This document shows, piece by piece, positions 1-64,000 of a stretch of 64,000 nt of DNA. Origin of the DNA: Arachis hypogaea (lineage: Eukaryota > Streptophyta > Magnoliopsida > Fabales > Fabaceae); assembly GCF_003086295.3 (NCBI RefSeq), contig NC_092050.1, positions 153,642,699 to 153,706,698 of the forward strand, read 5' to 3'. Position numbers and translations under genes: made by a program. Positions within the stretch are counted from its first letter, which is position 1, and each line of letters begins with the position of its first letter. The notes under the pieces are model-generated. The model was not told the origin of the DNA. It made no database searches and was given only the letters and a program-made list of their open reading frames with translations.

Positions 1-1770
1 TTTCTGTGATTATATTTGTCTTGTGGATATGATGGTTTGTTGGACTGAATTATTGGGTGTTTGATTGCTTGAGTGAATTACGGTTGTTGATAAGAAATGG
101 ATTTGGAAAGTCATTTACTTGATTATTATGAAAAGTGGTTTTTTTCTTGGTTTGAAGTTAAAGTGGTTTGATTTTGAGTCGGTCTGATTTTATAAATAAT
201 TTAATACTTGAGCTGGTTTGACTTTAAAAAGAGTTTTATTATTGGAATTGCTCTGATTTGAAAATACTTTGATACTGGAATTGGTTGAATTTTGGAAAGT
301 GATTGAGATTTGGAAATGATTGAGAAAGGATTTGAGAAATGTTTGGATGGGACCCGAAAAGGGTGGCAGTGTCCGAGTTTTAGAGGAGATGCTGCCGAAA
401 TTTTATAAAATTGGAAGTTTTGTTTGAAGTAATTGTCTAAAAAGATTTGGTTCTTAAACGCTATTTGTTTCAGATTGATTTATTTAGAAAGGAAAGAATT
501 ATGTTTTGAATTGAGATTGTTGATTAACGGGAAGAAGGATGATGAGGATTGATTTGAAATATGATTTTTAAATGAATTTAGAAATGGGATATGGATTGAT
601 GAATGATGATGATATTGAGAATGGCTTAGATATTGATGAATGATGAATGAATTATTTATATGGCTTATGAATTTGAAATATCTGAGATACGAGGTTCCCT
701 GGATTAAGTGCCGTGGCTTGCCACCACGTGTACCAGGTTGAAAACTCGATACTCTGTTGACCCTACGACGTAAGTGTGACCGGGCACTATATAAATTCCC
801 GGGAATGATACCCCCATTGAGTATTATTGATTATTTGAGAAAAAGCTATGCATAGACTCTTGGGGATGCACGTCGGGGGACAGTCTAAGGACAATTCAGA
901 CTTGTCGGGTTGGCTGGATAACCGACAGATGAGCCTCATCAGCCATAGGACAGGCATGCATCATATGCATTTGTATGCTTTGCTTGGGTTTGAACTTGTT
1001 TTGGTTTGCCTAATTGCTAAACTGTTCTTAACTGCTACTTGAACTATTTGCTGTAACTGCTACCTACTTGTGCTTTCCTTGTCTGTCTTGTCTGTGTTTG
1101 TCCTGGCGTGCTACATTTGAGAATAAACTTTGGTGCTGAATTAATGATTGTGTTGTTTGATTATGTGGTTGGTTTCTGATTGAGATTTTCTTCTAAGAAA
1201 TGAAAGGTTTCGGATTTCTAAAAGATTAAACATTGTTTCTTTGAAAAGGTTTTGAACGATTTCCTATCGGTTTTTAAAAGATTCCTAAGGCATTGATAAT
1301 CACTGAGCTTGAAAACAGTTTTCTTATTGAATATCTTCTTATGACAACTTTGAAACTCTGTGGTGAGACCATGTGGTTAGGTTCTCACCCCCCTACAGTT
1401 TTACCTTTTCAGGAACCGGGTGAAGAAGCATTAAGAAGAGTTATACTGCGTTTGGTTTATAAGATGTATTAACTAGATATTTTTTTCCCCTCGTCTTTGT
1501 TATTACAAGTTTGTAAGAGGGATAGGAATTGTATCTTTTATATGTATATTATGAGTTATTATGTAAGGAGTCTTGTATATGAATCTATGCCTGTTTGTAT
1601 TTTTTTTTCTTAAAGATAAAGTGTTTATTTTTGGTTTTCTAAGAAATCAGCGATACAGTGTCAAGTCACAGGCTCCTATTTTAGTATTTAGTATATAAAG
1701 TAGTCGTAATACTTCTTCCTATCAGAGTGGCGCAGCCGGAAGCGTGACTTCTGATAGTGAGGGTGTTACA
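1..1770 (+). mobile_element. 5' LTR (3' part only) of a large LTR retrotransposon
   Basis: This stretch repeats at 6995-8765 and appears identical wherever I compared it, except for one extra T in a T-run near 8594. It ends in TGTTACA and is followed three bases later by a tRNA-iMet-type primer binding site. The LTR start lies outside the window: the complete 3' LTR is about 3.83 kb, so about 2.06 kb is missing. A TATA-like TATATAAA sits at 788-795 (7782-7789 in the 3' LTR) and is a plausible LTR promoter. The near-absence of differences means the insertion is very recent. Confidence 0.93.
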
Positions 1771-1773
1771 TTA

Positions 1774-1785
1774 TGGTATCAGAGC
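1774..1785 (+). other. Primer binding site, tRNA-iMet type
   Basis: TGGTATCAGAGC lies three bases after the LTR end. It is the classic complement of the 3' end of plant initiator tRNA-Met, used to prime minus-strand DNA synthesis. Its position fixes the LTR boundary at 1770. Confidence 0.92.
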
Positions 1786-4700
1786 GGTCTTTCCTGTAGA
1801 GCCTGAAGAATGGATCGATTATGCTTCAATTGCATACTCTGAGAGTCTGTCATGTAGTAGGTCTTGTTTGAATAACGAGAATTAGAGCTTATGCACATGA
1901 CGGTCTATTGAATAATGCCATTAGTCTTGCATTGCATAATCCCTGGTATTAAGTTTGGCCAGCTTAACACTAGTGAATTATGTATATGTAACCACTAATG
2001 GGTTATCATAGACAATATGCGAGTCATGGGTAATGCGAATTGCGGGTTTTGGGAACGTTAGGAGTTAATTCTCGAGGTTACTCGGTTAGGTTTCTTGAAC
2101 TCTGCGAATATCACGTATCTTGTTCCTGCTTGGTATGCTCTAAGGTTCTTGTCTGCGATACTTTTCTTGGAAAATGAACAGATTATCTTTCAATCCTACT
2201 CTCGTTCACGTACGCTTTTGTTTGATCCTAACTGCATATGCCTGTTTAAAACCCTTGGTGTATTTACCTTCTTTATTTAGGCACTTCTTTTTGAATCATG
2301 TATTTTTTTTTATATATACATTTGAATCTGTTTTGATGCAGGACACCTTTTTAAGTTCATTTTTCGAGTCCCTTGTAAATAAATTGTAATTTAGTTTTCC
2401 TCTTTTTTTATAATAATTACAGCCATTCTTTAAATCTTAACAAAACTGTTTTTGATTTAAAATATACAACCGCTTTTAATTTGATGTGTACTTCTTTATA
2501 TAAATGTTGAAAGTTCCTTATATAGTTTAAAACTAGTTGTTTCCAATACCTCGCCTGTTTTTTTCACTGATTTATGGAAATGTATATATACTTCAAATAC
2601 AATTTGATTTTCTAACAATTTTATTACAGTTTTTACGAATATCCTGATTTGACTATATATTTAGATATTTTTCAAAGAAAGGTTTTTGTCTCTTTCCAGT
2701 TGGTTTTGTTTGGTAAGCTTTACCTAATTTATTTTTTATTCGAATTTGGTTTAGCATACTATATTATTTATGCAATTGTTGTTCTTACAAAAAAAAATGT
2801 TGGACTCATGTCTTTATTCTCATGAATGGATCAATTTCTTTCTTAAACTTTTATTTCTATGGATGTCATATTTAATTATGTTTTTAACTACTCTTTTATT
2901 TATTTTTTTAACGTCATCATTAGTCTTAGTTTTCCATTTTTTGTGAATCTCATTCTCATCCGAGTCAACTTTAACTCGTTTCTATCTAATGCACCATTTG
3001 TCCTTTTACTTGTCTTTCTTTAGTCAAAGGTTCTTTCTTGAGAATTCTCTATTGATTGAGTTTTCTTCCTGGCGCGTTTTGTATTCCTTTAGACCAATTG
3101 GAAACTCATTTGATAATCTATACCCAGTGAGTTCTTGTTTGAATTCCCTTAATTTAAAGGTCCTTTCTTCCATAGGTTGATTTCATTTTAAGCACATCGT
3201 GATCTTCTTAAATGATACTTGCGAGGTGGTTATTTCAAATATACTTTCAGAATTTTGTTTTGAACCATTTTTAAGAAGGTTTTGAATTCTTTTGAAGAAA
3301 TTTAAGTTTTGAATCAACTTTTTTAAGTTGTTAAGTTTCTTCTTAAGCTTTTTGTTTCTATGAGTGACATGCTTTATGAATCCTAATTGAAATCCTTTAA
3401 TTTAAGTCCCTTTCTTCAAATGAGTTAGTTTCCTTTTTAGCACATAATAATATTATTGAACATCCTTATAAAGTTGTGACTTCAAGTATATTATTGAGGT
3501 TTTGTTTTAAACCTTTTTAAACAAATTTCGATTTATTTTTATGCAAAGTTGTCCCTGATTAGAATTGCTTTACTTGAGCAGTGCCTCTCTTTGGTATGAT
3601 TTGAACTTGTTTTGGGGCGATACATCTATTGAAGTTTTAATAAAATCGCTTTCAATTTAGCTTACACTCCTTTACCTTATACTCTAAAAATTTCTATGTG
3701 ATTTAAACCTGTTTGATTGTAATGCATCATCTTTTCTTTTATGAGTAAAACTTTATCTCAGATTTTCTTCCAACAAGATTATAGTTTTCATACATGCTTA
3801 AAAAAGAAGAGAAAGTACAATTTTGCGCTTAGCCAAATTAATCTTTCCATTTACAAAGTTTGTGTAATCTATTTCCACTTGAATTTATATTGAAATAATA
3901 CCACATTTATATTTTTATTACTCTTTTGAAGGACGTTTGTTACCCATTTTCTCTTTAGAACATGAAATGATTTCCCCTTAAGTTTTCATTCTTTACGAAC
4001 AATGCATTTGAAAATATTTTTAACCATACTCTTGAGTTCTATAAACTTTGTCTTTGGTTTGGATATACTTCTTCTGCAAACCTCATATTTACTGGTCTCA
4101 GCTTGAATTCGTTTCAAAATACTGCATTGTTTTTCATCTTATTGGTCTTATTAAATTCCTTCGATTCAAGAGTTACCTTTAAAGTTATCAGTTGATTCTC
4201 TTTCCAGCACTTTTTATTACTTGTTCATCCTTGTCTACTTGTGATTTTCACAATTCTTTCAAATTCTCGCGAACACGGTCGTTGTTACTGTTCTTTCTTT
4301 TCTATGGTCTATTATCCTTCTGAATATACTCGAGATTAGTTTTGGTATCTTGTGCGACCGTTAGACTTAGTAAATGACACATTAGTCCTTTAGGACACGT
4401 TTGATGAACGTAAAAGGTAAAATTCGTAGAGGTATGACATCACAGGGAGTTGTGAAACCTTGTTTTACGAGAAAGAGTTATGTTGATGTGGGACTTATGA
4501 CCAGTAGTAAGGTTTGCAAAGTGTTTAACAAAGTTGAGAACCCTCGGGTGAATTGATCGATGAAATACGATTAAGAATGGTAGAGATGAGTTATGTTGAA
4601 AGTTGAATAGTTGAATATCTGAGTTGGTGCGAGATCAGTGAGTGAATGTTAAGCACGTCGTTTTGACCCCAGCCTATTTTATGACCTATCCCCACCTTGT

Positions 4701-4921
4701 CTTACCACTACATGTTTGAACCACGTCGTCATTTGCATCAAGCTTGCTTTGTAATTTCTGTCTTGCGATTGCACTCCTACCCTTATATCTTTATGCTATG
4801 TGGTAAACAAAGTATTTGAAACTATATAAATATGAATGCTAAAGTTTTTTTGCTTTTTACAGAGTGTTAACCATGTAATGTATTTTGTAATACACTAATT
4901 TTCGAGGACGAAAATTTTTAT

Positions 4922-4934
4922 AAGTGGGGTAGGG
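4922..4934 (+). other. Polypurine tract
   Basis: A G-rich purine run (AAGTGGGGTAGGG region) sits directly before the 3' LTR start TGTAAGACCC. Reverse transcriptase uses such tracts to prime plus-strand synthesis. Confidence 0.75.
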
Positions 4935-7900
4935 TGTAAGACCCAAAAATTTTGAAAAAAATTTTATTATGAGCCAATTTTAAATTTATTTATTTATTAG
5001 AGATTTTATTTTCAGAAATTATTTCATTAAAAATAATTAAATCAGATTTTGATAATTAAAATATAAATTTTACTTAATTTCATTATTATTGAATAATTTT
5101 CTATACTTAAATTATAAAATTTAGCAGTCGTAAAAGAATAAATTTTATATGATTTAGTTTAAATAATTGAGATTTTAGAATTTAATATTTTAATTTCATA
5201 AAAATAAATTATATCATCTCTAATTTTAAATTAAGATACTTGATTAAAATCTAATTAGCAAATTGATAATTAAGTAATATTTTTTTTTTAAAGTAATTTC
5301 AAGGGATTAAATTAGATTTCGAATTAATAAAATATACCCTAATTTGATTAGAATTACCAAATCCTAATTAACCCAAATATTCCCAAATTAAACCCTAAGC
5401 TTCCTAATACTAACAGCACCGCCACCACCATCCCAAAACCCTCAACCACTCACCCCTTTCACCAAAACAAAACAAAAAAAAAAGAGAAAAAGAAAGAAGA
5501 GGGAGAACAGAGAAGGGACAGAGAGGAGAGGGGGAAACTGAGAAGAAAAAGTGGGAAGAGAGTAAGAACGCGCTGGCGCGCGGAGGGTCTTGCTGCCGCC
5601 GTCGCTGCTAGTCCAGCCGCATGCGAGAGAGAGAAGGTTCGCAGATGAAAGGCGCAACGGGACGGAAGAGGACCCACGCCCTATCGTCACCGTTCACGAG
5701 GGCCACGAGCCGCGTCGTTGTCGCTGAGGAAGGAAGGAGCACGAGCTTCCGTCACCATCGTCGCCGGCGATGCCGCGAAGAGGAGAGAGAGAGAGATCGG
5801 GCAGAGGGAGAACGATTCGCGCCGCCAGCTGCGTCCGCGGGAGGAATCGCCGCCGTTCGTGTCTCCTGTCGCTGTCAGCTTCGCGCCGAGCTCCCATGGC
5901 TGTCGCCGCTGAAGCCTTCACCGTCCTTGCCGCTGGAGCTGGTCACCGGAAGAGAGGAGGTGACGGTGGTGGGAGTTGCCGTTACTGTTCTATCTCTGCT
6001 CATTGAAGGATGCTGAAAAATGCTATTGCAGTTGCAGAAGGACGCTCTTACCATTCCAAACCCCATCTGGTTCTAATTTTAGTACTGACCCGATTTGTTT
6101 AGGCTGGTTTCGGTTCTTCTGAGTGCTGGAATTGCCGCCGCTGTTCCGTTTCCATGGGTCCCCTAATTACAGTAAGCTATTTTTCATTCCGAACATCCAT
6201 AATCGTCGTTCTGTTATAAGTTACTGAGGAATTTATGGTGGTATTTGTTATATAATTGAGTTTCGGTTATTATGTGTGCGATTAGAGTTGCTGTGCTTGC
6301 CGGGAGTTGTCACTGAAGCTGTTGGGCCCGCCGGGGTTGCACCCAGGTTGCTGCTGCGTCGCCGGAGACCACAGCTAAAGCCTCTGTCTTCTTGGGTTTC
6401 TATTTTCGTGAGTTACTTAGTTATATGTCGTCGCCGAAACCAGGCCAGATTTACTGGTAACTGTTTCTTCCTTTCTTGAATTTGTTCTGCTTCTATTTTG
6501 TTCCAGTATTCTTATTATTGTTGGTGTCTCTGCTGCCTTAATCGCTCGGAGTGATGTTACTGCCGTTAGGACGGATGCCCGGGTTTGATTTCTGTTTTTT
6601 TTTCTGTCGCTGGGAGCAGATACCAGAGCTGTTCTTAATGATTCGGGTCGGGTATATTTTTCGATTCTAGGCTGTTTACATATTTTACTATCTTTTCCAT
6701 GCTTGTTTTGATTTGATTTTTGTATATGTCTTTGTCTGGGTTTCTTGAAACAGTTTCAACTACTGTAATTGCAATTTGTAATAATGCAATTTGTAATAAT
6801 GCGATTACTATAAGAGGCGCTAGAGTTGTTGCTATTCTCGTGGGATTAACGTTATCGCTACTGCCATGAATTAAAAGGAAAGGGGATTATCACGATAAGT
6901 TACGCGGACTCAGTTAATCGAGGTAGGGGTTTTTCTTAAAATCTAATTTATATTACAGAGTTGTGATAAATAGATATTGATGCAAAAAGATATATTTCTG
7001 TGATTATATTTGTCTTGTGGATATGATGGTTTGTTGGACTGAATTATTGGGTGTTTGATTGCTTGAGTGAATTACGGTTGTTGATAAGAAATGGATTTGG
7101 AAAGTCATTTACTTGATTATTATGAAAAGTGGTTTTTTTCTTGGTTTGAAGTTAAAGTGGTTTGATTTTGAGTCGGTCTGATTTTATAAATAATTTAATA
7201 CTTGAGCTGGTTTGACTTTAAAAAGAGTTTTATTATTGGAATTGCTCTGATTTGAAAATACTTTGATACTGGAATTGGTTGAATTTTGGAAAGTGATTGA
7301 GATTTGGAAATGATTGAGAAAGGATTTGAGAAATGTTTGGATGGGACCCGAAAAGGGTGGCAGTGTCCGAGTTTTAGAGGAGATGCTGCCGAAATTTTAT
7401 AAAATTGGAAGTTTTGTTTGAAGTAATTGTCTAAAAAGATTTGGTTCTTAAACGCTATTTGTTTCAGATTGATTTATTTAGAAAGGAAAGAATTATGTTT
7501 TGAATTGAGATTGTTGATTAACGGGAAGAAGGATGATGAGGATTGATTTGAAATATGATTTTTAAATGAATTTAGAAATGGGATATGGATTGATGAATGA
7601 TGATGATATTGAGAATGGCTTAGATATTGATGAATGATGAATGAATTATTTATATGGCTTATGAATTTGAAATATCTGAGATACGAGGTTCCCTGGATTA
7701 AGTGCCGTGGCTTGCCACCACGTGTACCAGGTTGAAAACTCGATACTCTGTTGACCCTACGACGTAAGTGTGACCGGGCACTATATAAATTCCCGGGAAT
7801 GATACCCCCATTGAGTATTATTGATTATTTGAGAAAAAGCTATGCATAGACTCTTGGGGATGCACGTCGGGGGACAGTCTAAGGACAATTCAGACTTGTC

Positions 7901-8765
7901 GGGTTGGCTGGATAACCGACAGATGAGCCTCATCAGCCATAGGACAGGCATGCATCATATGCATTTGTATGCTTTGCTTGGGTTTGAACTTGTTTTGGTT
8001 TGCCTAATTGCTAAACTGTTCTTAACTGCTACTTGAACTATTTGCTGTAACTGCTACCTACTTGTGCTTTCCTTGTCTGTCTTGTCTGTGTTTGTCCTGG
8101 CGTGCTACATTTGAGAATAAACTTTGGTGCTGAATTAATGATTGTGTTGTTTGATTATGTGGTTGGTTTCTGATTGAGATTTTCTTCTAAGAAATGAAAG
8201 GTTTCGGATTTCTAAAAGATTAAACATTGTTTCTTTGAAAAGGTTTTGAACGATTTCCTATCGGTTTTTAAAAGATTCCTAAGGCATTGATAATCACTGA
8301 GCTTGAAAACAGTTTTCTTATTGAATATCTTCTTATGACAACTTTGAAACTCTGTGGTGAGACCATGTGGTTAGGTTCTCACCCCCCTACAGTTTTACCT
8401 TTTCAGGAACCGGGTGAAGAAGCATTAAGAAGAGTTATACTGCGTTTGGTTTATAAGATGTATTAACTAGATATTTTTTTCCCCTCGTCTTTGTTATTAC
8501 AAGTTTGTAAGAGGGATAGGAATTGTATCTTTTATATGTATATTATGAGTTATTATGTAAGGAGTCTTGTATATGAATCTATGCCTGTTTGTATTTTTTT
8601 TTTCTTAAAGATAAAGTGTTTATTTTTGGTTTTCTAAGAAATCAGCGATACAGTGTCAAGTCACAGGCTCCTATTTTAGTATTTAGTATATAAAGTAGTC
8701 GTAATACTTCTTCCTATCAGAGTGGCGCAGCCGGAAGCGTGACTTCTGATAGTGAGGGTGTTACA
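4935..8765 (+). mobile_element. 3' LTR, complete, about 3.83 kb
   Basis: It starts TGTAAGACCC and ends GGGTGTTACA, giving a TGTAA/TTACA inverted terminus. The last 1.77 kb duplicates window positions 1-1770. The first half is AT-rich, followed by a GC-rich island (about 5400-6100) with overlapping short ORFs in several frames. None of those ORFs resembles a known protein, and I treat them as chance products of GC-rich DNA. The five bases after the LTR (TTACT, 8766-8770) are the expected target duplication, whose partner lies outside the window. Confidence 0.9.
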
Positions 8766-9110
8766 TTACTAAGCCTCCACATCACAAGAAAAATGAGTTT
8801 TAGGCTTTTAGCAATAAATTTTTAGCAACAATAACGTAATAATCACTGTTTTTTTTATTTAAGTTATGTTTTTATGGCTATTATATATTTGCCATTAATA
8901 CTATATATTATAATGACAATTATTATTATTATTGTCACTAAAAAATACATTAAAAAAAGTTTAAAAACAAAATTTTAGTGACAATTATATATTTGACACT
9001 ATTATTATATATTATAATAGTAATTATTATTGCAACTAAATTATTATTTATTTTAACTTTTTGTTTTAAGTTTTTTAAATTAATACTGACAATTATTTAA
9101 TTGTCACTAA
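8766..9110. repeat. CACTA left-end module, copy A
   Basis: About 345 bp closely matches 10939-11270 (copy B), including TGACAATTATTATTATTGTCACTA-type subterminal motifs. Copy A abuts the 3' LTR on its left and the telobox-Myb array on its right. The two modules therefore bracket the array as direct repeats. Confidence 0.8.
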
Positions 9111-10937
9111 GAAGAAAGAAGAAGTAGACGCCCTCACTCGAGACGTCGAAGAAACATAAACCAAGCAATTGGAGGAATATTTTAATACGACCTGGCTTCA
9201 CGTGACAACAAACAACTCAAGGTAAAAATTCTAGAAAACTGAGTCTAAGAGTTTATGGTTTTTAATTTTTGTTGTTTTGTGTAATCGAGGATAAATAGAG
9301 AAAAATTTCTTAATACACAATTTTGAATGTTTAAGAATGGTTGTGTTAAATTTAAATAATATGTTTGAGGAACTTTTACAAATATAGTGTACTCTTTATG
9401 TACTTTCATCCCGTTTGATATCTTAGAATTGTCATTGAATTTGGTTAATGTTGCTGTTGTATTATCGTGCAGTAAAATGCCTAAGCAGAAGGAGAAATAG
9501 AAGAAAGAAGAAGTAGACGCCCTCACTCGACACGTTAAGAAACATACATCAAGCAATTGGAGGAATATTTTAAATGATCCGAAATTTGCACACACCTGGC
9601 TTCACATGACATCCGGTAAGAGTCTAAGAGTTTATGGTTTTTAATTTTTGTTGGTTTGTGTAATCCAGGATAAATGGAGAAAATTTTCTTAATACAATAT
9701 TTTGAATATTTAAGAATGGTTGTGTTAAATTTAAATAATATGTTTGAGGAACTTTTACAAATATAGTGTACTCTTCATGTACTCTCATCCCATTTAATGT
9801 CTTAGAATTGTCATTGAATATGATTAATGTTGCTGTTGTATTATCGTGCAGTAAAATGCCTATGCAGAAGGAGAAATAGAAAAAAGAAGAAGTACATGCC
9901 CTCACTCGAGGCGTCGAGAAACATAAACCAAACAATTGGAGGAGTATTTTAAATGATCCGGAGTTTGCACACTACCTGGTTTTACGTAACAAACAGCTCA
10001 AGGTAAAAATTCCAGAAAACTGAGTCTAAAAGTTTATAGTTTTTAATTTTTGTTGTTTTGTGTAATCCAGGATAAATAGAGAAAAATTCCTTAATACACT
10101 ATTTTGAATGTTTAAGAATGGTTGTGTTAAATTTAAATAATATGTTTGAGGAACTTTTACAAATATAGTGTACTCTTCATGTACTCTCACCCCGTTTGAT
10201 GTCTTAGAATTGTCATTGAATTTGGTTAATATTTATGTTGTATTATCGTGCAGTAAAATGCCTAAGCAGAAGGAGACGCTCTCACTCGAGGCGTCGAGAA
10301 AGATAAACCAAGCAATTGGAAGAATATTTTAAATGATCCAGAAACAGCTCAAGGTAAAAATTCCAGAAAACTGAATCTAAGAGTTTATGGTTTTTAATTT
10401 TTGTTGTTTTGTGTAATCTAGGATAAATGGAGAAAAATTCCTTAATACACTATTTTGAACGTTTAAGAATGGTTGTGTTAAATTTAATTAATATGTTTGA
10501 GGAACTTTTGTAGATATAATGTACTCTTATCCCGTTTGATGTCTTAGAATTGTCATTGAATTTGGTTAATGTTGCTGTTGTATTATCGTGTAGTAAAATG
10601 TCTAAGTATAAGGAGAAATAGAAGAAAGAAGTAGACGTCCTCACTCGAGGGGTCGAGAAACATAAGCCAAGCAATTGGAGAAATATTTTAAATGATCAGG
10701 AGTTTGCACACGACCTGGCTTCACGTGACAACAAACAGCTCAAGGTAAAAATTCCAGAAAACTGAGTATAAGAGTTTATGGTTTTTAATTTTGTTGTTTT
10801 GTGTAATCCAGAATAAATGGAAAAAAATTCCTTAATACACTATTTTGAATGTTTAAAAATGGTTGTGTTAAATTTAATTAATATGTTGGAGGAACTTTTA
10901 CAAATATAATGTACTCTTCATGTACTCTCATCCTGTT
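9110..10937 (+). repeat. Tandem array of five decayed telobox-Myb (TRB-like) gene pieces
   Basis: Five copies of a 340-400 bp unit. Each holds an exon-like piece starting ATG-CCT-AAG-CAG (ATGs at 9477, 9856, 10258 and 10598; the first copy lacks its start). The exon is bounded by GTGCAG upstream and CTCAAG/GTAAAA downstream. A short intron-like stretch follows, ending TAATCCAG, and then GATAAATGGAGAAA. Read through the splice, the product carries KPSNWR, ILNDPEFA, QLK and then DKWR, matching the N-terminal Myb domain of plant TRB/SMH telomere-repeat-binding proteins (family knowledge). The copies that keep the start share a TAG where a tryptophan codon is expected, and other copies have indels. 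These are dead fragments, probably captured by the transposon and then amplified. Confidence 0.72.
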
Positions 10938-10938
10938 T

Positions 10939-11270
10939 ACATTACTAAGCCTCCACATTATAAGAAAAATGAGTTTTAGCAATAAACTTTTAAAAACAAT
11001 AACGTAATAATCACTGTTTCTTTTATTTAAGTTATATTTTTATAGCTATTATATATTTGTCATTAATAGTATATATTATAATGACAATTATTATTATTGT
11101 CACTAAAAAATACATAAAAAAAAGTTTAAAAACAAAATTTTAGTGACAATTATATATTTGACACTATTATTATATATTATAATAGTAATTATTATTATTG
11201 CAACTAAATTATTATTTTTTAACTTTTTGTTTTATTTTTTTAAATTAATACTGGCAATTATTTAATTTCC
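10939..11270. repeat. CACTA left-end module, copy B
   Basis: Near-duplicate of 8766-9110, starting ACATTACTAAGCCTCC. The fifth Myb unit stops abruptly at 10938 in the middle of its intron-like part and joins this module. It continues into the body of the CACTA-like element. Confidence 0.8.
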
Positions 11271-12143
11271 TAAATTGCAAATCCATCGAAGAAAGAAAGA
11301 ACCCTTGTCTCCGATAACCCATTCCCTGAAAACCCACTCTATCTCAACTTTTTCCACTGACAACCACCTACTACCACCGTCCCGGGCCTTGCCATCATCG
11401 ACGATCGCCACTTATCATCCTACACGCACTTCTGTCTTCCTGTTTCCACGCTCGGCCTCAAATCTAGGTCAAATCCGTGCCAGATCCACTCAGATCCGCG
11501 TTGCTGTTCTAGACAGCGAACAATGTTACCGTTATCGTCTCAGTCGTTGTTGCCCTCGCCGTCATAGTCGCCAACCTTTGTTATTTTCGCTGTCACATTT
11601 GCCCTTCATTAATGCATCGTAGCAATTCGTTGTAGCAAGTAACTCTTATGCGCATTCTCTTTACTTTGATCCATTTCGTTTTGTTTTTATTTTACTTTTG
11701 CCTATGATTTGATTTGTGTTTCTGTGGTTGTTTGAAGTGAAAATACACATTCTCTTTATTCTCACTATTCAAATTGATGTGTTTAATTGCTTCATTTATT
11801 CAGTATAGTTTCATAATTTCTCTTTATTTGTGTCTATGCGCTTGTTTAATTGCTTGAATATTATGTTTGATTAATATAATTACTATTTAAATTTGTGATT
11901 TTAGATACATTACCACTATATTGTGCAATTTGGTGTATTCATGATGATAGTTCTGTTAGTAGCATTTTTATATGATGGGTTCAAGTTATTTATCATAGAT
12001 GATAGATAGATAGGTAATTAAATCAATACCTGTCTAGGACACAAGATTTTCCGGTAAAATAAGTTCAGAGTTAGTTATCATAGATGATAGATAGATAGAT
12101 AGATAGGTATAAATTGCTGGTAAAATGGATTTTGACAACAATA
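11271..12143 (+). other. CACTA element body: C-rich 5'UTR-like stretch and GATA microsatellites
   Basis: A GC-richer block (11275-11640) with a 115-codon open frame is followed by AT-rich intron-like sequence. The frame has no recognisable domain; its Ser/Pro/Arg-rich composition looks like a captured 5' untranslated leader. Two short (GATA)n/(TAGA)n tracts occur near 12000 and 12085. No gene is supported. Confidence 0.4.
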
Positions 12144-12151
12144 GTAATGGC

Positions 12152-15100
12152 TAGGGGTGTTCAAAACCGATCCAGACCGTACTGAAAAAATCGAAAACCG
12201 AAAAAATCGAGAAAAAAAAAATGTGTTTTGCAGTTTTTGCGGTTCGGTTTAATTTTCAGTTCTGACCAGGAAAACCTAACCGAATCGAACCGAACCGGTG
12301 GAGTAAAAAACCCTAAAAAACCAACCCCAGCCCACCCCACCCCAATTCCCTTGAGCGCGAGTCCTGAGCCCTAACCCCACGCCTCCCACCCCAACCCCAA
12401 TCGAAAGCTCTCAGCCTCTCACAGTCGCGCTCTCCTCTCACAGTCGCGCCGGTGCACCTAGCCACTGAGCCACCCATGTTTTCTACAGTCGTGCTCTCCT
12501 CTCACGAAGGCGAACCCACGTTCCTCCCAGTCTCCCACCACCTCGCAGCGGACAGAACGAAGCCCCAGCCACAGCTTGAACGACCCTCGTCCTTCGCACC
12601 AGCAGTAGCAGAGCACGACCCAGTCACCGATTCAAAAGCAGCATCCGCCAGTCACCAATCAACACAGCACCCACGTTCCTCCCGGTCTCCCACCCAGCCA
12701 CCGATTCAAGTTAGATATGGAGTCCGAGCCACCGAGTCAGGTATGTAATTTGGTTAAATCATTGATTAATTGTTGCTGTTTGTTGTTATTGGTGTTGTTT
12801 ACTAGTGTAAAACCTGATTTTGTTTAACCTTGCTATTGGTATTGTTTGCTATTGGTATTTTTGACCTTATTGTTACTGTTAATTTGGTTAAATTATACTC
12901 AACATTGGTATTGTTTACTTTATTGTTCATATTATTGTTTGTTGATTCATTGTTGTTGACTTGCTATTTGTTGAATCATTGTTTGCTGTTTGTTAGGTAA
13001 TGTTCAGTTTGTTGAATTATTTTAATCATTGCTGTTTATTGATTCATAGCTGGTTATTGATTCATTTATGCAGTTTGATGTCAGTTCAATTGAAAATATG
13101 GGCGACACTGGATTGCCGCTAGTTCCTCTGCTGAATGAATCAACAAGCATCAGATCTTCAACTGCATTGCCTGCTGTGCCAGCTCCTCATAGAAACACAA
13201 GGAAGCTTGCTAGTAGAGGCCGAGGGAAAAGGCGGGGTGTTGAAGAAGCTCCTGTTGATGACTCCGCTGAAACTGAGACCGGCGAAGGTAAGAGAAAGCC
13301 TTGTAGACCTAGGTCTTGGACATGGGATCACTTTACTAAAGATGAAACTAGTAATCCACAGTACCCTAGAGCTAAATGTAATTGGTGTGGGGCTAGTTAT
13401 GCTTGTGATACACATAAAAATGGCACCAGTAACATGAAAAATCACTTGTTGTCGCAATGCAAAAAATTTCCAAAGGAGGCATTAGATCCTACCCAAAAGA
13501 TTCTTTGTTTTCAAGATGCGATAAAAGATGATAGGAAAGGGATAGGTAGTTTACTTTCTGCTGTATCTTTTGATGTTGATCGTTATAGACAAGCGCTTGC
13601 TAGAATGATTATTGTGGATGAATTACCTTTTTCGCATGTTGAGGGGGAGGGTTTCGTTATTATATGAGTTGTTTGCAACCCAAGTTTCCAATTTCTGGAA
13701 GGCTCACAATTGCTAGGGATTGTTGGAAGCTTTATTTGAATGAAAAAATTAAGTTGAAGTCTGTTTTTAATCAACCAAATCAAAATGTTTGTTTGACAAC
13801 TGATTGTTGGTCATCTGTGCAAAACTTGAACTACCTTTGCCTTACTACTCATTACATTGATGTTAATTGGAAACTGCAAAAAAGAATCTTGAATTTTTGT
13901 GCTATCAAGAAAATGATCCAGTGCTTTCAAGCATGGCTGAGAAAATGAAGTCCAAGTATGATTAGTATTGGGGAAATATAAAAAACACAAACATGATGAT
14001 TTTCATTGCAGTGGTTTTTGATCCTAGGTATAAGCTTCAATTAAGTGGGATTTTGAAAAGTTGTATGAAAAAGAAGATGCTGAATTCTTGACTTCAAAGG
14101 TAAAGGAGACTATTTTCAAGGTGTTTAATAGCTATAGGCTGTTTGGTGGGATTGGTAACTATCAAAGATCTACTCACCAAGATCCTCCTAAAATTGGCAC
14201 ACAAGAGCTTAAGGCACATGAAACTTCTTTTGCTATGAAATTTGAGAAGAAAATGCAATTCAATGAGAATGTTAACAAGAATGAGGTGGAGTTATATCTT
14301 ATGGAGGCCTTAGAGAAGAGTGGCATGCAATTTGACATTCTAAATTGGTGGAAAGTGAATTCCACTAAATATCCAATTTTTGGGCAAATTGCAAGAGACG
14401 CCTTAGTCATGCCAGTTTCCACAGTTGCTTCAGAATCGACATTTAGTACTAAAGGAAGGGTATTGAATAATTATAGGAGTTCTCTAACTCCAATGACAGC
14501 TGAAGCGTTAATTTGTACACAAAATTGGCTCCGAAACTCTCCAAAACTTGTTCTTGAGGAACTCATCGAGGAATTGGAGAAGTTGGAATTAGGTATAGTT
14601 AAGCTTCGACTTATAAGTTTCTTTATTTTAATCTAGTTTTTATTTATATATATAATTTGTTATGATTATTTCTTGTTTTATATATTTTGTAGAAGTTGCA
14701 CCCACTCTTGACCCTAATGAAGAAGATTCTGGTGTTGAGTCTGATTGAGTACATCTTGTTATGGTATGAATTGTTCTCTTTATTATTAGAATATATAACT
14801 AGATTAGAATGTTTTTCTACTAGTGTTATATTATTATTATTATTGTTGTTCTTATTATGTAACTGCTTTTTTATTTCAGGTTGGTTTACGTTAAGTTTAG
14901 CTGTTTTATTCGAGAAGACACCATAACTTGGCTATCTTTTAATGGAATTTTATTTTTATTTTCAGTTCTGTTGACTGTTGAACTTTTAAACTTCTTTAAT
15001 TGTTGTATTTGAATTCCTTTTGTCGTTAAATTTCATTAGACCAAGACTTTGTTAGCTATTGTGTATTTGTGTTGGTCGATTTCAATGTTATGAATTTGTA

Positions 15101-15231
15101 AAATAGTATGGTAGTATTTTTTTGAATTGATTGAAAAAACCGAACCAAACTGAACCGCAATTTAATTAGATAATCGGATCGGATGACTTTTTCCTCAAAA
15201 ACTGAACCAAACCGTACCGCGAACACCCCTA
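12152..15231 (+). mobile_element. hAT transposon, 3080 bp, nested in the CACTA-like element
   Basis: It begins TAGGGGTGTTC and ends GAACACCCCTA, 11-bp perfect terminal inverted repeats. An identical 8-bp duplication GTAATGGC flanks both sides (12144-12151 and 15232-15239), as expected for hAT. Subterminal stretches are rich in AACCGAACCG-type repeats. Removing one duplication and the element restores a continuous CACTA subterminal sequence, proving the order of insertion. The transposase inside is broken. Confidence 0.95.
12717..14748 (+). pseudogene. hAT transposase (BED zinc finger, RICESLEEPER-like), frameshifted and internally deleted
   Basis: Exon 1 is 12717-12740 (MESEPPSQ), joined in phase to exon 2 from 13074; exon 3 is 14693-14748 and ends ...EDSGVESD-stop. 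Exon 2 encodes a BED zinc finger (KCNWC...H...C, about 13370-13460), then the region around the first catalytic Asp (TTDCWSS). It ends with a well-kept hAT C-terminal dimerisation domain (PVSTVASESTFST, RSSLTP, ALICTQNWLR; 14330-14540). Frame breaks occur near 13655 and near 14040. Between about 13895 and 13910 the sequence jumps from the early core to the FDPRYK region, so most of the central catalytic domain is missing. It cannot make an active transposase. Confidence 0.88.
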
Positions 15232-15501
15232 GTAATGGCCACTAAAAGTGAATAACATTGCAATTTTAGAATTACTTTTGGTGGCCGTATAAATTACCAA
15301 GAAAATGGCTACTAAAAGTTATATACTTTTTATGGCCATTAAAAATGTCTTTACCGGCAAATATTATAATTGCCGCTAAAATCTTTTAGCGACAAAGCAT
15401 AAGACGGCTAATATATAATTGCCGGTAAATGTATTAGCGACTATTTTTATTGCCACTAAAAGCAAAATAAATGGCCACTAAAAGTGATTTTTCTTGTAGT
15501 G

Positions 15502-16570
15502 TCAATAATGCAATTAAGCATTTATCTCCTCTACGTTTGCTCTCAGTTTCTCTCAATCTTAATGTTCTAGTTCTGTTCCTTTGAACCTGGATTTGATACA
15601 TTTATGGTATCAGAACTTCTATAACAGAAGGTTTATATATGGAGTTGCCACAAATTTGAGTTTTTTCAGCAACCTCACCACTCAAGTCTTAAATTTTGGA
15701 AGCAATGCGACTACACTAAAGAGAGCATTTCACTAAGAATGGAAAGCAACATTTGAGAATTCTAAAATTGGATTATGCTTATAGCTTTTAAGCTGTTTTA
15801 CTTCTTCTCTTTCATGGTTATTCATTGAACATTTTGTTTTCTTCAGTTTATCTTTCTTTGTTTCAATTAATAGAAAAATACGTTTATCTGAGGTATTAGA
15901 AAAAAGCCATTGAGAAAAAAAAACAAAGAGTCTAGCTTGGAGAAAAGCCAAAAATTATGTCATTATTTTTTTATAATCTTTTCTGTTTTGTTTCTTGAAC
16001 CTAAGATTTTTCTTACTAAGTTGGGTAAGCATTTAGTGTTGAGAGTCTGAAGAGTGAACCTAGTCAAATCAAGATTGGTCAGAAGTTTCATTTGTTCAGT
16101 ATTGGATAGAATTCTTGGGAATTAGTGTTTGTAATCTTTGAAAAGATTATGAAATCCTACCATAATTATGGTGGAGATTGGATGTATGCCACATTGCACA
16201 AGATGGTTGAACTATGATACATGACTGTACTTTTTTCTCCTTTGTTTTATTTTTGTTTCATTCGTTATGAGACAAAATTAAATTGTCTTTTACATAATTC
16301 ATCTCGTAGATACAACAAAATTAATGTTGTAGAATTTGGCTTACTATTCAAGTTTAAAAGCATAAAAAGAGGCCGTGATTCAACCTCTTTTCTCTAGGCC
16401 ATTCAAAATATTCAACTAAAAATATTATCATATACTAAATTTAGGTTGCTCTTTATTACACTTTTATTTTTTTCAACTTTATTTACTTTTTTATTTTATA
16501 TTTTAATTGAATTTTCTTTTGTATATTATTTTATTTTTTAATTGCCTTTTGATTTTATTTGTTTATTATA
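15502..16570. other. Intergenic, with a possible retrotransposon scrap
   Basis: A primer-binding-site-like TGGTATCAGAAC occurs at 15605-15616 after a sequence ending GATACA. This hints at the last bases of a copia-type LTR, but no partner LTR or coding region is visible. The rest is AT-rich with no supported gene. Confidence 0.35.
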
Positions 16571-16576
16571 GAGTGA
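16413..16576. repeat. Dispersed repeat segment, uninterrupted copy
   Basis: This segment (CTAAAAATATTATCATATAC through TTTATTTGTTTATTATA) recurs at 18767-19640. There it is split by two insertions of about 300 and 405 bp. This copy therefore shows the state before those insertions. Confidence 0.75.
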
Positions 16577-17200
16577 ACTCCTAATCCGACCCCTGTCCAT
16601 TTTTTAAAAATGATAACGCGACCTCTCAAAATAAAAACGATTCATTTTGCCCCCTGTCTTTTACTTCCATAACACAACGCGATCCACGCGGATATTTGTC
16701 TCGACGAAAAATGCTAACATGTCACAATGGCACTCTGACTTGGCACGTTAGCTAGATGGCGTGTTCGTTAGGTGCTTGATTGGGCAATGTGAAATAGATA
16801 GGAGCTAAACTGTTCACATCCACGTTGTTAAAAACGACGTCATTTGCCGTGGAGGGAAATCTTTCAATTGCCTCTTAGATGGTGGATTTCCATAAAACCC
16901 CAACATCACAATTATAAGAAAACCCTAGGAGAGAAGCTTGTGACCGTGGAGACGGTTGTTGATGCTTGGTAGGTCGAGGAAGGTGCTGACGTCGCTGCTG
17001 ACAAGGGTGTTGACGGAGCTTGTTTGACGATAGTTCGACGAAGTTGTTGACGGAACTTGATGGAGTTCGTTGACGACGTTTCGCACGGTAAAGGTCAGTA
17101 ATTTTCTCAACGCATGTGCTTGTCTCTTGTGCTTTGTATGATTCTACAACATGATTCAAATTTGGACAAATCACCATTATTGTTTGCAACCTATTATGAT
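16577..17200. other. Unclassified repeat-like island
   Basis: A GC-richer block embedded in AT-rich DNA, with phrases such as ACGACGTCATTTGCCGTGG that resemble the outer parts of plant MULE-type elements. Minus-strand frames of 61-104 codons exist but have no recognisable domain. I found no matching inverted end, so no element is called. Confidence 0.3.
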
Positions 17201-18766
17201 CCTGGTTATAGAAACTATAAATACAAATAAATATTGTATATTTTATTAAAAAATAAATTAGTATGCAGTTTTATGAGACAACCAATTTTTTTAATAGGAA
17301 ACCAATTTTTTTAATAGGAAACTAAATAATGCAATCATAGTTAACTATTTGTTAAGATATATGTTATTAAGATTTGTTATTAAAGTTGAAATAAATAAAA
17401 TTGTGCTATTGTATTGTACTACAGATAACTGGATATATGGTCATTCTTGTGTTTTATTATGGGGGAATTGCAGAGACTTTAAGGGAAGTCTCCGAAGAAA
17501 CAATTAAAAAAAATGATTGGCCTAAAAAATTATAATACACTATTAATGTTCAAAATGTAACAATTGGAATTTCAACTCAGATCATAGGGACAAAAATTCT
17601 TTTAATTAACCACTATACTACAATTTAATTTTAAAGTTAAATACATCATTATATAATATATAAAAATTTTAAAATTTTCTAAGAAGATCATAACCTCCAT
17701 TGGCCCTCTAAATCCGCCCCTTGCTGAATAACCAATTAAAATATGCTACCTTACATAATTAATGTCTGTTGTTATTTTTTGTTTTTGGATATTTGAATTT
17801 GATTGTGACAGTGTTTGGAACGTTATAGTTCAATTATATTTTGAAAACACACATATTTTTTATCTATTTTTTACAAATTCTTTACAATACTTCTTAATAT
17901 TCTTTTAATAATATAAAATTTAAGTTGAATTGAAATTAAATATTAAAATGATAAAATTTACATTTAGTTGCAAATTATTTATATTATATGATCCTATAAA
18001 TACTGATATAAAATTTTATTAGACCAAAATAAAAATAAAAATAAAATCAAACATGAAAAATAGTCAAAATACTCTAAATCTCACACCTTTTTTGTGACTT
18101 AGGAATTAGGACTAATAGAAAAAAAAAAATATAAAGACAGCAAGTAAAAGAAAAAATAAAACCAGACAAAAGAGAAACTCCGTAACTTCTATCTTAACTA
18201 AAAAAATATTTTAAGATAGTATTTGTTTTCGAAAATTAGAGAAACTGAAATTCTATTTTATTTGATGGTCAAATAAATTGCCACACCACTTTATCAATAC
18301 CAGAGAAGATTAAAACTGAAAAAAGACAAATGTTAAAATTGAATGACAGAAAATTCAAGACATTTGTGAGGTAACGTGCTTTTGAGAACAATTGATACAT
18401 GAGAGTTTAGGCAAGATTTCCATATATTCAAGCAAATGTTTTCCTTACTAGGATAATTACAAGTGAATCGAGGACAAGTTATCAAACTATATTGAAAAGA
18501 ATGGAGAGTAGTTTCAAGGAGTATGAGTCTATTTTTCTATTGTTAAGTATAATTTATATATTGTTAGAAATTTGGGTATTATTTATGGGTTTCAAAAACT
18601 CATCTCGAATAATACGAGATACCTGATATTGTGTTTAAAGAAAATGACTTTTCCTTCATAATAATTAATTTGTAAAGTGTGGTTCTCTATTATCTTTAAT
18701 AATGATAGAGTCAGATTGTTAGAAGTACAAAAATGGTTGCTTCTGTATTGTTAATAATTTGGGTAT
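17201..18766. other. AT-rich intergenic DNA
   Basis: No gene or intact element is visible. A 19-bp unit (ACCAATTTTTTTAATAGGA) is repeated in tandem at about 17280-17320. Confidence 0.5.
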
Positions 18767-18899
18767 TGCTAAAAATATTATCATATACTAAATTTAGGTT
18801 GCTCTTTATTACACTTTTATTTTTATCAACTCAAATTATTTTTAATATAGAAATAAAGATAATATTTTGGTTGAATATTAATATTTAAAATGTATTACA

Positions 18900-19020
18900 G
18901 CAATGTAGAAGAGTAAAAATATGTCTAACACGCATCTTGCGTATTGTTAGGATAATGACACGTGTCCAATACACACCCTGTGTATTGTCAGAATTATGAC
19001 ACATGTCCATCATGCACTCT
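18900..19020. repeat. Imperfect tandem repeat of about 42 bp
   Basis: Two and a partial units of the pattern 'CRCA..TGCGTATTGT..GATAATGACACRTGTCCA' occur at about 18925-19012. They lie inside the roughly 300-bp insertion that interrupts the dispersed repeat. Function is unknown. Confidence 0.55.
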
Positions 19021-19177
19021 ATAAGTGTTGATTTTTCACCTGCAAAATCTATTTACATGTAATTATACCAAATAATCTCATTTTCAACAAAAACACCAAT
19101 ATTTTTTCATATAAAAAAATGAGTCACTTTATTTACTTTTTTAGTTTTATATTTTAGTTGAATTTTCTTTTATATAT

Positions 19178-19582
19178 GGTTTTTTAATTTGATTAAGGAA
19201 GTAAAAGTGGTGTTAAACTCGAACATGGGGAATACACGTGCTTTACAGCCATGTGGTGTAAGTGGAACAACTCGGAGGGTCCGAGTTGCGTTGTATATTA
19301 CATTTCATGAAAAAATTGATAACAACAAATAACTCGGAGGGTCCGTTTTCTAGTTTGGGAAATTCATATTTGCTCAACCACAAGTCGGACCATGCGATTT
19401 CTTAAGCAAAATTTTAAAATCAAACAACTCACATGGTCCGATTTATGTACTCTGAATTTTTTCCACTTTTTTAAACACAAATCGGACTCCGATTTGTGTA
19501 CTCCCACAATTTTAAAAAACACTAAAAATTACCATGTTAAAATATATCACTTATTTTACTCCCATATCAAAATTTTTTAGCC
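19178..19582. mobile_element. 405-bp MITE with 9-bp target duplication
   Basis: A 9-bp direct repeat TTTATATAT flanks it (19169-19177 and 19583-19591). The ends begin GGTTTTTTAATTT and, on the other strand, GGCTAAAAAATTTT. The 16413-16576 copy of the host repeat lacks this insert. Inside are short near-perfect palindromes: CAACTCGGA / TCCGAGTTG with a 3-nt spacer (19268-19288) and CACAAATCGGA / TCCGATTTGTG with a 1-nt spacer (19476-19498). The 9-bp duplication suggests a Mutator-type MITE. The AT-rich duplication alone would be weak evidence; the empty-site comparison strengthens it. Confidence 0.68.
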
Positions 19583-19591
19583 TTTATATAT

Positions 19592-22160
19592 ATATTATTT
19601 TATTTTTTAGTTGCTTTTTGCTTTTATTTGTTTATTATATGTACTTTCCTAACAGCCCTCTATGTACATTAATAAGATAGAAACAAAGAACGTGTTAGGT
19701 TGGGCATGAGCTACCAATAATTAATTCTAAAAGTGACAAATTTTATTTATTAGTTAGACGCATCTTATGGAAACTTCCAACTTAACAATAATTGGATTAT
19801 ATATATGCATGGTTGTTAATAATTTATGTTCTGCCTTATAATGTATCCAATTACGTAAATAAACACTTTAATTTCCCCCCTCCAACGTGTTTTATCTTTG
19901 GATTCTTTTATCCTAAAGTAGTAAATTCTAAACATACATAAAAAAGTTAAAAACTTATCTACTATGCTTTCAAGTAGTTATTTTTGGTTGAGATCTAGGC
20001 TTACAAGTTAAGAAAATTATCAGACATATTATTAGGAAAATAAAAAACATATACTTATCACTGAAATATATATGTAATTACTTAACGTATAGTACTGTTA
20101 ACTTTGTTCTTAATCTTTAGATTATTGATAATAATGGGGCATCTTCAACTACAAATGGGTCGATGCATATATAGTACGTTATTGTTTATACTTTATACAT
20201 AAAGAGTATGATTTTCTTATAATTAATTATAATTAGATTGATTGATATGAAATGACAAAAGCTAAAATTTTTTATGTATACTTTAATTTATATCAATGAA
20301 AGCAAAATTAAAGGAAGTCTGCTAGACTAAAAAAAAATGGCAAAAGGAAGAAGGAAAACGGAAAAAGCAGTTGATGAATCATATATACATGCATGCTACA
20401 ACCTTGTATTATAATTAACATTCAAAAGTTGGTAACAAAGTTGAACAAAAGTTACATAAAGGAGGAAGAACGCATGACAAAGAAAGGCAGTTAGGTAGGT
20501 AGCCTAAGATTATTTTGATGCATAATTATTGGTATTAAAAAGTTTAAAAATAATGAAAAGTATGAGGAGCCAATGGAATTGTACAATGGAGGTTTAGGGA
20601 GTATTAGAGATATAATTATTAGTGTTATATTTTTTTATCAGCTGAAGGTTTTGGAATGAGTGGTATCATGACATAGTATTAAAATTTTAGATTCAAAAAG
20701 TCAAGAGTTCAATCCTTTGTGAACTCGAAAATCAGTTTAAACTTTTAGGTAAATTTGGTAGTGATTGTAATTTCTCTTTCAAAAATTTTTAAGACCAAAA
20801 CTAAAATTTTAATATTATATATTTTTAAAAATATTTTTATTTAAATTTTAAATTTATTTTTTAATTTTTATATTTACCTTAAATTAAACATAAACTGAGA
20901 TATAATTTAATTCAGTATATTTTATATTAAACATAATATAAAAACTTACTTTAATTTATGCCTTTACTCTTAATTTCTTAATCGCAGTCTTTTTTTTAAA
21001 CGCAATTCAAGAAAGACTAAAATCTATATTTTATTATAATAATATCAAGTAAATACTTAGCTAATAACATTGACAATGATGTTAACAATGGCAACCAAAT
21101 GATGATTGGTGTATTTTGTCAAATATGGTTTATTTCTTTAATTCAAGAACTATTTTATTAAATTTAAACTTTTATTATGTTTTTGTTTTTTTCCAAAATC
21201 TATTTGCTCTCTATATGACTTAGCTAATAAGTCATATAATATAGGATATTTGTTATTATTATATGGATATTTATAATAGAAAAATTCAAATGTTTTGGTA
21301 AATACTTTAAAAGTATATCCTGTTTTTTAGCATTGTTGATCACTACTAACTAAACCCAACTAAAATTTAAATTACAAGAAATTTTAATTAAGTGGCACAT
21401 GAACAATAATAGAAAGACCAACTAAAAAATGGTATTAATAAAAGCAAAATGGAAGGTGGACCAAAGAAAAAAAATGTTTTTTTTTTAGATTAGGTTGATG
21501 TAGAAGATGAGCTTTCATTATTAGTACATGGACTTTGACACACATAAGTCTAAAGAAGAAAAACCCAATCGCCTAGAAGTTATCTAGTTGTACAATATAC
21601 ACAATTCAATGATTAAATAATTTCAGCCTAACAAACATCATATCATATATTTTCCTATATGATATTATCCCCTACTGTAATGTGGAATATGAGCTGGAAC
21701 AGTGGCAGGTGTTGGTGTTTGTTTAATTGTTTATTTTTTTTTTCCAAAAAATCGCAATATGTATTAAAAGAAATAATTAATTTGCGTTGGTATTCTTTTG
21801 AAATCAAAGAATAAATTGTTTTTTTTTTTTCATGTACTATTATGTAATAAATTTTTTTTGATACTCTTAATACAGAAAACAATTATATATTTAACCAATC
21901 TAATACATAGTTAAAAATTGAATAATATTAAGTTTTTAAAACACATTTTAAATATATTTTAGAATTATACAAGTATTTCATAAATTTTAGTCTGATTAAA
22001 ACAATGTGCAATAAATTAATTATTTAGAATTAAATTGTCTACTAAAAATCAATTATCAAATTTATCATTTATTTATATTTTTTAGATATTTTTTAATAAA
22101 ATAATTAATCATTAGAATAATCAAACCTTTTATAACAATCTAATAAATTTTTATGTACAT

Positions 22161-22163
<3 letters not shown>
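19592..22163. other. AT-rich intergenic DNA
   Basis: No supported gene. Short frames here are AT-rich chance ORFs. A primer-site-like GAGTGGTATCATGACA occurs near 20655 without other retrotransposon features. Confidence 0.5.

Positions 22164-22221
<58 letters not shown>
22164..22221. repeat. (AT)n microsatellite
   Basis: About 29 uninterrupted AT dinucleotides. Length is likely to vary between individuals. Confidence 0.97.
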
Positions 22222-22224
<3 letters not shown>

Positions 22225-23473
22225 CCTGTACTAATTGATAATTAACTTTTGCTATTTATATAGTATGATATTTTTTCTTGCATAAGGGAAATAAGAAAAC
22301 AATTGCAACACATGTATATAAAAAATTAATCACTATATTTTATGTGTATTTTTTTTGGGGAATATGTACTTATGTTATTTTATATATTTTTATTATATAT
22401 TTTGTATATGAATAATTTATTTGTTAATTTATACCATAAATATATTATTTTTTATAAGATTAAACTACCATAAGTAACCATGAAAGATTGATTCGTTGAC
22501 AAAAGTAATCATAAAAGATCATAACTCCTTATATGCCTACAAATAATTAGTTTTATTTGACAAAAATAATCACGGTCACAAACCATACTCTCATAACTTT
22601 GATTTCACTTTTAATCTTCTTCTCAACCTTCATGGCTATGTTAACATTCCTCTCCCTGTAGTCTATTGGAGCAATCGTCTATTAACTATTTTTCACAAAC
22701 AAAACTAATCAATTATAGACATTTGAAGAATTATGATCTTTCATGATTACTTTTGTTAACGAATTAATTTTTTATGGTTAGTTTTGGTGATTTAATTTTT
22801 TTATAAACAAAATTACAATAATTAATTATATTTAATTTTTATATATTATTAGTATAAAATAATTTTATACATAATTATATAATTATATATCAATAAAAAT
22901 AATTATTTTTTATATTCGATCATTTAAAAGAATAACTACGATTAGAGAGGACTGTGTTCAACGCATTAAAATTAAACTAAATTGAAATGAAAAAAGTTAA
23001 ACCAATAAATAAAGAAAAAGATAAAAAAGTGAAAAGAAAAAGGAAATGGATTTGTTTTGGTGCGTCAGAAACAACCAATCTAAACCCACAGACCAAACCA
23101 CAATGACGGCAAATGGAAAGAGAGAAAGAGAGAAAGAGAGAAAGAAAGACAGAAACTAAGACACTGGTGACTCCGTTTTGAAGCCTGTGACATCCTGACC
23201 GTCCATCTCCATCTCCATCTTCACTCACTCTTTCTCTTCCTCTCTTCATTAACTATCACATTTCTGCTTTTCCTTTCACATTACTAATCACTCCTTTCGC
23301 TTGCTTCGCTTTGCTTTTACTCTCTCCTCAATTTCTCGTTTCAATTTCCCCTGTTCCAACTTTCAATTTATCGTTCATTCCTTGAAAATCGCGACGTCAG
23401 AAGCTTAGGGTTAGAAACAGGAAGAGAGAGTGAGCTGATTTGATTCGATTGCGGAATTTCATTTGCTTTTCTT
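22222..23473 (+). promoter_or_regulatory. LCBK1 upstream region and 5' leader
   Basis: AT-rich intergenic sequence passes near 23160-23460 into pyrimidine-rich leader sequence (CTCC, CTTC and TTTC runs) typical of a plant 5' UTR. No clear TATA box can be assigned. A GAAAGA purine microsatellite lies at about 23117-23152. Confidence 0.45.
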
Positions 23474-23715
23474 ATGGTTAGTAGTTTCGGTTTTAGATCC
23501 GATCGTTGATTCGCGATCTGAGCTGAACAGTAGCTGAAAAACAGAAAAGGGAAGTTGATTTTGGAATCTTGAAACCCTAGTTTCTGCTAAATCCTAAATC
23601 TGGCAGCTTTATCAGAGTGAAGGGGAGAATTCGCCCCAAGAAAGTGTGGCTAGGGTACTGCGTCATGTAGGTTATCCCCTGCGTGGTGGGATTAATAAGG
23701 TTGATGGTAGTATGA
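23474..23715 (+). promoter_or_regulatory. Three upstream ORFs in the LCBK1 leader
   Basis: A 12-codon uORF (11 residues) spans 23474-23509. An AUG-stop (ATGTAG) lies at 23665-23670. A four-codon uORF ATG GTA GTA TGA spans 23704-23715, and its stop overlaps the candidate main start at 23712 as ATGA. Such arrangements commonly lower translation or allow reinitiation. Whether all lie in the mature mRNA depends on the transcription start and on any leader intron, which I cannot see. Confidence 0.55.
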
Positions 23716-26700
23716 GGGATATGCACAGGAGTGGGAGTCTTTCAAGGAATTCCACTGGTAGTAGTAGTAACAATAACGGTAGTGGTAGTAATAAGCCGGC
23801 GCCATTGAGGCTTTCGTCGCCTCAGCAATCGCTGCGCCGGCTGGGATTGTGTTCCCCAATTGGAACGGCCGAGCACAAGTCCCCAGTCGTGTTCCCGGAG
23901 AAGCGAAGCAAAGCGAAGGCTTCGAGGAGGAGTGGGGAGGTTGGCAGTGGTGCCCCTGTGACGGGGCGGCAGGATGATCAGGATATGAGCAAGGGTTTTG
24001 AACATCGAATTGATATTGGTGGTGGTGGTGGAGGAGGAGGAGACGAGAAGTCGGATTTGTTAGGATATGTTGTATACTCTGGGAAGCTTGTTTTGGATAA
24101 GAGAAAGATTGCTGTAGATAGTAGTAGTGGTTCTCAGCTTGCTTCTCTTGAGGTTACTGACCAAGAAGCTGTGGATGCCAAACTAACAAGCAAGGCATTG
24201 GTTTGGGGATCACATGTGCTGCACCTCGATGATGTCGTTTCGGTAATATATTGCTTTTAGTGTGAGATGGATGGTCGGATCAAATATGTTTGCTATTTAC
24301 TCTTATTTGGTTGCTAGGGGAAGATAATATATTTGACTAATTAGTTTTAGTCCATGTTCTAAACAGGTTTCTTATTATTCTGGTCTCAGACATTTCACGG
24401 TGCACTCATACCCATTGAAAAAGCCTTCGTGTGGCCTTTCTTGTTTTGTGAAAGCTCAAAGAAGTCGCAAGGACTATCGCTTTGTTGCTTCTACCAAAGA
24501 AGAGGCAATTCAATGGGTTGGTGGATTTGCAGATCAACAGTGTTTTGTGAATTGTCTTCCCCACCCTTTAGTGTCTTCAAAGAAGCAAGCTTCTTCAGAA
24601 TTACTTCCTTCTGATACCCCTCCTGAATTGCTCTTTAGATGTAAAACCCCACCTAAGATGCTCGTAATTTTAAACCCACGCTCGGGGCGAGGCCGTTCTA
24701 GCAAAGTTTTCCATAATATTGTGGAACCAATATTTAAGGTATGACATACTCTTTGATTGTTTAAGCTGCATAGGCTTGTTGGTGCACTTATGTTTATCAT
24801 GGTATGCGATGCCAAATTTAGATATGAAGTTTCAAAGTTTACTGCATAAAACACTAGAGTATTCTATAAGATTGATAATAATATTAGTATTTATATTTTA
24901 TATAGTTTTTCATTGCTCTGTCAATATATTACTCTTGAACTATTATTATTTCACATCTGTTTTTATCAGAATACTTAAGTCCATATGGTTGGAGTATGTG
25001 CATCATTTTATATATAAGATACAATTGGACAATGCAGCATGTATAATTTCCTACTTATTATGTTTGGCATGTTCTATGACAGCTTGCTGGGTTTAGATTG
25101 GAGGTAGTCAATACAACACATGCTGGTCATGCTAAAAAGCTTGCATCAACTGTGGACATCAGTACCTGCCCTGACGGTACAGTCTTCTACAGTTTAAATA
25201 TGTATTGATTATAGTTTTCTTTATCACCTTTGTGGATTTTTTTTTTTACTATTATCTGTTCTTGAAATTGGTGTTTTTTTTTCAGGAATAATATGTGTTG
25301 GTGGTGATGGGATAATCAATGAGGTCAGCAGGCTATTTTGATGATTTACCGGTTTGTTTGATGGAATTAGTATCTTCTTTGTGTTTATTGCCTGTTTTTT
25401 TCTCCTAAAAGCCTTTTGAACATTATCTACGACTAGATTCTAAGCTGTCTAGGACTGATTGAAGACACTTGGTTATCTTCCTTGTTCATCCCAGTGCTAA
25501 TAGCACTTTTATATCTAAATATACTAATGGTAGGGTTTTAACAGCCAGCATGGGGAAACTGAGATGTGTCTCCCCTCTCTCTAAACTGATATATTAGATC
25601 AGTGGGGTCTAGTATGTCTTTGAAAAGAAAGTAAGAAACACAATGATAATCATGGCATTCAAGAGGCGTGTTTCTTTCCCAACAATTCTCTTGGTGACTT
25701 ATTCGCTAATCTCTCTGATCTGTGTACTTTTCTCTTCTATCAACACATATCATATCAGAAATTCTTCCCCTTCTGTACTCTGTCAACTTGGTTGCTAGTT
25801 AGTATCGGTTACAATGTGTCCTTGCCCACTTTAGTCTTGGATTCCTTGTAGATCATGTTAGTCATTCTTACAAATACATTAGTGATAGGAAGCCTGCTAA
25901 CTTTTTCATGGGAACTAAAGTGAATTAATAATCTAAAGTGGCTCAATAGCATAAGTTTCTCACAAAGTATTTTTAAAGTTCTGTCTTTAGATTTAATATG
26001 ATTTTTTATTGGATTACTCTTCCTTCCGTTAAGAGAAAAGCACATTACTTTTTAATAGAAGAAAAACTACAAATTATTATGGTTATTTTTTGTTAGAAGT
26101 AAACAAGATTTTATTGTCTCTGGTGTTACTTGAAGAATTATCAAGAATTACAAGATAGAAAGGATATTAGAGAAATTTTACTGAAATGACTATGCACCCT
26201 ATCACTTCTATATATACTAATCATGTCACTAAACGATTATAACTAATTACTTTTAACTAACCTTTTCCATAACAAAAAATCTTCCTTCCATTAGAGTTTC
26301 ACCAGTTATTCATGAATACATGGAAATCATTTAAAAAATGTGGTATTGTACTATGTATTATCATGAAACAGCCATTCATAAACCATAAAGCTTCTTAAAC
26401 AAGGATTTTCAGTCATGCTCATTGCAGAAATTGAACTTCTCTTTCATGGTTTAGAACACAAATATATGCACATGTTGTGAATATATATGCTATTTATTTA
26501 TATATTGTGGTTGATTTTGTAGGTTCTCAATGGTCTCCTTTGTAGAGACAATCAAAAGGAAGGAATATCGATACCCATTGGAATTATACCAGCTGGTTCT
26601 GATAACTCTCTGGTATGGACTGTTCTTGGTGTCAGAGATCCAGTATCTGCAGCAATGGCTATTGTAAAGGTAGCATTCTTTCTTTCCGATCTCAAATAAT

Positions 26701-28876
26701 TGATGGGCATAACTAATTCGAATATTACAGGTTGGGAATAGACAAATAGACATTGATCCGTATAGATTTTTTGATTTATTTAATAGTCCATATATCCTTG
26801 CAGTTAATATTCATTCTATTTTCTTGCTTCAGGGGGGCCTTACTGCTACAGATGTTTTTGCTGTCGAATGGATTCAGAGTAATAAGATTCATTATGGATT
26901 GACAGTTTCATACTATGGTTTTGTTAGTGATGGTAAGTCAATGCCATTTACAAAACTTACTACTTTGCATAATTCTTGTTTGAGAATCCACTTCTTATTG
27001 GTGATGGCTGAAGTTTTAGTATAAAATAGGGAAATGGCTTGGTTTGTGTTACCTTTTCTGGGATACTTTGTTTCTTGTTGCTAATATACTCTCGGGTCCA
27101 TATTTTTCCGAACATGTTTCTTTTATGAGTGTGTCTAGAATCACCTCTGGGTTTAAATGATTTGTATCGAGATCCAACCATTCCAAAACCTTAAGCTATT
27201 AAATAGAAAGTTCATGAATGATTTTTATATTAAAGATGGGCCGTTGATGCAAGAGCTGTTTGGGCTTGAGGCATGGTCAATGTCATGTTTGTCCTGCCTT
27301 GTGCTAATATATGCAATACACATGATCAATCCTCAACAGTTAATCAAAATGTGGTTGTATGAGTTGGGGGTAGGGAGTGAAGAAATCACGTTTTAGGAAG
27401 ATAGATAGATCGTTGTCTGACACAATCAGTAATGCCCACTTTCGAATTGGCTTTATGTACTTGTGTATTCTTTATGTTACAGTGTTGGAACTTTCTGAAA
27501 AGTATCAGCAGCGCTTTGGCCCACTGCGGTATTTTGTTGCTGGATTCCTCAAGTTCTTATGCTTACCGCGGTACAGCTATGAAGTTGAATATCTTCCAGC
27601 ATCAAAAACTGAGAGAGAAGGAAAGCTGTCTGGTGAACGGGAAGTAGTTGATATTGCAGATCTGTATACAGACGTCATGGGAAGATCGAATAAGGATGGA
27701 TTGCCCAGAGCATCTAGTCTTTCAAGTATTGACTCAATAATGACTCCAAATCGACTGTCTGGTGGAGACATGGATACCTGTAGTAGTACTCATGCTAGTA
27801 CTGAACCTTCAGAATTGGTGCGTGGCATAGATCCAAAGTCAAAGCGTTTGTCGTCTGGAAGAGGGAATGTAACATCAGAACCTGAAGTTATTCATCCTCA
27901 ACTGCCTCTATCAACGACACCAAACTGGCCAAGAACCAGGTCTAAGTCAAGGAATGATAAATGGACTGGATTGACCACTACACATGATAACTCTAGATGG
28001 GGCAACGGTGGGACAAATGATAGAGAGGATATATCATCAACACTTTCTGATCCAGGTCCTATATGGGATGCTGAACCAAAGTGGGATCCCGAGGCTAATT
28101 GGGATGTAGAAAACCCAATTGAGTTGCCAGGGCCTCCAGATGATACAGAAGTAGGACCCACAAAGGAGGTTGTGCCTCGATTTGGAGACAAATGGGTTGT
28201 CTCGAAGGGACATTTCCTTGGCATTCTGGTTTGCAACCATGCATGTAGAACTGTTCAAAGCTCACAGGTGGTTGCTCCTAAAGCCGAGTTTGATGACAAC
28301 ACACTAGATATGCTCTTGGTTCATGGGGTTGGAAGGTTGCGGCTATTGAGATTTTTTGTACTTCTGCAGATGGGTCGACACCTTTCCTTGCCATATGTTG
28401 AATATGTAAAGGTATTTGCATTAATATTTTTTAAAATGAAATTGTTTAGACTGCATTATACACATCATTAGTTCTTAAAACTGCATATTATTGTGGTGAT
28501 TAACTGGTAGAGTTGCCTTTAAATAAGGTTACCATGTTCCAATCTTTGCTTGCTTTTGTCTAATCAAATTTAGAATACTACAGTCAACAATTGCTATTAG
28601 TTCTGAGCTGTGTCATGAAAAAAGATTGGTTGGCTTTATCTGGTTAGGTTCTTTAGTGTCCGGATTGTCTTGTTGTCCTGGTTTTTATTATTTCTGTATT
28701 TGTTCATTGTATGACTGTCTGTTTGGATGCAGGTAAAGTCTGTGAGGATAAAGTCAGGGAAGCACACTCATAATGGATGTGGTATTGATGGTGAGCTTTT
28801 TCCACTCAATGGACAAGTAGTTTCTACTCTGCTTCCGGAACAGTGCAGGCTAATTGGCCGTTCTCGTATACGATAA
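23712..28876 (+). CDS. LCBK1: Sphingoid long-chain base kinase 1 (diacylglycerol-kinase catalytic family)
   Basis: It phosphorylates free sphingoid bases such as sphinganine and phytosphingosine to their 1-phosphates, using ATP, at cell membranes. Eight coding exons: 23712-24242, 24367-24738, 25083-25176, 25286-25323, 26523-26669, 26833-26932, 27483-28411 and 28733-28876. The sum is 2355 nt, or 784 residues, close to the usual plant LCBK1 size. An N-terminal Ser-rich stretch and a lipid-kinase-specific region precede the DAGK-type catalytic core. NPRSGRG lies at about residues 277-283, the ATP-binding GGDG at 338-341, and GSDNS at about 370-374. A low-complexity acidic/Trp linker (WD repeats of the form WDAEPKWDPEANWD) splits the C-terminal half, as in plant LCBKs. 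Start: ATG 23712 or the in-frame ATG nine bases later (MHRSGS), which fits relatives equally well. The frame is open upstream but has no ATG. Confidence 0.93.
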
Positions 28877-29767
28877 CAGTGAGTCATTTTCAATTTTTTG
28901 ATGGGTTCTGGAAAGAAGCTCGTGTACTTTTGTTAAATATACAAGTCCAGATACCCAATTTGTCCATGTGAAATTCCCTATCTTCGCTGTAACAGCTGAG
29001 GCTTTTTGTAAATTTTTGTTCCGGTTATATGTATCTGTTGTTGCTTGCATATCTGTCTTCCTTATTTTTGTCCTCAGTGAAAAAAGAAAAACAACACATT
29101 TGTGCATTACTTGCAACAAGCCGCTGAATGTATTGCATTTCTCCCCATTTCTTCCACTTGGTTTGGTCCATTGATTCTCGTGTCGCAATCTCTGAGATGG
29201 AAAGTTGTATTGTATCTACATTTCAAGTTTATACTGAAATCTTGTAGACTGCAGTTCTCCAAATCCAGCTTCAGCAGATGGTTGCGGAGCAATGCAGGGG
29301 TAGCTAAACCTACCAAAATGGTAATACACTAATACCATCCAATTAGAAAGTGGGAATTGAAAAAGTGGTAGATTATGTGAAGGGTAGTCCACTTGAAAGT
29401 ATAAATATATTATGGCAGGTTCATGTGTGACTTGATGGCAATTGTTGGTACTATCCGACAGCAAGTTGGGTCAATTTATATACTGAGCTAGGAGGCTCCA
29501 TTTATGAATTCTAATTGGCTTCAAAACGCAGTAGAAAATGATGAATTTGACTAATAAAAGAAATTCCCAATCATAATAGACACTAGCAATTTCTGCCAAA
29601 CTAGAAATATCATTAGAAAGAATCAAACGTGTATGATAAGAACAACAATGCGTAGCAAAGAAAATCTCGGAAGAATGAGGACAAAAGACCATGAGTTTAG
29701 GAGAATATCAGTTCGATATAGACGAACGGGTGGATAATGGATATTGTGGGTGTGTTGCAAAATCACT
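28877..29767 (+). other. LCBK1 3' UTR and intergenic
   Basis: No gene is supported. Overlapping short frames on both strands at 28850-29460 lack any domain. The first few hundred bases are probably the LCBK1 3' untranslated region. Confidence 0.5.
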
Positions 29768-30336
29768 CACGTGTCCCCTTCCAAAGACCATATTATAGTT
29801 TACAGAAAACTTAACTAAAAAGGAGATTTCTGTTATTATTAATTTATTATTATCACGTAAATTATCCACTGTACTAAATTTTGGTATTTTGGGAGTGAGT
29901 GGTTGAATTAAAACCAGAATCAGAAAATTATCCAATATCCCATCACTGCCACGTGCGAATCCCACATCCTTTTATTCTTACACAGAAAAAATACAAAGGA
30001 ATTTTCAACAAATTGATATATCTTTTGATCATTAGATAAAATATAAAATCTACACAAAATAGTTTCACTTATAATACAAAGATGTGTATCAATTTAGACA
30101 AAAGTAAATATAAATTTTCTTTTCCAGAGTAGAAAAAGTCGTTGGATTATATTTGTGTTATTTTATATAATATTGACTTTTAAGTATACAGGCAGTTGTT
30201 AAGTTATAAATGTGCTTGCTGAAAAGGTTAAAATGAATGGAGGGAGCAACTAACAAATAAGAATCATAATAATCACAAACACAATAAATCAAAAATAAAA
30301 GAAACAGCAAAGAAGCGCTGAATTGAGCAAAGAAGC
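29768..30336 (+). promoter_or_regulatory. FTRV promoter with two G-box cores
   Basis: CACGTG occurs at 29768-29773 and 29950-29955, about 570 and 390 bp before the FTRV start. A TATA-like TATATAA lies at 30164-30170. G-boxes are bound by bZIP and bHLH (including phytochrome-interacting) factors, which would suit a light-linked plastid enzyme. The promoter role is inferred from position. Confidence 0.5.
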
Positions 30337-30831
30337 ATGAGCATGAGCATGAGCAGCAGTAGCAGTTACCTAACAAGGGCGTGTTCGCCTTCATCCTCCG
30401 TGAGCGTCTCCCCTAACTGCACTTCTTCATGGATGATTCTCCCCAAGAACCCTCTCTCACTCCCTCAACCCTCACGCGCCCTCTCACTCCCAACCCCCAC
30501 GCGCCGTCCCCTAACCGGCCTCGTCAGGTGCGAGGTCGCAGTTCAACTCTCTTCTCAACAAGACGAAGAAGCAGAAGAATCTTCCAAGGTCAGCAAGGTC
30601 GGTGCGCGCGTTAGGGTGAAATCGCCGCTCAAGGTCTATCATGTTCCCAAGGTTCCGGAGCTCGATCTCGACGGAATGGAAGGTCAGATCAAGCAGTACG
30701 TAGGGTTATGGAACGGGAAGCGAATCTCTGCTAACTTGCCTTATAAGGTTGAGTTTGTTACGGAAATTGAAGGACGTGGCAAAGTGAAGTTCTTCGCGCA
30801 CCTCAGGGAAGATGAATTTGAGTATGTTTAG
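30337..30831 (+). CDS. FTRV: Ferredoxin-thioredoxin reductase, variable chain, chloroplast
   Basis: A 164-residue protein from one exon. It is the non-catalytic subunit that pairs with the Fe-S catalytic chain of FTR in the chloroplast stroma. The dimer passes electrons from photosynthetic ferredoxin to thioredoxins. Residues 1 to about 70 are Ser/Pro/Arg-rich with almost no acidic residues, a typical transit peptide. A short acidic linker (DEEAEESS) follows, then the conserved SH3-like barrel: KVGARVRVK, PLKVYHVPKVPE, GMEGQIKQYVG, GKRISANLPYKVEF, and the ending EDEFEYV. The start has three in-frame ATGs in a row (MSMSMSS); the first is taken. The family is usually encoded without introns in plants. 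Confidence 0.95.
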   Translation: MSMSMSSSSSYLTRACSPSSSVSVSPNCTSSWMILPKNPLSLPQPSRALSLPTPTRRPLTGLVRCEVAVQLSSQQDEEAEESSKVSKVGARVRVKSPLKVYHVPKVPELDLDGMEGQIKQYVGLWNGKRISANLPYKVEFVTEIEGRGKVKFFAHLREDEFEYV

Positions 30832-33489
30832 CTTTTCTTGAACTGTTATATGAACTTCATCACTCTCTTCTTGTTGTTCTTGATGATGATGATGATGATA
30901 ATGGATGAAACTGTAGGTTGATATGATAATACGGTTCTATTTTCTCTCAAATCTCATTTTTATTGTTGTTGTTATTATTATGATTACGATTATTATTGAG
31001 TAAATAATGACATGGCTCCTTCTGTGCAGTAAGATGATGTATGTATATAATTCAGCTTCCATTAACTTCTTGTTCTTGTTCTTGTTCTTGTTCCTCTTGT
31101 TATTCTTATCTGCTTAAAGTTGTTAGCCATGAGGTTGAGTTTTGACCCATGCTTTCGGCTCAATTGTTGCTGGTAAATGCTACTAGTTAGAATAATTTTG
31201 TCAGAATCTGTGGCAGATAGGTATTGAATAGAATCAATGATGTGATAGGACCGACTATCCATAGCATAGCATATCATATCAAATCATTCTGGGAACTTGA
31301 CTCTAGCTTTCCATCATTTTAGTTGCATTTTCTCTGTTATCAATTGTGTGGGGGTGGTTGTGGACTTGTGGTTGTGGCTTTTAGGAGGGTTTTTCTTGTT
31401 TAATCTGATCTTGAAGTTGTAACTTTCTTCTTGATGATGTTCTGCTTCTATTGGTGCTTTCGACACCCTGGTGTTGTGATTCTGATCCTGTAGCAATATA
31501 AAACGTGAGCAGAGGCATTCCTCTTGGCCTGCGTTTTCGTTAAGGGAGGGAAGGGAAAGGGAATAAGTTATAACAGAAGACTGCGAAATGGGGGGAAAAA
31601 GCATGGGAGTTTGATACTTGTTTCCGTTTCCTTCCATTTTTTGGATACGAAAAAGGAAATTGAAATATTAACAAAGAATCATATTTGCTCTCTTTTTATA
31701 GAACTTAAATTGTGTAAGGCTTTCTGGAAACATATTCTTTTTCTTTCCTTCACATCAAACATCCACGCAGACTTTTGGATGGAAAAGAGAAGTGGAAAAA
31801 AGAAGAGAACAGAAGAGAATGTAGAAACATTAATTTGAAATATGCAGAAAATTGGATAGTGTAGAGATTTGGAAGATTATCTGATTGGCTCTCATATTCT
31901 TCCTTTTGTGAATGCTATGTTATGTACTGTGATTCATTTTCAAATCAGTAGTTTATTTAAAAGTCAAATTCAATCAATCAAAATTCATAATTGCTCTATC
32001 ACCGAGTAGAAGGAGATGCACTGTTGCACTTGTAAGCTATCGTTATTGAAAGGAGATAGGCCAAATGAATCTTACCATGAGTTCATCTTTTCTGTAATTT
32101 GGTTAGTTGTGCAGACTTATGTTTGTTGTTGCTAAATCCTTTCAACGTGTTCATTTTCTCTTGACAGAAGACGCCCAAATTACTTTTCTTTTATTAGGGG
32201 TACTTTTTATTCATAAAGGCAATGGTGTTCTTTGAATTTGCAAGATTGGAGTTGGACAATGAAGGATGAACTCTGAAGTTTTTTGTACTTTGTGATTTGT
32301 CTATCGTGTGCATTTTATCCACCGAAAAAGATGCAAATATTGTTTCTTTGGTTGGTTTAGTTATTTTGGAGATTTTCATCGAGCAATTGAACTGGTGGTT
32401 TTCAAATATTGTGTGTACTTTTTTTGTTAGTACCATATCATCTGGCCAGAAGCGGAACCTCAGTTGGTGAGAGTTTGAGAGAGCTATCTTGCGGTGAACC
32501 TAGGCAAGAGGTTTTGCTAAGTATTTATTAAACTATCAATCGTTGTTTGGCTCAGTTGGATTAATACATTGTAGGCTTGTAATTGTTTCTAGAAATGGGT
32601 CACTCTTGTCTGACTTCTCTGCATCTTTCCAATCACAGCTCTTGTATTCGTTAGTAATGTGGCTTAATGACTTGTGTAGTCGGGTCCAAGTCTTTCACTG
32701 CCTTCTTTTCTTGAATTATTGTACTTGTTAGAAATATTGATGTGTTGTTTTATGCTCTCTTGACATTGCACATTTGATCCATTAAATCAGAAGGGAAATG
32801 AATAGAAAGCATAAAGAAACACTTCTCAAAATTTTCGCTCATTTTAAAATTTGCAATTTTAGGCATGGAAGTTTGAACTTCGTTGAAATTGTCGATGTTG
32901 CAACAGATTTGAGAACTTGTTATTTTTCCTTCTATGGGAGTTTACATATTCGAGATGTTAGATATAGTGATACATTATTACATTACATTGTGAGGCATTC
33001 TTCCAAACATTGTCTTTTGTCATATGTTGCATTGCTATTGACCGCCAACTACTTTCCCATCGGTTTCTCTAAATGTGTTCCCAATCTAGAGTTATACTAT
33101 TTTTACCCTGGCAAACTCGCTGTCTGCAATTTTTGTGTGTTGAACTATGCAGTCTATTCTGGTGTTGGTTATTATTTGGCTTCATGTAAACACTAAATAG
33201 TAAAATACTAAAATAGGTATTTTACCTAGCCAGTCACGCAACTACCTTGTCAAGGTCCAAGGTTTTTTTTTTTTTTATGGCTATTCCTCTTGGTTTCGTG
33301 AACAATTGCAGTGCGCATATTGAGTGAGCAAATACCCGTTGTGGTAATGGGGGTAGAAATTCATATAATCATATAGCACAAATGAAAATTCTCAACTTGT
33401 GTGTGACAATGCCAAGTAAATATCAATCTGATCCTTGCATTGAAACTATCACGCAATGATACCTAAATGAATAGTATTTGTTAAGAGTC
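30832..33489. other. FTRV 3' region and gene-free spacer
   Basis: About 2.6 kb lies between the convergent FTRV (+) and DEG10 (-) genes. It holds a (GAT)n tract near 30883, a (CTTGTT)n tract near 31070-31100 and scattered short frames. The longest frame, 132 codons at 32798, has no domain and a non-coding composition. A T-run lies at about 33265. No gene is supported. Confidence 0.55.
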
Positions 33490-37319
<3,830 letters not shown>

Positions 37320-38159
37320 TTAGGGGCGGCGGGCATCTGTCATTACTCATTATATATACTTTATTATTCACTGTGAAACATTTTCTCGCTAAATTATATA
37401 TTTTTGGAAGACTTTCACATGTTCCATTTACTTTATTGGAACATTGATATACCATGTATTAAACGGTAATAGATAAAGTATTTATCGTGCACACGTGATA
37501 CAATGTCTAAAATATCCCTGAAATAATGCATAAAAAGACTAATATAGCACTGACAAAGTGTCGGCTTTGTTGTTATATGATGATTGATGAGGGATGTTTC
37601 AAGGCAAGCCAAGCTTTCTATGAATTGCAGCTCATGGGCTAATTTTTCTAAGGAACCGTAAGTTAGTTCGTTGGAGGTTTTTGGGATTATTTGTTGTAAC
37701 ATAATTAGGATTTATAGCTGTATTTTATTATTTTGGGATTTTTTTAGACATTGAAATTTATATTTTCTAATATAATTAAACAATTTATGTTATAAACGGT
37801 TATTTTATTTTTTCTTTTAAGATTTTAAGAGATTTTAATTTTTACTCTCTAATACAATAAAACAATTTTAATTAATTTTATAAAAGATAATTTAATCTTT
37901 CTAAAAATTCATGATTATAGTCTATATTTTATACCTTAAATTTGATATTTAAAAATATTTTTGTCTTTTTAAATTAATGTTAAAAAAGTATTTTAATCTC
38001 TTAAAATAAATTCTGCAAAAATTTTAGTAATTTTCAAGTCATATTCAGATTTTATTTTCTAATACAAATAATCATACTTAAACCTCAAGTGTTATAGTCT
38101 TTTAAAATTAATCATAAAAAATTATTTTTGTTAGAATTTTAAAGAGGCTACTTTAATCA
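37320..38159. other. DEG10 upstream region
   Basis: No gene visible. A G-box core CACGTG occurs at 37492-37497, about 170-215 bp before the DEG10 starts. Further out the sequence becomes AT-rich. The promoter role is inferred from position. Confidence 0.4.
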
Positions 38160-38162
38160 TTA

Positions 38163-39269
38163 CACTACAAGAAAAATGTTGATTACCGTTAGATTTATCG
38201 TCGGACATTACCGTTAGATTTACTAGCAGTTGCAACACTAAATTTGTTATCTATAAAATATTACTGTCGGATTTATATTTTCCAACCGCAACAAATGGCG
38301 CAAAAAAAAACTTTGGTGGGCACGCATTTTACCATCGAATTTAGGGGAGAAAAAATCCGACTGTAAGATAATTAAATGAAATGCGCTATTTTGGTCACAG
38401 ACTATGCGTTCGATGATAAATTCACTAGTAGAATTGACCCTAAATTTATGAGCTTGTTTCTACTATGAAGGAGCTTGTTTCCTCTCTGCGAATTGCTACC
38501 TCCATTGTTTGCCACCGTTGCTGTTTGTTTTCATCAACTACGATGCTACTCTTTTTCTTTTATCCAGGTATGTCTTCTTTTCTTCCTTCTTTTATTTTTT
38601 TTATATTGTTGGCATTTACTAAACTCTAACCCTACACTCCTCTAACCCCAATATCCATGGTCGCTGTCACCGTTGGTTATTTACTTAAATATTCAAAAAA
38701 ATAAACTTGAATAAAGTTTAACTAGATTAATACAATTTGATTATGTATCATTAACTGAATGGTTGGAGGTAGAAAGTGTGTATGTGGTGTTTAAATTTGG
38801 GGTGAAAGGTGAGAATATGGTATTTTGAGAAGATTGGATATGAGAGTTGAGTGAAACTGAAACTTTAATAAACTTTAATCATAATTTTTTATGTTGGAAG
38901 TTGTTTGCTTTGAATTAAAAGTTTTCAATAAATTATTATGGTAAATTGTAAAATTTAAATATTGTTAGTTTAATCATCATTGAATTTAAATCTTTAAAAT
39001 TATATATTAAAATTTAATTTTTTTTAAAAAAATAAAATTTAAGTTTATCGTCAATTAAATCTGCTAGCAGTTATTAATTTAATTATTAATAAATAATATA
39101 TTACCATCAAATTTCACCGATTACAAGTTTATACTTTATATCCACTACAAAATTCGTTAGTAATTAGCGACAGATAAAAAAATCTGCTACTAAATAATTA
39201 CCGACGATATTTATACGGTCAGATTTATTCATTGTTAAATTCGACAGTTTCGACGACTTTCTTATAGTG
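38163..39269. mobile_element. Non-autonomous CACTA element, 1107 bp
   Basis: It begins CACTACAAGAAAAATG and ends CTTATAGTG (CACTATAAGAAAG on the other strand). A 3-bp TTA duplication (38160-38162 and 39270-39272) flanks it, as expected for CACTA elements. Subterminal regions hold repeated GTCGGATTTA/TACCGTTAGATTTA-like motifs. No coding sequence. Confidence 0.85.
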
Positions 39270-39727
39270 TTAAAATAAACTAATTTTTTTTCGTTTTTAA
39301 AATTAACCTGAAATTTTTAGTTTATAATTTCTTATATAATAAAATAATATGAATTAATTCTAAAATGATAGTATTTTGAAAATTAACCTTAAAATATTGT
39401 TTTTTTTATTTAAAATCTTTTAATAAGTTTATTTTGCTCAGCCTTAGTTTTTTTATAAAAAAAATATCAAAATTACCATGTGTAATATAATTATACAACG
39501 TTTTATTCTAAAAAGGTAGTTACTCTTTTTTAAGTAGTATTTTAGTAATTTTAAAAATGTTGCTTAAAGAATATTTTAATCTTTTTTAAATAAATGCTAA
39601 AAATTATTTTAATTATTTAAAATGAACTTTGTAAATATTTAATATTTTTAAAGTAGAATACAAGTCTTTCGAAATACAATTAAACAATACTAAGACAAAA
39701 GGTTTTTAGTCTTTTTAATATTAATAA

Positions 39728-41239
39728 GAGTAAAGTAGGGTGCACGTGGGCCGGGTGAAGCTGGGTTTGATGTGACCCAGACTCGACTCGAAATATACAT
39801 CGGGTCTATTTATTAGACCCGAACCCGACCTTAGACCCGATGAAACCAATACACTTTCGGGCCACAATTATACCGGGTGAAAACTGGGTAAAAACCGGGC
39901 CGTTAACATTACATTACGTTGATACCTTCTTGTAAGCTAGCATGAAAAAATATCCAAATTTTCAAGACTCCAACCATTATTTAACATGGTAAAATTCACT
40001 TAGAAAAATATAACAAGAACCAACCCTTCTTTAAAATTAAAGCATAACCACAATCAATACTAAAGCAAAACCACAATCAATACTAATATTGTCTAATAAT
40101 ACCAAATATTTAAATCAATACAAATAACACAATATTATGCATTAGTCTAAAGTCCTATGCATTCTAAACATAAAACATTAACTTATAGTCTTATAATGAC
40201 TAATAACAAAAAATATTCAAGTTTACAATACTTAAATTCCACATAAGAATAGTCATGATCCATCACTAATAACACAAAATATTAATTGTGTATGATGACC
40301 GGGTCTATTTTTGAGACCCTTACCCGGTCCTAAACCCGATGAAATCACACCAAATTAGCCCCTAAAGTGTTCGGGATTGGGCCGGGCCTTCGGACCGGGT
40401 CGGGTCTGTGCACCCCTAGAGTAAAGTATTGATTTTGTTCCTAATGTTTAAGATAAGTCTCAAAGTTATTCTTAATGTTTCAATTGTCCTATTTAAGTTC
40501 CTAATGTTTCAAAATTGACTCAATGTTGTCCTGCCGTTAGGAATCCGTTAACAGAATTGACGGCAGGACAAAATGGAGACGATTTTGAAATGTTAGGGAC
40601 TTAAATAGGACGAAAACGTTAGAGACAAAAACGATATATAAAAATAAATTTTAATTTAATTTTATCTTTTAATAATATTAATTTTTTACTGTACATAGTA
40701 TTCAATTATTTTTTAATTACATCTAAATAAATTACACTTAATCACATTACTTTTATTTTAAATAAATTTATTTTTTTATAATTTTAAAAAATTTTGATAC
40801 ATTAGAGACAAAAGGTATAATTTATATTTTATTATATATATATTATTATTTTTTTTTCTGCAAGTTTATATACTAGTCATTCTATAAATATTTTATGATA
40901 ACTAAAAATCTTTAAGAGTAAAATTATAAAAAAATTAATTTATTTAAAATGAAAGTAATATGATTAAGTGTAATTTATTTAGATGTGATTAAAAAATAAT
41001 TGAATACTATGTATAGTAAAAAATTGATATTATTGAAGGATAAAATTAAAATTTATTTCTATGTATCATTTTTGTCTCCAACATTTTCGTCCTATTTAAG
41101 TCCCTAACATTTCAAAATCGTCTCAATTTTTTCCCTCTGTCAGTTTTGAAACGTTAGGGACTTAAATAGGACGATTGAAACGTTAGGGACAACTTTGGGA
41201 CTTATCCCAAACGTTGGGGACAAAAACGATACTTTACTT
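39728..41239. mobile_element. Fold-back (long-TIR, MULE-like) element, interrupted by a hAT element
   Basis: Without the hAT insert the element is about 821 bp and nearly all palindromic. The left arm from 40427 (TAAGATAAGTCTCAAAG, GTCCTATTTAAG and so on) reappears inverted up to 41239. Each arm itself contains an inner inverted repeat (CCTATTTAAGT ... ACTTAAATAGG). A 9-bp duplication TATTAATAA flanks it at 39719-39727 and 41240-41248, suggesting the Mutator superfamily. No coding sequence. A transcript through it would form a strong hairpin. Confidence 0.82.
39736..40418. mobile_element. Non-autonomous hAT element, 683 bp
   Basis: It starts TAGGGTGCACGTG and ends GTGCACCCCTA, flanked by an 8-bp duplication GAGTAAAG (39728-39735, 40419-40426). 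The duplication is exactly the first eight bases of the fold-back element, so this hAT landed at its very tip. Subterminal GGGTC / GACCCG repeats are abundant. No transposase. Confidence 0.92.
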
Positions 41240-41248
41240 TATTAATAA

Positions 41249-42648
41249 TAAAATACTGTTTTTTTAGAATATTATAAAAAAATTTAATGTTTTTAATAAA
41301 TTTATTTAAGAGAATATTTGAGTATTTTTATAATTAATTTAAAGGATATATTAATATTAAAGAATATATAATATATGTTTACCACAATAAATTATTTTTG
41401 CAGATGATATTGTCCACATGTTAATTTATCATTAAACAATATACGTATTAATACGTATTTATTTGTTAACGTATCATAGTAATCGGTATTTATTTTTTAA
41501 CGTATCGTGACAATCATTTTAAAAAATTTTGTTGTAAAAAATTCACATTCAAATGAACCCAGAACCACACGTACCTCCGACCTGGCTTGTCCATTGATCG
41601 GCTCCCATAATAAATATAAGCTAGCCATCAAACCACAGGAGGACAAGGCTGGTATTATAAATCTGGATTGTTGGGTGAAGGGAGCAACACGTCTAGTCTC
41701 TATAGTGTTCTACATAGAAAGACTCTCCATATGAGAAACTACCCTGTCAATCTGAACCTTAAGTTTATTTTATTATTAAATCAAACGCTTAATAGACAAG
41801 GTATAGCAGTGTTTCAATAAAGTGCAATGGAACATGTGAAAACTTTCCTATATTTTTATATATGAAATTCTCACTAATTATTTTTCTTCTTTTTTTTTTC
41901 TTTGGGACAAAATTACCATATTATATCACTAATTAGTAATTTAATTAGGATAATGAATGATTTTTTTTTATGTGAAACATTTCAGTATTTCACATTATAT
42001 TATGTATTTTTCAAAGTTTATATCTAATTTCTTTACTGATCAACAATAAAAACATATTAAATTAGGAATTTACCAAAAATTTCAAGGTAACATACTAACA
42101 TGCAAGTGTGCAACGATGCTCAAGAAGAATAACGACGTTTACATAATCATATCACATGCTGTGTGATTTTGATTTTTGAGTAAAAATCTTTTTTTTTTGT
42201 CTTAAAAAAATTATTTTATATATAGTTATATGTTATGTTTGGACTCTGGATATTGAATATTACAGAATATATATTTATATTTAAATATGAACAATTCGTT
42301 TAACTAAATCAATTCACTTTACGAATATTTTATCTTTCTCAACAAAATCTCCAATATTTCTTTCACTGCATGATCCAAATTCCAAAGTTCCCAATCACTC
42401 TAAGCCCGCAAAATTCCTCTTTTATATTCACTCCAAATTTTACTAGATTGTATAAGATTTAATTTAAAAAAAAATCACCCATAACAAAAAAGGGTTAAAT
42501 TGTTGTATGAAATTATGAATTAGCCATCTTACCTTGTAATAAATTAACATCATAAACACAATAATTCTAGTTAAATTTGATCTTTCCCCCTTTGTTTCAT
42601 ATATAAAAGGAAAACATTATATATTTGGGAAAAGATATGAATTTTAAT
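41249..42648. other. AT-rich intergenic DNA
   Basis: No supported gene. A 75-codon frame at 41507-41734 has no recognisable domain. Confidence 0.5.
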
Positions 42649-45033
42649 TGTGAGGAAATTATTTTAATTTTTTAATTTATTTGTGGCAATGCATATATTA
42701 ATTATAATTATAAATTATACTCTTTCAACTTAAATGACTTATATAATGGTGATCTCATTTATTGTTATATATGCTAAATTGAATAAGTCATTATTACTTT
42801 TGATTTGAAATTAAATGAGAATAAAACCATATATTATCTTTTGTTCCTTAGATAATTATCTTTTGGATTTTAGATATATTATATTTTAGAATTTATATAC
42901 TATTTTTATTTGAGCTTTAGAGTTTAATGGGTGTCATGCTCAAATATAAATAGGCCTTCAGGGTTTCGGTCCCCAATATACCAAAATCGCATTTGTTGCT
43001 CTTTCCCCATCAAAAGAGTTACAGTTCAGCCACCTAGGAATACACAAAGTTTTGGTTGAGAAAGATCGAAAGAATCACAAAATCCAAATCCTTCCATCAA
43101 TTTCTAACTTTTATGAATAAAGGTACGCTTCCGCATTGTCTTATATTTTCATGATTCAATATGAATAATCTGGATTATTAAAATTAATTTATTCCAACAA
43201 GTGGTATTAGAGCTATCCATAATTTAATCATAAAAAATATTCAGTTTTATTTTTTTTTATTATTATCAAATCAATATATATATATATATATTGTTCACGT
43301 TATGAAATTGTTGCACGCACACGAACTTGGTCCGTATATACATACGAAATTGTTCTGCGTTGTGTGTGAGTGTCAATGTATATAAATTGGTTCGTATATG
43401 AAAGGCTTCCATATATATGCATTGTTTTTGTTTGCGTTGAACTCAGATTGCGTTCTCAGCCAATTTTATATACATGTATAATATATATATTATTCTTTCG
43501 ATTATATATATACATTTTTGCGTACCGATAGTGTAAAGCATGTTCCATTTTATTTTGTTTATAAAATTGATAATTTTTTTTGAAATATTGATGGAGTATT
43601 ATTGAATAATAATTGTCTAGGATCTAATTATGTATGCTATTAATTTAGTATACAATTGATTAATAATTCTTTTTGGGTTATAAGGATTATTATGTATATG
43701 TCACTTATGCGAATATTGATTTAGTCAAAAAAATATTTATATTTGGCCAAGTTATGAGTGTACATCAATAATATTTGAGTAATAAAAAATATTAATTGTT
43801 ACATAAAAAAATTAGTAACAATTTGGATTATTATACCCACTTATTTTATAAAGATTTGATTTTAGAATAAATTGATTGAACATTATGCTGCCAAAGTAAT
43901 CTCTTGTGAAAATTGATTTATTTAAAACATTAGGAATATGGTGTTATGTAATTCATGCGAATATTGGTCGGTCCAAAGGAAGGTCTATATTTGGCCGAAT
44001 TACATACAAATATTGATAGTAAATACATGTTTGGGTAACAAATTAAGAATAAAGTAATGCTTATTATTTATGCGAACAATAATCGGTCCAAAAGAAGTTT
44101 ATTGTTTGGCCAAATAATAAGCATTACACACTTTTGTTTATTTTCTATTAATTATGCGGTCAATAATCGGCCCAAAAGAAAGTTATTGTTTGGCCAATTA
44201 ATAGAAAATATATGCGGTAATAAATAGGTTGCGAAGTTTAAGTCTCCATGTGCGCATTAAGTCGGTCCAAAGAAAGGCTTCATTGTGACAGGAATTTTGA
44301 CAATATTTTATTACTGCAATGAGAGTATTACTTACAGTTAATTTTTCTATCCAAAGATTGAAAATTAATGTTGTTCTAGATATCTCAATATGGATTTTTT
44401 TCCATTATTTAACTAATGTTTACTGCATGTTTATTTGTTCTAATCCAGAAACTATGGTTTCAACTACCAATGTTTCTGCACAAATTAGCAGTATTCCTAT
44501 GCTGAATGCTTCAAACTTTAAAGTTTGGAAGGATACCGTGGAGATTGTCCTCGGTTGTATGGATTTGGATATAGCTCTTCGAGAGGAGAAACTCACTTTC
44601 ACTCCGGAAAACGTCAATGAGGCTAAAATAGAGAAGTGGGAGAGATCCAATCGAATGAGCATTATGATCATGAAACGCTCAATTCTTGAGACGTTTTGGG
44701 GCTCAATTACTGAGGATAAAGATGTCAAACAGTTTCTGAAAGATGTTGAAATTTTTTTTACTAAGAATGAAAAGGCAGAGGCAAGTAGTCTTTTGAGCAA
44801 ACCTGTCTCCATGAGGTATAAAGGTAAAGGAACATAAGGGAGTACATTATGAAAATGTCTCATCTTACTTCAAAATTGAAAGCACTAAAATTAGAGTTGT
44901 CTAAAGATTTACTCGTGCATTTAATTTTGATTTCCCTTCCTGCACACTTTGAACAATTCAAAGCGAGTTATAACACTCTGAAGGACACTTGGTCCTTAAA
45001 TGAGCTTATATCTCACTGTGTGTAAGAAGAAGA
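42649..45033 (+). mobile_element. Ty1/copia 5' fragment, left arm of a long inverted repeat
   Basis: The LTR spans 42649-43199 (starts TGTGAGGAAAT, ends CCAACA), with the primer binding site TGGTATTAGAGC at 43202-43213. A long leader with repeated stem-loop modules (43690-44300) and the start of gag follow. The element stops within gag, near 45033-45060; no protease, integrase or reverse transcriptase follows. The same sequence recurs inverted from about 45076. Confidence 0.9.
43690..44300 (+). other. Array of stem-loop modules in the copia leader
   Basis: At least three modules of about 60-75 nt share an apical core (TGCG..AATA.TCGG(T/C)CCAAA.GAA..TATTGTTTGGCC) but have different, fully complementary outer stems. 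These are ATGTAATTC/GAATTACAT (43946/44005), GTAATGCTTATTATTT/AAATAATAAGCATTAC (44054/44127) and TATTTTCTATTAATT/AATTAATAGAAAATA (44139/44210). Weaker relatives lie at 43690-43775 and 44230-44295. The same set recurs in the right arm (about 45830-46150). Confidence 0.8.
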
Positions 45034-45060
45034 GAGACTACAGCAAGATAAGACTAAAAG
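44454..45060 (+). pseudogene. Ty1/copia gag fragment, left arm
   Basis: The frame encodes a copia-type gag N-terminus (MVSTTNVSAQ..., FKVWKDTVEIVLGCMDLD, KWERSNRMSIMIMKRS), a UBN2-like region. It runs open to about 44836. A one-base loss there relative to the right-arm copy shifts the frame into a stop, and a second in-frame TAA lies at about 45024. Sequence beyond 44837 still resembles gag in another frame. Non-functional. Confidence 0.85.
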
Positions 45061-45063
45061 TGC

Positions 45064-45650
45064 TCACATGACTTCATCTTCTTGCACACAGTGAGATATA
45101 AGCTCATTTAAGGACCAAGTGTTCTTCAGAGTGTTATAACTCACTTTAAATTGCCCAAAGTGTGCAGGAAGGGAAATCAAAATGAAATGCACGAGTAAAT
45201 CTTTAGACAACTCTAATTTTAGTGCTTTCAATTTTGAAGCAAGACGAGACATTTTCATAATGTACTCCCTTATGTTCCCTTTACCTTTATACCTCATGAA
45301 GACAAATTTGCTCAAAAGACTACTTGCCTCGGCCTTTTCATTCTTAGTAAAAAATTTTTCGACATCTTTCAGAAACTGTTTAACATCTTTATCCTCAGTA
45401 ATTGAGCCCCGAAACGCCTCAAGAATTAAGCGTTTCATGATCATAATGCTCATTCGATTGGATCTCTCCCACTTCTCTATTTTAACCTCATTGAGGTTTT
45501 CCGGAGTGGAAGTGGGTTTCTCCTCTCGAATAGTTATATCCAGATCCATACAACCGAAGACAATCTCCACGGTATCCTTCCAAACTTTAAAGTTTGAACC
45601 ATTATAGGAATACTGCTAATTTGTGCAGAAACATTGGTAGTTGAAGCCAT
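45064..45650 (-). pseudogene. Ty1/copia gag fragment, right arm
   Basis: The minus-strand frame 45570-45064 (MEIVFGCMDLDIT...) carries the same gag region as the left arm, without the left arm's frameshift near 44836. The upstream part (45650-45571) is out of frame with it. It ends at the inverted-repeat centre, so gag is truncated and no downstream pol exists. Confidence 0.82.
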
Positions 45651-46949
45651 AGTTTCTGGATTAGAACAAATAAACATGCAGTAAACATTAGTTAAATAAT
45701 GGAAAAAAAATCCTTATTGAGATATCTAGAACAACATTAATTTTCATTCTTTGGATAGAAAAATTAATTGTAAGTGATACTCTCATTGCAGTAATCAAAT
45801 ATTGTCACACATGAAACATTTCTTTGGACCGGCTTAATGCGCACATTGAGACTTAAACTTCGCAACATATTTATTACCGCATATATTTTCTATTAATTGG
45901 CCAAACAATAACTTTCCTTTAGGCCGATTATTGACCGCATAATTAATAGAAAATAAACAAAAGTATGCAATGCTTATTATTTGGCCAAACAATAAACTTC
46001 CTTTGGACCGATTATTGTTCGCATAAATAATAAGCATTACTTTATTCTTAATTTGTTACCCAAACATGTATTTACTATCAATATGTGTATGTAATTCGGC
46101 CAAATATAGATCTTTCTTTGGTCCGACCAATATTCGCATGAATTACATAATACCATATTTCTAATGTTTTAAATAAATCAATTTTTACAAAAGAGGCTAC
46201 TTTGGCAGCATAATGTTCAATCAATTTATTCTAAAATCAAATCTTTATAAAATAAGTGGATATAATAATCCAAATTGTTACTAGTTACCTTATGTAACAA
46301 TTAATATTTTTTATTACTCAAATATTATTGATGTATACTCATAATTTGGCCAAATATAGATCTTCCTTTGACTAGATCAATATTCGCATAAGTGACATAT
46401 ATATAATAATCCTTATATCCCAAAAGAAATTATTAATCAATTGTATACTAAATTAATAGCATACATAATTAGATCCTAGACAATTATAATTCAATAATAC
46501 TCCATCAATATTTCAAAAGAAATTATCAATTTTATAAACAAAATAAAATAGAACATGCTTTACGCTATCTGTACGCAAGAATGTATATATATAATCGAAA
46601 GAATAATATATATTATACATGTATATAAAATTGGCTCAGAACGCAATCTGAGTTCAACACAAACAAAAACAATACATATATATGGAAGCCTTTCATATAC
46701 GAACCAATTTATATACATTGACGCTCGAGTAAATATCCATAGTCGTCCCTGAGATTCACGCAATTACTCATACTAATTCCTAAGATCCCGATTTTCCTAT
46801 TGCAGTCCTCCAGATAGAGCTCCGAGCACTCAAACTGGTCCTTGGCCATATTTCAGGTGATGACTCATCACCGGAGCGCTGACGTGGCCGCGAATTGCCA
46901 CGCTGGAAGGCTCCGAAACGGCGTCGTTTTGGTTTGGTGCCCTTGATAG

Positions 46950-48732
46950 CCAAAAACATCGCCGTTTTGACGTTATTTAGCATGAATATCAGTTTTCTCG
47001 CCAATACAAACTTCACTCGTCTCTTCTTCTTTCACCCTCTGACTCCATCTTCGTATACTCATCAATGGCGTAGGGTTCTAATCCCTGGGTTGAAAAAGTT
47101 GAGAGAAGAAGCAAGAGGTTTTCGTTCTTCCCCTCCATCACCAGAAGCAAGAGATTCGGACTTTGTGATCGTATTTAAGGTAATCTCCCTCCTTTTTTTT
47201 TTTACTTTGCATTTTCGATTCAGTGTTGGTTGTTGATATGCAAGTTGTTTGTGTGTCTGAGGTTCGGGAGTTTTGGTGTCATTGTAGTGTCTAGGATTTG
47301 AAGGTTGGCTGGGGTTTGTGGGGTTGCTATATTTAACCAGAATGAAATAGGGATATGGTTCAAAAATGTGTTCTTGATGTGTTCATGTCACACTCCAATA
47401 CCAAAGCTCATACTACATCTAAAGTCACACAGCCACCATCAATGTCAAAGACTCCTACCCAGCCCAAGGTGCCAACAAAAAAATCCCAGCTTATGAATAG
47501 TTTTCCAAATATCAGTTTAATTTTTTAGGGATTCACTTGATCCTGGAGTGATTTTTTTTTTGGCCGTCCTGTAGTAACTCTTAGACTAATTACTTCTATT
47601 TGAGGACCACTTGTTATAATCTTTTCAAGAGAATGTTGATGTTCCAAAAATTTCAGGGACAAATAATGAGCTTTTATCTTAATTTTATCTTTGTGCACTT
47701 AAGTTTTTGTAGTAAGATGAATTTAAGAGATGAGTTTTTATTTGATAGTGATTTGGATATGAGTTAAAATATACTAGTACTACAATAAATTTATCAAAGC
47801 TTACATTGTCTTGAAGTACACCATTGATTGCTATATAGTTAAGTTTGACAGCAAGATGGACTTGTTTTGTCTAAAATGTTTCCACGCTTGGCTAAATACC
47901 TCTTTGAAATTTGTGATAAATGTTGTGAAGGAGGAATTGCCTAATAATCTAGTCAGACTAGATATGTTATTTCAAAAGGCAGTGAAATCTGAAATTGACA
48001 TACAGGTCTATTAATGGTTTATTGTTATACTTAGATTTTAACAAGAACTAATTGAATGGTGGAAAATTAGTTGCACTTTTAATAAGAATAGGAAAATGAA
48101 AGTGGTGTTTTTATCACAAAAAAAAAAAGAATAAAAAATAAAGTTGTGTTCTGCCAAATTTGTTGGACTTGAGGAAACTAACAACTTGATGCATTTTATT
48201 CACTAGCAACTTTGTCATTTATTTATAACATTTAGTCAGAAAACCTTTTCATCGTTTTGCAGTGTAGATCAAGTGGAAGAGAGATTTCTATTCTCATATT
48301 GTCAGGGAAATAGATTGCTATTGCATTAGTTGACCAAAGCAAATTGAGGTATAGGTTTCTTCTTATATGTTCTGTTCTTTTTGGCTTCAATACTTAATTA
48401 ATGATAGCTTTTCAATAGTAACATACCCCACGTTCTTACCAACTTTTTACATGGTGCCTGTGGTAAACCAAGTTTATTCATTTGATACCATCTTTTTTAG
48501 AAGAAATTTGTCACTCCAATTGCATTGTTTATAGTTTAGCTCCCGAATCATTGTCAGATTATCTGCATATCTGTTAGGGACTTTTATAGGGATCGATTGT
48601 AAATTTTAAGGACCTTTATGGGGATAAGCATAAACGTTAGGGACTATTATGGGTCACGAATATAAAGTCAGGGTTATATATGTTTACATTTTGTTGAAGC
48701 TATATATGTATAATATTTTCTGAATCTGGCAG
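46950..48732 (+). other. MULE interior, 5' part without a recognisable gene
   Basis: A leader-like, exon-like block near 47040-47179 ends in ATTTAAG/GTAATC, a plausible splice donor. A Lys/Pro/Ser/Thr-rich stretch near 47385-47510 resembles the linker of a MULE gene. Short frames (for example 67 codons at 47811) have no domain. Probably remnants of the element's own transposase gene. Confidence 0.4.
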
Positions 48733-48990
48733 GGACTGATATCAGCAGTGAAAGAGGTGATACCTGATGTGCATCATATATTCTGCGTCTAGCATTTATG
48801 AAAAAATTTCAACAAGAATTGGAAGGACTTACAATTACGGGAACTTTTGTGAGAATGTGTAAGAGCAACAACATACCAAGAATTTAGAGATGGAATGGAC
48901 AAGATCAAAAAGTTAAATGAGGATGCTTGGGCATATTTACAGAAGTGGCTGATGGATGTTGGACTAGAAGCTTATTCAGCCATATTTAGG
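48733..48990 (+). pseudogene. MULE transposase fragment
   Basis: One frame reads QGLISAVKEVIPDVHHIFCV-stop-HL, then NFNKNWKDLQLRELL, then TTYQEF and KKLNEDAWAYLQKW. This matches the C-x-x-H-type segment near the end of the MULE transposase catalytic domain (family knowledge). In-frame TAG and TGA codons stand where tryptophans are expected (WH, LW). Only about 85 codons remain, so the element is non-autonomous. Confidence 0.75.
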
Positions 48991-49426
48991 AATTTCTATT
49001 TTGTGTAATTAATCTTTTTCATCGTACAATGACTAGATGGTGAATTGTGATCCAAAGGTCTTTTTGATATGCCATGCTTTTGATGAAACTACAGATAGCA
49101 GCATAATGGTTTCTAGGCTGCCTTGTACCTTCATCTTTTGTTGTTTTTTGATAAACAATGGAATTTGTCTTAATATACTATGCTTTGTGGTTTACCATTC
49201 AGGTGGAAGCAGTATTTTTTTATTTTTTTTGATAAACAATGGAATTTATCTTAACAACAGTTTCATAGTTAACAACATTTTTCATTCCATCAACAAGCAA
49301 TTTTTTTTATAAACAATGAAATTTATCTTAACAATAATTTCATAGTTAACATCATTTTTCATTCAATCAAGAAGCAGTTTTTTACATCTGTTGCTAACAG
49401 AAAATCCTAAACCACCAACTCATTCA

Positions 49427-49944
49427 TCATTTACAATACAGGATCACCAATAACACTATCAATACAAACACAGCTAACACTAATAATTGGATAATCACTT
49501 TTTGCATTTGGACATCCTCTACCAACCTTCGAAGCCTCCAATCAAAGTTCATCTTCACTTCATCACCACACGATTCTGACTTCTCATCCTGTTCCTCATT
49601 CACAGAATCTGCCCACACAAAAAGCCCGCACCATCTTTTCCCACTTGTCTGTAACCAAGAAAGGATCAAAGTTCAGAGAGGAACAACACAAGAACAGTCA
49701 GAGGAGGAGAATCATAACAACACAAGTAATTATTCTAACCCACATTATAGTTGGGGAAGCCATAAAACGATTTGTTTGGATTCGAATCTGTTCCAGACCA
49801 TTTGAGGACCAGCCTGCAGCCATAGCCACACCATTCTGGCAGGACCGATCTACTGCTCTTTGTTTGCGTTCTACTCCGGTTCCAGCTAGATGGGGAACGA
49901 ACAGAGCTTCCACCTGCAGTGCTACCACCACCCATCATCGACAT
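49427..49944 (-). CDS. zf-GRF domain protein with C-terminal membrane segment, carried in the MULE
   Basis: Two exons: 49944-49744 and 49648-49427, together 423 nt or 140 residues, in phase. The N-terminus is Gly/Ser-rich. A GRF-type zinc-finger region follows (EWCGYGCRLVLKWSGTDSNP, then FPNYN at the exon junction, then SGKRWCGLFVWAD). One expected cysteine in the usual C-P-N-Y context is Phe here, so metal binding may be damaged. An acidic segment follows, then a hydrophobic helix (about 21 residues, IIQLLVLAVFVLIVLLVILY) and a two-residue tail. Plants have many such short GRF-plus-TM proteins of unknown function, often in transposons. It could be a captured host gene or a MULE accessory gene; expression is unknown. 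Confidence 0.68.
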
Positions 49945-50909
49945 GAGTAGCAGCCCCAGCTGAAACTGTGTGAGAACGGGAAGAAGTGTATGAAAGAAGA
50001 AGAAGAAGAGATGAACAAGATGAAGGGATGAAGTATTTGAGAATTTGGGGATTTAGGGTTACATATAGTACGAGGGACCAATATGGGTACAAATTGTAAA
50101 TTAGCCAGCTCAGCTAGCCGTTGGGAGCCCTCCAGCGTGGCAATCCGTAGCCACGTCAGCGCTCTGGTGATGAGTCATCACCTGAAATATGGCCAGGGAC
50201 CAGTTTGAGTGCTCGGAGCTCTATCTGGAGGACTATAATAGGGAAATCGGGATCTTAGGGATTACTATGAGTAATTGCGTGAATCTCAGGGACGACTATG
50301 GGTATTTACTCTTGACGCTCACACACAACGCAGAACAATTTCGTGTGTATATACCGACCAAGTTCGTGTGCTTACAACAATTTCATAACGTGAACAATAT
50401 ATATATATATATATATTTTAATTCGATGATAATAAAAAAAATAAAATTAAATATTTTCGATAATTAAATTATGGATGGCTCTGATACCATTTATTGGAAT
50501 AAATTAATTTTAATAATTCAGATTATCCATATTGAATCACCAAAATATATCATAATGCGAAAGCGGACCTTTATTTATAAAAGTCAGAAATTGATGGAAG
50601 GATTTGGATCTTGTGGTTCCTTCGATTTTCCTCAACCAAAGCCTTCTGTATTTCTAGGTGGTTGAACGACAACTCTTTTGATGAAAAAAGAGCAACAAAG
50701 GGGACTTTGGTATATTGGAAACCAAAACCCTAAAAGTCTATTTATATTTGAGCATGACACTTAATATATGTATTGCACTCATACAAATTAAAAAATTAAA
50801 ATAATTTCCTAACATTAATAACAGGGGAGACAGCATCTGATATTGTTTTTTCTTAGCCACCATAGAACTCTGTATAGATAAGAGGAATTAGATTTTCAAG
50901 GTTCTTGCA

Positions 50910-52433
50910 ATGAAGGTTCTCAATCCTTGCACTCTTGTTCTTATGAACTCCATTGCTGTTCCTTCTCGTTCTCTTCCTTTCATAAAGTCCTTCAGAGCTT
51001 CTTCAAAATCATTCCCACCATTGACATGCTTCTGCAGCATCAATAACAGTAACAGTTCAGAGTCAGAAGAGAAGAGGGTTTCTCTGACTGGGATTGTGAA
51101 CGAGCAAGTTGAGGAGCTTCTGAGCAAAGAAGAGAACAAGTCAATACTTGATGGCTTGGAGAAGGCTTCTCTGAGGGTTGACATGGCCAAGAAACAACTT
51201 GCCATCATTGAAGAACAAGAACTTGCTGCTAAGAAGTTCAGGGATTATGTCAACAAGCTTGAAAGACAAGCTTCTGAGGTATATAACTATATACTATATC
51301 ATATCACATCATATTGAATCCCATGTGCTATGTTATACCCTTTTCAAATGCGTTGAAATCATTGCTATCTTAGCAAGTCATAAAGGGCAGGGTTCTAAAT
51401 TGTGGTTGCGGTTGTTGTGATTATGAGGGTATTACAAGTGTTGTGATGCACATTGTGGCCTTCAATTTTTTGTGATTGCAATTTGAATTTGGGTTAGTTG
51501 TTTAAATGAATTGGAACCACAATTTAAAACCGGTTTGTAGATGCTTCGCCATGACTTTGTGATCAAAAGATTTCAGCCAACAGGGGAGGGAGACAGTATA
51601 TCTTTCCATGAAAAATGTAGAGATGTATTCTTAATGAATTCCTTTTTATTGAAATTACAATTCAGATTATTGCTTGTGGTTAAAAGTACATTGAAGCATT
51701 TCTAGTGCTTTTGAAATTTTTTTATAGGTTGGTTCATACCAAGTCTATGCTGATACAAATTGAATCACTGTAATGTAAGATTGCAGAATGTCAAAGAGAA
51801 ATATCTGAAGCAAAAGCCCTGGTTGAGGAAGCAGAACGCGCACTCTTAGTAAGCGAGAGTGGAGCTGAAGATGGCGAAGAAATTGACCGGGACAAAGAGA
51901 GATTGGAGTCAGTAAAAGCAGCATCCATTGCTGCCCTTGTTGGCACCCTTTCAGGGCTCCCCATATGCCTCACTCAGGTCACAGACACTACTCAGCTGCT
52001 TCTCCCTTTGGCTATCAACTTCATCAGCTGCATACTGTTTGGAGTAACCTTTCGATACGCAGTAAGGAGAAACTTGGATGACGTTAATCTTAAAACAGGG
52101 GTAGCCGCTGCTTTCGGTGTTGTTAAAGGTAATCAGTCATACTTGAGGTTGAATTAGTAAGAATTTCATGACTTCATCAACTCACATAAAAGTTTGTACA
52201 TCATCTTCTCTTCTTTTGTTGAAATAAAGTAACAAACTTGTGATACAGGTCTTGCAACCCTGGGTGGTGGACCAGTTCTTGAACTGAACCTTGACAGCTT
52301 CTTATCACATGCCCTAGATGGAACCATTTATGTAGCTGAGAGTTTTTTCATTTTTGTCTGTGCTGCTGTTGCTCTAGATTACTGTTTCAAGACAAGGCTT
52401 TTGAGCCCTTTTCCAATTGATAGATCCATTTAG
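50910..52433 (+). CDS. Uncharacterised plant membrane protein, probably plastid-targeted
   Basis: Three exons: 50910-51278, 51780-52128 and 52249-52433, total 903 nt or 300 residues. I do not recognise the family name. Residues 1 to about 50 are Ser/Arg-rich with few acidic residues, resembling a transit peptide. Residues of about 60-165 are charged and heptad-like (KKQLAIIEEQELAAKKFRDY; EAKALVEEAERALL), a likely coiled coil. The C-terminal half has three or four hydrophobic segments (AASIAALVGTLSGLPICL, LLLPLAINFISCILFGV, FFIFVCAAVALDYCF). Exon 2 must start at TAAG/ATTGCAG: the nearby GCAG acceptor seven bases later would shift the frame. Confidence 0.82.
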
Positions 52434-52955
52434 TAACAAGTCCAGTTTTAGACATCAAACTGACATCAACTAACTAACTACCTATGCAAAAAGCCCTTCT
52501 CTATGTAGGTCACTTGCCATTAGGCTGTCACATTAGACTAATCCGATTTTTAAGTGCTAGTTGAAGAAGAGAAGTAATATGGTTATATCTTTTGGGCTTT
52601 GCACTACGAACTTGTGTTGTTGCAGTAGTCAAGTTACTGCAATTGATGACAACCACACCCTTTGTAAATTTCGGTTAAGCTAATGAATATGTTGTTATAC
52701 TGTGACACTTCTATCATAATATGATCATTTCCCATTTAAGAGTTATTGCTTTTATTCTGACTTTGTTGGTTTTGATAACTTTGTATTCAAGGAGGGAAAG
52801 AAACCCTTCAAACTACATTTTTTAAGTGAAGACCTGTTTCATATGACATTAGTCATTAGCTTTGGCTGACTTTTATACAGAGAACTTCAAAAAATTATGA
52901 CAAGGTCTTCAAAAGCTACATGAATTAAGCATACAGGAGGAACTATGTACAACAG
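52434..52955. other. Spacer between convergent genes
   Basis: About 520 bp probably holds the 3' UTRs of the uncharacterised membrane protein gene (+) and of the PPR gene (-). Nothing else visible. Confidence 0.6.
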
Positions 52956-54446
52956 TTAGGATAATCTTTCAAGGGTCACTTTCTCTAACCCTGTTCCAGG
53001 AATGCCAATTAAGCTGTTACCGGGCTCTGGTTTTTGAACCCGCCTTTCCTGCATTGATTTTCTCTCTCTGCTCATTTCATTCCATTGACCCCTGCTTGCA
53101 TACATGCTTGCAAGAAGAACATAATCACTGCTATGATCTGCTTTCAGTTCCAACAGATGGCTCCTTACCTTTTTACCAAGTAGAATGTTCCCATGAACTC
53201 GACAAGCCGCCAATAACGTCCTCCACACGACAGCATCACACTCCATTGGCATGCTCTTTATTAATCTATATGCTTCTTCAACTAAACCAGCACGACCCAA
53301 AAGGTCTACCATGCAACCATAGTGCTTCATCGTCGGTTGGATGTTATATTCTCTGTTCATAACATCAAAATACCTCCTCCCTTCCTCAACCATTCCTCCA
53401 TGGCTACAAGCACACAACACTCCCAAGAGCGTAAGCTCATCTGGCCTCACTGCATTCTGCTCCAACATTCTTGCAAACAATGCCAACGCCTCTCGTCCAT
53501 CGCCATGCGTTGCAAGCCCAAAGATCATGACATTCCACGAAACAACACTCTTCCTTCTCATCCTCCAGAACGTCTCGCACGCTTCCTCCACCACCCCACA
53601 CTTAGCATACATATCAATAAGCGAATTCGAAACCTCTGTAACCTCATCAAGACCTGTTTCTTGGACAAAATCATGAACCCTCCTACCAAAATCCAGCATT
53701 CCAATAGCACCACATGCAGAGAGCGTCACCACCAAAGTCGCATCATTAGGCTGCACCCCAGCATCCACCATCCTTGTGAACAACTCCAAAGCTTCCTTAT
53801 ACTTCCCACAATGCACATGACAATCTATAACACAGTTCCAAGTCACCAAATCCGGATCCTTCATTTCATCAAACACCTTGCGTGCAGTTTCATCCTCCCT
53901 CAACATACCATACATGTGCATGAGGGAGTTCCCAACGTAAGCATGAGTTTCAAAACCAAGCTTGACTACATTACAGTGCAGTTGCTTCCCCAAAATAATG
54001 GGTCCGAATGAAGCAACAATTTTGAGCAAGAACGAGAACGTAAAAGTATCCGCTAGTGCTGTTTTCTCTCTCAGCATTCTGCGATAGAAATCGAAGGCCT
54101 TTTGAGGTTGTAGGGCGTTACCAAACCCCCTGATCGTGGTGTTCCAAATGAATGTATCTGGGTTATGGACCTTGTTGAAAACAGAGACAGCATAGTTCAT
54201 GTGCTTGTGAAGTGAACAGAAGAGAATGATTTGTCCTAGGACGATGTTGTCATGGTGAAAACCAGTGTGAAAAACGTGGGCTTGAACCTGCTTAATGTGC
54301 TTAATGGTGGAACATCGCTTAAAAAAGGTTATGAGCGTTTGTTGAGCCTTATAAAAGGCCAAGTCTTTAGGACTCATTAGATAATGAACCCTTCTGTGTT
54401 CCCCAATTGCACTTTCTAAGATGAAGCTATCAGTTTCAAATATCAA
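52956..54446 (-). CDS. Pentatricopeptide repeat protein, PLS class, E-type end
   Basis: A 496-residue intronless protein. Sequence-specific RNA-binding PPR proteins act in mitochondria or chloroplasts, and PLS/E members usually guide C-to-U editing. About nine repeats can be followed, with signatures DTFIWNTTIRGF, NSLMHMYGM, DLVTWNCVI, NSLIDMYAKCG, SVVSWNVMIFGLATHG and HYGCMVDLLGRAG. They end with an E motif (WRTLLAACRVHGN, SSDYVLLASMYASRGQW). There is no DYW deaminase domain, so editing would need a partner. The first Met is at 54446; a second in-frame Met (MSPKDLAFYK, residue 24) is an alternative. The organelle cannot be decided from sequence alone. Confidence 0.92.
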   Translation of the reverse strand: MIFETDSFILESAIGEHRRVHYLMSPKDLAFYKAQQTLITFFKRCSTIKHIKQVQAHVFHTGFHHDNIVLGQIILFCSLHKHMNYAVSVFNKVHNPDTFIWNTTIRGFGNALQPQKAFDFYRRMLREKTALADTFTFSFLLKIVASFGPIILGKQLHCNVVKLGFETHAYVGNSLMHMYGMLREDETARKVFDEMKDPDLVTWNCVIDCHVHCGKYKEALELFTRMVDAGVQPNDATLVVTLSACGAIGMLDFGRRVHDFVQETGLDEVTEVSNSLIDMYAKCGVVEEACETFWRMRRKSVVSWNVMIFGLATHGDGREALALFARMLEQNAVRPDELTLLGVLCACSHGGMVEEGRRYFDVMNREYNIQPTMKHYGCMVDLLGRAGLVEEAYRLIKSMPMECDAVVWRTLLAACRVHGNILLGKKVRSHLLELKADHSSDYVLLASMYASRGQWNEMSRERKSMQERRVQKPEPGNSLIGIPGTGLEKVTLERLS

Positions 54447-55685
54447 CGCGATATAGCATCAACACTGAAACTCATTATAATTATGTCATGATTCTTGTTA
54501 TTGGATCCTTTTTTCTTTCTTTCCAGTTAAAATTTAAATTTAGTTAGAACTTATTTACCAACGGGAGTGGATTCTCTCCGCTGAAAAAAAAATTGACAAT
54601 GAAAAGAAATTGAATGGTGTTAACTGTTTAATCTCATCCTTGATTGCTCTCTTTCATATTTATTTTTGGTTTCACTTATAAAATTAATGGTAAGAGATCA
54701 CATTTTATTCCAAGTGTTTAAAAAAATTTAGAGAATCTATTTCCTTTAAAAACTATTTGATATGAGAAAAAAGTTCTAATTCTTTAAGAAAAGAATCCAT
54801 TGACTTTTAATTTTTGAATTTAAAATCATTTTTATATGAATTAATTTTTTTTATAATTTTATCCTTCACAAAATTATTTTGTTAATTGTAAATAAACATA
54901 TTTTTGACATTTGACATATTAAGTTTGAAAAGTGTGAAAATTGATTTAGAAATCAAATTCTTTTTAGTTTAATTTACAAAAAAAAATTAAAATTAAAATT
55001 ATCAAAAATTTAAATAATTCATTTTTTATTTTTTTTAAAATAAAATATTTTCAACTCTTGAACCAATTCTAATTTCTAATATTCCAAATATATTCTAGGA
55101 GAAGATTCACCCTAACAAGCAGCAAATTATTTCTCCCAGTTGGAATCTAATTCGATGTAGGTAGTGTTTCATTTTTGGTTAGATATATTCTATGCGATGT
55201 GATTGGAATGCTCTATGCTTGGATTACTACTAACATTGGTTATGTATAAAAAATCAATGGATAAAAGTATGGTGCCAAAGCCAACATCCAGCTTTTAACA
55301 TAAATGGACCTGGCATGAAGAAAGAGGCAATTCAATTCTCACAACCCAAGAACATAATTTACCCCATGACCAACCAAAAAAAAAACATAATTTACCCAAA
55401 AAGTAAAGTTGAATGTTGCCAAGTTCATCTTCAAACTTTTTAAATTATATGAATCATCTACTGAAATCTACCTCCGAGTATGAGAAAAACAGATGTTGTT
55501 ATAGTGACAAAATCGACATTGACAAGTAATAAGACACTGATGCACACACTTATTGGACAAATTACAGGACAGCTCTCATCAATTTTAGATAATAAGGGTA
55601 TGCCGAAGGGTCTTGTCCCAACTTCCAATGTTGAAACAGGTTGAAGAATCCCATGACTATTTGAATGGAATCGAACCAAAATTTT
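54447..55685. other. AT-rich spacer upstream of the PPR gene
   Basis: About 1.2 kb with no gene. It holds the PPR promoter on one side and the eIF3j 3' UTR on the other. Short frames at 55458-55780 overlap the last eIF3j exon. Confidence 0.55.
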
Positions 55686-58191
55686 TCACATGAAATCATA
55701 ATCGTCCAAAGCCTCATATCGATCACTGCTAGCAAAATCATCATCCGGTTTTTCAACAATAAGCTGTTTTTTCTTGCCACCTGCAGACAATAGACATAAC
55801 AAAAGCTTTAAAGTTGCTCAAAACAAAGACAAAAACCAGCACAAACATAAAAAAAGCGCTTCTTTCAATCTCCTCAAAGAAATTACCTTTCTTTTTTCCA
55901 GCATTGGCTTCTTTCTCTGCTTTTATCTTCTCATTTGCAATGGCAGTAACTGAAGATGCAATGTCTTTTGCATCGGCTCCTTTCAATTGAACCATAGATA
56001 GTCTCATTACAGCCTTCAGCAAACCAATATAATGATAGCTTTTCTGCATTCATCAATGAAATCATTAGAATGCCATTTCAACAAATATAGAATACAGAGG
56101 GGAAGAAGAAGTTTCAAAGTCACCTCAAAAGCACGAAGCCTGTGTGAGATAAGCTCTGCATACTCCGAGAAATCACTCTCTGACTTGGGTATGAAAGTAT
56201 CAAGGTTTTTCTCATCTTTTCCCCCACCACCAAACAATTCTTTGGTACTCTTATAATCTGCTTCTTCAACCAGTCTGTTGTAGAGTTTAGAGTTAGATGA
56301 GAAACATAGGCAATCCAGCAAAAGGTATTTTATCACTATCATGACTTAAAATCAAATTTAATTGGAATGATGCATCAGACAAAAATATATATCTCGTTAC
56401 ACCCAACACTGATTTAAACCATAAATCAGGAGTAAGCTTTTAAGAGTTTTTTCCATGATCATTAAGTTCAAAGGCTCTAGCAGCAGTGTGGAAAAGGTTG
56501 TTCCATGGAAGTGTGGTGTGCCTACTTACTGAACTTCTGCATTTGATTTAAAAGGAACATCCTTAATCTTGCTCTGGAGTATTATTGGTTCCTTGGCCTA
56601 TATATAGTACTCACCTCATAGATTAAGGTGAATCATTTTTGTGGATTACAATAGGTACTGTAGTGCTCATATCCATTACAGTATTTGTTAGGAAGATTAC
56701 TGATCGTAAAGTGCAAACTTTTTACTTCCATACTAGGATCATTCATTACCTACCCCTTTAACAATCTCTTTTATCTTCTATGGATAGTTCTAATCAAAAA
56801 GTAAAAGACAAATCTTCATCACGTAAGAAGTAAGCACCACAGTCAAAGTACACTTTAAAAATCACCGCACTAAGTGTGTCCTATAATGAAACCAAACTAG
56901 ATCTAGCTCTAATAGAATGTTCATTGTACTAGACTTGCAATGAGCACTTGCTCACAACTACATCTTCCTAACCGGCAAACCTAAACTTGCTACCTGCATT
57001 TTGTATGGTATTTACAGCTGTTAACCAAAACAATACTTCCAAAAGACACGCAAGGTAAACTAATTTAATTTAAGAGAAATACCTTTGTTGTCTAAGTTTT
57101 TCAGCCACAGGATCCAACGGTTCTTCCTTTACTGGTTCTACACTCTTTCCCTTCTTTTCAGCAGCTTTTTCAGATTTTTTAGGAGCCTTTTCGGTTGTTT
57201 TAGGGGCAGGTGCCGGTGCTGGTGCCTGCCAATATAATGCAAAGAATACACAAATTTAATAACAAAGGAGCAAATCCTAAAAGATTGTAATTATAAGAAA
57301 CGGAGCATCACTTCATAAAAAGCAATCATGACACTCAAGTACAATATTTTATAAAACTGAAATTGAAAATCTAATAGCAAAAAGTTAAAACAAATAAATC
57401 TTATTATGTTAATATTAATATAATATATTTTACTAAAAAGCTATTAGAAATATAGACATCTGGTAATCTGCATCATGCAAAGGATGAAAAGAAAAAATGT
57501 GGTTTTGATTGCATTTAAGTATTTAAAAGGCCATGCACTGTATAAGTTACACAAGCACACAACCATATTCATGTGTAATTAAGCAACATTATTTTAAATG
57601 TTCATACCGGAGCAGGCTCATCTTCATCCTCCCATGATTCCTTTACATCATTTTCATCCACATCTTCATCATCCCATTTACTTTTAGTCACTTCCTTTTT
57701 GTTAAGGTCAATAGGTGCAATTTGCTCATCCTCTAAAACAAATACACAAAATTGGTCAAATAAACAACAAAACAAAATAAAATAGGATAACATGTAATAC
57801 TTGAATTGAATGATTATTTATTACAGTAGATTTAATAGCACTTAGATTAGCACTGCTTTTAACCACACAATTTGGGAACACAATTGATCAATAATGAAAA
57901 TTTCAGTTAAAAAGGATAAAAGAAAGTGTGAGATTTTACTTTTTAATGTATCTTATTATTTAAGTTCTGCCATTTTAAAAATTCCATCTATTAGCAACAA
58001 ATAAAAATTAAGATTAAGATAAGTTCGTTCAGCTTCAAGTGAGGTTAAGGTTCACCATACATGTGGACATTTTTTTTTCTTTCCAATAAAGTACATTTTT
58101 AACCAATTAAGATAAAAAAAAAAATCAAACAAAAACTATAAGCAACAGCTGAAGAAAAAACCATAATCAGAATCTTACCCCAATCGTCCAT
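55686..58191 (-). CDS. EIF3J: Eukaryotic translation initiation factor 3 subunit J
   Basis: A loosely bound eIF3 subunit that contacts the 40S decoding centre and helps mRNA loading and recycling in the cytosol. Six coding exons in gene order: 58191-58179 (MDDW), 57732-57608, 57225-57083, 56274-56124, 56043-55887 and 55780-55686. The sum is 684 nt or 227 residues, the usual plant eIF3j size. An acidic N-terminus (WDDEDVDENDVKESWEDEDE) precedes a Lys/Glu/Ala-rich linker, the conserved LVEEADYKSTKELFG ... LDTFIPKSESDFSEYAELIS and the HYIGLLKAVMRLS segment. The C-terminus is YEALDDYDFM. The five intron phases all fit. Because the start exon holds only 13 coding bases, simple ORF finding misses it. 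Confidence 0.95.
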
Positions 58192-59250
58192 TTTGCTGTG
58201 TGCACTTCTTTGACAAAATAGAATAACAAAATAGCAGCTGATCAACTGCATAAATACGCATGAACAAACTTATTAGTCAGATATCTGAAACAAAAACAAG
58301 AGTCAATAAGAAACACCTCCTCAAACTAAAACCAATCAGGCAGATACGGAGTAAGTGATACAGGGTCATAATTCTACAAAAGCTGGCAGCCAAAAGTTTT
58401 TTCATGATTTCAAAATCATATTTTGAGGAAACAAACATAGAGGAAACATCATTATTGAACTATTCTAGATTTTACTAAGCTTGCTCTCTTCCCCCTTGTA
58501 AACCACCAACCCCCACCCCCCCCCCCCAAAAAAGAAAACAACAACTATACAAGAAAGAACCAAAACAATTACAATGATTCTAAAATATAGAGTGAAAAAA
58601 AGAGTAGAAATTCTATACTGCTATTGCTTCCTAGCTGATTCCTCAACAAACAAACAAGCTCGCATTCTCAATGGATAACATAGAAGTTTGGAACAATCAA
58701 ATAAACTAATGACCTTAATTACAGAGGTAGCTAGCTAATCAGGGTTCTAGCAACCAGGAGGAAAAAAGAGGAATTTTTCTAGCATTGAAGTTCAATTCAA
58801 TACAAACACACCAACCAAAACACGTATAACAGGCAAAAACCCCTATCCAATTCAATATAAACACTCCAAGCAAAACCCATATCCCAATTCATGAAGAAGA
58901 AAAATTCCCCCTTTAGAAATTAAGCATCTTGGAGAATTACAGCTTCTCCTAATTTGCGAGCACAAAGATCCGATCCATATTACAAGGAATCCCAACAAAA
59001 CTACTTTTTGTTAGTTTTTTCTTTCCCAATGGGCACCAGTACAGAGACACTAGTTGGAATCGATTGAAGAAGTGAATTAAACGGAAGAGAAAATCGAATA
59101 GGTAAAACATAGAAAGCAAGAAGAAAAGGAATTACTTGGTGAGCTACGACGGCAGAAGCGTTGATCGGAGAGAGTGATGATGTGAAAGAGAGAGAAAGCG
59201 AGATTAGGGCACAATTGGTTTTGAGTGTGTTTGAGAATCTCTATTTTACT
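58192..59250 (-). other. eIF3j 5' leader with a probable leader intron
   Basis: On the minus strand TATTTATGCAG/TTGATCAGC ends near 58249, 57 bases before the start codon. A possible 5' leader exon (GCGTTGATCGGAGAGAG complement region, 59130-59220) lies about 0.9 kb away, next to a CCAAGTAATTCC candidate donor near 59135. A poly-C/A tract sits at 58509-58534. Leader introns are common in plant housekeeping genes; the exact donor is not certain. Confidence 0.5.
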
Positions 59251-62006
59251 TTTGAGAGGGGTTTATTATCTTTAGTTTTCGTGCATCTATTTAGTATTTA
59301 TAAATATACACCTTCAAAATAAATTATCTTCAAAATAAATAAATTAAAAGCTATCATATCTAATTTTATCTTCTTTTTTTTTTTTTTACAGTTATCATAT
59401 CTAATTTTATCTTGATTGCATTTAGATATTTATATTATTTGGTTTTTCTTTCTTTCTTTATTTATTTTTAATTTTTGTTGTGGTTTTTCTATTTTGTTTG
59501 AATTGGAGTTGAACCTTCCAAGTGAAAATCAACACATTTTACCCTTCTAAAATATCCTGTACCATTTAATAACAAAAATTTGGGGAAATCTTTTTTTTAT
59601 TATTATTTTTGGTATTAAAAAACGAGAAAATGCTCTCAAGAGACTAATATTTTGCTTAGATATTAAGAAATGTCACTATTTATGAACCCAAAAAAAAAAA
59701 AATATATATCACTATCCATGTAAAGATAATAACTACCATCAAAACAACATTAGCTAATATCTCTATATAAAGATTATTCTAATTACTTTTATGTAAATAG
59801 TCACTTTAAAAAGTTTTATTTTAGATAAAAAATAAATTGAATCCAAAAAAAAAATCCATTGGAATAAGTTTTTTTTTTTTGAATTGGTTTTTCTGAGTAA
59901 AAAGGTAATTTTTTTCAAAAATAAAATACTTCTATTAGGTTTAACCATATTTATATGTATTTTTTAAAAAAGAATACTTTTTTTGAAAAACAAATTATTT
60001 ACTTTTTTAAAAAGTCAATAATATCTTATAAAGAAAAATAAAAGTAAAAGAAGTTTTGATACTTGATTTAAAAAAAAAAAAACTATCCAAATATATCTAT
60101 TTAAAAGAAGATATTTAAAAAAAATGAAAAAATATCTACTTTTCAAAAGTCAATCCAAATTAATCCTAACTACCTCTAAAATAAGGAAAGTAATTTCTAT
60201 ATAAAAATATAAATAAAATCGTAGTAAAATATCATCTCAAAAGCATTTATCTGAAGTCGTGTTTAATTGGAGTGAAAATATTGATGATTTTTCTTTTTAT
60301 AAAAGTAAAAGTATTCGTGAATAAACTCTATGCACGCATTTAGATATAAAACTTATTGATAAAAATTCTTACAAAAAAATATTTTTAATAAAATTATCAA
60401 AGTAGAAGTTCTTCTCGACTTCCTAATCTTAAATTTTTTTTTTTTAGTACAGGGAAACAAACATGATCCAAATCACATGACTTATTCAATATATTTCAAT
60501 GACTTAACCTAATCATACTTATCAGCTGAATCATGAATTATTCAACCAAATTATCATCAATAATTCTTATCGATATATTAGTATAGAAGGAGAAAAGAAA
60601 AGAGAGTATAGACGGAGGAAAGTAAGCATAGCCTCCCAATAATTATATTTTTCTATAATAATACCAGATATTATATTTTATTTTACTTAATAATAAAATA
60701 AGATAAAAAAAGGAACAAAACTTTGGATTCGTTTTAGCTAGTCAATTCATTATTATTTGCATGCCTTTTCACTTCATCCGTTAGTTAACTTAAATCGCCG
60801 CTTACTAATGACGAAAAGTCTAAAATGTCTAAGTAACATAAATAAATTATTATAATGATTACTATATTCCATTCATTTATTAATCAATTCTACTAAAATT
60901 CCAAACAACATTGAAATGGAAATTCCCTAGTTTATTCCACTATTAATATGCGGGTTTGTCAACGTCTTTAGTCAATTTAAGTCCTCTCCAATGCAGAAAA
61001 TCGGGAACCTAGCAGTAAAAGAAAAACATAATGTAAAAGAAGAGTCACATAAAATATTTGAAAGCAAAAAATTTGGCAGTGATATGCACCAATTCAACCC
61101 AAACATAGTTCAAAGCATTGTATTGTTTCTTCTTTTGTAGCTCCTCAGAATTACCTTCTTCAACATAAACTTTTCAGAAATTGGAACGAAAGAATTAGGA
61201 AGTTTTATGGCATATAAATGATTCATCATTGGAGCTTCTGGCCAGAGTCAATCAATTCCATTCAAATGGCAAAAGCACAACATTTTGAAGTGACTGAAAA
61301 CTTGTTTCCATCTAAAAAATCTCAAAGGCAAAGACATTTCCTCTCATTTACCAAAAAAAGTCAACTTAAAAAAAAAGCTAATTATAAAAATTAATAAATC
61401 AAGATCTATAACAAATGCCATAATAATGAAGAACACCTGTGACATATATCCTGGCAGGGCATGCAAATACCATCATGAACAGAAGAATATGTGCACATTA
61501 ATAATTCAGGATCAAACAAAAAGTAATATAATAGTTTACAAAACAATTGGAACATCTCACACTCTACAAATCATTCAGTCACATAAGATCATCAAGGTTC
61601 CATTCATAAAGCTAGCACAGCTGAAACAGCTAGCTTATGAGTAATGACAGATGATAATGCAGCTAGCATAGCACCATTGACAGGTAAGCATACTCTCCAG
61701 TTCAAACACAACAGAAGGTGATAAACAAAACCACCAATTCAGACACATTAACCATCACACACATAAACACAAACACATGGTGCTCAAAAGAAGCCCCAGT
61801 TCCAAGGAATGGTAAGTATCAACTAAGCTTATTCTGTTAAGCTTTCACTCCAATTATTGATTTAATGAACAATAAGTTATTACATCTAACACTAAAGCCT
61901 CGAGCTTTGATTATATCAATAGCCTAAATTTAAATGGGTTAGCATAAAAGAGGGACAAGATTCAAACTTTGGGCACTCACACCTTCAAAAGCTTGGAACT
62001 TTCGCA
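59251..62006. other. AT-rich gene-free spacer
   Basis: About 2.7 kb with many A and T runs and no supported gene. The stretch 61,600-62,006 is probably the 3' UTR of the BolA-like gene. Confidence 0.55.
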
Positions 62007-62321
62007 TTATTTGGCGCCGGTGGTTTCCTGGGGTGTCTTGGCGACGATGGAGATAGCGTGCAACCCTGATTGGAGCTCGTCGGCGAGGAGGTCGTACACC
62101 ATACGGTGTCGTTTGACGAGGCTCTGCCCATCGAATTTTGGGGAAACGATCTTCACGTTGAAATGAGTCTCGTTATCGGAGTTTCCTTTAACGGCGGCGT
62201 GTCCGGCGTGCTGATACGACACGTCGTCTACCTCCAGAACAGTGGCTTCTAGCGCCGTTTGCAGCTTCGATTTTATTCTGTTGGCCCTTGAAAGTACCAC
62301 GCTGGCTCCCCGAGAAGCCAT
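62007..62321 (-). CDS. BOLA1: BolA-like protein, organellar type
   Basis: A 104-residue BolA domain protein. BolA proteins pair with monothiol CGFS glutaredoxins and take part in Fe-S cluster handling and redox regulation. Conserved features include QHAGHAAVKG, THFNVKIVSPKFDGQSLVKR, the invariant HRMVYDLL and the ending IVAKTP. The start MASRGASVVLSRANRIKSKL is the only in-frame ATG compatible with the gene. The frame stays open upstream to an ATG at 62576, but that lies inside the tRNA gene on the same strand. The sequence is closest to the plant BOLA1 group (by memory of the family). A longer targeting peptide, as in some relatives, is not evident unless an upstream exon exists. Confidence 0.88.
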   Translation of the reverse strand: MASRGASVVLSRANRIKSKLQTALEATVLEVDDVSYQHAGHAAVKGNSDNETHFNVKIVSPKFDGQSLVKRHRMVYDLLADELQSGLHAISIVAKTPQETTGAK

Positions 62322-62512
62322 GGAAAGGAGAAAAAGGTTTTGAATCTGGGGTTTTGCGGGCACCGTAGATGTCGCAATTTGAATATGGAGGATCGAATTG
62401 GATAAAGAATTAATTAAAACGGAAGAACCTAACGAAAGAGTAGGTGGTGCAAGGTGCAAGTCTACGGAAAAGGAAAACCCTAATCCGAAAATGCAGAAAA
62501 CAAATGAGAAAG

Positions 62513-62518
62513 AAAAAA
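62513..62518 (-). terminator. Pol III terminator of tRNA-Phe
   Basis: Six consecutive T on the minus strand directly after the tRNA's last base; four or more T are sufficient for RNA polymerase III to stop. Confidence 0.9.
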
Positions 62519-62543
62519 TGCGGTGAGCGTGGATCGAACACGC

Positions 62544-62586
<43 letters not shown>

Positions 62587-62591
62587 CCCGC
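62519..62591 (-). tRNA. tRNA-Phe (GAA)
   Basis: A 73-nt cloverleaf read on the minus strand, starting GCGGGGATAGCTCAGTTGGG. The anticodon loop is CTGAAGA (anticodon GAA), the T-loop region is GTGTTCGATCCAC and the discriminator base is A. No CCA is encoded, as expected for nuclear genes, and the A-box-like TAGCTCAGTTGG is present. The mismatch in the acceptor stem (G5 opposite A) is, as I recall, normal for plant tRNA-Phe. A run of six T immediately after base 73 (62518-62513) is the Pol III terminator. There is no intron. Confidence 0.97.
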
Positions 62592-64000
62592 AATTTAATA
62601 CATATTTAATGTACTAATATAACATAGCTTAATATTCCTGTTATAAAGTTTAGTTTATTCTTCAATTCTTTTGTTTACTTTCATTTCATACTTTTATCAT
62701 TCATATCAATTTTGTCCTAAATTTTGTTTAATTGTATTTTTCTTTCTCAAATCACTTATCGTATAATTTTTATATTATTATCTATTCTATTATATAAAAA
62801 GGGAGCTACTCAAACGAAGATATTAAAAATATTTTTTTATAAAAATATTTTATATAAAAATGTGATTTATTTATTTGATCACATTTTAAATAAAAACAAC
62901 ACTTTCAAAACATATAAAATCTAACCCTATAATTCATCATTTAAGGGTCAAAAAGAAAAATTTTCACATGAAGACAATTATAAAATCTTTGTTAGAGTAT
63001 CACTTATATAAAAATTGAGTTTCTACACTTAATGATGAAACTAACGTGGCATGCTTCTCAATTTATTATTTTTAACTCATTAAATACAAATTATTACGAT
63101 AAACTAACTATATTAACTAATTGATTTGATTAGATATTTAAATATTACATAATTTATTATAATTTATATTAATTTGATTTATTAGTATTTTCTAATTTAT
63201 TTCTTTTAATGTTCTGTTAGTATTTTTTAATTATTTATTTATTTATTAAATTAATAAATTTATTTATTAATTAATTTGATTAATTTATTAGTCATTAAAA
63301 TCATAAATCTATGAATAAAATAGGCAACTGGGATATTTTCAATTACTAATTAAATCAAATAAAATCAAATCATATATATTGAACTAAATTCAAATAATAT
63401 GAATTAAGGACTAAACTAAAATAAAATAATTTTTTACTTATTCAAATTAAATTCAATAAATACAAATTGATTTTATTAGATAATCATGCTCTTTTGGTCT
63501 ACTATATATATGTGGCCACACAAAATTATAAGAATCGTCGTTTTTATCGCTCTTGCTATTTCAACTCTTATTTTCTTCTTCTTTTTTTCTTTATGTAGAA
63601 TTTCTTTTATGTATAAATGTACTCAAAATGAGAAGGTACGAATGGGTGTTTCATTGATTGTTTGTTTGACGAATACTATAACCTGAAAATATCTCAATTT
63701 AAGCATTCTATCACTGTTGATGGAAGTTAAACTTGTAGTACTTCAAGGTGACCAGTGTATTTTTTATAGTATATAGAAGAATATTTATTAAAATGAACAT
63801 ACCCATTATAACGAATTTTATTTCTCAATTGTTAGATTTTTATGTCAGTCTTGTGAATTTTTGAAGGCACAAGACAATAAAATAGGTTGACTTTAGTATC
63901 ATTAGAAGCTAAATTTAATGGGCAAATCACCCATTTAAGCCAATAGGAGAGACAATTTTCGCCATTCAGCAAAAAAAAAAAAAATGAGACATGAATCAAC
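62592..64000. other. AT-rich intergenic DNA to window end
   Basis: No supported gene or intact element. Frames of 60-66 codons here are AT-rich chance ORFs. A TTTATTAATTAATTTG-type low-complexity stretch lies at 63120-63300. Confidence 0.55.

What the first reader, a model, noticed from the sequence alone, without database searches (positions are those of the whole stretch)
9110..10937. Tandem array of decayed telobox-Myb (TRB/SMH-like) gene pieces inside a CACTA-like element
Five 340-400 bp units each keep an exon (ATG-CCT-AAG-CAG ... CTCAAG), a GT...AG intron of about 70-95 bp and the start of the next exon (GATAAATGGAGA). Spliced, they give ILNDPEFA...QLK joined to DKWR, the telobox signature of telomere-repeat-binding Myb proteins. 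Copies with an intact start share a stop at the first conserved Trp, so a dead fragment was amplified, or dead copies were homogenised. The array is bracketed by two copies of a CACTA left end. Gene-fragment capture by CACTA elements is known; local amplification of a telomere-binder fragment as a tandem array is, to my knowledge, unusual. Its transcripts could yield siRNAs against the parent gene.
Basis: partly seen in the sequence, partly recalled or inferred. Interest (0 to 1): 0.82.

Follow-up and report, generated by a model that had tools for sequence, protein, structure and literature searches.

The report
Decayed telomere-binder fragments, tandemly repeated
Inside a degenerate plant jumping gene sits a row of five broken copies of the start of a telomere-binding protein gene; it is a real and slightly unusual genomic fossil, most likely without a function.

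Summary
The array is real: 9110-10936 holds 4.8 head-to-tail copies of a 379-bp unit. [quoted passage not shown] A profile of 119 plant TRBs finds the consensus at E=1.7e-16 and three units at 8e-14 to 4e-8; of 5000 shuffles, the 4668 scored reach at most 12.5 bits against 55. Asp14 (4 of 5 units) leans to the TRB4/5 lineage; two other marks of that lineage are not met. The founder was already dead: Trp8 is a stop in 3 of 4 start-bearing units, and the consensus has lost 18 of 43 near-invariant residues of TRB1-like proteins. Exons differ more than introns (13.7% against 5.0%). The array lies between two left ends (13/323 substitutions apart) of one degenerate CACTA-like element with a right end at 15501 and a nested hAT. 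CACTA elements with gene fragments, and others with satellites, are published; a gene fragment that is itself the tandem array is a modest variant. Parent gene, genome copy number and small RNAs were not tested (genome search did not complete).

The parts
9110..9476 (+). TRB-fragment unit 1, 5'-truncated (no start codon); exon piece to 9221, intron 9222-9289, next exon piece from 9290 with its Trp codon a stop
   Evidence: weak alone in the profile search (E 0.05)
9477..9855 (+). unit 2: ATG 9477, stop in place of Trp8, exon piece to 9615, intron-like 9616-9668 (usual donor deleted), DKWR from 9669
   Evidence: profile E 3.7e-8
9856..10257 (+). unit 3: best preserved; ATG 9856, stop in place of Trp8, exon to 10002, intron 10003-10070, next exon from 10071 with its Trp codon a stop
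   Evidence: profile E 7.5e-14
10258..10597 (+). unit 4: ATG 10258, two exon deletions (one over the Trp8 codon), exon to 10353, intron 10354-10421
   Evidence: profile E 1.3e-4, in another frame than the ATG
10598..10936 (+). unit 5: ATG 10598, stop in place of Trp8, exon to 10744, intron 10745-10811; unit truncated at 10936
   Evidence: profile E 1e-11
8766..9109 (+). CACTA-like left end, copy 1, with 12 bp of flank shared with copy 2; degenerate terminus CACATCACAAG at 8778
10937..11271 (+). CACTA-like left end, copy 2, with the same 12 bp of flank (10942-10953); terminus CACATTATAAG at 10954; joined directly to array unit 5
15240..15501 (-). CACTA right subterminal region and right end (CACTACAAGAAAAATCACTTTTAG on the - strand); candidate 3-bp duplication TCA at 15502-15504
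12152..15231 (+). hAT element nested in the CACTA-like element: TAGGGGTGTTC ends, 8-bp duplication GTAATGGC (12144-12151 / 15232-15239), BED zinc finger and hAT dimerisation ORFs
1..8765 (+). LTR retrotransposon (left LTR cut by the window start; tRNA primer-binding-site-like TGGTATCAGAGC at 1774; right LTR from about 6995 to 8765, its last base inferred from the CA ending) abutting left-end copy 1
   Evidence: 0 substitutions and one 1-base gap over 1768 compared LTR sites

Best explanation
A fossil. A genomic piece of about 380 bp from a TRB-type gene, more likely of the TRB4/5 lineage (probably the end of a 5' intron, then first coding exon, intron, first codons of the next exon), lost its function, was amplified head to tail to about five copies and ended up between two copies of the left end of a degenerate CACTA-like element. 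Shown: TRB homology, intron-like stretch at the LK|DKWR border, tandem arrangement, stop shared by 3 of 4 start-bearing units, no sign of protein-level constraint, duplicated left end with 12 bp of shared flank. Inferred: that the piece was captured from a host gene; that the array formed before or about when the left end was duplicated; that the join arose by a copying error (template switch or microhomology-mediated repair; the 10-nt GAAGAAAGAA occurs at the join and in the interior of copy 2, but it is a simple purine run that chance could give). A hAT and a very young LTR retrotransposon also inserted. Most likely it makes no protein and has no function; if transcribed it would be handled as ordinary silenced transposon DNA.
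For: Profile of 119 TRB N-termini: consensus 55.0 bits, E 1.7e-16; the best of the six-frame window chunks that do not overlap the array has E 2.0; best scored shuffle 12.5 bits. tblastn of 120 full-length TRBs: 119 hit the array, best E 1.5e-7; best elsewhere E 0.42. Pfam Myb_DNA-binding 23.3 bits against a cut-off of 24.4. Asp14 in 4 of 5 units, the mark of the whole TRB_B lineage in PMC10167121 (section 20 read). Stop at Trp8 in 3 of 4. 18 of 43 near-invariant residues lost in the consensus. Divergence over pairwise sites: main exon part 13.7%, its first 21 sites 9.5%, intron 5.0%, remainder 7.3%. 49 of 81 changes from the majority sequence are C>T or G>A (counted), as in methylated repeats. 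Left ends 13/323 apart with 12 bp shared beyond the terminus.
Against: The parent gene was not found, so capture from a host gene rests on protein similarity and intron position. PDB search: the top hit was an unrelated Diaphanous protein (E 0.013), telomere proteins coming after it at 0.045-0.27. TRB_B marks at positions 3 (N) and 17 (L) are not met (K and T). The left termini are degenerate and the 3-bp target duplication is unclear. Array-before-left-end rests on few transversions (4/323 between left ends against 83/3226, pairs not independent, between units) and on different base composition (GC 17% against 31%).
Confidence: 0.82

Rival explanations
1. Overlaps with the best explanation, differing in the route: the units are a short sample of a dispersed satellite family that began from a TRB fragment and was picked up, already tandem, by the CACTA-like element, as reported for a 171-bp satellite in quinoa CACTA elements.
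For: Units are at least as diverged from each other as the left ends are, which fits a preformed array. Satellite arrays inside CACTA-like elements are published (PMC8978399, section 10 read).
Against: Only 4.8 copies here and no further copy found in the 64 kb at E up to 1e-3. The genome could not be searched.
Confidence: 0.25
2. Also a route: neighbouring-insertion capture as proposed for Pack-CACTA. Two same-orientation CACTA copies landed on both sides of a pre-existing dead TRB array, and the left copy lost its 3' part.
For: Two direct left ends enclose the array. PMC8903248 (passages) and PMC13317346 (passages) describe capture through neighbouring insertions.
Against: Both left ends share 12 bp outside the terminus and lack a canonical CACTA start, which two independent insertions would not be expected to share.
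Confidence: 0.15
3. The array is a source of small RNAs that lower expression of the parent TRB gene.
For: Intron-bearing gene fragment in an element with a methylation-like substitution pattern; that such elements can give siRNAs is recalled, not tested here.
Against: 18 of 43 near-invariant residues lost in the consensus, so long near-identical stretches to a working TRB gene are unlikely. The copies are direct, not inverted.
Confidence: 0.04
4. Chance or low-complexity resemblance with no TRB origin.
For: Pfam Myb models stay just below their cut-offs; the best PDB hit is an unrelated protein; two short-query protein searches found nothing.
Against: Profile, shuffle, alignment and tblastn tests, and a GT..AG stretch exactly at the LK|DKWR border.
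Confidence: 0.01

Closest known systems
Pack-CACTA / Pack-TYPE elements (PMC8903248, passages read)
   Same: DNA-transposon ends around an intron-bearing host gene fragment; neighbouring same-family ends in the same orientation
   Different: Here the fragment is a tandem array, the left termini are degenerate, and the left end appears duplicated together with its flank
Tgm-Express1 of soybean (PMC1947982, passages read)
   Same: CACTA element carrying gene fragments with introns and splice borders
   Different: Tgm-Express1 carries fragments of five different genes; here one fragment about five times
CACTA-like elements with satellite arrays in Chenopodium quinoa (PMC8978399, section 10 and passages read)
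   Same: Tandem array inside a CACTA-like element
   Different: Quinoa array: 32.5 x 171 bp, near the 3' end, no gene origin mentioned in what I read; here 4.8 x 379 bp, at the 5' end, gene-derived
TRB (single-Myb-histone) family, TRB_B lineage (PMC10167121, section 20 and passages read)
   Same: N-terminal Myb-like domain with LKDKWR, Lys5, Glu11, Asp14
   Different: Only the Myb part is present, with stops and deletions; no H1/5-like or coiled-coil part found in the window

Membership tests
TRB / SMH proteins | N-terminal telobox Myb-like domain | tested here: met
   Profile E 1.7e-16 for the consensus, three units at 7.5e-14, 1e-11 and 3.7e-8, unit 4 at 1.3e-4, unit 1 at 0.05; scored shuffles at most 12.5 bits
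TRB / SMH proteins | Central H1/5-like and C-terminal coiled-coil domains | tested here: not met
   tblastn of 120 full-length TRBs: no hit outside the array better than E 0.42; the few array hits beyond residue 80 that were printed had E 3.6-6.5
TRB / SMH proteins | Open reading frame | tested here: not met
   Stop at Trp8 in 3 of 4 start-bearing units; stops, frameshifts or deletions in all 5
TRB_B (TRB4/5) lineage | Acidic residue at position 14 | tested here: met
   Asp in 4 of 5 units, His in unit 3; criterion from PMC10167121
TRB_B (TRB4/5) lineage | Asn at position 3 and (partly) Leu at 17 in dicots | tested here: not met
   Lys3 and Thr17 in the consensus; criterion
CACTA element | Both ends begin CACTA as inverted repeats | tested here: inconclusive
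   Right end CACTACAAG intact; both left copies degenerate but identical to it at 21 of 25 positions
CACTA element | 3-bp target duplication | tested here: inconclusive
   TCA follows the right end; TCA lies inside the degenerate terminus of left copy 1, not of copy 2
CACTA element | CACTA transposase | tested here: inconclusive
   No ORF of 130 aa or more in 8766-15501 except the two hAT ORFs; shorter ORFs (40-118 aa, 11262-12248) were listed but not searched
Satellite family | Many arrays genome-wide | not testable with these tools
   The genome search did not answer in 14 tries

The most novel reading that the evidence does not exclude
The array is one member of a genome-wide satellite-like family born from a TRB4/5 gene fragment and spread by CACTA ends, whose transcripts still feed back on TRB expression or chromatin.
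Probability: 0.04. Interest if true: 0.65.

Novelty: new variant of a known kind. Interest (0 to 1): 0.28.

Why it matters
It joins two published habits of CACTA elements, carrying gene fragments and carrying tandem repeats, in one object: a gene fragment that became the repeat. It is a small concrete example of how a tandem repeat can start from coding DNA. I found no evidence of function.

Tried and rejected
Recent homogenisation: judged not supported on substitutions, although adjacent pairs share more 21-mers on average. Constraint on the protein: rejected, the exon diverges most. Origin of left-end copy 2 after the LTR-retrotransposon insertion: considered because TTACA, the LTR's last 5 bases, also stands before copy 2; rejected because the LTRs show no substitution over 1768 sites while the left ends differ at 13 of 323; the coincidence stays unexplained. 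Parent TRB gene or other TRB parts inside the window: none found. Other array copies in the window: none at E up to 1e-3. Protein searches with the 57-aa piece, alone or padded, found nothing; few words and length limits may explain this. A full-length TRB1 query then gave 1138 proteins, of which the best 120 were listed; 119 were used for the profile, one dropped because its N-terminus did not match my start pattern. The listed proteins look TRB1-like, so the TRB4/5 lean rests on one published mark and a recalled TRB4 start. Rfam and tRNA scans gave only one tRNA at 62.5 kb. Host species: a legume such as Arachis is my impression from recalled repeat styles; no call tested it. Paper searches: among the listed titles and abstract starts I saw no tandem array of one captured gene fragment in a CACTA, which is no proof of absence. 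The original Pack-CACTA paper (PMC6379663) is not held; I know it through the two papers cited.

Full report
Observation. The region 9110-10936 is a tandem array of 4.8 units, TRF period 379, with spacings of 389, 379, 380 and 359 in the exon register. Each of the 5 units has an exon piece, a GT..AG stretch and the start of the next exon.

Identity. Spliced, the units give MPKQKEK*KKEEVDALTRGVEKHKPSNWRNILNDPEFAHDLASRDNKQLK|DKWRKIP (majority letters). The Pfam Myb_DNA-binding model scores 23.3 bits, just under its cut-off of 24.4. In the PDB the top hit is an unrelated Diaphanous protein (E 0.013), followed by TBF1, TRF2, TRF1 and TRP1 at 0.045-0.27 and two ASXL1 entries. The N-termini of 119 of these made a profile that finds the consensus at E=1.7e-16, unit 3 at 7.5e-14, unit 5 at 1e-11, unit 2 at 3.7e-8 and unit 4 at 1.3e-4 (in a frame other than its ATG); unit 1 is weak (0.05). 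Of 432 six-frame window chunks searched with it, the best that does not overlap the array had E=2.0. Of 5000 shuffled consensus sequences 4668 were scored, maximum 12.5 bits against 55. tblastn of the 120 full-length proteins against the window: 119 hit the array, best E 1.5e-7; the best hit elsewhere was E 0.42. The alignment to the best listed TRB is gapless from Met over 56 residues with 29 identities; the Arachis stenosperma TRB1 gives 28. Asp14 fits the TRB_B (TRB4/5) lineage by the published criterion, while positions 3 and 17 do not. TRB4/5 parentage is therefore a lean, not a finding.

State. Before amplification the piece was already broken: 3 of 4 start-bearing units share a stop at Trp8, and the consensus has lost 18 of 43 residues that are near-invariant in the 119 TRBs (these look TRB1-like, so part of the loss may be lineage difference). 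After amplification the exon changed most (main part 13.7% of pairwise sites, its first 21 sites 9.5%, intron 5.0%, remainder 7.3%), and 49 of 81 changes from the majority sequence are C>T or G>A. No protein-level constraint is visible. Substitutions show no recent homogenisation; 21-mer sharing is somewhat higher between neighbours (adjacent 89, 65, 61, 34; non-adjacent 77, 60, 12, 26, 10, 36).

Surroundings. The array lies between two direct copies of a CACTA-like left end, 8766-9109 and 10937-11271, differing at 13 of 323 aligned sites plus 17 gap positions. Both share 12 bp beyond the degenerate terminus, which suggests that the end was duplicated with its flank rather than inserted twice. 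At the join of left end and array the stretch GAAGAAAGAA occurs in the array's exon and, after 14 extra bases, in copy 2's own interior; this hints at a microhomology-guided copying error, though a purine run of that kind could be chance. The matching right end stands at 15501. A hAT element with an 8-bp duplication is nested at 12152-15231. On the left, an LTR retrotransposon, with no substitution and one 1-base gap over 1768 compared LTR sites, ends at about 8765.

History, inferred. CACTA insertion; formation of the TRB array, before or around the left-end duplication (transversions 4/323 between left ends, 83/3226 over non-independent unit pairs, weak); hAT insertion, order relative to the array unknown; very recent LTR retrotransposon.

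Comparison. Pack-TYPE elements, Tgm-Express1 and quinoa CACTA-like elements with satellites cover the two ingredients separately (passages or one section read). I did not see the combination among the listed results of six paper searches. I rate it a new variant of a known kind, of modest interest, with no sign of function.

Noticed in passing
43368-46726: A 3.36-kb palindrome (self-complementary at 93%, centre near 45047) with an ORF in each arm resembling copia gag (Retrotran_gag_2 found by Pfam in one of the two); could give a long hairpin RNA.
   Followed up: partly
1-8765: LTR retrotransposon with no substitution between its LTRs over 1768 sites and only one ORF of 130 aa or more (131 aa, no Pfam hit) inside: very young and apparently non-autonomous.
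   Followed up: partly
8761-8765 and 10937-10941: TTACA stands before both left-end copies, although in copy 1 it is the end of the much younger LTR; unexplained, probably coincidence.
   Followed up: partly
15502-15618: DNA right of the CACTA looks like the end of an older LTR followed by a TGGTATCAGAAC primer-binding-site-like sequence, so the CACTA may have landed in an LTR (seen).
   Followed up: no
12152-15231: hAT element with separate BED-finger and dimerisation ORFs, TSD GTAATGGC.
   Followed up: partly
40417-41241: Imperfect 0.8-kb palindrome (74%), possibly a foldback element.
   Followed up: no
30337-30831 and 52956-54446: Ordinary plant genes: ferredoxin-thioredoxin reductase variable chain and a PPR protein.
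   Followed up: no
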